Positions 1 through 64,000 of a stretch of DNA of 64,000 nucleotides are shown piece after piece. The stretch lies in contig SCQQ01000042.1 of NCBI GenBank assembly GCA_004299095.1, positions 1-64,000 of the forward strand. Direction: 5' to 3'. The notes below the pieces were generated by a model that saw only the letters and a list, made by a program, of their open reading frames with translations, had not been told where the DNA came from and ran no database searches. Both the position numbers and the translations under genes were made by a program. Each line of letters opens with the position of its first letter. Position 1 is the stretch's first letter. Source of the stretch: Burkholderiaceae bacterium (lineage in GTDB: Bacteria > Pseudomonadota > Gammaproteobacteria > Burkholderiales > Burkholderiaceae_C).

Positions 1-118
1 GCTGCTGTGCCGGCTAGCCGGCACAGCAACGAAGAGAAACAGCAACGCAAATGATCAATCCCCGACCGCACCGCTCAGAATAATTGACGCTCACCGGTCA
101 AGATAGTTGACGCTGGGC
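1..118. mobile_element. Probable end of an IS21-like insertion sequence (partial, at window edge)
   Basis: Two imperfect direct repeats on the minus strand (gtcaactatcttgaccg / gtcaattattctgagcg), resembling the multiple terminal repeats of IS21-family ends; they abut a truncated ORF. Confidence 0.4.
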
Positions 119-193
119 ATCCCAGAGCGAAAGCGCCAACTCGCGCAAGTCAATTTCGTCGTCGGGGTAGTCGGGAGTAATCGCTTCAGCCAT
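98..193 (-). pseudogene. Truncated Wzz-like chain-length determinant N-terminus (31 aa)
   Basis: MAEAITPDYPDDEIDLRELALSLWDAQRQLS*: the DEIDLRELxxxLW motif is typical of Wzz N-termini; ORF runs into IS-like repeats. Confidence 0.5.
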
Positions 194-269
194 GAAAAAC
201 GCCACTCAAAAGGAGTGGCATTGTAGTAATGCACCTCGACCGCGGACAGATCGCTCGGGCCCGCGCCTG

Positions 270-1559
270 CTAGCGCGCACCGTGGCCCGTGAGTACCACC
301 TTGATGGTCTTCAGCACGATCAAAGCGTCCAGCCAGAGCGAGAAGTGCTTGATGTAGTACAGGTCGTACTGGATCTTGAGGCGCGCCCCGTCGATGTTGT
401 TGGTTGCCCCTTGCATGACCTGTGCCCATCCCGTGATACCCGGCCGCACCACATGCCGGTACGCATAGAACGGGATCTGCTTGCAAAATCGATCGATCAT
501 TTCGCGCATTTCCGGGCGCGGCCCGATCAGGCTCATGTCGCCCTTCAGCACATTCAGCAGTTGCGGCAGCTCGTCCACCCGGATCAGTCGAATGAAATGT
601 CCGACGCGCGTGATGCGCTGGTCGTCGTCTTCGGTCTCTTCGGCGCCCATTGACGCCGCATCGGCGACCATGCTCCGAAACTTGTAAATCGAAAACGTCT
701 TGTTGCCCAACCCCACCCGCTCCTGGATGAAGATGGCGGGTCCGGCACTGTCGAGCCGGATCGCCAGCGCGGTGAGCACCATCAGCGGCAACGCGATCGG
801 CAGCACCAGCAGCACGCCGAGCACGTCGATCAGGCGCTTGCACGCCGCATAAAGCGGCGATGGCAGCAGGTTGCCGGCTTCGTTGGCGCTCAGGCTGTCC
901 ACGCCGACCCGCCCCGTCACCGCTTCCTCGAGCCGGCGCACGTGGTAGACCGGCACGCGCGCCAGCGCGCAATTGGCCAGAAAGCGCTCCCAGTCGGAGC
1001 CCAGGCTGTTTTCGCCCAGATCGGCCACCACGGCGTCGAAACGCACGCCTTCGGTATCGGGCCTGGCCAGCACGCGCACTTCGACCTGCGCGTTCGACTG
1101 CACGTGCAGGCTGCGCCCGACGGGAAGCGCGGCCACCTTCATGCGCAAGAAACCCCTCGCCGCCAGGGCGCACAACAGGCACCACGCCAGCGCAACGACG
1201 GCGCCCAGCAGCAACAGCGGCCGCGAATACTCGAGCCGCGTGAACAGAATGAAGGCGAACACCAGCAAAAAGACCAGCACCACCACCGGGAACACGTTGG
1301 CCACATACGACGTGCCCGGAAAACTTCCAAGCCGGCGCAGCGCAATGGCCGAAAGCACGAACGAAGCCTCTACCGCCACCAGCGCTGTGATTTGCGGCGA
1401 TCCCCAGTCCCTCCAGAATTCGCCGCCCCACAGCAACACGCCCGGAACGGCGTAAACCAGAACAGCGCCCACGATCAGTTGCGACGCCTCGCTCAGCAGA
1501 TAGGCTTCGTACCAGCGCGAGTGGCGGCGTTCGAGGTTGGGTGGAGAGGTGTGTTGCAC
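270..1559 (-). CDS. Undecaprenyl-phosphate sugar phosphotransferase (WcaJ/bacterial sugar transferase family)
   Basis: N-terminal TM region; C-terminal [43 protein letters not shown]. Confidence 0.9.
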
Positions 1560-1615
1560 GGTTACGTTTCTCAGGCTATGCCGCTCAATTCAGCAAAGCA
1601 GTCCATACCTACTGC

Positions 1616-1996
1616 CTACTGCGGGCCGTTCCCACCAACCATCAACTCGCTTTTGGCCTGACGAATCTGCAAAAAAAGCGCCGGCAATTCGAGCTTGATC
1701 GTCCACCAGGCCGTCTCAAGATCGACCTCGAAGTAGCCGTGCGCAATGGCATTGCGCATCTGGTAAGCGGACGAGAGCGGCAATTCGGGGTGGGCCGCCG
1801 CAAACATTGCATAGCGCTTTTCAATGTTGTTGCATGCCTCGCCGATCACTTCGAGGTTGCGAATGACGGCGTCCTGCACCAGCGGGTCAGTCAAAAACCG
1901 AGTTTTGTCATGCGCGCCTACGTAAAGATCAATACGTTCGATCGCTTGAATGACGTGTGCCAGATAGTCGCTCAGCCGCTGTACATCGTCAGTCAT
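1616..1996 (-). CDS. HepT-like (DUF86) ribonuclease toxin
   Basis: RNAIAHGY matches the RX4HXY motif; adjacent MntA-like nucleotidyltransferase. Confidence 0.85.
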   Translation of the reverse strand: MTDDVQRLSDYLAHVIQAIERIDLYVGAHDKTRFLTDPLVQDAVIRNLEVIGEACNNIEKRYAMFAAAHPELPLSSAYQMRNAIAHGYFEVDLETAWWTIKLELPALFLQIRQAKSELMVGGNGPQ

Positions 1997-2283
1997 ACCG
2001 GCCGTGCTTCAGCGAGCACCTTTGCGCGAAAGCTGTCCGGCAACGCATTTGGGGTCAGGACATCAACCGGTACCCCCAACAATTGGGCCAGTTTGTGCCG
2101 CATTGCACCAATATCGAACAGCGTTGTTATGGCGGTTGGATCGACCAGGAGATCGAGATCGCTCCCCTCGGTATCCCGTCCGCGCAGCACAGAGCCGAAA
2201 ACGCGTGCGTTGGACGCACGATGCGACTCGACCACCTGCCGAATTGCAGCGCGGTGCCTGTCTAGCGCAATCGATGGTTTCAT
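1993..2283 (-). CDS. MntA-like nucleotidyltransferase antitoxin
   Basis: FGSVLRGRDTEGSDLDLLVD (GSX10DXD motif); overlaps the hepT-like gene. Confidence 0.85.
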   Translation of the reverse strand: MKPSIALDRHRAAIRQVVESHRASNARVFGSVLRGRDTEGSDLDLLVDPTAITTLFDIGAMRHKLAQLLGVPVDVLTPNALPDSFRAKVLAEARPV

Positions 2284-2317
2284 GTGAGGTTTTCCGGGAT
2301 GCGTCCATCGCTTGATC

Positions 2318-2440
2318 CTACCGCAACGCCGACGGTTTCCTGCTCCGAACGGCGCGATCCAGAACTTGCCGAGCAGAATCGCCTTGATCGCCAGCCAGCA
2401 ACCGCGCCAGCGTGATGGAGCAATCCAGAACCAGGCTCAT
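2318..2440 (-). pseudogene. Truncated PIN-domain (VapC-like) toxin
   Basis: MSLVLDCSITLARLLAGDQGDSARQVLDRAVRSRKPSALR*; PIN N-terminus only, immediately downstream of a Phd-like antitoxin. Confidence 0.55.
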
Positions 2441-2697
2441 TTCCGCCCCGCGTCACGAAACGCTTTCCATTCCATCCATGAAATCGCCGCGTGACCCTGC
2501 GTCCAGCGGCGAATCCGCACTGCCGCATCGGTGGCCCGCCGCCCGACTGCAAGGACTACCTGCGCAGGCACCAAACGAGCGGCCGGACTGCCGCGGCGCG
2601 TGATCAGCACCTCTTCCCCGGCTTTCACGCGATCGAGCAAGGCGCGCAAGGTGTCGTTGGTCTGGAATGTGCCAACCGTGTGTAGCGAAGAAACCAT
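2437..2697 (-). CDS. Phd/YefM-family antitoxin
   Basis: TVGTFQTNDTLRALLDRVKAGEEVLITRRGSPAARLVP; internal ATG chosen as start. Confidence 0.75.
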   Translation of the reverse strand: MVSSLHTVGTFQTNDTLRALLDRVKAGEEVLITRRGSPAARLVPAQVVLAVGRRATDAAVRIRRWTQGHAAISWMEWKAFRDAGRK

Positions 2698-2722
2698 CGC
2701 AAACGCGTCGTGGTCGGAATAC

Positions 2723-3751
2723 TCAAGATTCCTTCCGGTGGTACCCCTCCGGATTCCCCTGCTGCCAGCGCCAGGCATCGCGCATCATCTCGGGCAGGCC
2801 ACGCTGGGCTTTCCAGCCGAGCTCGCGCAGCGCCTTGCCGGCATCAGCCCAGCATTGGGCAATGTCGCCGGGACGGCGTGGCGCCACGCGGTACGGCACC
2901 GGCCGGCCGCTGGCTTTTTCAAACGCCCGCACCATCTCCAGCACGCTGTAGCCTTGGCCGGTGCCCAGGTTCCACACGTTCCAGCCGCTGCGGTTTTGCA
3001 AAGCGTTCAACGCCTTCAAGTGCCCATCGGCCAGATCGGCCACGTGGATGTAATCGCGCACGCCAGTGCCGTCAGCCGTCGGGTAATCGTCGCCAAAGAC
3101 CGAAAGCTCGCGCAACTTGCCCACGGCCACCTGGCTGATGTAGGGCAGCAGGTTGTTCGGGATGCCGTTCGGGTCTTCGCCAATCAGGCCGCTTTCGTGC
3201 GCGCCCACCGGATTGAAGTAGCGCAGCACGGCAATGCGCCAGCGCGCATCGGACCGCGCCAGATCGGCCAGCATCTCTTCCACCATCAGCTTGGAGCGGC
3301 CGTACGGGTTGGTGGGATGCCCCGTGGGCGTGGCCTCGCTAATCGGCATTTGTGGCACGTCGCCATAGACCGTGGCGGAAGAACTGAAAACGAACTGAAA
3401 AACACCCGCATCCCGCATGGCTCCACACAATGCGACGGTACCGGCCACGTTGTTGTCGTAATACGCTAACGGCTTACGCACGCTCTCACCCACAGCCTTG
3501 AGCCCGGCGAAGTGCAGCACCGCGCCGATGCGGTGTTGCGCGAACACCTGCCCCAGCAGCGCCGCATCGCGCACGTCGCCCTGCACGAACTGCGGCGCCC
3601 GGCCGGCAATGCGCCCCACCCGCGCCAGTGATTCCAGCGAGCTGTTGCACAGGTTGTCCAGCACCACCACATCATGGCCCGCCTGCAGCAACGCCAACGT
3701 GGTGTGCGAACCGATGTAGCCGGCGCCGCCGGTCACAAGAATCGTGTTCAT
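2723..3751 (-). CDS. galE: UDP-glucose 4-epimerase
   Basis: [72 protein letters not shown]. Confidence 0.95.
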
Positions 3752-3753
3752 CT

Positions 3754-4200
3754 TCAATTGGAACCCCGCAACTGGCGCTCGTGCCATTGTTTGAAAGTTG
3801 CCACCGACATGACGGGAACCCGTTTCCAAGTGGCCCGCAACGACAGCAAATCATCGTCTCCGCTCACCAGCGCGTCCGCTTTGCCCGCGAGCGCAAGGCA
3901 CAAAAATGGCCTGTCGTTCGGGTCCCGCACATCGGGCACGTCAAGCAGTACATCAGGTATGTCGACCACTTCGGTCCATGGCAAATAGTCGGCGAGCAAG
4001 CTCTCTCGCTCGTCCGCAGTCAACGTGAACTTGGGGTACGCCAGCACGCGGACCAACTCATCGGCCGTCGCGTGGCTCACGAGCGGAAGTAACCGTTGCT
4101 CCTGCCATTCCGCGCGCAACCATCGCCAGCCGGTACCGCCGAAAATCAACGCGGACACCAGCACGTTGGTATCCAACACCACGCGCGGTGGCGCGTTCAC
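3754..4200 (-). CDS. PIN-domain toxin
   Basis: [22 protein letters not shown]...; GTG start overlaps the antitoxin stop. Confidence 0.85.
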
Positions 4201-4424
4201 GCGGCCCCTTTGCGCGCCCAAGCCACGGCATCCTTCACGTCTTGCGGCGCAATGCCCAGTTGAGCCAACTTGTTGCGCACTGCATCCACGGGCTGCACTC
4301 GAACCGGCGTGAGAATGATCCGGCCCGCATCGACGCTCACGTCGTAGTAATCGACGCCGCCGACAGCATCAACCACGGCCTTGGGCAGCGTGAGCTGATT
4401 CTTGGAAGTACGTTTTGCAAGCAT
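4197..4424 (-). CDS. AbrB/SpoVT-family antitoxin
   Basis: MLAKRTSKNQLTLPKAVVDAVGGVDYYDVSVDAGRIILTPV; overlaps PIN gene. Confidence 0.8.
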   Translation of the reverse strand: MLAKRTSKNQLTLPKAVVDAVGGVDYYDVSVDAGRIILTPVRVQPVDAVRNKLAQLGIAPQDVKDAVAWARKGAA

Positions 4425-4846
4425 TGCTTGATTCCTTGTTTTACGAAACCAATACTATTGTATTTTAGCGATACGTCTGTTGGTCTGTTCCATGGTCACG
4501 GGCCGCCCACAAACCGTATTCGCGCGCGACGCCATCGATCTCGCCATGCTCGACCTGCCGCCAAGGCAGTTGGCACCGGCGCTCGACAAGGCCGTGACGG
4601 CTTATGGCATGGCCGTCGTGGACGACCTGCACGCGGCACTGCGCCGACTGCGCGAACACCCGGATTGGCTGCAACGCTGCATGCACGCGCTGTCGATTCA
4701 CATGCCAGTGGCGGTCATGCAAGAGAGCCCGCAGCAATCAGGTCGTCGCCTGACTGCAGCCGCCGTTCATCTCCGAGGACGGTAACGTACCGAGATTGAA
4801 GCGAACCCGATTGCCTGAAGCCGGAGTCGAAAGACCCAGGTCAGCC

Positions 4847-5227
4847 TCACGGCGCGAACGGCTGCAGCGAGATCCCTTCGATCTTGCGGTAATGCTTGAC
4901 GTTACCGGTCACCAGCGCGAATCCACCTTCGAGCGCCGTTGCGGCAATCAACGCATCCGCCAATTGCAGTGCGTCGGCAAGCGCGTGAACTTCGACCAGG
5001 TAGCTGGCGCGGGCAGAAACCGCCTCCGTGATATGGATGATTCCGGCATCCCAGAACCGGATCGCCTGCCGCAACTGTCGGAACTCGGCCTTGTTGCGCA
5101 AGCCCTGCACGAGCTCCATGTAGGTCACGGCGGAAATGCAGAACCCCCGGTTCTCGTCTAACAACTCGGCGGCACCGACGTTGCCGCGCAGGTTCCAGAT
5201 CAATACGTCCGTATCGACCAGGATCAT
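4847..5227 (-). CDS. VapC-like PIN-domain toxin
   Basis: MILVDTDVLIWNLRGNVGAAELL...ADALIAATAL. Confidence 0.88.
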   Translation of the reverse strand: MILVDTDVLIWNLRGNVGAAELLDENRGFCISAVTYMELVQGLRNKAEFRQLRQAIRFWDAGIIHITEAVSARASYLVEVHALADALQLADALIAATALEGGFALVTGNVKHYRKIEGISLQPFAP

Positions 5228-5466
5228 GGCAACGCCCGGGGCGCGCGCAACGCACGGACCTGTGCTGCAACGTCGTCGGACGCATCGGCCCACATGCCGA
5301 AAGCCGGGTTGCGCCGCCCCGCAGGCAGCCGTCCGCGCGATTCCTCCCAGCGCCGCAGAATCGCCCGGCGGCGCCCTCGGTACGTGATCACCACCGCGTC
5401 GCCGCGATCAGTTGCCGCCAACAGCTCGGCACTGTGCAAACGCAGGTCCTTTGTCGTTGCTTCCAT
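5224..5466 (-). CDS. Phd/VapB-like antitoxin
   Basis: MEATTKDLRLHSAELLAATDRGDAVVITYRGRRRAILRRW; overlaps PIN gene. Confidence 0.75.
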   Translation of the reverse strand: MEATTKDLRLHSAELLAATDRGDAVVITYRGRRRAILRRWEESRGRLPAGRRNPAFGMWADASDDVAAQVRALRAPRALP

Positions 5467-5481
5467 GGCTAATCCTCGTAA

Positions 5482-5501
5482 GTTACACTTCGGAGTGTAA
5501 C
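5482..5501. promoter_or_regulatory. Perfect inverted repeat GTTACACT-TCGG-AGTGTAAC, candidate TA operator
   Basis: 8-bp arms, 4-nt spacer, about 15 bp upstream of the antitoxin ATG. Confidence 0.6.
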
Positions 5502-5502
5502 A

Positions 5503-5765
5503 AAGCTGCGCTGGACGCGCCGGGCGCTGACCCGCTTGGACGAGATTGCCGCCTGCATCAGCCAAGACAACCCTGATCGCGCGACCAGCTTTGTCCGCGA
5601 GCTGCGCGCCAAGCTCGACATCCTGGGCGAGCATCAACTCGGCAAACCCGGCCGCGTCTACGGCACCGGAGAACTGGTGCTGCACAAGCACTGCGTCGCC
5701 GTGTATCGCGTGAAAGGCGATGAGGTTCACCATTGACGGTACTTCACACGGCACAGCGGCGCTGA
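5503..5765 (+). pseudogene. ParE/RelE-family toxin pseudogene
   Basis: Close to 9101..9373 (LRWTRRALTRLDEIAACISQDNPDRATSFVRELRAKLDILGEHQLGKPGRVYGTGELVLHKHCVAVYRVKGDEVH) but no proper start codon and frameshifted before TVLHTAQRR*. Confidence 0.75.
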
Positions 5766-5874
5766 GCAGCACCGCCGTTCTGGAATCAACGCAAACCACT
5801 TCCGACCGTGAGGCGAACTGGTTTGGCAGGATCCATCCCCCATTCAAGCTGCGTCTGCCCGCGCTCACCACTGT

Positions 5875-7098
5875 TCAATCATCACCCGCGCTGATGGGTT
5901 TTGAATCTGCCCTCGCCAACGCCCTGACCACCTGCTTGGCAGCGGCCGCTGGCGAGAACAAACGATCAGCGAGCTTGCGCCCCGCTTTTCCCATCTCGAT
6001 CCGTGCGGCGGCATGATCGGCCAGACGCTCGGCAGCGATTTGAAGATCCGTGATCGAGTCGCCCTCAACGCCATATCCGACGTTGTTGTCGCGGATGACG
6101 TGAGCCAAGTCATTTCCGGGGTTGATGCGCGCCAGCACGGGCAGGCCATTACGCGCGTAGGCCATGAACTTGCCCGGAATGTTGTGTGTTTTGTGCCGCG
6201 GATCGAGCGCCACAATCCCGACGTGGCACTGCTCGAACAGGGCGGGTATCAGCGCCGAATCAATTTCGGACATAAATCGTACGTTTGTCAGCTCGCGCTT
6301 GCCCGCCTTCTGCTGCAACCGGCTCACTTCGCTCCCGCGTCCGACAAACAGAAAGCCCAGGTCCAACCGGCTCCGCAGCCGCGCAGCAAGCTCCAGAAAA
6401 GCATCCATGTCCTGCGCCTTGCCCATGTTGCCGGCATACACGAACAGGGTTCGCCCTTCCAGATTCCCGAGATCGAATTTCCCGCTTTCCGGCTTGACGA
6501 CTTCCGCCATACGCATCCAGTTGTAGAGCACCTCGATTTCAGCACTCGACGGCGCGTCCCGCGCAACCAATGCGACGTTGGCCGGGGTTTGAACTCCAAT
6601 CACATCCGCGACGCGATATTGAAAACGCTCAACCGCCTTGAAAAATCTATATGCGAAGCCCTTGCGCATCACACCCGCGTCAACAGCCCAGTCAGGGAAA
6701 AGATCACGGACGATGAGATAACCCCGGCATTGATTCCAGCGTTTGACACAGCGCGCAACCAACCCCAGAAAAATCGTCGGCGAATACCAGACAACGCCGT
6801 CCCAATGCTCGCCTTTCAGTCCGGACAATCGCATGCCGCGCAACAGCGCAAACGGTAGACAGATTTCGGCCAGCGCTCGCCGAATCAGATTGACATCCTT
6901 GGTTCGGGGCGCGCGGACTCGAACGATCCGTACGTGCTCGTCCTGCTCGACGGCGAATGGCCTTAATCCGCCAACCATGGGCGCCAGCACCGTGACGTCA
7001 TGCCCTTGCGCCACCATTTCGGTCGCGAGGTCGCGCAGCTCGATCGCGGCCGAAAGCGTGGATGGCATATAGACATCCGCAACGATCAATAACTTCAT
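5875..7098 (-). CDS. WbuB-like glycosyltransferase (family 4; putative FucNAc transferase)
   Basis: MKLLIVADVYMPSTLSAAIELRDLATEMVAQGHDVTVLAP; clusters with fnlABC- and wbuC-like genes. Confidence 0.85.
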   Translation of the reverse strand: MKLLIVADVYMPSTLSAAIELRDLATEMVAQGHDVTVLAPMVGGLRPFAVEQDEHVRIVRVRAPRTKDVNLIRRALAEICLPFALLRGMRLSGLKGEHWDGVVWYSPTIFLGLVARCVKRWNQCRGYLIVRDLFPDWAVDAGVMRKGFAYRFFKAVERFQYRVADVIGVQTPANVALVARDAPSSAEIEVLYNWMRMAEVVKPESGKFDLGNLEGRTLFVYAGNMGKAQDMDAFLELAARLRSRLDLGFLFVGRGSEVSRLQQKAGKRELTNVRFMSEIDSALIPALFEQCHVGIVALDPRHKTHNIPGKFMAYARNGLPVLARINPGNDLAHVIRDNNVGYGVEGDSITDLQIAAERLADHAAARIEMGKAGRKLADRLFSPAAAAKQVVRALARADSKPISAGDD

Positions 7099-7123
7099 CG
7101 GTTTGCTTTCTACGGTGGGCTAC

Positions 7124-7651
7124 TTAATCGATTGCCAATCGGATTCGGACGCTCTGCTCAAGCTCGGCAAGGTAGCTCTCCGCGGCCCGTGTCCCCGCTT
7201 CCGGCGCCCATGGCGCAAAGTCGCCCAGATGCGCCGGGTCGAACGGTCCGGGCCTTACTTCCAACAGAACGGAGCCGCTCGCCAGCGATACGGTGGTGCT
7301 CCAGCAATCTGGTGCAACCTCCACGGCAGACGCAGCGTTTTGTGTTCCGCCCGCCGCAAACGGAATGACTGAAACGATGCGGCCGCCGTCATCAAACTTC
7401 ACCAACGCAAAACGGCCGCGCAAAACAACAAGCAGTTTGATCCGCGGAACCATGACGTCGCGCTTGGGGCGCAGGTAACTGCCCGGCTCGATTGCATTCA
7501 GCAAACGCTGACACGGGTCGGCGTAAGACCGATGGAGGTTTCGGTGCTGGCGCAAGCGCGGCGATGCGTTGGCGCGCGCCGTCAAGGCATCCAGCATCGC
7601 GGCATCAATCACTTGAACACTGCCGCCAGCGCCTGCAGCAATGTCGGCCAT
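7124..7651 (-). CDS. wbuC: WbuC-family cupin-fold protein
   Basis: SPRLRQHRNLHRSYADPCQRLLNAIEPGSYLRPKRD typical of WbuC; beside WbuB-like GT. Confidence 0.8.
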   Translation of the reverse strand: MADIAAGAGGSVQVIDAAMLDALTARANASPRLRQHRNLHRSYADPCQRLLNAIEPGSYLRPKRDVMVPRIKLLVVLRGRFALVKFDDGGRIVSVIPFAAGGTQNAASAVEVAPDCWSTTVSLASGSVLLEVRPGPFDPAHLGDFAPWAPEAGTRAAESYLAELEQSVRIRLAID

Positions 7652-8781
7652 CAGTACCGCTTCCAGACCACCCGATTCACATAATCGGTATAGCTCAGGA
7701 TGATGCGCAGCACTTTGTCCGAGACATTCGGCATGCTGTAGTCGCCAACCTGGCGCAACAGGCGCTCGGCGCCGCGCGGCTGGTCATGCAGAACCGTCAG
7801 GCCCTGCAGAACACGGTCGGGTTCCAACCCCACCATCATCACGGCCCCCTCTTCCATGCCTTCCGGCCGCTCATGCGCCTCACGGATATTGAGCGCCGGG
7901 AAGTTCAGGATGGACGATTCTTCCGTGATGGTGCCGCTGTCCGACAGCACCGCGTGCGCTGAAAGCTGCAGCTTGTTGTAGTCAGTGAATCCGAGTGGCT
8001 TCAACAGGCGAACGAGCGGATGAAACTTGGCACCCATGGCGCCCACACGCTTTTGCGTGCGCGGGTGGGTGGACACGATTACCGGCTCGCCGTAGGTTTC
8101 GGCCACGGCGTTCAGCACCTGCACCAAGCGGCTGAAATTCCGGTCGGAGTCGATGTTCTCTTCACGATGGGCGCTCACGACAAAGAAGTTGCCTTCGTCC
8201 AGGTCCAGTCGCTGCAGCACGTCGGACGCATCGATCTTTGGGCGGTAATGCGCCAGCACCTCCGCCATGGGGCTGCCCGTCTTGATAACGAGGTCTGCCG
8301 GCAATCCCTCGCGCAGCAAATATTCGCGCGCAATGCTGCTGTAGGTCAGATTGACGTCAGCCGTGTGATCGACGATGCGCCGGTTGATCTCCTCCGGCAC
8401 GCGCATGTCGAAGCAGCGGTTGCCCGCCTCCATATGGAAGATCGGAATCTTGCGCCGCTTGGCCGGGATCACAGCCAGGCAACTGTTGGTGTCGCCCAGC
8501 ACCAGCAGCGCATCGGGGCGCTCCTGTAGCAGCACCGCGTCCATCTTGGCGATGATCTGGCCGATGGTCTCGGCCGCGCTGCCGCCTGCGGCCTTCAGGA
8601 AATGGTCGGGTTTGCGGATACCCAGATCATCAAAAAAGATCTGATTCAACTCGTAGTCATAGTTCTGACCGGTATGCACCAGCACGTGGTCGCAGTACTG
8701 ATCCAGCCTGGCCAACACGCGCGACAGCCGAATGATTTCCGGGCGCGTGCCGACTACGGTCATGACCTTGATTTTTTTCAT
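7651..8781 (-). CDS. fnlC: UDP-GlcNAc 2-epimerase family protein, putative FnlC/WbjD (UDP-L-FucNAc pathway)
   Basis: [56 protein letters not shown]. Confidence 0.88.
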
Positions 8782-8821
8782 ATCTGCCTATTCACGACAT
8801 GCATGCTGCGTACAATGCGCG

Positions 8822-8837
8822 GTATTACGCGTAATAC
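8822..8837. promoter_or_regulatory. 16-bp perfect palindrome GTATTACGCGTAATAC, candidate TA operator
   Basis: 11 bp upstream of the antitoxin ATG at 8848. Confidence 0.7.
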
Positions 8838-8847
8838 AGGCCGCATC

Positions 8848-9111
8848 ATGTCCACCAATACCACTCCAACAGCCGCTCCAACCCGCACCATCAACGTACG
8901 CCTCCCTTTGGAGATCTACGACCAGCTTGAAGAACTGGCCCGCGCGACGGCGCGCACCAAGACCTTCGTGACGCTGGAAGCGCTGACGAGCTACCTCGCG
9001 TCGCAACGCTGGCAGGTGCAAGACATCGAAGCAGGGCTTGCCGAGGCTGACCGTGGCGAGTTTGCCACTGAGGCTGAAGTCGCCGCCGTTTTTGCACGTT
9101 ATGGCGCGTGA
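8848..9111 (+). CDS. Ribbon-helix-helix (CopG/RelB-like) antitoxin
   Basis: TINVRLPLEIYDQLEELARATARTKTFVTLEALTSYL. Confidence 0.8.
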   Translation: MSTNTTPTAAPTRTINVRLPLEIYDQLEELARATARTKTFVTLEALTSYLASQRWQVQDIEAGLAEADRGEFATEAEVAAVFARYGA

Positions 9112-9373
9112 GTTGCGCTGGACGCGCCGCGCACTGACCCGCCTGGACGAAATCGCAGCGTATATCGCGCAAGACAACCCGGCGCGCGCAACCAGCTTCG
9201 TTCGGGAGCTGCGCGCGCGGCTCGACGTTTTGCGGGAGCATCAACTCGGCATGCCCGGCAGCGTTTACGGCACCAAAGAGTTGGTGCTGCACAAGCACTA
9301 CGTCGCGGTGTATCGGGTGGTTGGCAACGAGGTTCATATCCTGACCGTGCTGCACACCGCACAAAAACGTTGA
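9101..9373 (+). CDS. ParE/RelE-family toxin
   Basis: MARELRWTRRALTRLDEIAAYIAQDNPARATSFVRELRARLDVL...YRVVGNEVHILTVLHTAQKR. Confidence 0.88.
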   Translation: MARELRWTRRALTRLDEIAAYIAQDNPARATSFVRELRARLDVLREHQLGMPGSVYGTKELVLHKHYVAVYRVVGNEVHILTVLHTAQKR

Positions 9374-9389
9374 GCGAGCAACCGGAGCT

Positions 9390-10517
9390 TCATACCGCAC
9401 ACGCAAACGTATCCGGCCGCTCCCGGTCGAACACTTCGTTGGCCCAAAGCATCACCACGAGTTCGTCGCTCCCGATATTGGTGATGTCATGCGTCCAGCC
9501 CGGTACGGTCTCGACGACTTCCGCCTTGTCGCCATGCGCGACGATTTCGTGCGTTTCGCCCGTCTGCATGTGCCGGAACTTGAAGCGAGCTTTGCCCTTG
9601 ATCACCAGGAACTTCTCGGTCTTGCTGTGGTGATAGTGCCCGCCGCGCGTGATGCCGGGGTGCGCCGTGAAGAACGAGAACTGCCCGCAGTCGGGCGTTT
9701 TCAGCATTTCGACGAACACGCCGCGCGCATCACCGTGCTGCGGCACCGCATAGGCGAACGCTTCGGGCGGCAGATAGCTCACGTAAGTGGCGTAGAGCGC
9801 GCGCAGCAGGCCGGTGCCCACACGCTCGGTCATCAGCGTTTCGCGGCTGGCGCGAAAACCCTCGATCCACCGCGCGACTTCGCCCACGGTCGTGGTGTAT
9901 TGCGGCGCCACAGTGTCAAACCCGTCGGAATCGCGCTGCGCATCAGCGCCGTCCATTAATTGGATGAAGCGCTCGATCGCGTCGTCCACGTACACCAGCG
10001 TGAGCGGCGCGGCCGGGTCGTTGATTTTGATGGGTAGCCCGCGCGTCACGTTGTGGCAGAACGTCGCCACCGCCGAGTTGTAGTTGGGGCGGGACCACTT
10101 GCCGAACACGTTCGGCAGTCGAAACACGTGCACCGGCACACCAGCGCGCTGCGACAGCGCCCGCAACGCCTGTTCCGCCCGGCGCTTGCTTTGGCCGTAA
10201 GGGTTGTCGCGCGCGGCCTGTGTGGACGAGGTGTAGATCACCGGCACTTTCTTTCCCCCGGCTTGCACGCCCAGCTCCAGCGCCGTGCACAGCGCCGCCG
10301 TCAGGTCGGCATTGCCGGCCATGAACTCTTGCGGATCCTGCGGCCGGTTCACACCGGCCAGATGGAAAACAAAGTCCACGCCGCGCAACAACTCCGGCAG
10401 CCTGTCCGGTGCATCGGCGTGCGTGTAGCGCACTACCTCCACATCCCTGCGTTCGGTCAAGTGCAATTGCAGGTTCTTGCCAATGAAGCCGTTGGCCCCG
10501 GTGATCAGCACGCGCAT
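9390..10517 (-). CDS. fnlB: FnlB/WbjC-like NAD-dependent reductase with C-terminal cupin domain (UDP-L-FucNAc pathway)
   Basis: MRVLITGANGFIGKNLQ; C-terminal FFTAHPGITRGGHYHHSKTEKFLVIKGKARFKFRH. Confidence 0.9.
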   Translation of the reverse strand: MRVLITGANGFIGKNLQLHLTERRDVEVVRYTHADAPDRLPELLRGVDFVFHLAGVNRPQDPQEFMAGNADLTAALCTALELGVQAGGKKVPVIYTSSTQAARDNPYGQSKRRAEQALRALSQRAGVPVHVFRLPNVFGKWSRPNYNSAVATFCHNVTRGLPIKINDPAAPLTLVYVDDAIERFIQLMDGADAQRDSDGFDTVAPQYTTTVGEVARWIEGFRASRETLMTERVGTGLLRALYATYVSYLPPEAFAYAVPQHGDARGVFVEMLKTPDCGQFSFFTAHPGITRGGHYHHSKTEKFLVIKGKARFKFRHMQTGETHEIVAHGDKAEVVETVPGWTHDITNIGSDELVVMLWANEVFDRERPDTFACAV

Positions 10518-10521
10518 GGCG

Positions 10522-11565
10522 CTACTCCTCGGCGTTGGTGTGCTCGCCGCGCGCAATGCGCTGCATGAAATCGAGCCTCAACAGCAATTGGGTCATGCCA
10601 TCCACGTCCAGGCGCGTGGTGTTGTGCGAGTTGTAGTCTTCCTCGCGGTTGGCTTGCGTCAGGCGCTCCTTGCCTTGCTCTACGAACAGGCGATAGTTCA
10701 GATCGCGGCCATCGGCCGGCACCCGAAAGTAATTGCCCGTGTCTTCGGCGCGCGCCATTTCCTCGCGCCCCAGCAGCGTTTCGTACAGCTTTTCGCCATG
10801 GCGGGTACCGATCACGCGCACCGGGTGGTCGGGCTTTTTCATGAGCCCGAGGATCGCCTTGGTCAGCGTATCGATCGTGGCCGCCGGCGCCTTCTGCACG
10901 AAGATGTCACCGTTGTTGCCGTGCTCGAAGGCGTACAGCACCAAATCCACCGCATCGGCCAGCGTCATCATGAAGCGCGTCATCGCCGGATCGGTGACGG
11001 TGATGGGCTTGCCGGCAAACACCTGATCGACAAACAGCGGAATTACCGAACCGCGAGATGCCATCACATTGCCATAGCGCGTGCCGCAAATCACCGTGCC
11101 GGTGCCTTCCAGATTGCGGCTGGTGGCCACCATCACCTTTTCCATCAGCGCCTTGCTAATGCCCATGGCGTTGATCGGGTACACCGCCTTGTCGGTGCTC
11201 AGGCACACCACGCGTTTCACGCCCGCTTCAATGGCCGCTTCCAACACGTTCTCGGTACCCAGCACGTTGGTGCGCGTGGCCTGCATGGGATAGAACTCGC
11301 ACGACGGCACCTGCTTGAGCGCCGCGGCGTGGAATACGTAATCCACGCCGCGCATCGCCTGGGCCACGCTGCGCAAATCACGGGTATCGCCGATATAGAA
11401 TTTCAGCTTGGCGTTGTTGTAGCGCTTGCGCATGTCGTCCTGCTTTTTCTCGTCGCGGCTGAAGATGCGAATTTCACGCAAATCCGACTTCAAGAAGCGG
11501 CGTATCACGGCGTTACCGAACGAGCCAGTACCACCAGTGACCAACAAAACCCTATTTTCAAACAC
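10522..11565 (-). CDS. fnlA: FnlA/WbjB-like UDP-GlcNAc 4,6-dehydratase/5-epimerase
   Basis: MFENRVLLVTGGTGSFGNAVIRRFLKSDLREIRIFSRDEKKQDDMRKRY. Confidence 0.92.
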   Translation of the reverse strand: MFENRVLLVTGGTGSFGNAVIRRFLKSDLREIRIFSRDEKKQDDMRKRYNNAKLKFYIGDTRDLRSVAQAMRGVDYVFHAAALKQVPSCEFYPMQATRTNVLGTENVLEAAIEAGVKRVVCLSTDKAVYPINAMGISKALMEKVMVATSRNLEGTGTVICGTRYGNVMASRGSVIPLFVDQVFAGKPITVTDPAMTRFMMTLADAVDLVLYAFEHGNNGDIFVQKAPAATIDTLTKAILGLMKKPDHPVRVIGTRHGEKLYETLLGREEMARAEDTGNYFRVPADGRDLNYRLFVEQGKERLTQANREEDYNSHNTTRLDVDGMTQLLLRLDFMQRIARGEHTNAEE

Positions 11566-11615
11566 TCTTTTCTCCCAAAACGTTCATCATTGCACCGTGC
11601 ACGGACAAATGGCTT

Positions 11616-12818
11616 TCAAACAGCGACGCTCGACTCCACGGCGCGCATCGTTTGCAACAGTTTTTCAAATTCCTTGTCCCAGTTGTATGTCGTAAGAAAC
11701 GCCTGCCGCGCCCGCTGGCCCATTGCCGCGACTTCATGAGGGTGCGCAGCAAGCCATTCGAGGGCGCCAGTAATTTCAGCCGGTTTCTCGAAATCCACCA
11801 GCAGGCCGATTTTCTCGTTCTCGATGATAGGCACAATTTCCTTCGAGTAACTGGGTGCGACGATTGCCAACCCGGCAGCCATGTATTCGAACAACCGGTT
11901 CGGCAGTGCTACGACGCCAAAATCACGTTGCGCAGCAATCAAACCGACGTTATGGCTCGCCATCAACGCCGGCATTCTCATATGCGGCACGGGCTCCACC
12001 AAGTCGACCTGACCGTTCTTTCGGAATGCCTCCACACGTTTTCGGAAATCCACCGAAAAAGTTTTTTCATATCCGGGCATACGGATTAGCGTGATCTCGA
12101 TACCTCGCATCACCTCTGGCCTCAAGGCCTCCAGCCCGTCCAGCACTTGTTCCGTACCTACGCCCGCGCTCGCCTTGCCGTGCATCACGCGCATCTTTCC
12201 CGTTGGCGCTTCCGGCGGTGTGCCATATCCTTTGCTAAAAAAACTGGGCGCACACAAGCGAGTCACCACCACGTCCCCGTTTCGCGAGCCGTAGCCTTTC
12301 AGCACCGTTTGGTTCACGCCCGTGACCACGTCCGCTCTTCTGCAAATTTGCGCAATTCTGCGGCGTACCAACCACTTGACCAGTAGCGGGGCTCGGCCAC
12401 CGAACCAACGGTCTATCACGCCTTTGTCGAACGCCTCGTGAATATCAAACAGAACTCGTCCGCCTAGACGCGTCTTCAGTTGCTCCGCAACTGCGGCCGC
12501 ATCCGCGTCGGGGCAGTACCACCAGTCGACGTTCGTGATGTTCCGCAGCGCAGTTTGCTTTGCAACCCAACTCGCCATGAGCCGCTTCCGTCGACTATCG
12601 TTGTCTCGGAACAAGTGATATTGAATGCGTGGGTCTCGCTTGTCCTGCGGCCCGAAAAGCAGGCGCTCAGGTCCCACCCAACTGATTCTGTAGCCCGCAT
12701 CGAGAAAAGCGCACGTCATCCTGCTGTAAACGCGGACGTCGCCCACAGGGTGGGCGCTGGTAAATATGCAAATATGACGGACCTTACGTCGCGTACTTGC
12801 ATCGTTATCTTGTTCCAT
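11616..12818 (-). CDS. Glycosyltransferase (GT4-like)
   Basis: HICIFTSAHPVGDVRVYSRMTCAFLDAGYRISWVGPE; LFEYMAAGLAIVAPSYSKEIVPIIENEKIGLLVDFEKP. Confidence 0.85.
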   Translation of the reverse strand: MEQDNDASTRRKVRHICIFTSAHPVGDVRVYSRMTCAFLDAGYRISWVGPERLLFGPQDKRDPRIQYHLFRDNDSRRKRLMASWVAKQTALRNITNVDWWYCPDADAAAVAEQLKTRLGGRVLFDIHEAFDKGVIDRWFGGRAPLLVKWLVRRRIAQICRRADVVTGVNQTVLKGYGSRNGDVVVTRLCAPSFFSKGYGTPPEAPTGKMRVMHGKASAGVGTEQVLDGLEALRPEVMRGIEITLIRMPGYEKTFSVDFRKRVEAFRKNGQVDLVEPVPHMRMPALMASHNVGLIAAQRDFGVVALPNRLFEYMAAGLAIVAPSYSKEIVPIIENEKIGLLVDFEKPAEITGALEWLAAHPHEVAAMGQRARQAFLTTYNWDKEFEKLLQTMRAVESSVAV

Positions 12819-12864
12819 TTTAGATCAAACCGCCCCATCGTAAGTTTATTATATTATAAACAAG

Positions 12865-14232
12865 TCAATTATCAAGCAATTTAGCACATCGATCATTGGT
12901 TCGTATTACCATCATTTTATATATTATTAATATCGATATTAAAAATAAAATCTCCATGATTGCCAATTTCATAAACATATACGGCCCAAAATCACCGGCT
13001 AAAGAAAACGTACTCGCGACAATAAAAACCGTAATACTTTTCATGAGATTTCGGTTTATGTTAATAAATTTTCGCATTATCCAGTACAACAGTGAATGCG
13101 ACCAAAACAAGCTAACGGCAACAATGATCGGTGACATCAAAACCAACCCGTAGCCACCAATCGCAAACGCTTCCCCAATGAACATCGAATTCATAACTCC
13201 TGTATCCTCACTGCTGGCGAGCCCGACTCCCCACGTAGCCATCATCAAGTCTTTGTTGAAATAATCGTGATTAAAGAGGAAACTAAGGAACGGCAGATTG
13301 GTTAATGCATAACCGATATCATGCAATCCAAGACCAAACTCCTCGTACACGCCAGCTATCTGGCCAAGGACTCCGCGTCCCATCAAGTACCCAACAAGTT
13401 GGTGAGTGTTAGTAAAACCGATTTGTAATTGCGCAACAATTAAAAAGGCGACTATTGAAAAGATAGATATGATTATCAATTTTATTGAACTTTTCGATAA
13501 CGTTCGCGATGCCTTATGTTCATTAATTGTTGATATTGATATAAAATATATATGTGATATGAAGATTTCAACGAAAATATATAGATAAAGCGCTTTATCT
13601 CCAAGCCAACTCATAAAAAACAATAAAGCAAAAAAATAAAAGAACTTCTTTACTTTTGACAACGAGCGAATCGATGCGCCAAACAAGATTGCACTGAAAT
13701 GCAAAAGGAATATAAAGTAGCTAATAATAACCGTAGGAATACCAGAATAACGGTTGGCAAGCCGTATTTCGACAATATTTTCGTGCGTAATTACAGAACC
13801 AATTAATGCGTTGCGCATTCCGAACGAATAAAAAATCGAGACAACAATGAATAAACATAAGATAGAAATACCTAGCAAAAGGGTCAATGTACGAATATCA
13901 TGTTTCGATAGTGTTATTTTAGGCCGTAAATAGTATTTATGTTTACTCAAAAGTGCAAATACGATGATAAATACCGCCAGCGCATACCAAACAAAATAAG
14001 TCGTTGTTACTGCATTATCATTTGTTACGTAGAACGTCGTTGTGTAGTCGTTATATATTCCGTAATAATACAATACGCTTCCGGGTAGCATGAATACGAA
14101 TATTTGTGCGATATACAATAATCCAGCAAAACGGCGTTGCCGAAATGAAAACTCAAGCGGCGTGTTCTTGCTTATCTTGTAATAAAGAAGAACAAACGAT
14201 AAAACTACAAATATTCCAATCATACTCAGCAA
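12865..14232 (-). CDS. Wzy-like O-antigen/EPS polymerase (polytopic membrane protein)
   Basis: Hydrophobic 455-aa protein in visibly AT-rich DNA within the cluster; family not resolved by motif. Confidence 0.7.
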   Translation of the reverse strand: MLSMIGIFVVLSFVLLYYKISKNTPLEFSFRQRRFAGLLYIAQIFVFMLPGSVLYYYGIYNDYTTTFYVTNDNAVTTTYFVWYALAVFIIVFALLSKHKYYLRPKITLSKHDIRTLTLLLGISILCLFIVVSIFYSFGMRNALIGSVITHENIVEIRLANRYSGIPTVIISYFIFLLHFSAILFGASIRSLSKVKKFFYFFALLFFMSWLGDKALYLYIFVEIFISHIYFISISTINEHKASRTLSKSSIKLIIISIFSIVAFLIVAQLQIGFTNTHQLVGYLMGRGVLGQIAGVYEEFGLGLHDIGYALTNLPFLSFLFNHDYFNKDLMMATWGVGLASSEDTGVMNSMFIGEAFAIGGYGLVLMSPIIVAVSLFWSHSLLYWIMRKFININRNLMKSITVFIVASTFSLAGDFGPYMFMKLAIMEILFLISILIIYKMMVIRTNDRCAKLLDN

Positions 14233-14390
14233 AATATGCGTCAGGGCGATAGATACGTGGCGAGGATCAAGTTGGTATAGGCGCTGTCGGTTTAGCGTTT
14301 CTGGATCAATGATGATACTTATTTAATCAAAGCCAATGCTGTTTTCGCTTCCTCCAAAGCGATACTTGACATATCGAAATCGAGTTTGAA

Positions 14391-15525
14391 TTAGTACGCG
14401 AAACTAACATCTCGAATATTCTCGTACCAGATGAGAAGGCGCTGTTGCAATTCGTGGGCGATCTTTGCGGCTGCATTGCCAGCTCCATACGGTCGTATGT
14501 CATGACCTCGATTACCGAGTGCCGCATTAATAGCCGTGGCCACGCTTCCCCCATCGACGGGCGGAGCCAATCTGTTCCAGCCGGATTGGACCAACTCTAC
14601 CCACTCGGTCTCATCTCTGAGCGTAACGCAAGGCACTTGGTGGAAAAATGCCTCTTTCTGCACGCCACCGGGATCGGTGGCGATCAACGCGGCAAATTTC
14701 TCCAATTGCACCATATCGAGATAGCCTACCGGGTCGATCAGGTGAACTTGTTGGGCGAGCGTATCGAGCAGCCGCGATTGGACAAGTACGCGGCGCGTAC
14801 GCGGGTGCAGTGGCCAGACGACTGGCAGTTGGCGCGCGGTGGTTTGCAGCGCCTCGATGATGGCGGCCATACGCTCTGGATGGTCAGTTTTTTCAGCTCG
14901 GTGAACGGTGGCAAGGACATAAGCCCTGGCGATGCAACCTCAGGCTCGCCATCAAGCCGGTACCCGCTTGCACGCGCAGGCCGTGGTGCAGCGCTACGTC
15001 ATACATCATCACGTCACCCACTGGAACGATTTGCTCGTCTGCAATGCCTTCGTGCCGGAGGTTGCGCGCAGCGAGCTCGGTGGGTGTGAACAGCCAGCAC
15101 GAAATGCGGTCAGCGAGGATGCGGTTCACCTCTTCGGGCATCGCCATGTTGAAACTGCGGAGGCCCGCTTCTACGTGCGCGACAGGGATGCGCAGCTTGG
15201 CTGCCGCCAATGCGCCGGCCAGCGTGGAATTGGTGTCGCCATAGACCAGCACGGCATCTGGCTTCTCGCTCAAAAGCACGGTTTCGACCGCTTCCATCAT
15301 GCGGCCCGTCATAGCGCCGTGGTTACCACCGTGAATATCCAGGAAATAGTCAGGTTTGGCCATGCCCAGTTCCGCAAAGAACACATCCGACATATTGGCG
15401 TCGAAGTGCTGGCCCGTGTGCACCACCACTTCGGTAATGTCCGCGCGTTTGGCGAATTCGGCGGACACAACGCCGGCTTTGATGAACTGCGGGCGCGCGC
15501 CGAGGACGGTGAGGATTTTTAGCAT
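14391..15525 (-). pseudogene. UDP-N-acetylglucosamine 2-epimerase family (WbpI-like) gene split by a frameshift
   Basis: N-part MLKILTVLGARPQFIKAGVVSAEF...MASLRLHRQ (14893..15525) and C-part AYVLATVHRAEKTDHPERMAAI...(to 14391) are in different frames; slip near CCC at 14924-14926. Confidence 0.8.
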
Positions 15526-15561
15526 GGGGATTCGTAATGCCTGATAACGTGACGACTCAAT

Positions 15562-17511
15562 TCAGTTCGCAACTTCGGCTAATGGGGAAACCACTGGTGC
15601 GGTCTTGGTGCATTGCGGTTCCACATCAATGGACAACACTCCAGTCCACCAGCGCGCGTAGTTCACCCAGCGCCACACTTGCCAATCAAACCGCCTCTTT
15701 CCGGACACGATGGCATCGAACGCGCCGATCAACTGGGCATGATTCAGGAACGGGATAGTGCGCGCTGCTTTCAGCCAGCCGCGATACTGCGGCGCGAGTT
15801 GAATGAACCAGTTGCGCTCAGGCGTGGCAAAGCCGATCTTGTCGCGCCGGTCAAGGATGGCGTCGGGCACGATCCCGCGCATGGCGGCGCGGAAAACGTG
15901 CTTGGTCTGGCCGGCATCGGAGATCAGGTAGTTTTCAGGCAGTGCGTACAACAGCCGACACAGTTGGGGCGTGAGGAACGGCACGCGGCTTTCAATGGCA
16001 AACGCCATGGAATTGCGGTCGCCGTGGCGCAGCAGGCTGGGCAAACCCTGGTGCTGCAGGCTGCGCCCGAGAAATTCGATCAGCCTGCGACCGCGGGCAC
16101 CGGGTGCGCGCAGTGACTTAGGCCGCACGAAGCGCACGCCAGCATCCAACAGTACGCCGGCGTTCAACCACGCGGGCTCCGCGCCGCGCCCATCGAGGCG
16201 ATAGAGCGCGTCGTACGCGCCATCGGGCAGCAGCGCGCGCGCGAGTGCGGCGGCGGTTTGCTTGCCGCTGGCCGAATGCCAGCGCGACCAACGCATGAGA
16301 AAGCGCGCTGCCTCCATGACGTGTCCGCTTTGCACCAAGCTCATGGCACGCTGGCCCGGATAGCCGGCGTAGCCAGCCAACAGCTCATCGGCACCTTGCC
16401 CGTCAAGCGTGACCGTGATGCCACTCTCACGCGCAAGTTGGAAGACACGACGCTGCGCGTAAATGCTGGTGCTGCCGAAAGGCTCGCCCTGCGCGCACAC
16501 GACGGTGTCGATGTCACGCGCGAGATCGTCGGCATTGGCAAAAACCTTGTGCGGCTGCGCGTCAACTTGTTGATTAACGAGATCGACCCAGCGGTCTTCA
16601 GAAATGGCCGCATCGGAGGCGATGTAGCTGAAGGTGTGGATCGGCAAGTCGGGCTCCAGGTGTCGAATGGCGCAGACCACAGCGGACGAATCTATGCCAC
16701 CCGAAAGTGCCGCGCCCAGCGGCACGTCGCTGCGCAATTGGCGGTGCACGTTTTGCAGGAATTCCGCACGCACCGCCTCGGCTGCATCGTCGAACGAGAG
16801 CGTGGAAGTTTGCTCCACATTGGGCGTCCACCACTGGCGCAACGCGGAGATGTTGCTGGTCGTCACATCCAACGTGAGGACGTGGCCGGGCATCAAGTGG
16901 CGCACGCCATCGACGAAAGTGCGCTCGCTACTGTCGTAATCGCCGTGCACGAGGTAGTCGTAGGCGCGTTGCAGGTCGGGCCCCGGCCGCACGGGTAGCA
17001 GGGCCAACATGGCCGGCAGCTCCGACGCAAAGAAAAATCCGCCGTCCTGCGACGCGTAGAAGAGCGGCTTGATACCGAACGGGTCGCGTGCGCATGTGAG
17101 CGTGCCGGCGGCTTTGTCCAGCAATGCAAACGCGAACATGCCGTCGAGTTTTTCCAGGCATGCCTCGCCCCAATGCGCCCATGCGTGCAGCAGCACTTCA
17201 GTATCAGAGTTGGTGCGAAACACCACTCCGAGCTTCCGCAGGTCGTCACGCAATTCGATGTAGTTGTAGATCTCACCGTTGAAGATCAGCACGTAGCGGT
17301 CATCTTGAGACGCCATGGGCTGGTTGGCCGCGTCGTTCAGGTCGATAACAGACAGACGTGCATGACCCAGCCAAACTTCACGCCCGCCCAGCGGGAAGTT
17401 TTGCATTTCCTGGTGATCTGGGCCGCGATGGCGGAGACTACAGAGCCCCGCATCGATTCGGCTCTCTATCGGCAAACCTTGAACGGCGACAGCACCAATC
17501 AGACCACACAT
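15562..17511 (-). CDS. asnB: Asparagine synthase (glutamine-hydrolysing)-type amidotransferase
   Basis: MCGLIGAVAVQG (N-terminal Cys), LRHRGPDHQ, FNGEIYNYIELR, LSGGIDSSAV. Confidence 0.92.
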   Translation of the reverse strand: MCGLIGAVAVQGLPIESRIDAGLCSLRHRGPDHQEMQNFPLGGREVWLGHARLSVIDLNDAANQPMASQDDRYVLIFNGEIYNYIELRDDLRKLGVVFRTNSDTEVLLHAWAHWGEACLEKLDGMFAFALLDKAAGTLTCARDPFGIKPLFYASQDGGFFFASELPAMLALLPVRPGPDLQRAYDYLVHGDYDSSERTFVDGVRHLMPGHVLTLDVTTSNISALRQWWTPNVEQTSTLSFDDAAEAVRAEFLQNVHRQLRSDVPLGAALSGGIDSSAVVCAIRHLEPDLPIHTFSYIASDAAISEDRWVDLVNQQVDAQPHKVFANADDLARDIDTVVCAQGEPFGSTSIYAQRRVFQLARESGITVTLDGQGADELLAGYAGYPGQRAMSLVQSGHVMEAARFLMRWSRWHSASGKQTAAALARALLPDGAYDALYRLDGRGAEPAWLNAGVLLDAGVRFVRPKSLRAPGARGRRLIEFLGRSLQHQGLPSLLRHGDRNSMAFAIESRVPFLTPQLCRLLYALPENYLISDAGQTKHVFRAAMRGIVPDAILDRRDKIGFATPERNWFIQLAPQYRGWLKAARTIPFLNHAQLIGAFDAIVSGKRRFDWQVWRWVNYARWWTGVLSIDVEPQCTKTAPVVSPLAEVAN

Positions 17512-17566
17512 GCGCAATCCCCGACCCAATACCATGCGCCGCAATGCTGACGCTTTCCTGCAAAAA

Positions 17567-18880
17567 TCATTTAACTACCTTGCACCCTAAACGACGTTCC
17601 ACGACGACGATCAGGACCCCCGCGTAAATGATATAACCGACGAACCCGGCGGCTGAAATGGCCATGACGGATTCCACGAACGAATAGCCCCCGTGTTTAG
17701 CCACGAAAAATGCAGCCACCACGAGCAATACGGCGCACACGTCATAAACAAGTTTGTATTCCTGCGCTTGCATAACCGATAGCGTCCGGCTCAATGGACT
17801 AATAACCAATGCGGCATAAAGCCACGGTGCAATGCAAACTGCAGCAATTCCGGCTTCGTGCCATCGGCCCCCAAAAATCCAAGGGACCAGCGAAGGCGCC
17901 AACACCATCACGACGAACATCGGAACCAAACCAATGAGCGCCAGTTTTCGCAGTAACGTATAAAAGAGGGTTCGCGCGCGCGAATGATCGTCAGACCGTA
18001 AAGCATTCGCCAATTCCATCTGAAAAATGTCTGCAACTGCGCTTCCAATTTGACTATTAGGAATCCCAACGATCATACGCGCGAGCCCGAACCACCCGGC
18101 AGCCGTCGCCCCGTGGAGCGTTGCCACTATCGGCAACGGCAAAGTCAAACCGAGCAGATCAATCCATGCCGACGGCGTTTCGAAAACAGGGAATTTGATG
18201 AACGCACGCCCCGATTGCAGCAATTCACGGAAGCCGATCCGGGCGGGCTGGCTTGGAGCAAAGTGTGCGCGGACTCTTCGCGAAAGTCTGAGCATCGCGC
18301 CCCAAGCGCCGGCCAGCTCGGCTGCAAACAGGCCCGCAACGCCGGCGCCCAACACTCCAAGAGCGATACGCGCTCCTGCGTTTGCGCTAGAACGCGCGAT
18401 CGCCGCCCCGGTGATTTCTTTGACCATCCCCGCGCGTAACGCCCATGAGCGGTACGCCATGAAAACACCATATCCCATCAGGATCGGGACAACGGCCAAG
18501 GGCGCCCAGTTGGGAAGCAATTCAAATCCCAGCACGCTGGCATGTTGCAGCGCCCAAAGAATTGGAAGACCCAAAACCGACATAACCAACACCAAAATCA
18601 CTGCCAGGCGGTGGACGTAGTGAGATTGCGTGTCACTTTCGGCAATCAACAGCGCATATTCATACCGTAATGAAAGAGTTCCGGCCCAAAATCCGAAGAA
18701 GGAAAGAAACAATGAAATCACGCCGATCTCCGCTGGCGTGTAGACCCGTGTAACTATTGGCATAGCGCAAATCGTGACAATTTGCGCAACGGCAGTTCCG
18801 CTGACGAGAGTAATGATGCCGCGTGCAACCCGGCCCTTGGGCAGCCTCGCCGCGATGCGTGCTTGTAGTGCCACGAACAT
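17567..18880 (-). CDS. Wzx-like polysaccharide flippase/translocase
   Basis: GIITLVSGTAVAQIVTICAMPIVTRVYTPAEIGVISLFLSF. Confidence 0.87.
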   Translation of the reverse strand: MFVALQARIAARLPKGRVARGIITLVSGTAVAQIVTICAMPIVTRVYTPAEIGVISLFLSFFGFWAGTLSLRYEYALLIAESDTQSHYVHRLAVILVLVMSVLGLPILWALQHASVLGFELLPNWAPLAVVPILMGYGVFMAYRSWALRAGMVKEITGAAIARSSANAGARIALGVLGAGVAGLFAAELAGAWGAMLRLSRRVRAHFAPSQPARIGFRELLQSGRAFIKFPVFETPSAWIDLLGLTLPLPIVATLHGATAAGWFGLARMIVGIPNSQIGSAVADIFQMELANALRSDDHSRARTLFYTLLRKLALIGLVPMFVVMVLAPSLVPWIFGGRWHEAGIAAVCIAPWLYAALVISPLSRTLSVMQAQEYKLVYDVCAVLLVVAAFFVAKHGGYSFVESVMAISAAGFVGYIIYAGVLIVVVERRLGCKVVK

Positions 18881-19974
18881 CAGGCAGGGACAGTCACTGC
18901 TTGCGCCGCGACCACGATTCCAGTAACAGTTGATTCCCCCAGATACGGATGTATCGGCAAGCTCATGACCCGCTGCGCGATGGCATCACCCACGGGCAAT
19001 TCCGCGCTCGCATCCGCGACGGCAGGCTGGCGATTCAGAGGAATCGGGTAATGCACCGCTGTGGGAATGCCAACGGCTTTCAACTTTTGCTGAATGGCGT
19101 CGCGCTGTTTCACCTGGATGGTGTATTGCGCCCACGCGCTGGTGTTATGCGCCTCGACGTAGGGCGTGGTAGTAATGCCAGCTTGATTGAACAAGCGCGT
19201 GTACGTTTGTGCAACTTGCTGCCGGAGCTGGAGTTCTTCGTCGAAGATTTCGAACTTGACCAGCAAGACGGCGGCTTGCAGCGTATCCATGCGACTGTTC
19301 ACACCGACGCGAATATGGTGATAGTGCCGGTCTTGGCCGTGGCGGGCGATCTGGCGAATGATTTTGGCGAGTTCGTCATCACTGGTAAAAATGGCGCCGC
19401 CGTCGCCGTAACAACCCAGCGGCTTGCTGGGGAAAAAGCTGGTGCACGCGATGCTGCTGAGGTTGCCGCTTTTGCGCCCCTTGTAGCTGGCGCCGAAGCT
19501 CTGTGCGGCGTCTTCGACGACCGCGATACCGTGCCGCGCGGCGATGGCGTTGATGGCATCCATGTCGGCGCACTGGCCGTAGAGCGACACCGGCACGATG
19601 GCCTTGGTGCGCGGGGTGATGGCGGCTTCCAGCAGCGCTGGATCCAGGGTGTAGGTGCGCGGGTCGACATCGACGTACACCGGCTTCGCACCGAGCAGGG
19701 CTACCGTTTCGGCCGTGGCGATGTAGGTGAATCCTGGCGTGATCACTTCGTCGCCCGGGCCTATGCCCAGCGCCATTTGCGCGATTTGCAGCGCGTCGGT
19801 GCCGTTGGCGCAGGTGATGCAGTGCTTGCCGCCCACGTAGGCCGCGAGCTTTTCTTCCAGCTCGGCCACTTCCGGGCCAAGAATAAATTGCCCATGAGCC
19901 AGCACGCGCGCAATGCCCGCGTCGATTTCAGTCTTGAGGCGCTGGTACTGTGTTTTGAGGTCAATGAATTCCAT
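18880..19974 (-). CDS. DegT/DnrJ/EryC1/StrS aminotransferase (WbpE/WlbC-like)
   Basis: MEFIDLKTQYQRLKTEIDAGIARVL; EDAAQSFGASYKGRKSGNLSSIACTSFFPSKPLGCYGDGGAIFT. Confidence 0.93.
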   Translation of the reverse strand: MEFIDLKTQYQRLKTEIDAGIARVLAHGQFILGPEVAELEEKLAAYVGGKHCITCANGTDALQIAQMALGIGPGDEVITPGFTYIATAETVALLGAKPVYVDVDPRTYTLDPALLEAAITPRTKAIVPVSLYGQCADMDAINAIAARHGIAVVEDAAQSFGASYKGRKSGNLSSIACTSFFPSKPLGCYGDGGAIFTSDDELAKIIRQIARHGQDRHYHHIRVGVNSRMDTLQAAVLLVKFEIFDEELQLRQQVAQTYTRLFNQAGITTTPYVEAHNTSAWAQYTIQVKQRDAIQQKLKAVGIPTAVHYPIPLNRQPAVADASAELPVGDAIAQRVMSLPIHPYLGESTVTGIVVAAQAVTVPA

Positions 19975-19982
19975 GATGTATC

Positions 19983-20564
19983 TCAGTTTGGCAGCCGGGC
20001 AACGCTTGCGTCGTCGAGAACGTAGCGCGCACCCGTGTGCCCGCAGACAGCCTCGCCACGGCCGGACACGGGAAGATCGAGTCGTTCGCCAAATTCGCTC
20101 ATCCAGCCGATTTGGCGTGCTGGCACGCCGACCATGAGGGCGTAGGGTTTGACATCCTTGTTGACCACCGCGCCCGCGCCGATGAAGGCGAACTCGCCTA
20201 TCGTCACGCCACAGACGATGGTGCAGTTGGCGCCCAGCGTCGCGCCTTTCTTGACCAGCGTGTAGCGGTATTCATCCTTGCGCTCGATCAGCGAGCGCGG
20301 GTTGTAGACGTTGGTGAACACCATGCTCGGGCCGCAGAACACGCCCTCTTCCAGCGTGACGTTGTCATAGACGCTGACGTTGTTTTGCACCTTGCAGCGG
20401 TCGCCGATCACGACCCTGTTGCCGACGAACACGTTCTGGCCCAGCGATACGCCTTGGCCGATGCGGGCGCCCGCGCACACGTGCACGAAGTGCCAGACAC
20501 GCGAGCCTTCGCCGATTTGCGCGCCGTCATCGACGATGGCGCTGGCGTGCTTGAAGTAGCTCAT
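19983..20564 (-). CDS. WbpD/WlbB-like N-acetyltransferase (left-handed beta helix)
   Basis: Hexapeptide-repeat protein in a WbpA/B/D/E-type gene order. Confidence 0.9.
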
Positions 20565-21511
20565 GCGCCGCGCAGCCGCGCCAGCAGCGGGTGAAAGATT
20601 CCGGGGTTGGCGACAATGGGCGCGCTGCGGATGATTTCCACCGTCTGAACGGCCGCGCGGTTGTCTTCCAGACCATAGCCTTTGCCTTCCAGCACGCGCT
20701 GGTAGCTCTGCGTGTGCAGGTCGGTGAAGCCGCCGGAAAACTCCAGTTCTTCACCTTCCACGTCGATGCTGCGGTAGGTGCGCTGCGCGCCCTGCACCGC
20801 GTTTTCAGGCAAATTGCCGGCGTCGATGGACAAGAACCAGCAGACGCGCGCACGCTCGTATTCAAGATAACCGGCTGCGGTTTTGTCATCCCGATAATGC
20901 ACTTCATTTCTCTTGAGTTCGCCAAAAATGAAATGGAGCATGTCGTAGAAATGCACGCCGATATTGGTGGTGAGCGTGCCGGATTTCCTGTCGTCGCATT
21001 TCCACGACTGCAAATACCATTTGCCGCGCGACGTCATGTAGGTGAGCTTGACGTCAAACACTTTGTCCTTGGGCGCGGTTTGCACTTTTTCGCGCAGCGC
21101 AAGGATCGATGGATGCAAGCGCAATTGGAGAATCGAATTGACGCGCGCACCGTATTTTTTCTCGTACGTGCCCAGTACGTCCAAGTCGGCTGTGGTCAGC
21201 ACCAGCGGTTTTTCGCAAATCACGTCGATGCCGTTTTTCAGCGCGAACTTCATGTGCGGCAAATGCATGTAGTTCGGCGTGCAGATCGAGATGTAATCGA
21301 GTTTCTTGCCCTGGAGCTTCTGGTCTTCGACGTAAGCGGCGAACGCTTCGAATTCGGTAAAGAACTCGGCTTCAGGAAAAAAGCTGTCCATGATGCCGAC
21401 CGAATCGGAGGTATCCATGGCCACCGCCAGATTGTTGCCGGTGTCCTTGATGGCACGCAGGTGGCGCGGCGCGATGTAACCAGCCGTACCAATGAGAGCG
21501 AAATTTTTCAT
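20561..21511 (-). CDS. Gfo/Idh/MocA-family oxidoreductase (WbpB/WlbA-like)
   Basis: [66 protein letters not shown]. Confidence 0.92.
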
Positions 21512-21525
21512 TTGATGTCGTTATC

Positions 21526-22821
21526 TCACAGTCTGAATACGTCGAAGCCCGCGGCAGCGGCCTGATGGCGGTCGTACAGGCTTTTTACATCCGCCAGCAC
21601 GGGGCGCTTGCCACGGCAGTAGCTGCGCAACGCATCCACCGACAAATCACGGAACTGCTTGTGGCCGACCGCGACGACGACAGTGTCCACGGGGTGCGTG
21701 GCGTCCACCGTTTCCAACTCGATGCCGTAGTGGTGTTCCACTTCGGCGGCATCGGCCCAGGGATCGGCCACGGCCACCTGCGCGCCCCATTTCTGCAGTT
21801 CGCGCACCACGTCGACCGCTTTGCTGTTGCGGATGTCGGGGCAGTTCTCCTTGAACGTGATGCCAAGCACGCCGATGCGGCAGCGCGGCACGTCCATGCC
21901 CGCTTGCAGCATGCGCCGGATGGTGGTGCGCGCCACGTAGCGCCCCATGTTGTCGTTGATGCGGCGGCCCGCCAAGATGACTTGCGGGATATAGCCCACT
22001 TGCTCCGCCTTGTGCGTGAGGTAGTACGGATCCACGCCGATGCAATGGCCGCCGACCATGCCGGGGCGGAACGGCAGGAAGTTCCACTTGCTGCCGGCCG
22101 CTTCCAGCACTTCCAGCGTGTCGATGCCGAGACGCGCAAAGATGACGGAGAGCTCGTTGACCAGCGCGATGTTCAGGTCGCGCTGCGTGTTTTCGATGAC
22201 TTTGGCCGCCTCGGCCACTTTGATGCTGCTGGCTTTGTGGGTGCCGGCCTTGACGATCTCGCCGTAAAGCCGATTCACCGCCTCGGCCGCTTCGGGCGTG
22301 CTGCCGCTGGTGATCTTGCGAATCGTGGTGAGCGTGTTCACCTTGTCCCCAGGGTTGATGCGCTCGGGGCTGTAGCCGCAGAAAAAATCCTGGTTGAACT
22401 TGAGGCCACTGGCGCGTTCCAGCTCGGGCACGCACACTTCCTCTGTCGCACCGGGATACACGGTGGATTCGTAAATCACGACGGAGCCGGGTTTCAATGC
22501 CGGCCCCACGGTTCGACTGGCGCTGATGAGCGGCTGTAAATCCGGGCGTTTGGCGTCGTCGATCGGCGTGGGTACCGTGACGATGAAAACCTGGCAACTC
22601 TTCAAGTCCTTCGGTTCGTGGCTGAAGCGCAGTTGCTTGGCATTTTTCAACTGCTCCGGGCTGCACTCCAGCGTGCGGTCGTGGCCGTTTTCAAGCTCCG
22701 CTATTCGGTCTGCCTTGACGTCAAAGCCGAGAACCGGGCGATGTTTGCCGAATTCGACCGCCAACGGCAGGCCGACGTAACCCAGGCCGACGATGGCCAA
22801 GGGCGTGTTAGTGAGATCCAT
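21526..22821 (-). CDS. UDP-GlcNAc 6-dehydrogenase (WbpA/TviB-like nucleotide-sugar dehydrogenase)
   Basis: LAIVGLGYVGLPLAVEFGKHRPVLGFD; GYSPERINPGDKVNTL; GHCIGVDPYYLTHKAE. Confidence 0.93.
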   Translation of the reverse strand: MDLTNTPLAIVGLGYVGLPLAVEFGKHRPVLGFDVKADRIAELENGHDRTLECSPEQLKNAKQLRFSHEPKDLKSCQVFIVTVPTPIDDAKRPDLQPLISASRTVGPALKPGSVVIYESTVYPGATEEVCVPELERASGLKFNQDFFCGYSPERINPGDKVNTLTTIRKITSGSTPEAAEAVNRLYGEIVKAGTHKASSIKVAEAAKVIENTQRDLNIALVNELSVIFARLGIDTLEVLEAAGSKWNFLPFRPGMVGGHCIGVDPYYLTHKAEQVGYIPQVILAGRRINDNMGRYVARTTIRRMLQAGMDVPRCRIGVLGITFKENCPDIRNSKAVDVVRELQKWGAQVAVADPWADAAEVEHHYGIELETVDATHPVDTVVVAVGHKQFRDLSVDALRSYCRGKRPVLADVKSLYDRHQAAAAGFDVFRL

Positions 22822-22860
22822 AAAGAAAGTGAAATAAATGGCGCCGACGCGCCGAGTTGA

Positions 22861-23256
22861 TTAAGGATGGTCAAACCAGTCTGTGTCCGGCTGGGAGAGC
22901 GTACGTTCATTGGCGTCTCGCGCATCCGCCAACGCCTCGCGCCGCAGCGCCTCGATTTCGCCCGCCAACGCCTTGTATTCCGCCTGCTTGCGCGCCAGGA
23001 AGTGCACGGTGGCAAGGCTTTTGGCGGCAATGCCCGCGGGTGTGAGCTGGTAGAGGTAGGCGCGTTTGTTCTGGCTGTTCCTGAAATTCTCGGTCTTGAC
23101 GTAGCCCTTGTCGAGCAGTGCCCTGAGGCAATAGTTGATCTTGCCCAGGCTCATGCCCAATTCGGCGGCCAGCTCACGCTGCGGGGTGGACGGGTTGTCC
23201 GCCAGGCGGCGCAGCAGGATGTAGCGAGCCTCGTCGGTCAGGATACGTTCAGGCAT
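22861..23256 (-). CDS. MarR-family EPS-associated transcriptional regulator
   Basis: LTDEARYILLRRLADNPSTPQRELAAELGMSLGKINYCLRALLDKGYVKTENFRNSQNKRAYLYQLTPAGIAAKS. Confidence 0.85.
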   Translation of the reverse strand: MPERILTDEARYILLRRLADNPSTPQRELAAELGMSLGKINYCLRALLDKGYVKTENFRNSQNKRAYLYQLTPAGIAAKSLATVHFLARKQAEYKALAGEIEALRREALADARDANERTLSQPDTDWFDHP

Positions 23257-23703
23257 TGAACGCGGATTGTAACTACGCCGCGAATCGCCAGAGCAACAGC
23301 CGTCCACGACCGTCAACGACACTGACCGTGCGAGGTCCGGGGAGCTGGTCCGGCGTACTCTCGCTGCCGGCCCAGCCGTCTTGGCCGGCCATTTCCAGCG
23401 GCAGCGCCTCATCCACCCGGGAGGCCGTGTGCAGCGTGAAGCGCGGCCTGCACCAATCGGCTGAGCGCACTTGGCCGCCACGCCGGCCACCGGTACGGCC
23501 CAGGGAAAAGTCCTCGAAACCCGCCGTGATCAAGCCGGATTTCCCACGGCCAGCAGACCCCTCGGATAGTTGACGGATTTCGTGCGGATTCGACCCGGCG
23601 GCAATAACCCTGTCGGTAATACACTGGTTTCCGACATGCATTCATGGGTATGCCGTTATGCCCTTGAGACATGTTCGACATCCAAAAAATCAGGAGGCCA
23701 CTC

Positions 23704-26700
23704 ATGGACATGAACCGGCGCCAGTTTTTCCGCGTGAGCGGGGCTGGATTGGCCGCGTCGAGCCTGGTGGCGCTGGGCTTCTCGCCCACCGCTGCCCTTG
23801 CCGAAACCCGGCAATTCAAGCTCACACGCGCATCCGTATCCCGCAGCACCTGCCCGTACTGCTCCGTCAGTTGCGGACAACTCATCTACACCTTGGGCGA
23901 CAAGGCCAAGAACGCCCGCCCCGCAGTGATTCACATTGAAGGCGATCCGGATCATCCCGTGAGCCGCGGCTCGCTTTGCCCCAAGGGCGCCGGCGTGATG
24001 GACATGCTCACGTCGCCCAACCGCGTCAAGTACCCCGAAGTGCGCGAGCCGGGCGGCAAGGAATGGAAGCGCATCAGTTGGGACGAGGCGCTCACGCGCA
24101 TCGCCAAGCACATGAAGGCCGACCGCGACGCCAACTTCGTCACCCAGAACGAAGCCGGCACCACGGTGAACCGCTGGCCCACCACCGGTTTCCTGATGTG
24201 CAGCTCGGCTTCCAACGAATCGGCGTATCTCTCGGTCAAGGTCGCTCGCGCCCTTGGCATGATTGCGATCGACACACAAGCACGCGTTTGACACGGGCCG
24301 ACGGTGACCAGTTTGGGTCCCACATTCGGTCGCGGTGCGATGACGAACTCTTGGAACGATATCAAGAACACTGATCTTGTAATCGTGATGGGCGGCAATG
24401 CCGCCGAGGCCCACCCGGTCGGTTTCAAATGGGTGATCGAGGCCATGCACACGCGCGGAACGAAGTTGATTTCGATCGACCCGCGCTTCAACCGCACGTC
24501 GGCGGTCGCTGACCTGTACGTCCCGCTGCGCAACGGCACCGACATTCCGTTCCTGGGCGGCATCATCAACTGGCTGCTCGCCAACGACAAGATCCACCAC
24601 GATTACGTCAAGTTCAACACTGACGCCACGTTCCTGCTGAAGCCCGACTTCAAGTTCGACGGCGGCTTCTTCAGCGGCTACAACGAAGCCACGCGCAGCT
24701 ACGACAAGTCCACCTGGGGCTACCAGTTGGGTGCGGACGGCTACGTCAAGGTCGACGACAGCCTGCAGGACCCGCTGTGCGTCTACCAGCAACTGAAAAA
24801 GCACTACAGCCGCTACACGCCCGAGATGGTGGAAAAGGTCTGTGGCACGCCCAAGGACAAGTTTCTGAAGGTGTGCGAAATGCTCGGCCCGATGTCGGCG
24901 CCCGACAAGACCAGCACCATCCTCTACGCGCTCGGCTGGACGCAGCACTCGGTCGGCAGCCAGAACATCCGCACCATGGCCATGATCCAACTGCTGCTGG
25001 GCAACATGGGCCGGCCGGGCGGCGGCGTGAACGCGCTCCGCGGCCACTCCAACGTGCAGGGCGTGACCGACATGAACGCCTACGCCGAGGTGTTCTCGGG
25101 CTACCTGAACGCGCCGATGGACACCGACACCAGCTACCAGAGCTACGTGAAGCGCAACACGCCGGTGGCGCTGCGCCCCAACCAGTTCAACTACTGGAAC
25201 AACTTCTCCAAGTTCTGGGTGAGCCTGATGAAGTCGTACTACGGCCCGGCCGCGACCAAGGAGAACAACTGGTGCTTCGACTGGGTGCCCAAGTTCCCGG
25301 GCGGCTACGACGTGATGCACATCTTCGAGTTGATGCACCAGGGCAAGATGCACGGGTTCCTCACGCAGGGCTTCAACCCGCTCGCCACCGTTCCCAACAA
25401 GAACAAGCTGTCGGCGGCGCTGATGAAGCTGAAGTACCTGGTCTCGATCGACCCGCTGAACACGGAAACGGCGGAGTTCTGGAAGAACTCGGGCAAGGCC
25501 AACGACGTCAAGCCCGAAGACATCCAGACCGAAGTGTTCCGCCTGCCGGCGGGCGCCGACGCCGAGGAAGAAGGCACGTTCACCAATTCCAGCCGCGTGC
25601 TGATCTGGAAAGAGCGGGCTCTGCCGCCGCCCGGAGAAGGCAAGGTCGATTCGGAAATCGTGGCGCGCCTGTTCCTCAAGCTGCGCGAGCTCTACGCCAA
25701 GGAAAAGGGTGCGTTCCCGGATGGCCTCCAGCATCTGACCTGGGACTACGTCATCCCCGAGGTGCCGAGCGCCGACGAGCTGCTGAAGGAATACAGCGGC
25801 AAGGCGGTATCCGACATCGCCGCGCCGGCTGATCCCGCCCACCCTGACGCGGCGCTCAAGCTACTCTACAAGAAGGGGCAGCAGCTCGCCGGCTTTGCGT
25901 CACTCAAGGACGACGGCTCCACCTCGTGCGGCAACTGGCTGTATTGCGGCGCCTGGAGCGAGGAAGGCAACCTGACCAAGCGGCGCAGCCTGGAAGACCC
26001 GTCGGGCCTGGGCGTGTACCAGCACTTCGGCTATTCCTGGCCGGCCAACCGCCGCATCATGTACAACCGCGCCAGCGCCGACAAGAACGGCAAGCCGTGG
26101 GCCGAGAACAAGAAGTACGTGTGGTGGGACGGCAAGAAGTGGACCGGCTACGACGTGCCCGACATGAAGCTGGACGCCGCGCCCGACATCGGCATGGGCT
26201 CTTTCATCATGACGGCCGAAGGCATTGCGCACTTGCACGCGGTGGCCATGGTCGATGGCCCATTCCCCGAGCATTACGAACCGTTCGAATCGCCGATAGA
26301 GAAGAACCTGTTCCATCCCGACAACCCGAAAGCCAAGAGCAACCCGTGCGCGCGCGTCTTCAAGAGCGACATGGACGCTTTCGGCAAGCCGAGCGAGTTC
26401 CCGTACACGGCCACCACCTATCGCCTGACAGAGCACTTCCACTACTGGACGTCGCATTCGCTTCTGAATGCCATCGTGCAGCCGGCGCAGTTCATCGAAA
26501 TCAGCGAAGAGCTGGCCAAGGAGAAAGGCATCAAGAAGGGCGACCAGGTGAAGGTCAAGAGCAACCGCGGAGAAATCGTGGCCGCGGCGGTGGTCACCAA
26601 GCGCATCAAGCCGTTCATCATCGACGGCAAGCCGGTGCACCTGGTGGGCGTACCGATCCACTGGGGCTACACCGGTGTCACCAAGCACGGCTACATCGCC

Positions 26701-26784
26701 AATGCGCTCACGCCGTTCGTGGGTGACCCGAACGTCCAGACGCCCGAATTCAAGGCGTTCCTCGTCAACATCGAGAAGGTGTAA
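23704..26784 (+). CDS. fdoG: Formate dehydrogenase major (alpha) subunit, selenocysteine-containing, Tat-exported (FdnG/FdoG-type)
   Basis: [11 protein letters not shown] Tat signal, CPYCSVSCG cluster, ...TQARV-U(TGA 24289-24291)-HGPTV...; frame continues to 26784 without other stops. Confidence 0.95.
24303..24321 (+). promoter_or_regulatory. Candidate bacterial SECIS hairpin
   Basis: GG-U-GACC-AGUUUG-GGUC-CC starting 11 nt after UGA: bulged U and GU-containing apical loop as in E. coli fdhF/fdnG SECIS. Confidence 0.8.
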
Positions 26785-26786
26785 CC

Positions 26787-27731
26787 ATGTCCGACATGCA
26801 ATCAGGCAACGTGGTCGCCATCTCGGCCACGACGACGCCCACGGCCCAGGTCCGTGACGACATCAAGCCGGTCGCCAAGCTCATCGACATTTCCTCCTGC
26901 ATCGGCTGCAAGGCCTGTCAGGTGGCGTGCATGGAGTGGAACGACCTGCGCGACGAAGTGGGCGAGTGCAACGGCACCTACAACAACCCGCCGGACCTCT
27001 CGGCTGAAAGCTGGACGGTGATGAAGTTCTTCGAGGTCGAGCCCGAGGAGGGTCATCTCGAATGGCTGATTCGCAAGGACGGCTGCATGCACTGCGAGGA
27101 CCCGGGCTGCCTCAAGGCCTGCCCCTCGCCCGGCGCGATCATCAAGTACGGCAACGGCATCGTCGATTTCGTGCACGAGCAGTGCATCGGCTGCGGCTAC
27201 TGCATCAAGGGCTGTCCGTTCGACGTGCCGCGCCTCTCGACCAAGGACAACAAGGTCTACAAGTGCACCTTGTGCGTCGACCGGGTCGACGTCGGGCTGG
27301 AGCCGGCTTGCATCAAGGCCTGCCCCACCGGCGCGCTCACCTTCGGCACCAAGGACGAAATGATCGAGGTGGCCGAAGAGCGCATCGTCGGCCTGAAGGA
27401 ACGCGGCTTCAAGGACGCGGGCCTGTACAACCCCGAAGGCGTGGGCGGCACGCACGTGATGTACGTGCTGAAGCACGCCGACCGGCCCGAGCTCACCGGC
27501 CTGCCCCGGAACCCGACCATCAGCCCGATGGTGAAGTTCTGGAAGGGCGCAGCCAAGCCGATCGCCCTCGCGGCCGTGGGCGTGGCCGCGCTCGCGGGCT
27601 TCTTCCACTATGTCAAGCGCGGTCCCATCGAAACGCCGGAGAGCGACGAGCAGTACGTGGAAGACGACCAGCCGAACGTACTGCCCGAACAGCACGCCGA
27701 GCACCACGACAACGACCGGCCCAACGCCTGA
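26787..27731 (+). CDS. fdoH: Formate dehydrogenase beta (iron-sulfur) subunit
   Basis: Ferredoxin cysteine motifs [38 protein letters not shown]-terminal TM helix. Confidence 0.94.
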
Positions 27732-27743
27732 GGGGAGACCATC

Positions 27744-28382
27744 ATGAAAAAACTCTACATCGAGCGTCACAGCAGCCGCATGCGCGGCAACCACTGGGCC
27801 GTGGCCATCCTGTTCTTTCTGGCCGGCCTGTCGGGTTTTGCGCTGTTCCATCCGAGCCTGTTCTTCTTCACCCACCTGTTCGGCGGGCCGCAGTGGGACC
27901 GGGTGCTGCATCCCTACCTGGGCGTGCTGATGTTCCTGCTGTTCCTGGCCATGTTCTTCCTGGCCGTCCGCTCCAACGTCTGGCGCAAGGAAGACAGCGA
28001 GTGGCTGGAAGGCGCACCCGGCATGGTGTTCCACGGCGACGACTCCAAGATCCCGCCGGTCGGCAAGTTCAACGCCGGCCAGAAGCTGGTGTTCTGGCTG
28101 TCGGCGATATGCCTGGTGGTGCTGCTGCTCACGGGGCTCACGTTCTGGCAAGCCTGGTTTGCCGCCAGCTTCTCGATCGAGCTGCAGCGCGTGGCGCTGG
28201 TACTGCACGCCATTGCGGCGTTCGTCTTTGTCCTCACCATCCTGGTGCACATTTACGCCGCGATCTGGGTCAAGGGCACGTTCCGTGCCATGATCCGCGG
28301 CAACGTGAGCGCCGGCTGGGCCAAGCACAACCACCCCAAGTGGTACGCCGAGCAAATGGAAGGTCGCGCGCCCAAAGCCTGA
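27744..28382 (+). CDS. fdoI: Formate dehydrogenase gamma (cytochrome b556) subunit
   Basis: Membrane protein with conserved His, downstream of beta subunit. Confidence 0.92.
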   Translation: MKKLYIERHSSRMRGNHWAVAILFFLAGLSGFALFHPSLFFFTHLFGGPQWDRVLHPYLGVLMFLLFLAMFFLAVRSNVWRKEDSEWLEGAPGMVFHGDDSKIPPVGKFNAGQKLVFWLSAICLVVLLLTGLTFWQAWFAASFSIELQRVALVLHAIAAFVFVLTILVHIYAAIWVKGTFRAMIRGNVSAGWAKHNHPKWYAEQMEGRAPKA

Positions 28383-28420
28383 CGTGACGCTCCATTTTTC
28401 CTGTTGACTTTGACTTCGGA

Positions 28421-28460
28421 GCTGCCAGGGATTCGCCTCTCTGGCAGCCATTTTTATTTT
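28421..28460 (+). terminator. Intrinsic-terminator-like hairpin between gamma subunit gene and fdhE
   Basis: GCTGCCAG-(12 nt)-CTGGCAGC followed by CATTTTTATTTT. Confidence 0.65.
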
Positions 28461-29454
28461 GAAACCCAGCACCAACCCCACCCGCTTCCACGATCCGCAA
28501 GAGATCCTGAAACGTGCCGACGCCAAAATCCCGCCGCTGATCCTGCCCGAACCCCGCACGGTCTTCGCCGAGCGCGCGCTGCGTCTGCGGCAACTCGCGG
28601 CCGGCCACGCAATGCACGATTTCCTGCTGATGCTGGCGGTGGTCTGCGACGCCCAGCACGAGCGGCTGCAGCATTACCCCGACGTGCCGTTGCCGACCGA
28701 CGAGCAGATCGACCTGGCCCGGCTGTCCGGCTATCCACTCCTGAATACCGCCAACTGGCAGCGCGACCCGGTCTGGCGCAGCGAACTGCGAGCGCTGCTC
28801 GGCCAAGCCTTGGACAAGCTGCCCGCCGATAGTCCGGCGCGCAGCGGCGTGCAGGCCGTGATCGACCTGCCTGACGACGCGCTGGAACAGCAGGCCGACC
28901 GCTTGCTGGCCGGCATCACGCTCAGCCTCGACATAGCCGCGGCGCCGCTGATCGCGGCCGGCCTGCAGCTTTACTGGACGCATCTGGTCACGGCCACCCA
29001 AGCCGCGCACAAGCACCCGTTCGACATGCCGTTCGAGCCCAACCACTGCCCCTGCTGCGGCAGCCTGCCCACCGCCAGCATCACCAAGGTGCGCGGCCAG
29101 CTCGAAGGGCAGCGCTACCTGCACTGCGCGCTGTGCAGCGCCCAGTGGCACTACATGCGCGTGAAATGCGCCAACTGCGGCAGCATCGAAGGCATCCACT
29201 ACCAGGCGCTGCAGCATGTGTCGCAAGACGAACCGTCGGAAGAGCGCGCGGCCGTCGAAGCCGAAACCTGCGACCAGTGCCACCACTACCTGAAGATCAT
29301 GCACATGGTGAGCGACACCAACGTCGACCCGATCGCCGACGACCTGGCCACGCTCACGCTCGATCTGCTGGTCTCGGACGCCGAATACCGGCGCTACGGC
29401 ACCAATTTGCTACTGCTCTTCGGCGACGACGAAAGCGCGGCAAAATTGCCGTGA
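28459..29454 (+). CDS. fdhE: Formate dehydrogenase accessory protein FdhE
   Basis: CPCCGSLPTAS, LHCALCSAQWHYMRVKCANCGS, CDQCHHYLKI. Confidence 0.92.
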   Translation: MKPSTNPTRFHDPQEILKRADAKIPPLILPEPRTVFAERALRLRQLAAGHAMHDFLLMLAVVCDAQHERLQHYPDVPLPTDEQIDLARLSGYPLLNTANWQRDPVWRSELRALLGQALDKLPADSPARSGVQAVIDLPDDALEQQADRLLAGITLSLDIAAAPLIAAGLQLYWTHLVTATQAAHKHPFDMPFEPNHCPCCGSLPTASITKVRGQLEGQRYLHCALCSAQWHYMRVKCANCGSIEGIHYQALQHVSQDEPSEERAAVEAETCDQCHHYLKIMHMVSDTNVDPIADDLATLTLDLLVSDAEYRRYGTNLLLLFGDDESAAKLP

Positions 29455-30920
29455 TGGTGCCTTCCGCCGCGCTCTCCAACCCCGCTTCAAAGACCACGCC
29501 GCCCGCACGCAACGGCGTGCAGCCACAGGATCTGCCGTCAGTCGACACGCTGCTGCGGGCGGCGCAAATCCAACCACTGGTCGCAGAGAACGGCCACACG
29601 CTGGTTGCGAGTGAAACCCGCGCGCTGCTGGCGGAATTGCGCAAGAGCGCAATGGCAGGCCATCTGACGGCCACCCAAACCACCCCTGAAGCGCTGGCCG
29701 CACGGCTTGCTGCCCGCGTCGACGCCCGCTTGGCGCCGCGCCAGCGCGCCGTCATCAACCTGACCGGCACGGTGCTGCACACCAACCTCGGACGCACGCT
29801 GCTGCCCGATGCGGTGCTGGCGCACATACAGCGGGTGCTCGCGCACCCGAGCAACCTGGAATACGACCTCGCAAGCGGTGTGCGCGGCGAGCGCGACGAC
29901 CTGATCGAGCCGCTGCTGTGCGAACTCACCGGCGCCGAAGCAGCCACCGTGGTCAACAACAACGCCGCGGCCGTGCTGCTCACGCTGGCAGCGCTGGCCG
30001 CGGGCAAGGAAGTGATCGTCTCGCGCGGCGAACTGGTGGAAATCGGCGGCTCCTTCCGCCTGCCCGATGTGATGCAAAGCGCCGGCGCCCGGCTGGTCGA
30101 AGTGGGCACCACCAACCGCACCCACGCACGCGATTACGAGCGCGCCATCACCGCCAACACCGCGGCGCTGATGAAAGTGCACACCAGCAATTACGCGATC
30201 TCGGGCTTCACTGCATCGGTCACAGAAAGCGAACTCAGTGCCATCGCCCATGCGCACGGCCTGCCACTCGTCTCGGACTTGGGCAGCGGCGCGCTGGTCG
30301 ATTTGAGCGCGTACGGCCTGCCGCGCGAGCCCATGCCGCAAGACATGCTGCGCGCCGGCTGCGACGTGGTGACGTTCAGCGGCGACAAGCTGCTGGGCGG
30401 CCCGCAAGCCGGGCTGATCGTCGGCAAGAGCGAGTGGATCGCGCGCATCCGCAAACATCCGATGAAGCGCGCACTGCGCAGCGGCAAGCTCATGATCGCG
30501 GCGCTTTCGGCCACGCTGCGGCTGTACTTGCGGCCCGAACGCCTCGCGCATGACTTGCCCACGCTGCGGCTCCTGATCCGGCCGGTTGATTCGATCGAAG
30601 CCACCGCGCGTGCGTTGCAACCGGCGCTGCAAGCCGCACTGGCGTCGCGATTCACCGTGGATATCGTCGCGCTGCAGAGCCAGATCGGATCTGGTTCGCT
30701 ACCGGTGGAGCGCCTGCCTTCGGCCGGTCTCGCCATCATTCCCGTGCAGGAAAAAGGCAGCGGCCACGCACTTACCCAACTGGCCGAGGCGTTCCGCGCC
30801 CTGCCCATGCCGGTGATCGGCCGCATCAACGACGGCCGTCTCCTATTCGATCTGCGCTGCCTGGAAGACGTGACGCTCGTCACCCGGCAACTGGACGCGC
30901 TCCGGCTTGCGGCCGCATAA
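29454..30920 (+). CDS. selA: L-seryl-tRNA(Sec) selenium transferase
   Basis: [36 protein letters not shown]. Confidence 0.95.
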
Positions 30921-30922
30921 CG

Positions 30923-32833
30923 ATGATCATCGGTACCGCCGGGCACATCGACCACGGCAAGACCACGCTGGTGCGCGCGCTCACCGGCGTGGACGCCGAC
31001 CGATTGCCGGAAGAGAAAAAGCGCGGCCTGACGATCGAGCTCGGCTACGCCTTCATGGACACGCCCGCGGGCGAGCGCATCGGCTTCATCGACGTGCCGG
31101 GCCACGAAAAGCTGGTGCACACCATGGTGGCGGGCGCCAGCGGCATCGACTTTGCGCTGCTGCTGGTCGCGGCCGACGACGGCCCCATGCCGCAAACGCG
31201 CGAGCACCTGGCGGTGCTGTCGCTCCTCGGCATCGCCCACGGCGCCGCGGTCATCACCAAGAGCGACCGCGCCACGCCGGAACGCATCCAGGCCGTCCAC
31301 GCCGAAATGCAAAGCCTCATGGCGGGAACGCCACTGGCCGCCGCGCCCATCCTGACGGTGTCGGCGCAAACCGGCGACGGCGTTGCGGCGCTGCGTACGC
31401 TGCTGCTGGACGCGGCCAAGACCTACGCCGAACAGTCGGCGCGCGCCAATCGGGCCCAAGCCTTTCGCCTCGCCATCGACCGTGTGTTCACGCTGGCCGG
31501 CGCCGGCACCGTGGTCACCGGGACGATCCACGCGGGCAGCGTGCACGTGGGCGACGAAGTGGCGCTCAGCCCGCCCGACAACGGCGCCATTCGCAGCGCC
31601 CGGGTGCGCAGCCTGCACGCCCAGGACCAGGCCGTGCAGAGCGCGCACGCCGGACAGCGTTGCGCGGTGGCGCTGGTCGGATGGGCGCGCGACGACGTCA
31701 GCCGCGGCCAATGGCTCGTGGATCCGCGCATTGCGCTGGCCATCGACCGCATCGACGTTCGTCTCACGCTGTGGCGCGACGCGGCGCGGCCGCTGCGCTC
31801 CGGCGCGCACGCGCAGTTGCACCTGGGCACGCAGCACGTCAACGCGGCGATTGCGTTGCTGGATGCAAACACGCTGCCCGCGGGCGCCGACGCGCTGGCG
31901 CAACTGGTGCTCGATGCGCCCATCGGCGCCTGGCACGGCGAGCGCTTCATCCTGCGCGATCCGGCCGCGAACAAGACTGTGGCTGGCGGCACGGTGCTGG
32001 ATCCGTTTGCCCCCGCGCGTTACCGCCGCACGCCGCAGCGCCTCGCGGAGCTGGCCGCGCTGCAATTGCCCGATATCGCGCAACGCGTGAGTGCCCTGCT
32101 CGAGCACGCGCCCTGGGGCCTCGACCTGGACCATGTGCGGCGCGCGCAAGGCGTGACAGCGCTCTCCGCCGCGTCTGATGACCAGGCCCTCGCCGCGGGC
32201 ACGTACGCCTTGGGTGCGACCCAGGCAGCCGCACTGGAAACTGCCGTTCTACAGGTGCTCAAGAAACAGCACGACCAGCAGCCTGACGAACTGGGCCCAG
32301 ACCGCGCGCGCCTGCGCCGCCTGGCCGCGCCGCGGCTGGCAGCGCCGCTCTGGAACGCGCTGCTGGACCGGCTGGTGGCGCGCGGCCAGATCCGCGCACA
32401 TGGCCCGGTGGTGCACCTGCCGGAACACGACGTGCAGCTTTCGGCCACCGAAACGCGGCTGGTCGAAAAAGCCATGCCGGCGCTGCTGCAAGCGGATTTC
32501 TCCGGCGCCTGGGTGCGCGATCTGGCCAAGACCTGCGGTGAGACCGAAACGCTGATGCGCACCACGCTGGCGCGCCTGGCGCGCCGCGGCGAGCTGTTCC
32601 AGATCGTGAAGGATCTGTATTACGCGCCGGACACCATCCAGCGCCTGGCCGCGCTGGTGCGCGCAGCCGCGGCCACGCACGACGGTGAATTCAAGGCCGC
32701 CGTGTTCCGCGACGCCACCGGCCTCGGTCGCAAGCGGGCCATTCAGATTCTGGAATACTTCGACCGCGTCGGCCTCACGCGCCGCGTGGGCGAAAACCAC
32801 AAACTGCGCGCGGAGTGCGTGTTGTTTTTGTAG
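30923..32833 (+). CDS. selB: Selenocysteine-specific elongation factor
   Basis: [47 protein letters not shown]-terminal winged helices. Confidence 0.95.
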
Positions 32834-32848
32834 TGCAGCGTTGCATAC

Positions 32849-32944
32849 GGAGGGGCAACCATCCCGGTGGATGGGCCGGGCTTCAAACCCGGTGGGTGGC
32901 GCCAAGCGCCGCTGGGTGGGTTCGACTCCCATGCCCTTCCGCCA
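32849..32944 (+). tRNA. selC: tRNA-Sec (anticodon TCA at 32883-32885), CCA encoded
   Basis: 8-bp acceptor stem GGAGGGGC/GCCCTTCC, CCGGG-CTTCAAA-CCCGG anticodon arm, long variable arm, GGTTCGACTCC T-arm, GCCA end. Confidence 0.95.
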
Positions 32945-33045
32945 CTTTCCGACGCATCGCGGGCGGCGCTCGCGGACCGCGAGGGCAACGGCCCCGCAGG
33001 CAAACGCGCTATTCTTTCGGCTCGCTGAAGAGACTTGAAACCACC

Positions 33046-33504
33046 ATGACACCCGACCTCGCCCTGCCCTCCGACTGGTACTACTGGCCCGAAGACCAAG
33101 TCTGGGCGAACGTGCACGACGACGGCAGCGCGACGGTCGGCATCACCCAGCTCGGCATCCAGCTTTCGGGCGAGATCTACATGTGCCGCGCCAAGAGCCT
33201 CGGCACCGAAGTGGCCCAGGGCGGCACCGTGGCGGTGGTGGAACTGGCCAAGGCCATCGTCGCGGTCAAAAGCGCCGTTGCTGGCACCGTGATCGAGCGC
33301 AACGAAACGCTGGCTGATCAACCGTGGCGCGTGCACCGCGACCCGTACGGCAAAGGCTGGATCGCCCGCTTGAAATTGAAGGACTTCAAGGCCGACGAAC
33401 CGCAGCTCCTGCGTGGTGCCGCCGCGGTCGCCGCCATGCAGCAGTACGCGCGCGAGCATGAGCGGGAATTCATTCCGGCCACCACGCCCGGACAAAGCGC
33501 ATGA
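33046..33504 (+). CDS. Glycine cleavage H-like (lipoyl-domain) protein
   Basis: WANVHDDGSATVGITQLGIQLSGEIYMCRAKSLGTEVAQGGTVAVVELAKAIVAVKSAVAGTVIERNE. Confidence 0.85.
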   Translation: MTPDLALPSDWYYWPEDQVWANVHDDGSATVGITQLGIQLSGEIYMCRAKSLGTEVAQGGTVAVVELAKAIVAVKSAVAGTVIERNETLADQPWRVHRDPYGKGWIARLKLKDFKADEPQLLRGAAAVAAMQQYAREHEREFIPATTPGQSA

Positions 33505-33896
33505 GTTTCGTCGACGGCAGCGTCGCCGGCATCGCGCTCCTGCTCTGGTCCGCCGATCCCGGAACGCCGGAGCGCCTGGCCACACCGTTTTTCCACGCCG
33601 CCGCCGCCGCCGCGATGGAATGCGAAGTGGAAATCTATTTCACCGCCGGCAGCGTGCGCTTGCTGGTCCCCGGCGTGGCGGCGGGCCTGCACGCCAGCCC
33701 GCTGTTCGCCAAGACCATCCTCGACAACATGTGCGAGGCCGTTGACCACGGTGCGCGCCTCTATGCCTGCACCGACGCGCTCAACGCCCACGGCATCGAC
33801 CCGAAAAAGCTCATCCCAGAATGCTCGGGCCCGGGCGGCGCGGTGCAGTTCATGGCGCGGGCGATGGACCCGCGCTGGCGAACTTTGGTGTTCTGA
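33501..33896 (+). CDS. DsrE/DsrF-like family protein
   Basis: ATPFFHAAAAAAMECEVEIYFTAGSVRLL...ARLYACTDALNAHGIDPKKLIPECSG; overlaps GcvH-like gene by 4 bp. Confidence 0.75.
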   Translation: MSFVDGSVAGIALLLWSADPGTPERLATPFFHAAAAAAMECEVEIYFTAGSVRLLVPGVAAGLHASPLFAKTILDNMCEAVDHGARLYACTDALNAHGIDPKKLIPECSGPGGAVQFMARAMDPRWRTLVF

Positions 33897-33941
33897 AAGA
33901 GTCAGCGAAAACCGCAAGACTGTTTTCAACAGGACTCCCCC

Positions 33942-34415
33942 ATGGCATCCAACTCTGTATCGGTGGTGGCGCTTGATCAGCCCCCCAGAGCGAAGTCGTC
34001 CAACTATCCCGAACCCTTCGCATCGCTCATGTTGAAACGCATCAAGCGGCCGCTGGGCGATTTATTCGGCCTGACGAACTTCGGCGTCAACCTGACCGTT
34101 TTGCAGCCGGGAGGCGCGTCGTCGCTGCGTCACTGGCATTCGAAACAGGATGAATTCGTCTACGTCGTTTCCGGTCAGGCCACGCTGCACACCGATGAAG
34201 GCGCGACCGAGATGGGTGGGGGAGCGTGTGCCGGATTCAAGGCCGGAAACGGCAACGCGCACCGACTCGAGAACCGATCCGGGTCGCCCGTGGTGTATCT
34301 CGAAATCGGCGACCGCACGGCGGACGATCAAGTCACCTATCCCGATGACGACTTGGCGATCGAGGCCATTGGTTCGAAGCGGCGTCTCATTCACAAAAGC
34401 GGTGAACCTTATTGA
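33942..34415 (+). CDS. Cupin-domain protein
   Basis: LQPGGASSLRHWHSKQDEFVYVVSGQATLHTDEG. Confidence 0.8.
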   Translation: MASNSVSVVALDQPPRAKSSNYPEPFASLMLKRIKRPLGDLFGLTNFGVNLTVLQPGGASSLRHWHSKQDEFVYVVSGQATLHTDEGATEMGGGACAGFKAGNGNAHRLENRSGSPVVYLEIGDRTADDQVTYPDDDLAIEAIGSKRRLIHKSGEPY

Positions 34416-34528
34416 TGTCGCAGGGTGACGTTACGCCGCCGGCCGGCGCCAAACCTGATGCAACCGCGCGACCCTCGTACGTGGATCGACCGCCCGATCG
34501 GCACGATCTCGCAATAGTGGAACGTCCC

Positions 34529-35338
34529 ATGAACGACACGCGAGCCATCTACACCCACGGCTACCAACCCGCCGTGCTGCGCTCGCACGGCAACCGCACG
34601 GTCGAGAATTCCGCCCAATACATCGCGCCGGAACTGAAGGCCGGGTTGAGCCTGCTCGACGTGGGCTCGGGCGTGGGCACCATCACCGCCGATTTCGCAC
34701 GGCGGCTGGCGCCGGGGCACGTCACCGCACTCGAAGCCAACGCCGAAGCCCTCGCCCTGACGCGAGCGGAAGTACAACGCCAGAGCCTCGGCAACGTGAC
34801 TTTTGCGGTCGGCGACGTGCACGCCCTCGCCTTTGCGGACGCGTCGTTCGACATCGTCCACGCCCACCAAGTACTGCAGCACGTGGCCGACCCAGTGCAG
34901 GCACTGCGCGAAATGAAGCGCGTCTGCAAGCCGGGCGGCGTGGTCGCGGCACGCGATGCCGATTACGCCGGTTTCGTCTGGTTTCCCGAACTGCCGGAAC
35001 TCGACATCTGGATGCACTGGTATCAGCAGGCCGCGCGCGCCAACGGCGGCGAGCCCAACGCCGGGCGCCACCTGCTCTCGTGGGCGCAGCACGCGGGCTT
35101 CACCCACATCGCGTCGACCGCCAGCACCTGGTGCCTGGCCACGCCCGAAGCGCGCGCCTGGTGGGGCGGCATGTGGGCCGACCGCATCCTGCACTCGGCC
35201 ATCGCGGGCCAATTGCGCGACCAAGGCATCGCCACGCAGGCCGACCTGGAACGCATCTCGCGCGCCTGGCAAATGTGGGCCGCTGCCCCCGATGGCTGGA
35301 TGTCCATCGTGCACGGCGAGATACGTTGCCGGGTGTGA
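34529..35338 (+). CDS. Class I SAM-dependent methyltransferase
   Basis: LSLLDVGSGVGTITADFARRL...FDIVHAHQVLQHVADPVQALREMKRVCKPGG. Confidence 0.9.
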   Translation: MNDTRAIYTHGYQPAVLRSHGNRTVENSAQYIAPELKAGLSLLDVGSGVGTITADFARRLAPGHVTALEANAEALALTRAEVQRQSLGNVTFAVGDVHALAFADASFDIVHAHQVLQHVADPVQALREMKRVCKPGGVVAARDADYAGFVWFPELPELDIWMHWYQQAARANGGEPNAGRHLLSWAQHAGFTHIASTASTWCLATPEARAWWGGMWADRILHSAIAGQLRDQGIATQADLERISRAWQMWAAAPDGWMSIVHGEIRCRV

Positions 35339-35508
35339 CGTGAATGGCGCCGGGAATCAACCCCCTTGGCGTCCGACCAGGTTCAGCCGCTCATCAGCCG
35401 TGTCGGCACCGCCAGTCATGCCGACGCGCCACCTTGTCCCGTCATCCCCGCGAAGCGTGGCCCTTTGATTGCCGACCCCGGGGTGACTGATTCAAGGCCA
35501 CGTCCAAT

Positions 35509-35949
35509 TCAGTTCGACGCACCCGCGAGACGCGCTCGAAACGGGTTCTGTACCATCAGCCTACCCTCCAACCTGCGCCCATGGCCGAAATCTTCACTGA
35601 AAAGCACGTCGCAGTCGCTGCGCAGCGCCGCTTCGGCAATGAGCGCGTCGAACCAGGGCAGTTGTTCGGCGTGCGCCAGCTCGTTCGCATCCAACACCGT
35701 GGCCGCATGCGTGGAAACGACCTCAAATGCGGCAAGGCTCTCCAGCACGGCTCGTACATCTTGCGCGGAAAACGCAGGTGCTAGCTTGCGCGTCAATACC
35801 GAACGCAGCTCAATCAGCACCTGGGTGCTAATCACCACGTCGTGCTCGCTCGCGAGGTCACGCAGCCAGCGTGCCACGAACAAGGATTTGTCGGGCTCGC
35901 GTTGATCGAACCGATAAACCCAGAGATTCGTATCGACGAAAACACGCAT
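35509..35949 (-). CDS. PIN-domain toxin (VapC-like)
   Basis: MRVFVDTNLWVYRFDQREPDKSLFVARWL. Confidence 0.87.
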   Translation of the reverse strand: MRVFVDTNLWVYRFDQREPDKSLFVARWLRDLASEHDVVISTQVLIELRSVLTRKLAPAFSAQDVRAVLESLAAFEVVSTHAATVLDANELAHAEQLPWFDALIAEAALRSDCDVLFSEDFGHGRRLEGRLMVQNPFRARLAGASN

Positions 35950-35964
35950 CGATCACGCAGTCAC

Positions 35965-36192
35965 TCAGCACTCGTGCAGCGATTCGCGCGACCAAGCCGC
36001 TTCACTGCGCGAATGGTTGCGCGCAGCCAAGGCATCCAGCGCATCCATCGCTCGCAACCGGCGTGCGCGGTTGTCCGCGTAGCGGGTCAAAAACTCGCGC
36101 ACCACGGCGTTGACCGACGTGCGCTCGCGCAACGCGGCTTCCCGCGCCTTCTGCAGGATTTCATCGTCAAGGCTCAAGGTCAGGTTTGCCAT
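35965..36192 (-). CDS. Ribbon-helix-helix antitoxin (VapB-like)
   Basis: MANLTLSLDDEILQKAREAALRERTSVNAVVREFLTRYA. Confidence 0.82.
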   Translation of the reverse strand: MANLTLSLDDEILQKAREAALRERTSVNAVVREFLTRYADNRARRLRAMDALDALAARNHSRSEAAWSRESLHEC

Positions 36193-36218
36193 GTCACTTC
36201 CACTTCATAACACGGGAT

Positions 36219-36231
36219 CAGTGTAACACTG
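36219..36231. promoter_or_regulatory. Perfect palindrome CAGTGT-A-ACACTG, candidate TA operator
   Basis: About 26 bp upstream of the antitoxin start at 36192. Confidence 0.6.
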
Positions 36232-36290
36232 GTCAACAAAATGTCCACGACCTGCGCACCCCACCAGGCAATCCACCATTCGGATAGGGC

Positions 36291-36326
36291 GCTCCCCGCT
36301 GATCCATGCATCGATCAGCGGGGAGC
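36291..36326. repeat. Perfect 14-bp inverted repeat GCTCCCCGCTGATC-catgcatc-GATCAGCGGGGAGC
   Basis: Arms 36291-36304 and 36313-36326, in the gap between divergent TA modules. Confidence 0.9.
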
Positions 36327-36395
36327 AGGCACAGGCCTCGTTTTTTCGGTGATGGATCGGCAGTGAGCCGTCCGTCAACCGATACACTGAACCCC

Positions 36396-36704
36396 ATGCA
36401 CCCCGCCATTGCCCGACACCGGGCCGGCATTGCCGCAATTTGCCAGCGCTACCAGATTCGCAGACTGGATGCGTTCGGTTCATCAGCGCGCGCGACCGAT
36501 TTCGACCCCGAGAGCAGCGATGCCGATTTTCTGATCGAATTCGCCCCCGACGCACAACCCGATTTGCACAGCCTGTATGGCGCGCAGTCGGAATTGGAAG
36601 CGTTGCTTGGTCGACCCGTGGACTTGGTAGAAGCGGGCGCAGTGCGCAACCCTTACGTGCTGGCTGCAATCAACCGTCAGCGGCAAAACGTCTATGGAGC
36701 GTGA
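36396..36704 (+). CDS. MntA-like nucleotidyltransferase antitoxin
   Basis: LDAFGSSARATDFDPESSDADFLIEF. Confidence 0.85.
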   Translation: MHPAIARHRAGIAAICQRYQIRRLDAFGSSARATDFDPESSDADFLIEFAPDAQPDLHSLYGAQSELEALLGRPVDLVEAGAVRNPYVLAAINRQRQNVYGA

Positions 36705-37038
36705 TCCACGCGCTTTCCTCTGGGGCGTGTACACGGCGGCTGAAGCCATCCAGTCGTTCGTCCATGGCATGGATGCCGCCGCTTACGTCAACGACGATAT
36801 GGTGCAAGCGGCTGTGGAGCGGAAATTCGAAGTTATCGGGGAAGCGCTCAATCAGCTCAGCCGCCTGGACCACACGTTGTCAGCGCAGATTGCAGACGTG
36901 CCGCAAATCGTGGCGTTTCACAACCAATTGATCCACGGTTACGCAAAAATCCGCCCGATAACGGTTTGGAACGCGACACAAACGTCGCTACCGAATTTGC
37001 TGGCTTCCGTACGGGTGCCATTGAACGAGTCGACTTGA
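36694..37038 (+). CDS. HepT-like (DUF86) protein with altered catalytic motif
   Basis: RKFEVIGEALNQLSR...AFHNQLIHGYA; Arg of RX4HXY is His. Confidence 0.82.
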   Translation: MERDPRAFLWGVYTAAEAIQSFVHGMDAAAYVNDDMVQAAVERKFEVIGEALNQLSRLDHTLSAQIADVPQIVAFHNQLIHGYAKIRPITVWNATQTSLPNLLASVRVPLNEST

Positions 37039-37075
37039 CGCACACGCGCCAGTTCTTGGCGTTACGCGTCTCTCC

Positions 37076-37552
37076 TCACCCGCCCCCCACCGCCCGCGCT
37101 ACCAGCGCGGCCATTTGCCGCTTGGCGATCGCCTGCCCCTGCGCCGCCGCCTTGGCCACCCACATCAGGGCGCGCTCGTTGTCGGGCGGATCACCCTGCG
37201 CGCACGCCAGGCCGAGCCAGTGCATGGCGTCGGCCTGGTCCTGCTCGGCAGCCGCGTTCAGCCAGTAAAGCGCCGCGGCGCGGGCGCCCGCCACGTACAG
37301 CAGCGCGCCCACGTCGGCCTGCGCCGGCGCGTCGCCGCCATCGGCCGCCAGCAGCAGCGCCACGTCTTCGGCGCTGAACGCCACGCCGGTGTGCACGCGC
37401 GCCAGTCCCAGCACGCCGTCCAGCGCCAGCGTGGCACGGCCGCGGCCGTCCTTCTCGCCGCCCGGCATCGATCCATCCACCATGCGCCGCCAGAGCGTGC
37501 GGCGGCTGATGCCGGTCATGGCCACGGCGGCGTCCAGGCTCAGGGTGTTCAT
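37076..37552 (-). CDS. Sel1-like repeat-containing protein with N-terminal HTH-like segment
   Basis: AMTGISRRTLWRRMVDG; ALYWLNAAAEQDQADAMHWLGLACAQGDPPDNERALMWVAKAAAQGQAIAKRQM. Confidence 0.65.
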   Translation of the reverse strand: MNTLSLDAAVAMTGISRRTLWRRMVDGSMPGGEKDGRGRATLALDGVLGLARVHTGVAFSAEDVALLLAADGGDAPAQADVGALLYVAGARAAALYWLNAAAEQDQADAMHWLGLACAQGDPPDNERALMWVAKAAAQGQAIAKRQMAALVARAVGGG

Positions 37553-37714
37553 GTGTTGACTCCTCTCTCGAATGATTGTGGCCAGCTATTTTCGGCCATA
37601 CCGGCGCACTCCGGCGCGACAGCCCATCTCACCCGCTCGGCCGCAACCGCGCGACACCGCAGTCGGAAACACGCGCCACGTCCTCTCGCCATCCCCGCAC
37701 AGGTGCAAATCCAG

Positions 37715-37799
37715 CGTCATTTCTGCGAAGGCGGGAATCCAGTGCGCCCATCGAACGCTGCCGGGCCATCCTGGATCCCGCTTGCGTGGGAACGACGGG
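37715..37799. repeat. Intergenic REP/dRS3-like inverted repeat, copy 1
   Basis: CGTCATTTCTGCGAAGGCGGGAATCCAG ... CTGGATCCCGCTTGCGTGGGAACGACG. Confidence 0.75.
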
Positions 37800-37872
37800 A
37801 GAAGTCTTCTTATTTCTAACCACTGTGAAAAGTGGATTTCAAATGAAACGCCGGGTTGCAAGCCCTCATTTT

Positions 37873-38651
<779 letters not shown>

Positions 38652-38690
38652 GACATGAATCCTTCCGTTCGCACCATCCTGGCACGGCGC

Positions 38691-38705
38691 AATGACGGCG
38701 TCATT
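38691..38705. promoter_or_regulatory. Perfect inverted repeat AATGAC-GGC-GTCATT between divergent TA genes
   Basis: 6-bp arms; about 40 bp upstream of the TacA-like start. Confidence 0.5.
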
Positions 38706-38964
38706 ACACAAGCGACCAGGCGGCATATCGTGCCTGCTGAATCTGCCGGATGTGCGCCGTGCCAGTAAAGCTATCCGCGAGAGCCGTCCGTTCCGAGTTG
38801 TCAGACCAGACCTTGACCAGGCGCCCAACGTAAAACGGTTGGCGAACCATCGATATGGGTACCGCTTGCGAGTCGGCACCTACCGCGTGTTCTTTGAATT
38901 CGACGGTGCCGTTCGCATGGTCACGATTGAAGAGGCAAAGAAGCGCAATGAACAAACCCATTGA
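38692..38964 (+). CDS. RelE/ParE-family toxin (N-terminus uncertain, possibly degraded)
   Basis: C-terminal NVKRLANHRYGYRLRVGTYRVFFEFDGAVRMVTIEEAKKRNE is RelE-like; N-terminus is not. Confidence 0.6.
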   Translation: MTASLHKRPGGISCLLNLPDVRRASKAIRESRPFRVVRPDLDQAPNVKRLANHRYGYRLRVGTYRVFFEFDGAVRMVTIEEAKKRNEQTH

Positions 38965-39277
38965 CTTTCAAACCATCCTCGGCGCCGATGGTGCACCGGC
39001 ATTCGTGGTCATGCCCTACGCCGAATTCATCAAGAGCTTCGAGGGCAGCCGCGAGCCTGTGCCGGACGCCGTGATGAAGCGTGCATTCGACGATGGCATG
39101 TCGCCCGCGACAGCGTGGCGCACGCACCCGGGCCCCACTCAAACCAAAGTGATGCAGCGCATCGGCATCACGCAAAGCGCCTGCGCACAATGCGAAGCCA
39201 GTAAGCGGCCACGCACGTCTTCGCGCGAAAAGATGGCCGCGGCCCTCGGCATCAGCCCGGGACAACTGGATTTCTGA
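38948..39277 (+). CDS. HTH (XRE-like) antitoxin
   Basis: AWRTHPGPTQTKVMQRIGITQSACAQCEASKRPRTSSREKMAAALGISPGQLDF. Confidence 0.75.
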   Translation: MNKPIDFQTILGADGAPAFVVMPYAEFIKSFEGSREPVPDAVMKRAFDDGMSPATAWRTHPGPTQTKVMQRIGITQSACAQCEASKRPRTSSREKMAAALGISPGQLDF

Positions 39278-39472
39278 ACCAAGCCGTGCGCCCATGAGGG
39301 CCGGCGCGCCGTGCAGCACGGGCGCCGGTCTCATCTTGGGCCTTGCGGGATGCCATGAAGCGCTCGCATCGTCGGTGACCACGCGGGCGGCGGTGCGGCC
39401 GTAGCCGCCCTCCCCGTGGGCCGGAATCCAGCCCCGTCCACCCTGCACCGCCAGCGCGCTGTGCGAACCCAG

Positions 39473-39556
39473 CGTCATTCCCGCGAAGGCGGGAATCCAG
39501 TGCCCCCATCGGCTGCCGGGGAAACACCCTGGATTCCCGCCTGCGCGGGAATGACG
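39473..39556. repeat. Intergenic REP/dRS3-like inverted repeat, copy 2
   Basis: CGTCATTCCCGCGAAGGCGGGAATCCAG ... CTGGATTCCCGCCTGCGCGGGAATGACG. Confidence 0.9.
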
Positions 39557-39640
39557 GCAACTTTCCACGCCCCGCTCACCACCTCCTCCCATAGGCCCCA
39601 CTGATTCGTCGACACTGCTTGCCCGCCCCCCGTCGCCCGT

Positions 39641-39925
39641 TCAAGCTGGCGCCAACTCATGCAATACCCTAGGATGGCGCAGCGCCACCGCCAGCAGTGT
39701 TTGCGCCGCGCCGGATGGCTTGCGGCGGCCTTGCTCCCACTCCTGCAGCGTGCGCACCGAAACCCCCAACAAGTGCGCGAATTGCGCCTGTGTCAGGTTG
39801 GTGCGCGCTCGTGCCTCGGCGACTGGCGAATACACCACTTCTCCTTTGCCGGCTTTCATCTGCTTGACCGAAGCCAGCAGCTTGGCGCCAAGTTCCGCGC
39901 CCGTCATCACGTCTCGTTCAGTCAT
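39641..39925 (-). CDS. HTH (XRE-like/HigA-type) antitoxin
   Basis: EARARTNLTQAQFAHLLGVSVRTLQEWEQGRRKPSGAAQTLLAVA. Confidence 0.85.
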   Translation of the reverse strand: MTERDVMTGAELGAKLLASVKQMKAGKGEVVYSPVAEARARTNLTQAQFAHLLGVSVRTLQEWEQGRRKPSGAAQTLLAVALRHPRVLHELAPA

Positions 39926-40231
39926 GATCCAGTTCCTCTTTGATTGCGCGCAACACGTGCGCCGGAATGTTGCCACGCACCGCTTTGGCGTAAATCACCA
40001 AAAGCCAGATCACGCCTTGCGCCAGCCGGTTGAAGTAAATCACCCGCGCGCCGCCGCGCTTGCCCATTCCGGGGCGTGCCCAACGACCTTGCGGCAGCCG
40101 CCCGATCCGGGGATCACGTCGCCCGCTTCCGGGTGCAACGCCAGCCACGCGCAAAAGTCACCCAACTCATCGTCGCCCCAGATCGCACGGCGATCCGCCT
40201 GGAAAAGCGGCGTTTCGATGATCGTGTACAC
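39918..40231 (-). pseudogene. RelE/HigB-type toxin disrupted by a frameshift
   Basis: MYTIIETPLFQADRRAIWGDDELGDFCAWLALHPEAGDVIPGSGGCRKV / RWARPGMGKRGGARVIYFNRLAQGVIWLLVIYAKAVRGNIPAHVLRAIKEELDHD in different frames; break near 40084-40090. Confidence 0.85.
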
Positions 40232-40373
40232 GGTGCTGATTCTACGTCAGAGACGTACTAGGGGCCGCTCGTGAAACTCGCCATGTTGCGGGTGATCGGC
40301 ACACCGATAGCAGCGCCATTGATGTCGGGGGGCGAATGTTGGGTTGCAAGACTTGACCCCATTGACGCTCAGA

Positions 40374-40593
40374 CTTCGTATCTTCCATCCACCGGTGCAG
40401 CGACCGAACAAAATGAGGGAGTTGAACCGGCCGGCCGGGATGATGCCGACAAGACTTTGGGCCAGGACGCGGTTGCGCCCAAGCCCGTGGGTCCGATAGG
40501 CGCTCCCGGCCGTTCCTGCCTCAACAAGGCCGAACGGTAACTTGGGACTTCGCTACTTGCAGCGGACAAACCCGCATACGAGGAAGGTCCGAT
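40374..40593 (+). mobile_element. Solo IS110-family left-end/non-coding segment (no transposase ORF)
   Basis: Near-identical to the reverse complement of 51777-51991 (upstream region of the IS110 transposase remnant); similarity stops at the transposase ATG. Confidence 0.75.
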
Positions 40594-40791
40594 TCACCGT
40601 GGACATCGCATCGCAAATGGGCGCTTGAGGTGAAAGCGACCGCGCACAACCTGCGGATTCTTCCATTTGCGCAAATTGTTCGCAGATACGAAGGAGTGGG
40701 TGGGAGGAGCGAGTGTCCGTGTGTGTTGACAACAGCTACACACATGGCTAAACTTGGGCTCAGCCAACGCAACACAGGGACTAGCGAAAAA

Positions 40792-41064
40792 ATGACAAAC
40801 CGCGCCGCCGCCATCAACCTCCGGGCACTGCCCCAGCAGCGCAGCCTGATTGATCAAGCCGCCCACTTGCTTGGCAAGAACCGTTCCGACTTCATGCTTG
40901 AAGCAGCGTGTGAACGAGCGCAATCGGTCATCTTGGATCAGACGCTTTTTGAACTGGATACGAAAAAATTCCGGCAGTTCGTCGAGATGCTCGACGCGCC
41001 GACCGCGACCAATCCGGGCCTGGAACGCTTGCTCGCCCTGACCCCGCCCTGGGACGCGACATGA
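40792..41064 (+). CDS. DUF1778/TacA-like antitoxin
   Basis: AAAINLRALPQQRSLIDQAAHLLGKNRSDFMLEAACERAQSVILDQTLF. Confidence 0.88.
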   Translation: MTNRAAAINLRALPQQRSLIDQAAHLLGKNRSDFMLEAACERAQSVILDQTLFELDTKKFRQFVEMLDAPTATNPGLERLLALTPPWDAT

Positions 41065-41564
41065 ATCTCAAGCTGATCGCGCCAGAACCGCTTTCGGCCA
41101 AACATCAGATCGATCAATTCTCCTGCGGAGCGCCATCTCTGGACCATTGGCTCGCGCACCGGGCGTTGGCAAACCAAGCGAGTGGCGCGAGCCGCACATT
41201 CGTTGTCGCTGACGCAGATGGGCGCGTCTACGGCTATTACGCGGTTGCAGCCGGCGCCGTTTCGCACGCAGTCGCAAGCGGTGGCGTCCGTCGCAACATG
41301 CCCGAGCCCATTCCAGTAATGATCCTCGCACGCCTTGCAGTCGACCAGCAGGCACACGGACAACGACTTGGCGGCGCACTCCTGCGCGACGTACTTCTAC
41401 GGGCGACGACGGTATCCCAAAGTATCGGCTTGCGCGCCCTGTTGGTTCATGCGTTGGACGAGCACGCGAAGTCGTTTTACGAGCACTACGGCTTCCAGGC
41501 GTCCCCGATCGAGCCGATGACACTGATGCTGCGGCTGACGGCCACCAAAAATGGACCTGATTAG
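41061..41564 (+). CDS. GNAT acetyltransferase toxin (TacT-like)
   Basis: [48 protein letters not shown]. Confidence 0.87.
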   Translation: MNLKLIAPEPLSAKHQIDQFSCGAPSLDHWLAHRALANQASGASRTFVVADADGRVYGYYAVAAGAVSHAVASGGVRRNMPEPIPVMILARLAVDQQAHGQRLGGALLRDVLLRATTVSQSIGLRALLVHALDEHAKSFYEHYGFQASPIEPMTLMLRLTATKNGPD

Positions 41565-42132
41565 CAATCATCCTCAGCCGTCCTGATCACCCATTCGGTA
41601 CGCGGCCCGCATCCGGCCGCGGCCACCAGCAGCCGGGTGGGCAGCTCGCGCAACTCGAAACGACGATTGAACCGATAGGTGAATTCAGCCAGGTAGCCAG
41701 ACGCATATTTCTTGAACTTGAACGCATGAAAACTACCGCTCAAAGCCCTCTTGAGATTGCCCAGCATGGTGTTGACCCACTTGAACTGCGGCAACTCGCG
41801 CGGCTTGCGTGCGCCCACCACCGTGGGCTGATGGGCGCAACCCGCCTCGGCGACCGCGCCGAAGCAGGCCAGCCCGTCGGAGAACACCATCGAGCCGGCC
41901 GCCAAGTGGGCGCCCGCCCATTGCCCGATCTCGCTCAAACTGAAGGTGGCAACGGGGGTGAACTTGGCATAGCGCAGCCGTCCCTGGCTCAAGCGGGATG
42001 GCAGCGACAAACGCGGTCTTGTTCTCCGAGCCGCGTCCCGCCTTGCCGCCGGGCAGCTCACCGCCCAGGTAGGCGTCATCGATCTGAGTGGGACGGTCGT
42101 GCAGGGCATGGCTGACGCTGCTTGCTAATCAG
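41557..42132 (-). mobile_element. IS1595-family transposase remnant bounded by CTGATTAGCAA inverted repeats
   Basis: Frameshifted IS1595-like C-terminal half (FSDGLACFGAVAEAGCAHQPTVVG...FKWVNTMLGNLKRALSGSFHAFKFKKYASGYLAEFTYRFNRRFELRELPTRLL); IR at 41557-41567 and 42122-42132. Confidence 0.75.
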
Positions 42133-42292
42133 TTAAATCAAGCAAGGCGAACTTCCGCGGTTGACGCCCGAGCGCAAGACGGAGCTCAAGGCGCCAGTCC
42201 ACTGAGCCACTGAAATCACCCCCCGCTGTCCACGCGATGCGGGCGCGCTGCATCGTTGCAAAGGCTCGCGATACCCGCGGTATCGCTGCGCT

Positions 42293-42583
42293 TTGCGCCT
42301 CGCATCGCATCCCGCCTCACGCGTCCCTCGGGCGGCATTTCAATGGTTCAGCGGACCAGCCGACAGACCGGACAGCGAGATCGACACCAGCGACATCGCG
42401 CCGCTGGACGATCAGTTCTGGGCCAGGGCAGCGCCCAACCCGTTCTACAAGCCGGTCAAGCCCGCCACCGCCATCCGCATCGACGCGGACGTGCTGGCGT
42501 GGCTCAAAGCCCAGGGCAGCGGCTGGCAGACGCGCATCAACGCCATCTTGCGCGAGGCCATGGTGCGCTCGCATCGCTGGTGA
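42293..42583 (+). CDS. BrnA-like antitoxin (orphan; N-terminus uncertain)
   Basis: SEIDTSDIAPLDDQFWARAAPNPFYKPVKPATAIRIDADVLAWLKAQGSGWQTRINAILREAM; no BrnT seen upstream. Confidence 0.6.
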   Translation: MRLASHPASRVPRAAFQWFSGPADRPDSEIDTSDIAPLDDQFWARAAPNPFYKPVKPATAIRIDADVLAWLKAQGSGWQTRINAILREAMVRSHRW

Positions 42584-42702
42584 TCGCGGCGGCCTTGGCG
42601 CGGCCGCGGCCATTCTTCCCGCCGCCTGGAATCAAGCCATTCACCTTGCAGCGCCAGCGCCCGGCGCAACCCCGTGCCATTCCGGTGACGGCACAAACCC
42701 GA

Positions 42703-42810
42703 CGTCATTCCCGCGCAGGCGGGAATCCAGTGCCGTCCATCGACTCTCGCGGAAACACCCTGGATTCCCGCTCCCCGATCGGGGCCGAGGACGCGCTGCG
42801 CGGGAACGGC
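42703..42810. repeat. Intergenic REP/dRS3-like inverted repeat, copy 3
   Basis: CGTCATTCCCGCGCAGGCGGGAATCCAG ... CTGGATTCCCGC...CGCGGGAACGG; shares flank GGCAACTTTCCACGCCCCGCTC with copy 2. Confidence 0.8.
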
Positions 42811-43120
42811 GGCAACTTTCCACGCCCCGCTCGCCTCCTCCGCCCTGCAGCGCCAGCGCGTGCGGCAGCCGATGCCGTGATCGCGATGACCGCGCCCAAG
42901 CCGAGGGCGTGCAGGTGCCACCCCTTCCCCCATCGCGTCGTTTCAAGGATGCGGCATGGCCGTGATGGCACGGCTGCAGGCCGGCCAGTCCGCGCTGGCA
43001 CGCGCCTGCCCGCGCCAGTTGACCCACCCACCAGCGTGCCAGAACGCGCCTGTCGCACGCAATCGCGTGCCAAAACCCGCCGCCGGGCGCTTTCGAGGCC
43101 GAAAACGTGCCTCCGCACCC

Positions 43121-43136
43121 TGGCACGCGACTTGCT
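43121..43136 (+). promoter_or_regulatory. Sigma54 (RpoN) -24/-12 promoter upstream of pilA
   Basis: TGGCACGCGACTTGCT fits TGGCACRNNNNTTGCW; 74 bp before the pilA ATG. Confidence 0.85.
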
Positions 43137-43209
43137 GCATAGAAGGTGTGCGGCGACGCACAGTGTGTCTCCGGTCAACCAGTTTCATGTCTAACAGGGG
43201 GAAAGTGAA

Positions 43210-43641
43210 ATGAAAGCTCAAATGAGAAAAGCGCAACAGGGTTTCACCTTGATTGAATTGATGATCGTGGTGGCGATCATCGGGATTTTGGCGGCGGTGG
43301 CGCTGCCGGCGTATCAGGACTATACGGTTCGGGCGAAGGTGTCAGAAATCATACTGGCCGCATCGTCAGGGCGTACGAGTATTTCGGAATACGCATCGAC
43401 AAATGCTGCTCTGCCGCCTGCAACCTATGAAATTGAAAATCAACAATCAAAATACGTGAGTGGCGTTACATGGGACGGAACGAAAATCACCGCAACAGCA
43501 CAAGCCATCAACGATGCCGTTAATACTCATACGATCACGCTTACCCCAACTCTTACCAGCAGCAGCTCCGGTCAAGTTACTTGGGTCTGCGGCGGCACGA
43601 TTCCTACGAAATATCTCCCCTCTTCCTGCCGTGGAAGCTAA
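43210..43641 (+). CDS. pilA: Type IV major pilin
   Basis: [47 protein letters not shown]-terminal disulfide loop C..C then RGS. Confidence 0.95.
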
Positions 43642-43708
43642 TATTCAATTTAATAAAATCGCGTCAAGACGCTTAATCGAATTTGACGCATAAAGAAGGG
43701 ATTTGTAC

Positions 43709-43737
43709 AAAGGCGCGATTCATTCGCGCCTTTTTTC
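43709..43737 (+). terminator. Rho-independent terminator after pilA
   Basis: AAGGCGCGA-TTCA-TTCGCGCCTTTTTT. Confidence 0.85.
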
Positions 43738-43774
43738 TATCGCTTCGTGCCGAGGTAGCGATGGGAGCAGACAC

Positions 43775-45310
43775 ATGATTGATCGTTCGGTACTGCCAAC
43801 CACACGAGGACCGGCTCTGTTGATTAGTCGCCCTTGCAAATTATCGCTCGGACGACTCGCATATTTCGGGATGTTCGCTGCGCTCGTGCTGGCGGTTTCG
43901 CTGCCGCTCATCTCGTGGTCGGTGAAGATAAGCTGGCACGATCAAGAGCGTGTGGGGCAGGTTGCGATTTTTGCAATCTCGTCGGTCGTTGCCGTTCTCG
44001 TGTTCATTCCAAACAAGGTTCGAGTATTGCTCGACCGGCGAAGTCGCTGTATAGCAATTGGAGTGATAGCGGCGGCGCTGGTCTCGGCAAGTCTCGCACC
44101 ATTACCACTCTGGGCATTCACGGAGGTAGCAGTGGGCGTTGGTTGCGTTGGGTTGGCCTGGATCGTGGCCTCGTTGCGTCGCCTGTCCGGCGCGATGATT
44201 GACCGCGCATTGCTCGCCACGCTCGCCTTTACGTGCGCTGGGTTGGTTGTGTTTTTCTGGACTTCGTATTCGGCTGCGATTTTGGGTGACGGGCACGTTC
44301 TGAATGCGTGGCTATTACTTGACGGTTTTTCCAATCCACGCTTCTACGGTCAATTCCTGACTCTCGCGTTGCCGGTTCTGGCGGCGCCGCTGTTTGCGCA
44401 TGGTTATCCACGCCGATACGCCGTCGCAGCAGTTGTGCTTTCGATCCTCGTATGGATGGCAGCAATCACCTCCGGAACGCGCGGCACGTGGCTGGGCGTG
44501 GGTTGCGCGACGCTTCTACTGGCATGCACCGGGGCCAACGGGCGTCGCTTCGCAGTCATCCAGTTGGTTGCCGCAGGGGTCGGCCTGATCCTCTTCTGGA
44601 TATTCATCCACCTAATTCCCGAAATGCTCGGCATGACTCTCGTCAACGATGCCGCATCGAGGTTGACAACGTCACTATCGGAGCGTGGCACGATTTGGAA
44701 GCAAGCGATCGATGTTGCGCTGCAGCACCCCCTGCTCGGCATCGGTCCGATGCAACTGGCCGACCTGCCCAACGGCATTGCCGCGCACCCGCACCAGGCA
44801 TGGCTGCAGTGGGCAGCTGAACTCGGCTTTCCGTCGGCACTCGCCATTACCTGGCTGGTTCTGCGCGGCGGCGTGAAGCTTTTCAGCGTGCTGCACACCC
44901 GCTCGCACTCCACCCGTAACGAAGACCTCTTGCGCATTTGTGTTGCGGCCTCGGTGATCGGCTCGCTCACGCAGGCGATGGTTGATGGCGTATTCGTCAT
45001 GCCTTATTCGCAACTGTGGCTAGCCCTGATGGCGGGATGGCTGATCGGCCTCCAACCGGAAGCGTCGTCCGCGCCGGGAACGCCAGTGTCGAAGCGTGCG
45101 GTCGCGGCCTGGTTGGCGCTGCTCATCGCTTGCGTGTCCTGGTTGGGTTTCGTCGTAGTGCGTGATTACCCCCATCTCCCCCAGCGCGAGCAAATCTACG
45201 CACAAGCCTTCCACAGTTACCTCAAGCCACGCTTCTGGCTGCAGGGGATCATCGCGACAAAGCCGTGCGAGGCGCTCGGGCGGCGCACGGTTTGCCTGAC
45301 CCCACCGTAA
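43775..45310 (+). CDS. O-antigen ligase/PglL/TfpO-like (Wzy_C) membrane protein, putative pilin glycosyl ligase
   Basis: Polytopic; SGTRGTWLGVG; AHPHQAWLQWAAELG; directly downstream of pilA. Confidence 0.82.
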   Translation: MIDRSVLPTTRGPALLISRPCKLSLGRLAYFGMFAALVLAVSLPLISWSVKISWHDQERVGQVAIFAISSVVAVLVFIPNKVRVLLDRRSRCIAIGVIAAALVSASLAPLPLWAFTEVAVGVGCVGLAWIVASLRRLSGAMIDRALLATLAFTCAGLVVFFWTSYSAAILGDGHVLNAWLLLDGFSNPRFYGQFLTLALPVLAAPLFAHGYPRRYAVAAVVLSILVWMAAITSGTRGTWLGVGCATLLLACTGANGRRFAVIQLVAAGVGLILFWIFIHLIPEMLGMTLVNDAASRLTTSLSERGTIWKQAIDVALQHPLLGIGPMQLADLPNGIAAHPHQAWLQWAAELGFPSALAITWLVLRGGVKLFSVLHTRSHSTRNEDLLRICVAASVIGSLTQAMVDGVFVMPYSQLWLALMAGWLIGLQPEASSAPGTPVSKRAVAAWLALLIACVSWLGFVVVRDYPHLPQREQIYAQAFHSYLKPRFWLQGIIATKPCEALGRRTVCLTPP

Positions 45311-45364
45311 TGGGCGGGTAAGCCTCATGCACGTCAGCGAATTCACCAACTGATTGATCCAAAG

Positions 45365-47251
45365 ATGAACCGCAAGTCTTTCACCAGCAAACTGCAGACG
45401 ATCACTGGGTTTCTGCTATTCGCGCTGGCGTATTACTCGCCCTTTTTGCTCGACTCTTCGGGATTTGACGCGCCTGATACCCAAGTAAACGCTCTGCTTT
45501 CGGAGGCATTGGCAACTCCCGCGATCCAGATCGGACTGTTGCGTACCGCGGCGACACACCTGGTTTTGCTGATTCTTTGTTACTCCGCAGTCCTGTGGAT
45601 CGCCGACCAAGTGGCCCGATCAACCCAACTTCACAGGGGCGTGGCACGTCTTGTTTTTCTGCTCACCGCGTGGCTCACGCTGGTCTACGGCAATGGGCTG
45701 TTGTTCCCTCTTTCGAACTACTCGTTCACTCTGAATACGCCGGGATTCCCGTTAATTGCAAGGGTTGGTGGTCTGATCCTCGCATGCGGGGCAGTGGCGG
45801 CGCTGGCAAAAGCAGCATGGTCGAAACGGCAGGTATTCGGCATCGTGCTGGTCGGGATCATCGGAATCTCGCTCGGTGCGAGCTACTGGATTAGGCCCGC
45901 TCAGGCCACCAACGCCGCGAAGCGCAACGTCATCATCGTCGGCATCGACTCGCTGTCCGACCAGATGGCAACTGCCATGCTCCCCAACCTGCCGCACTTG
46001 GCGGCGCTGCTGGACCGCTCGGAACGCTTCAAGCGCGCGTATACGCCGCTGGGCCGCACGTTCCCGGCCTGGACGTTGATACTCGGCGGCGAATCGCCCG
46101 CCGCAAGCGGCGCACTGTTCAACCTGCGCAGCTTGGGACACGTGCACACAAAGAGGTTGGTTACCGATGAATTGCGGAAAAACGGATACCAGACAGCTTT
46201 TGCGATGGACGAGCGCCGCTTTTCGAACATGGACGAATCGTTTGGCTTCGACCACGTGGTGGGTCCTAAAGACGGGGCGCTCGATTTCATCCTGCAACGG
46301 GTCAACGACACGCCCCTGACGAATCTGCTGCTGCAAACGCCGGTGGCGCACTATCTGCTGCCCTATTCGCGCCTGAACGTCGATTCCGACATCAACTACG
46401 ACGCCAAGGGATTCGTCGATGCCACACTGGCTGCGCCGACTGGCGCGAAGCCGCTGTTTCTTGCTGTGCACTTCGAGACCGCACACTTCCCGTTCAAGAC
46501 GCGCCACGCAACGCACGTTTTCCACGACTCGAACATGTTCGTGGCCGAACAGAAGACCGCGCTGACCGTGGTGGACGCACAGATTGGCCGCTTGATGAAA
46601 GGGCTGGGGCGGCGCGGCTACCTCAACGACGCACTGGTGATCGTGCTCTCCGACCACGGTGAAGGGCTGGGCGAATTGGAAGCAACCACCACCCGAGACG
46701 GAAAACCATACCAAGTGAAAGCGTACGGCCACGGCGCGGATCTGATGAGCGAGGGCGAGAACCGGATCGTGCTCGGCTTGCTGCGGTTTCAGGGTGGCAA
46801 GCCGGTAAATGCCCATTCGACCCGGAGCGATCAGGTATCGCTTTTGGATTTGCGCGCAGTGATTGAACGCTATGTGCACGACGGCCAAGTGCAGCTCCCC
46901 AAGCACGATGGCTGTGTGTTGGTAGAAACCGGCATCCGCTTTCTTGCGGCTGCCAGTTACAAGGGACTTGATCGGGAAAAGTTGGCGGACGAGGCCGCGG
47001 GGTATTACGCAATCGATTCGGCGGGCCGCCTGCACTTACGTGAAGACCGACTCCCCGAGTTGGTTGCAACCAAAGACGTGGGCTGGCGCTGCCATGACGA
47101 GCTGACTTTTTGGTCGAACGCCGACCAACGCTATTTTGCTTACCGCCTCTTGGATGACGGAACACGCTTAGTTGAAACGGCGCCGGCAGCCGACGACATC
47201 GCGCGCATTGAAGCCTACCGCAACGAACTCAAAAGTTCGGTGGGTGGTTGA
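45365..47251 (+). CDS. Membrane-anchored sulfatase/phosphotransferase (alkaline phosphatase superfamily)
   Basis: N-terminal TMs; RNVIIVGIDSLSDQM, LGRTFPAWTLILGGESP, VIVLSDHGEGLGE, YGHGADLM. Confidence 0.85.
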   Translation: MNRKSFTSKLQTITGFLLFALAYYSPFLLDSSGFDAPDTQVNALLSEALATPAIQIGLLRTAATHLVLLILCYSAVLWIADQVARSTQLHRGVARLVFLLTAWLTLVYGNGLLFPLSNYSFTLNTPGFPLIARVGGLILACGAVAALAKAAWSKRQVFGIVLVGIIGISLGASYWIRPAQATNAAKRNVIIVGIDSLSDQMATAMLPNLPHLAALLDRSERFKRAYTPLGRTFPAWTLILGGESPAASGALFNLRSLGHVHTKRLVTDELRKNGYQTAFAMDERRFSNMDESFGFDHVVGPKDGALDFILQRVNDTPLTNLLLQTPVAHYLLPYSRLNVDSDINYDAKGFVDATLAAPTGAKPLFLAVHFETAHFPFKTRHATHVFHDSNMFVAEQKTALTVVDAQIGRLMKGLGRRGYLNDALVIVLSDHGEGLGELEATTTRDGKPYQVKAYGHGADLMSEGENRIVLGLLRFQGGKPVNAHSTRSDQVSLLDLRAVIERYVHDGQVQLPKHDGCVLVETGIRFLAAASYKGLDREKLADEAAGYYAIDSAGRLHLREDRLPELVATKDVGWRCHDELTFWSNADQRYFAYRLLDDGTRLVETAPAADDIARIEAYRNELKSSVGG

Positions 47252-47254
47252 AGC

Positions 47255-48499
47255 ATGCGGCGACTGAATAACTGGGTGGGCCCGCTGCTGTTCGGCTTGC
47301 TGATTTACGTTTCGGTCGACAACTACGGCTATTCGATGCACGGCTATAACCGGCAAGTTGCCGGTTATGTGTTTATTGCGGCAGCAACCTTGCTGCTGTT
47401 CGCGACGCTGACGGGCCGCCGCTTCGTCAATTTGAAACCGACGCTGCCGTTTGCGGTTGCACTGGCGACATCGCTTGCAATATCGACCTGGAACGCGGCA
47501 AATCCGGGCTTGGCAATCAATCGACTACCGCTCTATTACGCGGTGGCGCTGCTGGGCATCGGCTTCTATCTTGCGCACCGGGATGACGAAACGAATCCCG
47601 TGTGGCGCTATTTCACTGTGGTGCCGCTGGTGCACATGGTGTTTCTGGTCTACGTGATCTTTTACTTGATCCGGATTCAGAGCGAGCCCGATCCAACTTT
47701 CCGGTGGTTTCCGAATTTCGCCAACATCCGGCACTTCGCCTACTTTGGTTTCATATCGGCCGCGTGTGCCACGTCCTTGTTCGCGCTGACTCGAAAGCTG
47801 CAATCCACTGCGTTTGTACTGACCACGGCTTCGCTGTTCGGGATCGTCGTGCTCGGCGCTCGCGGCGCTCTTCTCGCTTGGGTCGTTTACGCCGCCTGTT
47901 TTGCGTTGTTTTGCGAACGGCGCACGCGTTTTCTGCTGTTTTGCGCTGCGGCAGTCGTAGTCGCCTCGGCAGTGGTTTTCTACTTGGGCGAGACCGGCTT
48001 GCTGCGTACGCCTTCGCTTTTCGTCTGGCTAGAACCCGGCGGCAGCGGTTTTATGGTGACCGACCGCCTGGCCATCTGGCTGGACGCGCTGCGCGCGATC
48101 ATCGCGCGCCCCTTCTTTGGCTATGGCGCAGAGGGCTACATCACTTCACGATGCTGCAATCCACATGTATCGCAACCCCACAATTTCATCTTGCAGTTCC
48201 TGCTCGAATTCGGGCTGGTCGGCGTCGCGTTGATGGTGGCGACGGCATGGGCCATGATCCGCACTTGCGGTGGCGTAAAGGCTCTGTGGGTCAACTTGCA
48301 CAGCGAACCAGGATTCCTTGCCGTAAGTTCTGTGCTGGCCGGATTTTTCGCTTATGCGCTAATCGATGGATTGTTCTACTACGCCATCCCGCTGACCCAC
48401 TTCGCGCTGTTCGCCGCACTGCTGTTGTCTGGGATGTCCAAGGGCGAACGGGGTCAGATACCATCTTGCAATCCAACATTTGATTTGAAATCCGCTTGA
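47255..48499 (+). CDS. Second O-antigen ligase-like (Wzy_C) membrane protein
   Basis: GARGALLAWVVY; RPFFGYGAEGYITSRCC; SQPHNFILQFLLEFGLVG. Confidence 0.82.
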   Translation: MRRLNNWVGPLLFGLLIYVSVDNYGYSMHGYNRQVAGYVFIAAATLLLFATLTGRRFVNLKPTLPFAVALATSLAISTWNAANPGLAINRLPLYYAVALLGIGFYLAHRDDETNPVWRYFTVVPLVHMVFLVYVIFYLIRIQSEPDPTFRWFPNFANIRHFAYFGFISAACATSLFALTRKLQSTAFVLTTASLFGIVVLGARGALLAWVVYAACFALFCERRTRFLLFCAAAVVVASAVVFYLGETGLLRTPSLFVWLEPGGSGFMVTDRLAIWLDALRAIIARPFFGYGAEGYITSRCCNPHVSQPHNFILQFLLEFGLVGVALMVATAWAMIRTCGGVKALWVNLHSEPGFLAVSSVLAGFFAYALIDGLFYYAIPLTHFALFAALLLSGMSKGERGQIPSCNPTFDLKSA

Positions 48500-48517
48500 T
48501 CTGATTTTTTACCACCT

Positions 48518-48546
48518 CCAAAAGCCGCCTCCGGGCGGCTTTTGTG
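48518..48546. terminator. Bidirectional intrinsic terminator
   Basis: AAAAGCCGCC-TCC-GGGCGGCTTTT. Confidence 0.75.
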
Positions 48547-48789
48547 TTTTGGAAACGCACCGCCGACCCAGGCCCCATCTCCGAACATCGGCTGGCCCTG
48601 CTTTCCTGAATGCGGCGCGCGGCGGCGTGGTGCACGCAAAACGCCACGGCGCCCTGCCCTGTGGTGAGGCCTACGCTGGGGAACGCGGCCGCCATGCCAG
48701 CTTTGCAATGGCCGGGGTGGCGCCCGACGAACGCGCTGCGCAGCGGCGCGGTATGCTGGGCCGGCCGATGGTCGACGCAAACGCGTTGC

Positions 48790-48885
48790 GGCCTATGGCC
48801 GTTGTTCGTCAATGTTGCGCCGGTGCCCGGTGCGCAAACCCAGCACGGTCAGCGCGTTGTGCCGGAGTTCGCCGATGACGCGGGC
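48790..48885 (-). pseudogene. RelE-toxin C-terminal remnant
   Basis: RVIGELRHNALTVLGLRTGHRRNIDEQRP parallels RVIAELRHDTLTVLVLRTGHGRDIYEQQP of 50203..50478. Confidence 0.7.
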
Positions 48886-49132
48886 AGATGTCGTCTAGCA
48901 ATCCAACACAACTTCTTCGGCAGCTCGCCGATGGCAAGCCCCTCATTCACCGTCGAAGCGTGCATCCAGCAAGCACGGCACGCCGCCCGGCGGCTGGTCG
49001 GCGAAAACGTTCGCGTCGGAGGGGTTGCCGTTCTGTCCGCGCTGGACCCGGCGTCACATTCGATCCGAGCATCGCGTTTGATTTGCGAGGTCATGTTGTC
49101 GCGAGCTTCCCGAGCACGGTGGTTTTACGGTT

Positions 49133-49166
49133 GATGTATTACACTGCCAAAGTCAGGTAATACATC
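49133..49166. promoter_or_regulatory. Perfect 10-bp inverted repeat GATGTATTAC-N14-GTAATACATC, candidate operator
   Basis: 12 bp upstream of the AbrB-like antitoxin ATG. Confidence 0.7.
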
Positions 49167-49178
49167 GAGGATCCACAA

Positions 49179-49448
49179 ATGAACTCCAACTTGACCAGCA
49201 AAGGGCAAGTGACCGTGCCGAAGAAATTTCGCGACTATCTCGGCCTGCAACCGGGCGCGCCGGTGCAATTTGCGTTTGGGCCGCAGGGCGAGGTGATCGT
49301 TCGAGCGGCCTACAAGATGACACAGTCATCCAAGGCGCGGCGGCTGGACGGCTTGCGCGGGGTGCTCGCCACCGGGCGGAGCACCGATGAACTGATGGCG
49401 CTGCTGCGCGGATACGACCTCGACGCGTCCGATCCGGGCCTGCAATGA
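49179..49448 (+). CDS. AbrB/MazE-like antitoxin
   Basis: MNSNLTSKGQVTVPKKFRDYLGLQPGAPVQFAFGPQGEVIVRAA. Confidence 0.88.
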   Translation: MNSNLTSKGQVTVPKKFRDYLGLQPGAPVQFAFGPQGEVIVRAAYKMTQSSKARRLDGLRGVLATGRSTDELMALLRGYDLDASDPGLQ

Positions 49449-49846
49449 TTCTGGTCGATACCTGCATCTTGCTGGACGTGGTCCAGAACGATCCGCAATG
49501 GGCCGATTGGTCGCAGGAACAACTTGAGCGCGGCTTGGCGCATGGTGGCCTGCTGATCAATCCGGTCGTGTATGCGGAATTTTCCGTGTGGTACGACCGC
49601 ATTGAAGAGGTTGAACGCGACCTCGAAAAATTCGGAGTGACTTACGAGGAATTACCGCGTGACGCGCTTTTTCTCGCAGGTAAAGCCTTTCGGCAATATC
49701 GCTCGCGAGGCGGGACGCGCACTGGCGTGCTGCCGGATTTCTTCATCGGCGCACACTCGGTGGTACGCGGGCTTCCGTTGTTGACACGGGATACGACGCG
49801 CGTGCGCACGTGTTTCCCAAGCATCGCGCTGTTGAGCCCGGATTGA
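49445..49846 (+). CDS. VapC-like PIN-domain toxin
   Basis: MILVDTCILLDVVQNDPQWADWSQEQLERGL...GVLPDFFIGAHSVVRGLPLLTRDTTRVRTCFP. Confidence 0.9.
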   Translation: MILVDTCILLDVVQNDPQWADWSQEQLERGLAHGGLLINPVVYAEFSVWYDRIEEVERDLEKFGVTYEELPRDALFLAGKAFRQYRSRGGTRTGVLPDFFIGAHSVVRGLPLLTRDTTRVRTCFPSIALLSPD

Positions 49847-49994
49847 AGGTGCGTGGCGTAAACGGGGTCAGATACCGTCTTGAAAGTCAAGTGAGTAATT
49901 GGCAGTTCGGCTTCGTGCGGGAAATGGGGTCAGGTCTTGCAATCCAACATCCGATTTGAGAACCGCTTGATCTGACTTTATTCCGACCACATTG

Positions 49995-50019
49995 CAAAAG
50001 CCGCCTCCGGGCGGCTTTT
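49995..50019. terminator. Bidirectional intrinsic terminator (copy of that at 48518)
   Basis: CAAAAGCCGCC-TCC-GGGCGGCTTTTG. Confidence 0.75.
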
Positions 50020-50202
50020 GCGTTGCTGCAGCGGCGGCGTGCACTGTGGTGGTCAAGGTCTGCATCAACAGATGCGTTCACGCCCGCTGATTGACGTGAT
50101 TCGAGGCTCCGGGGTAACCGAATTTCACGTTCCACTCTACTGTGGCGGCTTCGCACGAACCGATGCTGAGTCGGCCGATAGTCGATGCAGGCACGCGGCA
50201 GC

Positions 50203-50478
50203 CTATGGCTGTTGTTCGTAGATGTCCCGCCCGTGTCCGGTGCGCAATACCAGCACGGTCAACGTGTCGTGCCGGAGTTCGGCGATGACGCGGTAGTCGC
50301 CGACGCGATAGCGCCACAGTTCACCCAATGGCCCCGATAGCGCCTTGCCGAGACCCCGCGGGTCGTCCAGTGGCGCGACTCGCTCGGACAAGTACCGGTA
50401 GATGCGCTGCGCTGTCGCGCGATCCAGTTTCCGCAACTGCTTGCGCGCGGCGTCCGCGTATTCAATTGTCCAAGCCAA
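50203..50478 (-). CDS. RelE-family toxin (TTG start)
   Basis: AWTIEYADAARKQLRKLDRATAQRIYRYLSERVAPLDDPRGLGKALSGPLGELWRYRVGDYRVIAELRHDTLTVLVLRTGHGRDIY. Confidence 0.9.
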   Translation of the reverse strand: MAWTIEYADAARKQLRKLDRATAQRIYRYLSERVAPLDDPRGLGKALSGPLGELWRYRVGDYRVIAELRHDTLTVLVLRTGHGRDIYEQQP

Positions 50479-50689
50479 GGTCGGCCCTGATCTCGGCTGC
50501 GGAGTAGACCTTCGATTGGCCCTTGCGAACGCGCTCCAGTTCCTCAGACGCGAGGTAGTAGTCTTCCAGGTCGTCGAGCCCTTGTTCGACCAGCTCGCGC
50601 AGGTAGTACGCCTTGGTGCGCCCGGTGTGGGTGGCCAGAAATTCGAGGCGCTTTTCGGTGTCGGCGTCGAGGCGAATGGAGGTAGGCAT
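50462..50689 (-). CDS. RelB-like RHH antitoxin
   Basis: MPTSIRLDADTEKRLEFLATHTGRTKAYYLRELVEQGLDDLEDYYLA. Confidence 0.9.
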   Translation of the reverse strand: MPTSIRLDADTEKRLEFLATHTGRTKAYYLRELVEQGLDDLEDYYLASEELERVRKGQSKVYSAAEIRADLGLDN

Positions 50690-50762
50690 GATGGCACTTC
50701 TAGTGAATCGTTGTATTCAGTGTATCACGCCCGCCCGCCTCCGCTAAACAGCGCTACTAAAC

Positions 50763-51991
50763 GGGGTCAGATACCGTCTTGAAAGTCAAGGGAGTAATTG
50801 GCATCGAAGGCGGTGCCGGACTTGAGCACGCCATAGACGATACGCACGGGCTTGTGCATTGCGGCGGCAATTACCGCCTTGGGCGGCATGCCCTGGGCCC
50901 GCAGTTGCTCGCCGAAAGCCTTGATCCTGGGGTTGTACCTGAGCGCCACCATTGCGGGCATGTACAGCGCCGAGCGCACTGCGGCGTGGCCCGCACGGCT
51001 GATGACACTGCGCCCACGCACCGAGGAGCCGGACCTTTGATGCGCGGAGTCACGCCAATGAAGGCCGCCGGCGCCCGGGCACTGCGAAAGCGGCGCACGT
51101 CGCCCAATTGCGCCATAAGCTTTGCAGCCGTCGTACTGCCCCCGGAGTGCTCGTGATCAACTCGGCGTCGCGGCGCAGCTGCGGATGATGATCAATGTGG
51201 TCATCGATTCTTTGCGTCAGCTCCTTGATGCTCGCTTGCAGCCACTCGAGGTGCTGGCCGATGGACTCCTGCATCGCGGGCGCATCCACGGCCGCTTCCA
51301 AGCGATTGGCCTCTTGCTGGTGCATGTCCCTCAACGTCTGCAGCCGCTCCACCAACGCCCTGAGCTCACGCACCTCGGGCGCCGCGGGCTGCCAGGCCGC
51401 AGGCTGCATGGCGCGGGCAAAGTGCGCGAGCAGCGCCGCGTGTCGGCCCGGTCGGTCTTGTTGCGCGCCATCTGGCTTTGCGCGAAGCCTTTGACGCGGG
51501 CGGGATTGACGACGCTCACGAACCAGCCCTCATCGCTCAATGCAGTGGCCAGCGCCTCGCCGTGGGGGCCGGTGGCCTCCAGGCACACGTGCGTTGAAGC
51601 ACAAACCAGCCGTGCTCGATGAGCCACGCGACAAGTGCCGCAAAGCCTTTGCGGTCGTTGCCAAAAACGTGAAATTTAACTTTCTCGGCGTGCCCCAAAA
51701 GTGCCACGTCCAGTTTGGCTTTGGCTTTGGCTACGTCCACGCCAACCCAGCACTGAGCACCATCACACACTTGCATCGGACCTTCCTCGTATGCGGGTTT
51801 GTCCGCCGCACGCAGCGGAGTCCCAAGTTACCGTTCGGTCTTGTTGAGGCAAAAACGGCCGGGAGCACCTATCTGACCCACGGGCTTGGGCGCAACCGCG
51901 TCTTGGCCCAAAGTCTTGTCGGCATCATCCCGGCCGGCCGGTTCAACTCCCTCATCTTGTTCGGTCGCTGCACCTGTGGAGGAAGATACGA
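50763..51991 (-). mobile_element. Degenerate IS110-family element (multiply frameshifted transposase plus non-coding left end)
   Basis: WVGVDVAKAKAKLDVALL; CLEATGPHGEALA, VSVVNPARVKGFAQSQMARNKTDRAD; ELITSTPGA; RAGHAAVRSALYMPAMVALRYNPRIKAFGEQLRAQGMPPKAVIAAAMHK in different frames. Confidence 0.85.
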
Positions 51992-52049
51992 GGTCACACT
52001 GTGCACCGCAGCGGGCGCCACGGCGTTCAACGGTTAGGCAGCCCCGCAA

Positions 52050-52727
52050 CTACTTGCCTTGATCCCGCTCCGTCGCATAAACCGCCGCCTGCACGCGCGA
52101 CGTGAGTCCGAGCTTGCGCAGGATGTGCTGCACGTGAATCTTCACGGTGGTCTCGGCGATGTTCAATGTGCGCGCGATCGCCTTGTTGCTGGCGCCGGCG
52201 GCGATTTCGCGCAGCACGTCCTCCTCGCGGATCGAAAGCGGTGAGCGCGGCTCGGCACCGGCGCCGGGCGCGACCGTGCCATCGTCGGCGGTCGGCTCGG
52301 ACGCCTGCAGGGCCGCCACCAGCTTGCCCATCATTTCCGGGCTCACCACCGATTCGCCGCGTGCCGCGCGCCGCACTGCGTCCGCCAGCGGCGCGCCATC
52401 CATGGTTTTCAGCAGATAGCCGTGCGCGCCGGCGCGCAGTGCGGCCACCAGGTCCGCTTCGTCGTCGCTCACGGTCAGCATGACGATGTGGCTCGCGGGC
52501 GAAGCAGCGCGCAAATCCGCGATGGCGTCGACGCCGCGCACACCCGGCAAATGGTTGTCAAGCAGCACCACGTCCGGCTTCGCGTCCGGCAGCCAATGCA
52601 GCGCCGCCGCCGCATCGCCCGCCTCGCCCACCACCTTCAAATCGGGGTGTTGGCCCAGCAGCGCCGCCAGGCCGCGCCGCAGCAGCGGGTGGTCGTCGAC
52701 CAGGAAGACCGTGATGGCAGCTTTCAT
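52050..52727 (-). CDS. narL: NarL/FixJ-family response regulator
   Basis: FLVDDHPLLRRGLAALL; LREIAAGASNKAIARTLNIAETTVKIHVQHILRKLGLTSRVQAAVYA. Confidence 0.9.
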   Translation of the reverse strand: MKAAITVFLVDDHPLLRRGLAALLGQHPDLKVVGEAGDAAAALHWLPDAKPDVVLLDNHLPGVRGVDAIADLRAASPASHIVMLTVSDDEADLVAALRAGAHGYLLKTMDGAPLADAVRRAARGESVVSPEMMGKLVAALQASEPTADDGTVAPGAGAEPRSPLSIREEDVLREIAAGASNKAIARTLNIAETTVKIHVQHILRKLGLTSRVQAAVYATERDQGK

Positions 52728-54625
52728 GACAAAGCCGGCACCTGTTCACGCGCGGCCGGGGCGGGTGCGGGGCGAGCGCCGCCCGCCGCCAGTTCAATGA
52801 GCACGCGCGTGCCGCTGCCCGGCGCGGAAATCACGTGCAACGCAGCGCCCACGCGGCGCGCGCGCTCGCGCATGATGTCCAGGCCCACGTGCACCGAATC
52901 GGGCGCAACGCTGTCCGGATCGAAGCCGCGCCCGTCGTCGCGCACTTCGAAGCGCCAGCGCGGCTGGCGCTGCACCCGCAGTTCGACCTGCTTCGCACCG
53001 GAATGCTTGCGTACGTTGGAGAGCGCCTCCTGCACCAGGTGCAGCACCTGGATTTGCACGTCGGGCGCCAGCGGCAGGCCATGGCCTCGGATGTCGAAGC
53101 GCGCCTTGATGCCCGACTGGTGCTCGAATTTGGACAGCGTGGCGCGCAGGGCGCCTTCGATGTCCTCGTCCTGCGTGCGCGTGCGGAAATGCACCAGCAG
53201 TTCGCGCACGTCGGCCAGGCATTCGCGGATGCCAGCGTCCAGTTCAGCCAGCGACTGGTCGCGCCGTTCGGTATCGCCCGCATCGAGCGCGCCGCGCAGC
53301 AAGCCAGCCTGGATCTTCAGGAACGCGAGCGACTGCGCAATCGAATCGTGCAGCTCGCGCGCGATCAGCTTGCGCTCGGCCGTGACCATCGCTTCGCGCT
53401 CCAGCGCCGCCACGCGCAAGCTCTCCATGGCGCTGGCGAGGTGCCGCCCCATCACCGACAAGAGTCCGCGCGTGGCATCCGCCAGCGCCACGTTGGCGCG
53501 ATAGAACAACGTGACTTCGCCCATGATGCGCTGCTGCCACTCCAGCGGCACGCTCACCACGGTCCTGAATCCGGCCTGGCGGCAGTGCGGCAACCGGGCG
53601 CCGGCGCCGGTGACCGACACCACGCGCAACTCGGCATTCTTCTGCACCTGGCAGCAGGCGCAGGCCCCGGCCGGCAAGTGGCGCTCGTGCTCGATCAGCG
53701 CATCGGGCACGCCATCGGTGGCCAGCAGCAGGTAGTTCTCGTTGCTCTCGTCGGACCAGCGCAGCGCCGCGCCGTCGCAGCCGGCCGCTCGGCGGATGTG
53801 CTCGACGAAGCCGCGCGAGAGCGTTTCCAGGTCGGGCGCTTCGGCCGCCAGCGCACTCACCGCGTACAGCGCCGCCAGATGTTCATTGCGTTCCGCGATG
53901 CCGGCAGTCTTCTCATGAACCTTGCGCTCCAGTTCGCTGCGCGAGGTCTGCAGCGCGCGCGCCATCAGATTGAAATCGGCTGCGAGCCGACCCATTTCGT
54001 CGCCCGCGACGACCTCCACGCGCGCACCGAATTCACCCGCGCGCAAGCGTTCGAAGCCGCGCCGCAAACGATCCACCGGCGCCACCACCCAGATGTGGCC
54101 GAGCCACAGAAAGACCCCCGCCGCACCGGCCGTCAGCAATACCAGGAGCAACGGCAACAGGCGCACGCGACCCGACCAGCGGCGCGCATCCTGTTCCGCC
54201 AAGTAGCCGAGCTGATCGAGTTCGTGCATGACCGCGGCAACCGGTGGCAACCCCGCGGCATCGGTCATCGCAGCTTGTGAAGGGTTGCCGCGCTGCTGCA
54301 GCGCCCGCCAGGCACTGTCCAGCCCATCCAACTGGACGACGGGCGCCCGCCGCCACGGCCAGAGCGCCCCGCCCGACGCGCTGCGGGTTTTCAGTGCCGA
54401 CAGATCGTCCGCGAAGCGCTGCCGCAACGGCGCGGCGCCCTCGGTCGGCGTCACCTGCAGGCGCAGCAGATCGGCGCGCAGATGCGCCGTGTCGGCGGCG
54501 ATGGCAAGCGCGCGATCGAGCCGCGAGCTGGCCCAGGCGGTGATGCCGACCACCACCAGGCTGGCGAGCAGAAACGCCGAGCCGACCGCGAACAACTTCT
54601 TTGACAGGGAGAGCCGAGCGCCCAT
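52724..54625 (-). CDS. narX: NarX-like sensor histidine kinase
   Basis: HAMP region; GACACCQ; LIARELHDSIAQSLAFLKIQAGLL; DDGRGFDPDSVAPDSVHVGLDIMRERARRVGAALHV. Confidence 0.88.
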   Translation of the reverse strand: MGARLSLSKKLFAVGSAFLLASLVVVGITAWASSRLDRALAIAADTAHLRADLLRLQVTPTEGAAPLRQRFADDLSALKTRSASGGALWPWRRAPVVQLDGLDSAWRALQQRGNPSQAAMTDAAGLPPVAAVMHELDQLGYLAEQDARRWSGRVRLLPLLLVLLTAGAAGVFLWLGHIWVVAPVDRLRRGFERLRAGEFGARVEVVAGDEMGRLAADFNLMARALQTSRSELERKVHEKTAGIAERNEHLAALYAVSALAAEAPDLETLSRGFVEHIRRAAGCDGAALRWSDESNENYLLLATDGVPDALIEHERHLPAGACACCQVQKNAELRVVSVTGAGARLPHCRQAGFRTVVSVPLEWQQRIMGEVTLFYRANVALADATRGLLSVMGRHLASAMESLRVAALEREAMVTAERKLIARELHDSIAQSLAFLKIQAGLLRGALDAGDTERRDQSLAELDAGIRECLADVRELLVHFRTRTQDEDIEGALRATLSKFEHQSGIKARFDIRGHGLPLAPDVQIQVLHLVQEALSNVRKHSGAKQVELRVQRQPRWRFEVRDDGRGFDPDSVAPDSVHVGLDIMRERARRVGAALHVISAPGSGTRVLIELAAGGARPAPAPAAREQVPALS

Positions 54626-54777
54626 GGTTCACCTTGCAAACGGGAGTGACGGGCAGTTTACCGGGGGACTGTCGCGCAAACCATTGACGCGTGACAACGC
54701 CGCACCCGATCGGACCATGAGCGTGCCGAAGACGCCAGTCACGTCGGTGACTTCGGTGTTCGCTGCACGTGAGCGGC

Positions 54778-55896
54778 TCAAGCAGCGCCCTGCAAGCAAA
54801 GAAGTACCTCTTCGCCCAACGCCAGGCTGCTCGTGAGCCCCGGCGACTCGATGCCGAACAGGTTCACCAGGCCGAGAACGCCGTGCGCCTTTGGCCCTTG
54901 AACCACGAAATCGTGCGCTGGTTCGCCTTGTACGCCGATCTTGGGGCGCACGCCGGCGTACGCCGGTTGCAGCGCGCCGTCGGGCAACGCCGGCCAGTAG
55001 CGGCGCACCTCGGCGTAGAACGAAGCGGCGCGCGCCGCTTCGACGTCCCAGGTGAGCGTGTCCGCCCATTCGATGTCGGGGCCGAACTTGCCCTGTCCGC
55101 CCAGATCGACGGTGAAGTGCACCCCCAGCGACGGTGAACCCGGCGCGATTGCCGGATAAATCAAATGCCGGAACGGCGCACGGCCGCGCAGCGAAAAATA
55201 GCTGCCCTTGGCAAAGCGCGCGGGCACCGGCGGAATGAATCGCGGATCGAACCCGGCAGTATGACGTGCCAACGCTGGCGCCTGCAGGCCGGCCGCGTTG
55301 ACGACCTGGCGCGCCCGCAAACCGGTACCGTCTTCGGTGATCACCTCGATCCCGGCGGGCTGCAGGACACGCAGATGAGTCGCCCGCGCGTGCGTGGCCA
55401 GCACGCCGCCGGCGTCTTCCAGGTCGCCAAGCAGCGCGAGCATTAGGCCGTGGCTGTCGATGATTCCGGTCGTTGGCGAAAAGAGCGCGGTGGAACATTC
55501 CAGCTCGGGTTCCAACGCGCGCGCTTCGGCGCGCGTGAGCCAGCGCAAATCCATGACACCGCTCGCCCGAGCGCGGGCTTCGATGGCGTGCAGTTGCTGC
55601 TCTTGCGCCGCGCCGGCTGCGACGATCAGCTTGCCGCAACGGCGGTGGCCGACGCCGTGCGCGCCGCAATAGCCATACAGCAACTGCTTGCCGCGCACGC
55701 AGAGCCGCGCTTTCTGCGACCCCGGCGGGTAGTAAATCCCCGAGTGGATGACTTCGCTGTTGCGCGAACTGGTCTGCGTGCCGAATGTCGCTTCCGCTTC
55801 CAGCACGATGACGTCGCGGCCTTGCAGCGCGAGTGCGCGCGCGACGGCGAGGCCGACGACGCCGGCGCCGATCACGACGCTATCGACTTCGTCCAC
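54778..55896 (-). CDS. FAD-dependent oxidoreductase (L-2-hydroxyglutarate oxidase-like)
   Basis: [63 protein letters not shown]. Confidence 0.9.
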
Positions 55897-55971
55897 GGTT
55901 CGATTCGCCGCGCTGCCGCCGCGTGTGCGCCAGTTCGGAACGCCGACCCGGAGTGCCAGGTTCCCAACCTG

Positions 55972-58427
<2,456 letters not shown>

Positions 58428-58431
<4 letters not shown>

Positions 58432-58832
58432 GACGTTTTCCCCAGGCGGATGACCAGGCAACCGCGCTCGCTCGCCACGGCGACCGCCGAATAGGTGCCG
58501 GCCGGCAGCGGAATGTGGCGCTCGAAGCGCCCTTGCGGCAGTTCGAGCCGATGGATGGTTGCGGTGCGCAACTGTTGGGGCAGCACGCGATGGCCGCTCA
58601 CCACCAGTGCGCCGCCGTCGATCACCGCGTGCACGTCGCGCGCATCCACGCCCGGCAGCGCGACGTAAATCAACAATTCGTCATCGGTTTCCAGCACGTC
58701 GACCGGCGGCTCCCAGCTCGGCGCGTGCGTGCGTCGCGGCTGGAACAACTGGCGGTGCAGCCGCTCCATGTGGTCCAGCGCCGAGAGCGCGTCGGACCAC
58801 ATCCAGTCGGAGGAATCATCGTGGCGTTTCAT
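58428..58832 (-). CDS. Hsp20/alpha-crystallin-like small heat-shock protein
   Basis: PPVDVLETDDELLIYVALPGVDARDVHAVIDGGALVVSGHRVLP. Confidence 0.88.
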
Positions 58833-59093
58833 GGCTCATCCCGCAGAGGAAGCATGGGTGCATTTTGCTTCGATTGGAAGCGCCTGGGGGATGGTCGGGC
58901 GTTCGGCCCGCAGATGCCTTCCGCGCCGCCAATTCGCTGAGCCCGGCGACCGGTTTTTAATTTCTCGAAGATCGAACGTCCTCACGGATCCTGACAGCGC
59001 TTCGCTCTCGCGCCGTCACGAGTGCCTCTGTCGTGCGCGCTGAGGCTCGACCTCATCCGTTCCAGGCGCACACGCCGCGCGGCGCAACGGGCC

Positions 59094-59897
59094 TCAAAAC
59101 GTGGCTTGCACCATGACGATCGCACGCGCTCCGCCCAGTGCGTGCACGTCGTTGCCGTCCAGGAAACTCACGGTGTGCCGATAAAACGCGGCGTTGGTCG
59201 CATAGATGGCGCTGACGCTCGCCGACCAGTGTGGCCTGAACTGCCACTTCAGCGTCGCGCCGAAATCGCTGTAGCTCGGATCGGTTGCACCGCCCGCGAG
59301 CGGTACGACCAGCGTCGTGGTGTAGAAGGTATGCCCCGCGTGCAAGGCCAGGTCCCATTTGTCTGCCAGCGGCAGATCGGCGTCGACCTGCAGGTAGCTG
59401 GTGCCGCGGGAGCCGCCGCGATAACCCTGCTCCGTATCGGCCCCGAAGTAGTCGGTGAGCGCGCGGTTGTAGGTGAGGGTGAGCCATTTCCAGCTCAGCG
59501 CAAGATTGGCTTCGAGCGTGTTGAACCGGCGCGATCCCAGCGGTGGGTTGGATCGATCAAGATTGGCGCCGGGGTAAAAGTAGCTGTGCAGCCCGGCGCG
59601 CCACGACCAATCGCTGTTGATCGGCTGTCCGTAGCTGCCATACACATCGATTTCCGCGCCACCGCCGGGGAAGCTGTTCTTGCCGATGTTGGAGCCCCAG
59701 ACACCCGCGGCCAAGCCATTCGCCGCGGTGTAATCCAGGCCACCCTGGACGGCGGGTCGACCCCAGGTTTGCGTGAGGCCCCGTACTTCGTAATCCGAGA
59801 CGACTGCTGCGTTGCCCGTCAGGTCGCCAGCCAACGCCGCGGTGGCGCAAGCCATGAATGCGGCGGCGGCCGCAAACCGTGGAAAACCATATTTCAT
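59094..59897 (-). CDS. TorF-family putative porin
   Basis: Signal peptide; LTGNAAVVSDYEVRGLTQTWGRPAVQGGLDYTAANGLAAGVWGSNI; C-terminal Phe. Start chosen with GGAGG about 7 nt upstream (alternative ATG at 59903). Confidence 0.85.
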   Translation of the reverse strand: MKYGFPRFAAAAAFMACATAALAGDLTGNAAVVSDYEVRGLTQTWGRPAVQGGLDYTAANGLAAGVWGSNIGKNSFPGGGAEIDVYGSYGQPINSDWSWRAGLHSYFYPGANLDRSNPPLGSRRFNTLEANLALSWKWLTLTYNRALTDYFGADTEQGYRGGSRGTSYLQVDADLPLADKWDLALHAGHTFYTTTLVVPLAGGATDPSYSDFGATLKWQFRPHWSASVSAIYATNAAFYRHTVSFLDGNDVHALGGARAIVMVQATF

Positions 59898-59903
59898 GTC
59901 CAT

Positions 59904-59982
59904 CCCTCCGCCGGAATTACCCGGATCAGGTTCAGGGTCGTTCGCTCGATGCGAACCTCTCAGCCTTGACGGCTCCCCTTGG
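59904..59982 (-). promoter_or_regulatory. TPP (thi-box) riboswitch
   Basis: Minus strand: GGGGAGCCGTCAAGGCTGAGAGG...GACCCTGAACCTGATCCGGGTAATTCCGGCGGAGGGA. Confidence 0.93.
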
Positions 59983-60121
59983 TTGATTGAGGGCGCTAAT
60001 GTAGCACCGCGCAGTGCCGTTCCGGCGCTGCGAACCGTCTTGACGCGGCGATGTCGGGGGGCCTGATGCGCCGTCAAATCCATGCGCGCCAATCCAGCCG
60101 GCACCGACGCCGGTGCTCAGC

Positions 60122-60727
60122 TCACAGCTTGCGCAGCGGAATGATTTCGTGCGGCGTGCGGCCGACCGCGGCCTGGAAATCCGCCATTTCAATCGAGCCG
60201 CCGGCGCGCGCGCGCGCCGCGTCGTCGGCCCACGCTTCGATCAGCACCATTTCGTTGCGCCGGCGCCAATTCACGTAGAGCTGCCAGAAGCGGTTGCCCG
60301 CGGCCGCGCGCGCCACGTTCGCGCTCAACTCATACGCGGTGATCAGTTCGATCGCCGGCTTGCTCCAAATCGTCACCCGCGCGGTCTGCGTGCCTATGCT
60401 TTTGCCGGGCGAAAGCGGCTGGTGCGCCCCGGCGCCCTGCTCCACCAGCAGGCGCTCTTCGCACAAGTCGATCAGCGCTTCGTCCCCCAATCCACGCACG
60501 TACTGAAAATGCGGCTCCTTCATGTGCGCTTCGGTCAACGCGCGCTCGCTGACCCAGGACTGGAACAAGTGGATGACGTTGGTCTCGCGCTCGTCCCGCC
60601 ACAGGTCGAAGTTGAGATTGCCGGGTTCACGACGCGAGCCGATTTCCTCGTCGCGCATGGCGCCGATATACGAACCGAACATGTGCGGGTTGACTTCGAG
60701 CGTCACCAGCAGTTGGTGCCGTTGCAT
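60122..60727 (-). CDS. Two-domain dimeric alpha/beta-barrel (antibiotic monooxygenase/EthD-like) protein
   Basis: NFDLWRDERETNVIHLFQSWVSERALTEAHMKEPHFQYV and RFWQLYVNWRRRNEMVLIEAWADDAARARAGGS. Confidence 0.6.
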   Translation of the reverse strand: MQRHQLLVTLEVNPHMFGSYIGAMRDEEIGSRREPGNLNFDLWRDERETNVIHLFQSWVSERALTEAHMKEPHFQYVRGLGDEALIDLCEERLLVEQGAGAHQPLSPGKSIGTQTARVTIWSKPAIELITAYELSANVARAAAGNRFWQLYVNWRRRNEMVLIEAWADDAARARAGGSIEMADFQAAVGRTPHEIIPLRKL

Positions 60728-61223
60728 GAGTTTTCCTCCCTCTGACCGACCTGTTTTTTTGGTTTCAGGCGCGATTTTGCGTTAATCCGCGAATCTGTCG
60801 ATATCGAGGAACGGCTGTGTCCGTTCGATCGCCGCCGGCGCCGGGAACGGGTTGCGCTGAGAAAAATGGTCGAAGCGCGGAATGCCCCGCGGGAGCGCTC
60901 CGCCTGCGCCAACCGCCGCCTTCACGCGGTGCGGCAGCCGAGGAGGTCAGGCGTCGTCATTGTTGCCGACCGCTGTGCAACAAGCGGCTTCCATGGCCCG
61001 ACGCTACGCCAGCGAACCCGCAGGCCGGGCGGCAAGCGCAGCCGGCACGAAAACGCCATGCAACGACCTGCCGACCACGCGGGCAGCCCAAAGCCGCCGA
61101 TACGTTCGGGTTCAGGGACATGGCGTGCGATCAAGCGCAGGATCAGGGCCAGCGGCACGCAGACGGCGTGCGCTGGGCGCCGATGTCAGGTCCGCGGTGG
61201 CATCCAGCGATGCCGCGAACACG

Positions 61224-61997
61224 TTACTTGGTGGTATAGCCGCCGTTGATCAGGATGGTCTGGCCGGTGATCCACCAGCCGTCGCTCACCAGATGGCGAA
61301 CGAAGGGCACCACGTCTTCGATGTCGGTCAGGCCGGTCTTGCTGAAGGGCGAGAGCGCCGCCGCGCTCTTGTGATAGGCCTGCGCATCGGCGTTTTCCTG
61401 GCCGTAGAAAAACGGCGTGTCCATCGGCCCCGGTCCGACCGCGTTGACCGAAATGCCGCGGGCACCCAGTTCCTTGGCGACGGCGCGCGTGTAGTGCTCC
61501 ACCGGCGCCTTGGTGCCGGCGTAGGACGAGTAGAACGGCGTGAAGGCGCCCAGCAGCGAAGTGACCAGCGTGACGATCTTGCCGCCATCGTTCACGTGTT
61601 TGGCCGATTCCTTGAGGAAGAAAAACGCCGCTTTGGAATTGATCGCACTCATCTGGTCGTATTCCGCCTCCGTGATGTCGGCGATCGGCTTCTTCAGCAC
61701 CTTGCCCACCGTGTTGATGGCGATGTCGGGCCGGCCCACGGCGGCCACCGCGTCGGCAAACAGCTTTTCCATGGCGCTCGCGCTCGTCAGGTCGGCCTGG
61801 AACGCAACCGCTTCGGCGCCCGCTTTTTTCACGGCCGCCAGCGTTTCATCGGCCGCTGCCCGCGTGGCCGCGCTGTTGTAGTGGATCGCGACCGCCCGGG
61901 CGCCGTGCGTGGCCAGGTCGCGCGCCAGCAACCCGCCCAGATTCTTCGCACCCCCTGCAATCAGAACCACTTTGCCTTCGATACCGTGCTTGGACAT
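61224..61997 (-). CDS. SDR-family oxidoreductase
   Basis: GKVVLIAGGAKNLGGLLARDLATHGARAVAIHYN; YSSYAGTKAPVEHYTRAVAKELGARGISVNAVGPGPMDTPFF. Confidence 0.92.
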   Translation of the reverse strand: MSKHGIEGKVVLIAGGAKNLGGLLARDLATHGARAVAIHYNSAATRAAADETLAAVKKAGAEAVAFQADLTSASAMEKLFADAVAAVGRPDIAINTVGKVLKKPIADITEAEYDQMSAINSKAAFFFLKESAKHVNDGGKIVTLVTSLLGAFTPFYSSYAGTKAPVEHYTRAVAKELGARGISVNAVGPGPMDTPFFYGQENADAQAYHKSAAALSPFSKTGLTDIEDVVPFVRHLVSDGWWITGQTILINGGYTTK

Positions 61998-62109
61998 GTT
62001 TGATCCCCGTTTTCGTGAATGAACAGTGACTACGATATTGGCTAATCGTTTGCAAATAAAGGCTTCATCCATGGATTGACTATCCAGAATCCATGACGAA
62101 TAACGCGAC

Positions 62110-63009
62110 ATGGACCTGACCGATCAACTCCGCATCTTCATCAGCGTGGCCGAGCGGGGCGGTTTCACTGCCGCGGCCAACCAACTGGATGCGCCGCGCG
62201 CCACCGTCTCGCTTGCGATCCAGCAACTGGAAGCGCGCCTCGGCGCCCGCTTGTTCAACCGCACCACGCGCCGCGTGACGTTGACGCAAGACGGCGACGC
62301 GCTGCTGGAACGCGCCAGCAGCCTGGTAAGCGACGCCGACGAATTGCAGCAGCTGTTCAAGACACAAACCGCCGCCCTCGCCGGTCGCTTGCGCGTGGAC
62401 GTTCCCAGCCGCCTGGCGCGGCGCGTGATCGCCCCCGCGTTGCCCGCCTTCCTCGCGCGTCATCCGCAACTGCAAATCGAGCTCGGGTCGAGTGACCGCG
62501 CGGTCGATCTGGTGGCGGAAGGCATCGCCTGCGCGCTGCGCGTCGGCACGCTGGCGCCCAGCAGCCTGGTCGCCAAGCCGTTGGGGCAACTGCGCATGGT
62601 GAATTGCGCCAGCCCCGCCTATCTCGCGCACTGGGGTCGACCCGATTCGCCCCAGGCGCTGAAACGCCATCGCGCGGTTTTGTATGCGCCGCCGGGTGAA
62701 GAGCACGCCGCGCCTTGGGAATGGGTCGAAGCCGGTCAGGCCCGCGTCCTTGCCATGGACGGACAAGTCACGGTCAACAACGCTGAAACCTACGTCGCGT
62801 GCGCGCTGTCCGGTCTCGGCCTGATACAGATCCCGGCGTACGACGTGCGCGACCATCTGCAACGCGGCGAGTTGGTGGAAGTGCTGGCGGACTGGTCCGC
62901 GCCCGCCATGCCCGTTCACCTGGTCTACCCGCACCGCCGCTACGTGTCGCGGCGGGTGCAGGCGTTCGGCGTGTGGCTGGGCGAAAGCCTCGCGCCTCTT
63001 ATGGCATGA
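62110..63009 (+). CDS. LysR-family transcriptional regulator
   Basis: LRIFISVAERGGFTAAANQLDAPRATVSLAIQQLEARLGARLFNRTTRRVTLTQDG. Confidence 0.94.
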   Translation: MDLTDQLRIFISVAERGGFTAAANQLDAPRATVSLAIQQLEARLGARLFNRTTRRVTLTQDGDALLERASSLVSDADELQQLFKTQTAALAGRLRVDVPSRLARRVIAPALPAFLARHPQLQIELGSSDRAVDLVAEGIACALRVGTLAPSSLVAKPLGQLRMVNCASPAYLAHWGRPDSPQALKRHRAVLYAPPGEEHAAPWEWVEAGQARVLAMDGQVTVNNAETYVACALSGLGLIQIPAYDVRDHLQRGELVEVLADWSAPAMPVHLVYPHRRYVSRRVQAFGVWLGESLAPLMA

Positions 63010-63286
63010 CGGCGTCTAAGAACTGTCGTGGGGTGCCCAGATTCCATCGCGGTCGGCACGTTCGCCGCTCAGCCGTGCTCGGCCCTTCCGCTGTCTTGAC
63101 GCGCGAATCAGCCACGTGGTGCGCTCGATACAGGTCGAGAAGCGACGCGGCCCGTCAAGAACGCGCTTGTCGCGCTGGCCCCGTCTTGAATTCACGCAGG
63201 TTGCCGAAGCCAGGAGCCGGGGAGGTGCGCATCACCGCGGCACCGCGCCGCCGCATCGGCGATCGGTTGCTACAAGCTGGCGGCCA

Positions 63287-64000
63287 TCAGAAGTGCATGG
63301 TGATCGCATCGACCACGCGGTAATCGTTGTCCACGATAGGCATCCAGCGCCATTTGTCGAACGTGGTGCAGGGGTGCGAAATGCCGAGTCCCACCCGTTC
63401 CCCGACGACCGGCGCCAGGGCATCGTCGGCCGCGTCCCAGCGCAGGTAGGCGTGCTGATCGTTCAGTTCGCTCACGCGCCAACTGCGCGGCACCGGCCGG
63501 GCCGCGCGCTCGCCCAGCGCGGCACGCGCGATCGGGATGGGCATGTCCTGGTCATAGGAGATATCACGCCGGCCCGCCGTCAGCAGTGCCAGGTGCGGCT
63601 CGGGACACGACTGCACCGCTGCCCAGACTTCGATGGCGGGCCGCAGCCCGGCTTCGGTAGCGCAGCCGATGCGGCGATTCACTGCGCGCATCAGCTCGGC
63701 GTAATGGCCGTGGTCGTGCGTGACATAGCAGCCGGAACGCAGCAGGCCGCGCACCGGGCGATTGAGCGTTGGCCGCAAGCGCTTTGCCACGAGGTCGAAA
63801 AGCGCCGAGCCGCCGGCGGAAAACAGCAGTTCATGGGCCTCGAACAACCCCTCGGTCAGGCAGGTCTGCGCGATCGCCTGCACGCGATCCAGCAGCGCCG
63901 CCACGTAATCCGCGTCGTGCCGATCGTCGCCGGTGACACCTTGCCCCTCGTAGCATTCGATGCCGACCAGCGTGACCGCCGCACTGGCGCGCATCGCCCG
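63287..64000 (-). CDS. D-serine deaminase/D-threonine aldolase-like PLP enzyme (5' partial at window edge)
   Basis: GIECYEGQ...LFSAGGSALFD...LRSGCYVTHDHGHY...ISHPCTTFDKWRWMPIVDNDYRVVDAITMHF. Confidence 0.82.
   Translation of the reverse strand, partial: RAMRASAAVTLVGIECYEGQGVTGDDRHDADYVAALLDRVQAIAQTCLTEGLFEAHELLFSAGGSALFDLVAKRLRPTLNRPVRGLLRSGCYVTHDHGHYAELMRAVNRRIGCATEAGLRPAIEVWAAVQSCPEPHLALLTAGRRDISYDQDMPIPIARAALGERAARPVPRSWRVSELNDQHAYLRWDAADDALAPVVGERVGLGISHPCTTFDKWRWMPIVDNDYRVVDAITMHF

Follow-up and report, generated by a model that had tools for sequence, protein, structure and literature searches.

Two overlapping genes encoding a lipoyl-carrier protein (GcvHL) and a DsrE-like sulfurtransferase (DsrEL) were identified at the end of a selenocysteine (Sec) and formate dehydrogenase (FDH) gene locus of a Burkholderiaceae bacterium. 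The pair is linked to Sec decoding far above chance, and its distribution among genomes is complementary to that of FdhD. It is close to an even call that the two proteins form a persulfide/lipoyl relay for maturation of the Sec-containing FDH FdoGHI, in which they, rather than FdhD, would sulfurate the FDH cofactor.

Organization of the Sec-FDH locus

The window (the whole stretch of DNA that was analysed, 64,000 nucleotides) contains the genes in the order fdoGHI-fdhE-selA-selB-tRNASec with the pair at the end, all on the same strand. The features are as follows.

23671 to 26784, plus strand: fdoG, catalytic subunit of the Sec-containing FDH; a single reading frame when TGA is read as U
24289 to 24291, plus strand: in-frame TGA of fdoG, Sec207; homologues carry one TGA
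26787 to 27731, plus strand: fdoH, FDH beta subunit (TIGR01582, 434.7 bits)
27744 to 28382, plus strand: fdoI, FDH gamma subunit (TIGR01583, 171 bits)
28459 to 29454, plus strand: fdhE (TIGR01562, 238.8 bits)
29451 to 30920, plus strand: selA (TIGR00474, 599.1 bits)
30923 to 32833, plus strand: selB (TIGR00475, 489.6 bits)
32849 to 32944, plus strand: tRNA-Sec (ARAGORN), which adjoins the pair in most relatives
33046 to 33504, plus strand: GcvHL, GcvH/LbpA-like lipoyl-carrier protein, 152 aa (Pfam GCV_H, H-protein fold, conserved in 44 pairs)
33250 to 33252, plus strand: codon of Lys69 of GcvHL, predicted lipoyl attachment site
33501 to 33896, plus strand: DsrEL, DsrE-like sulfurtransferase, 131 aa (Pfam DsrE, DsrE/F fold)
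33768 to 33770, plus strand: codon of Cys90 of DsrEL, predicted persulfide site

The reading frame of GcvHL extends from the ATG at 33046 to the TGA at 33504 and that of DsrEL from the ATG at 33501 to the TGA at 33896, with an overlap of 4 bp (ATGA). GcvHL starts 101 bp past tRNA-Sec, and a cupin gene lies on the other side of the pair. Both reading frames, the overlap and the tRNA agree with the preliminary description, which had reported a GcvH-like gene overlapping a DsrE-like gene by 4 bp after tRNA-Sec.

Upstream of the FDH locus, the window contains a polysaccharide-biosynthesis cluster (7124-23490, minus strand) encoding wecB-like epimerases, an asparagine-synthase-like protein, a sugar aminotransferase, a nucleotide-sugar dehydrogenase and a MarR_EPS regulator. 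An FdoG match in another genome (G178:C8:159177-162263, partly in L117) contains two in-frame TGA codons, explained by a second Sec or by an error of assembly. In many relatives, whether or not they carry the pair, a gene between selA and selB encodes a flavoprotein akin to sulfide dehydrogenase/type III SQR (L034:4608-6014; equivalents in L025, L028-L030, L033, L035, L037, L038, L099, L110, L112, L113 and L116); it is absent in the window.

Sequence and structural features of GcvHL and DsrEL

GcvHL scored 96.5 bits against Pfam GCV_H (cut-off 22.2) and DsrEL scored 32.2 bits against Pfam DsrE (PF02635; cut-off 22.7). When the homologous pairs were aligned, K69 of GcvHL and C90 of DsrEL were conserved in 44/44 and 44/44, respectively. 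The lysine is present in the motif VELAKAIVAV and aligns with the lysine that is lipoylated in E. coli GcvH (ESVKAAS), whereas the cysteine sits in RLYACTDAL and is also kept in distant Pseudomonas-like forms of DsrEL. The lipoylation-type lysine and the cysteine singled out in the preliminary description are thus both invariant among these pairs.

The AlphaFold model of GcvHL (mean pLDDT 90) has an H-protein fold, and its Foldseek matches are H-proteins. In this model, K69 occupies a beta-turn between strands 61-67 and 71-75, where H-proteins carry lipoate. The model of DsrEL (mean pLDDT 92) gave 2qs7, 3mc3, 3pnx and DsrEFH as the best Foldseek matches in the PDB; a PDB search with the DsrEL sequence returned no significant match. 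DsrEL belongs to the DsrE/DsrF family (PF02635), as it passes the gathering score, has the DsrE fold and contains the conserved cysteine. No obvious signal peptide was found in the sequence of either protein.

The majority of the 44 pairs have the 4-bp overlap or nearly abutting genes. Two loci (L021 and L022) contain about 1.7 kb between the two genes and a third (L221) has them split around selA-selB; both genes are kept in each case. The conservation across 44 related pairs indicates that GcvHL and DsrEL are genuine genes. Another cysteine of GcvHL, Cys47 (window 33184-33186; motif YMCR), is kept in 41/44 aligned GcvHL proteins and is absent from canonical GcvH and from the more distant Sec-linked forms. 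It is possibly a second redox site.

Relationship to H-proteins and sulfur-oxidation carriers

GcvHL has the fold and lipoyl-lysine position of GcvH, but forms a separate clade and is not encoded with gcvT or gcvP. It scored 72.6 bits against a cut-off of 115.85 (TIGR00527) and 101.1 bits against a cut-off of 117 (PRK01202), below both GcvH equivalog thresholds. A canonical gcvT-gcvH-gcvP operon with its own gcvH is present on another contig of the window genome (L141). GcvHL is therefore considered a second, divergent H-protein. The preliminary description had called it a lone H-protein without gcvT/gcvP, which holds for its immediate surroundings but not for the genome. A role in glycine cleavage was rejected because of the separate gcvTHP operon and the GcvH cut-offs, and a DsrEL partner is not expected in that system.

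The closest homologues of the pair found outside Sec loci are the LbpA-DsrE-LbpA sets of sHdr loci (L042 and L192). In the sHdr system, a GcvH-like carrier with a lipoyl lysine and a DsrE-family partner are likewise encoded in one gene set, as for LbpA2 of Hyphomicrobium denitrificans (PMC6067878). GcvHL grouped with LbpA and was split from canonical GcvH at 100% in a tree that does not separate a single from a multiple origin of the Sec-linked proteins. It thus resembles LbpA in being a GcvH-like carrier with a conserved lipoyl lysine that stands apart from canonical GcvH, and differs in its motif (ELAK in GcvHL, ESGK in LbpA). Where its loci were read, the pair is linked to Sec and FDH genes and has no hdr, tusA or dedicated lipoate-ligase gene beside it. 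The arrangement hdrC1B1A-hyp-hdrC2B2 was likewise not seen in these loci, in agreement with the earlier remark that Hdr genes are lacking here, and sHdr-type sulfur oxidation was rejected on this ground. Although its proteins are homologous to GcvH and to the LbpA and DsrE proteins of sHdr systems, it is extremely improbable that the pair is part of sHdr-type sulfur oxidation or supplies the H-protein of glycine cleavage.

Co-occurrence with selenocysteine genes

Carriers in the family were defined as genomes with a DsrE protein above 100 bits among 301 genomes. The selA gene was present in 29/29 family carriers, compared with 85/301 genomes overall (p 2e-18, uncorrected for kinship). Within the same genus, selA was detected in 14/14 pair carriers and in 1/15 non-carriers (p 1.9e-7). 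Outside the family, all 14 carriers of the pair (G354, G403, G405, G457, G480, G494, G522, G549, G551, G563, G599, G672, G676 and G750) are also selA-positive.

In other Burkholderiales, the DsrE matches scoring 70-175 bits fall into three groups, namely the true pair, the DsrE of sHdr loci, and a stand-alone DsrE that frequently lies beside sensor kinases; only matches next to GcvHL were counted. Genes resembling hybrid sensor kinases adjoin the conserved stand-alone form in several other families of Burkholderiales (L164, L168, L169, L171, L176, L177, L182 and L185). Three Sec-less genomes (G467, G826 and G783) contain weak DsrE matches only and not the pair. In G147, another Sec-less genome, all that is left of the pair is a DsrE remnant of 43 residues (L157:2813-2941), as if the pair had decayed after loss of Sec. 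The absence of the pair from G016 is uncertain, as the contig ends in selB.

Most copies of the pair adjoin selB-tRNASec. In G015, G022, G750, G480 and G563 the pair and selA are on different contigs, and in Brachymonas-type genomes they are about 18-30 kb apart, so physical linkage alone is insufficient to explain the association with Sec. The mostly physical linkage and the relatedness of the genomes would also suit a passenger of a mobile Sec-FDH cassette with an unrelated role. Such a passenger is very improbable, because the pair is kept in these unlinked genomes, K69 and C90 are invariant, and Sec-less relatives contain no pair or only a remnant. The preliminary description had proposed a gene-neighbourhood survey, with equal frequency of the pair in genomes lacking Sec genes as the outcome that would speak against its reading; instead, all carriers were selA-positive, including the unlinked cases. 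Every genome read with an intact pair is Sec-decoding, which makes the intact pair a useful marker.

Complementary distribution with FdhD

In E. coli, FDH activity depends on FdhD, which transfers sulfur from IscS to the cofactor Mo-bisPGD (PMC10609526). The loop cysteines are missing in some FdhD proteins, and fdhD is absent from some FDH-containing organisms (PMC10609526).

FdhD was present in 52/52 genomes that contain fdoG without the pair, and the CxxC loop was found in 24/24 of those read. The 39 pair genomes of the family comprise 14 without any FdhD homologue (as judged by one profile search), 13 with only a divergent FdhD lacking CxxC, and 12 with a CxxC-containing FdhD, which in several cases lies next to fdsA. 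The FdhD-less pair genomes include the window genome (99.5% complete), two single-contig genomes (G011 and G257) and a two-contig genome (G076). Fisher tests by genome gave p values of 1.4e-6 for complete absence of FdhD and 4e-14 for absence of the high-scoring FdhD class, and the p value was 3.8e-6 after collapse to genera, the only step by which kinship was handled.

Presence of the pair and presence of FdhD also alternate within two genera. G137 contains the pair and no FdhD, whereas G228 contains FdhD and no pair; their FdoG proteins are 79% and 78% identical, respectively, to that of the window. A second swap of this kind was found between G257 and G033. An FdhD encoded adjacent to fdoG contained CxxC in 3/3 pair-less genomes read (G033, G068 and G117) and lacked it in 4/4 pair genomes read (G064, G086, G196 and G259). 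The pair without FdhD was also identified in four genomes of another family (G494, G522, G549 and G599), and a CxxC-containing FdhD was present in 6/14 pair genomes outside the family. The coexistence of the pair with a CxxC-containing FdhD, both there and in the 12 family genomes, shows that the two are not simply mutually exclusive.

The divergent FdhD proteins form a second class, which scores 105-140 bits, lacks CxxC (13/13 family members) and is often encoded near a different, fdhAB-like FDH or near fdoG (L262-L273 and L282-L289). Assignment of these weak matches to FdsC was considered and rejected, since those with surroundings read adjoin the second FDH, other genes or fdoG.

The same coexistence with CxxC-containing FdhD, together with the tie of the pair to Sec-FDH and the flavoprotein related to sulfide dehydrogenase between selA and selB of many relatives, would suit a function in redox protection or repair. 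DsrEL and the lipoyl protein would then work in addition to FdhD and, under oxygen, maintain FdoG by reduction or re-sulfuration of its Sec or Mo-sulfido site. This function appears quite improbable, as it does not account for the total absence of FdhD in some genomes, and FdoG is exported whereas GcvHL and DsrEL have no obvious signal peptide.

The pair resembles FdhD (TIGR00129; PMC10609526) in its proposed job of bringing sulfur to the FDH cofactor, its association with fdo operons and its complementary distribution. It differs in consisting of two small proteins and a lipoyl arm, whereas FdhD is one cofactor-binding dimer. Membership of the FdhD family calls for its profile (TIGR00129), a nucleotide-binding fold and the CxxC loop; neither GcvHL nor DsrEL matched the profile.

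Sulfur delivery to FDH versus selenium delivery

The DsrE cysteine and the lipoyl arm could instead serve Sec-tRNA synthesis by carrying perselenide to SelA or SelD, as suggested for YedF. YedF, a SirA/TusA-DsrE fusion linked to selD (TIGR03527; PMC5322559), is likewise a DsrE-family protein linked to selenium genes. Selenium delivery draws support from the usual place of the genes beside tRNA-Sec and from the DsrE domain of YedF (PMC5322559), and the presence of selA in all carriers is in accord with it. DsrEL differs from YedF in lacking a SirA domain and in having a lipoyl partner, and it gave no match to TIGR03527 (membership, over 110 bits) at E values up to 1. YedF scored above the cut-off in 0/40 genomes tested, so its possible substitution for the pair in pair-less Sec genomes is uninformative. 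SelD was present in 22/22 genomes tested. G022 is the only genome in which it was noted close to the pair: mrp-selD and the pair are about 6 kb apart there (L040:771-3051 and 8850-9750), and selA is unlinked from the pair. This proximity also favours a selenium carrier.

The pair is missing in 56/85 selA-positive genomes of the family and is therefore not required for Sec synthesis in general. It was also found in 0/8 selA-positive genomes without fdoG (p 0.03). G480 and G563 belong to the same genus and share the order fdhE-PepSY protein-GcvHL-DsrEL-tungstate-type transporter, which fdoGHI precedes in G480. In both, selA is on another contig; the pair thus stays with the FDH genes and not with selA. 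The complementarity with FdhD is left unexplained by a selenium carrier, which on these counts is unlikely. The preliminary description had proposed delivery of selenium or sulfur to FDH or to Sec synthesis. Of that proposal, a carrier pair for sulfur or selenium with a tie to the Sec/FDH locus is retained; sulfur delivery to FDH fits better than selenium delivery for Sec synthesis, which is its weaker half.

In the FDH operon of G480 and G563, the pair is flanked by the PepSY-type membrane protein and the tungstate-type ABC transporter (L214:6043-10485 and L215:6955-9355). The carrier gene of G551 follows fdhE, with tungstate- and molybdate-type transporters downstream. Three genomes (G165, G204 and G214) have fdoG with a sense codon at the Sec TGA and contain neither selA nor the pair, but are too few to separate the two roles.

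Proposed sulfur relay and its significance

Since many carriers lack FdhD, the standard delivery protein, the pair may deliver the sulfur needed by Sec-FDH. In the proposed relay, Cys90 of DsrEL would pick up sulfane sulfur as a persulfide, and the sulfur would be exchanged between Cys90 and the Lys69-bound lipoyl arm of GcvHL. This arm would shuttle sulfur by analogy with the proposed role of lipoate-binding proteins in the sHdr pathway, and the Mo/W-bisPGD cofactor of FdoG would receive its sulfido ligand from the relay ahead of Tat export. In genomes with no FdhD, or with one that lacks CxxC, the pair would stand in for the sulfurtransferase part of that protein; in the others, the pair and FdhD would work side by side. 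Lipoylation, persulfide formation, the direction of transfer and the acceptor are all putative steps. That the lipoyl-lysine arm and the DsrE persulfide jointly install the catalytic sulfido ligand in Mo/W FDH, having replaced FdhD, is a plausible though tentative reading.

The relay is supported by the invariant K69 and C90 in the right folds, the co-occurrence of the pair with Sec-FDH even when unlinked, its presence in fdoGHI-fdhE operons near tungstate transporters and away from selA, its absence from the eight selA-positive genomes without fdoG, its distribution complementary to FdhD with the swaps inside genera, and its closest homology, to LbpA and DsrE proteins encoded in sulfur-oxidation loci. 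Coexistence with CxxC-containing FdhD (12/39 family genomes and 6/14 outside) counts against it. The usual place beside tRNA-Sec and the zero pairs in Sec-less genomes also suit a selenium role. Cofactor binding is a further function of FdhD, and one not known for the GcvHL/DsrEL pair. A search of open-access papers found none on GcvH, DsrE and selenocysteine or on FdhD, DsrE and formate dehydrogenase.

For the missing sulfur donor of FDH, the pair offers a concrete candidate. If the relay is confirmed, protein-bound lipoate would have a new role in metalloenzyme maturation, and maturation of molybdo- and tungsto-enzymes would join its few known jobs. The relay could also aid heterologous production of CO2-reducing formate dehydrogenases.
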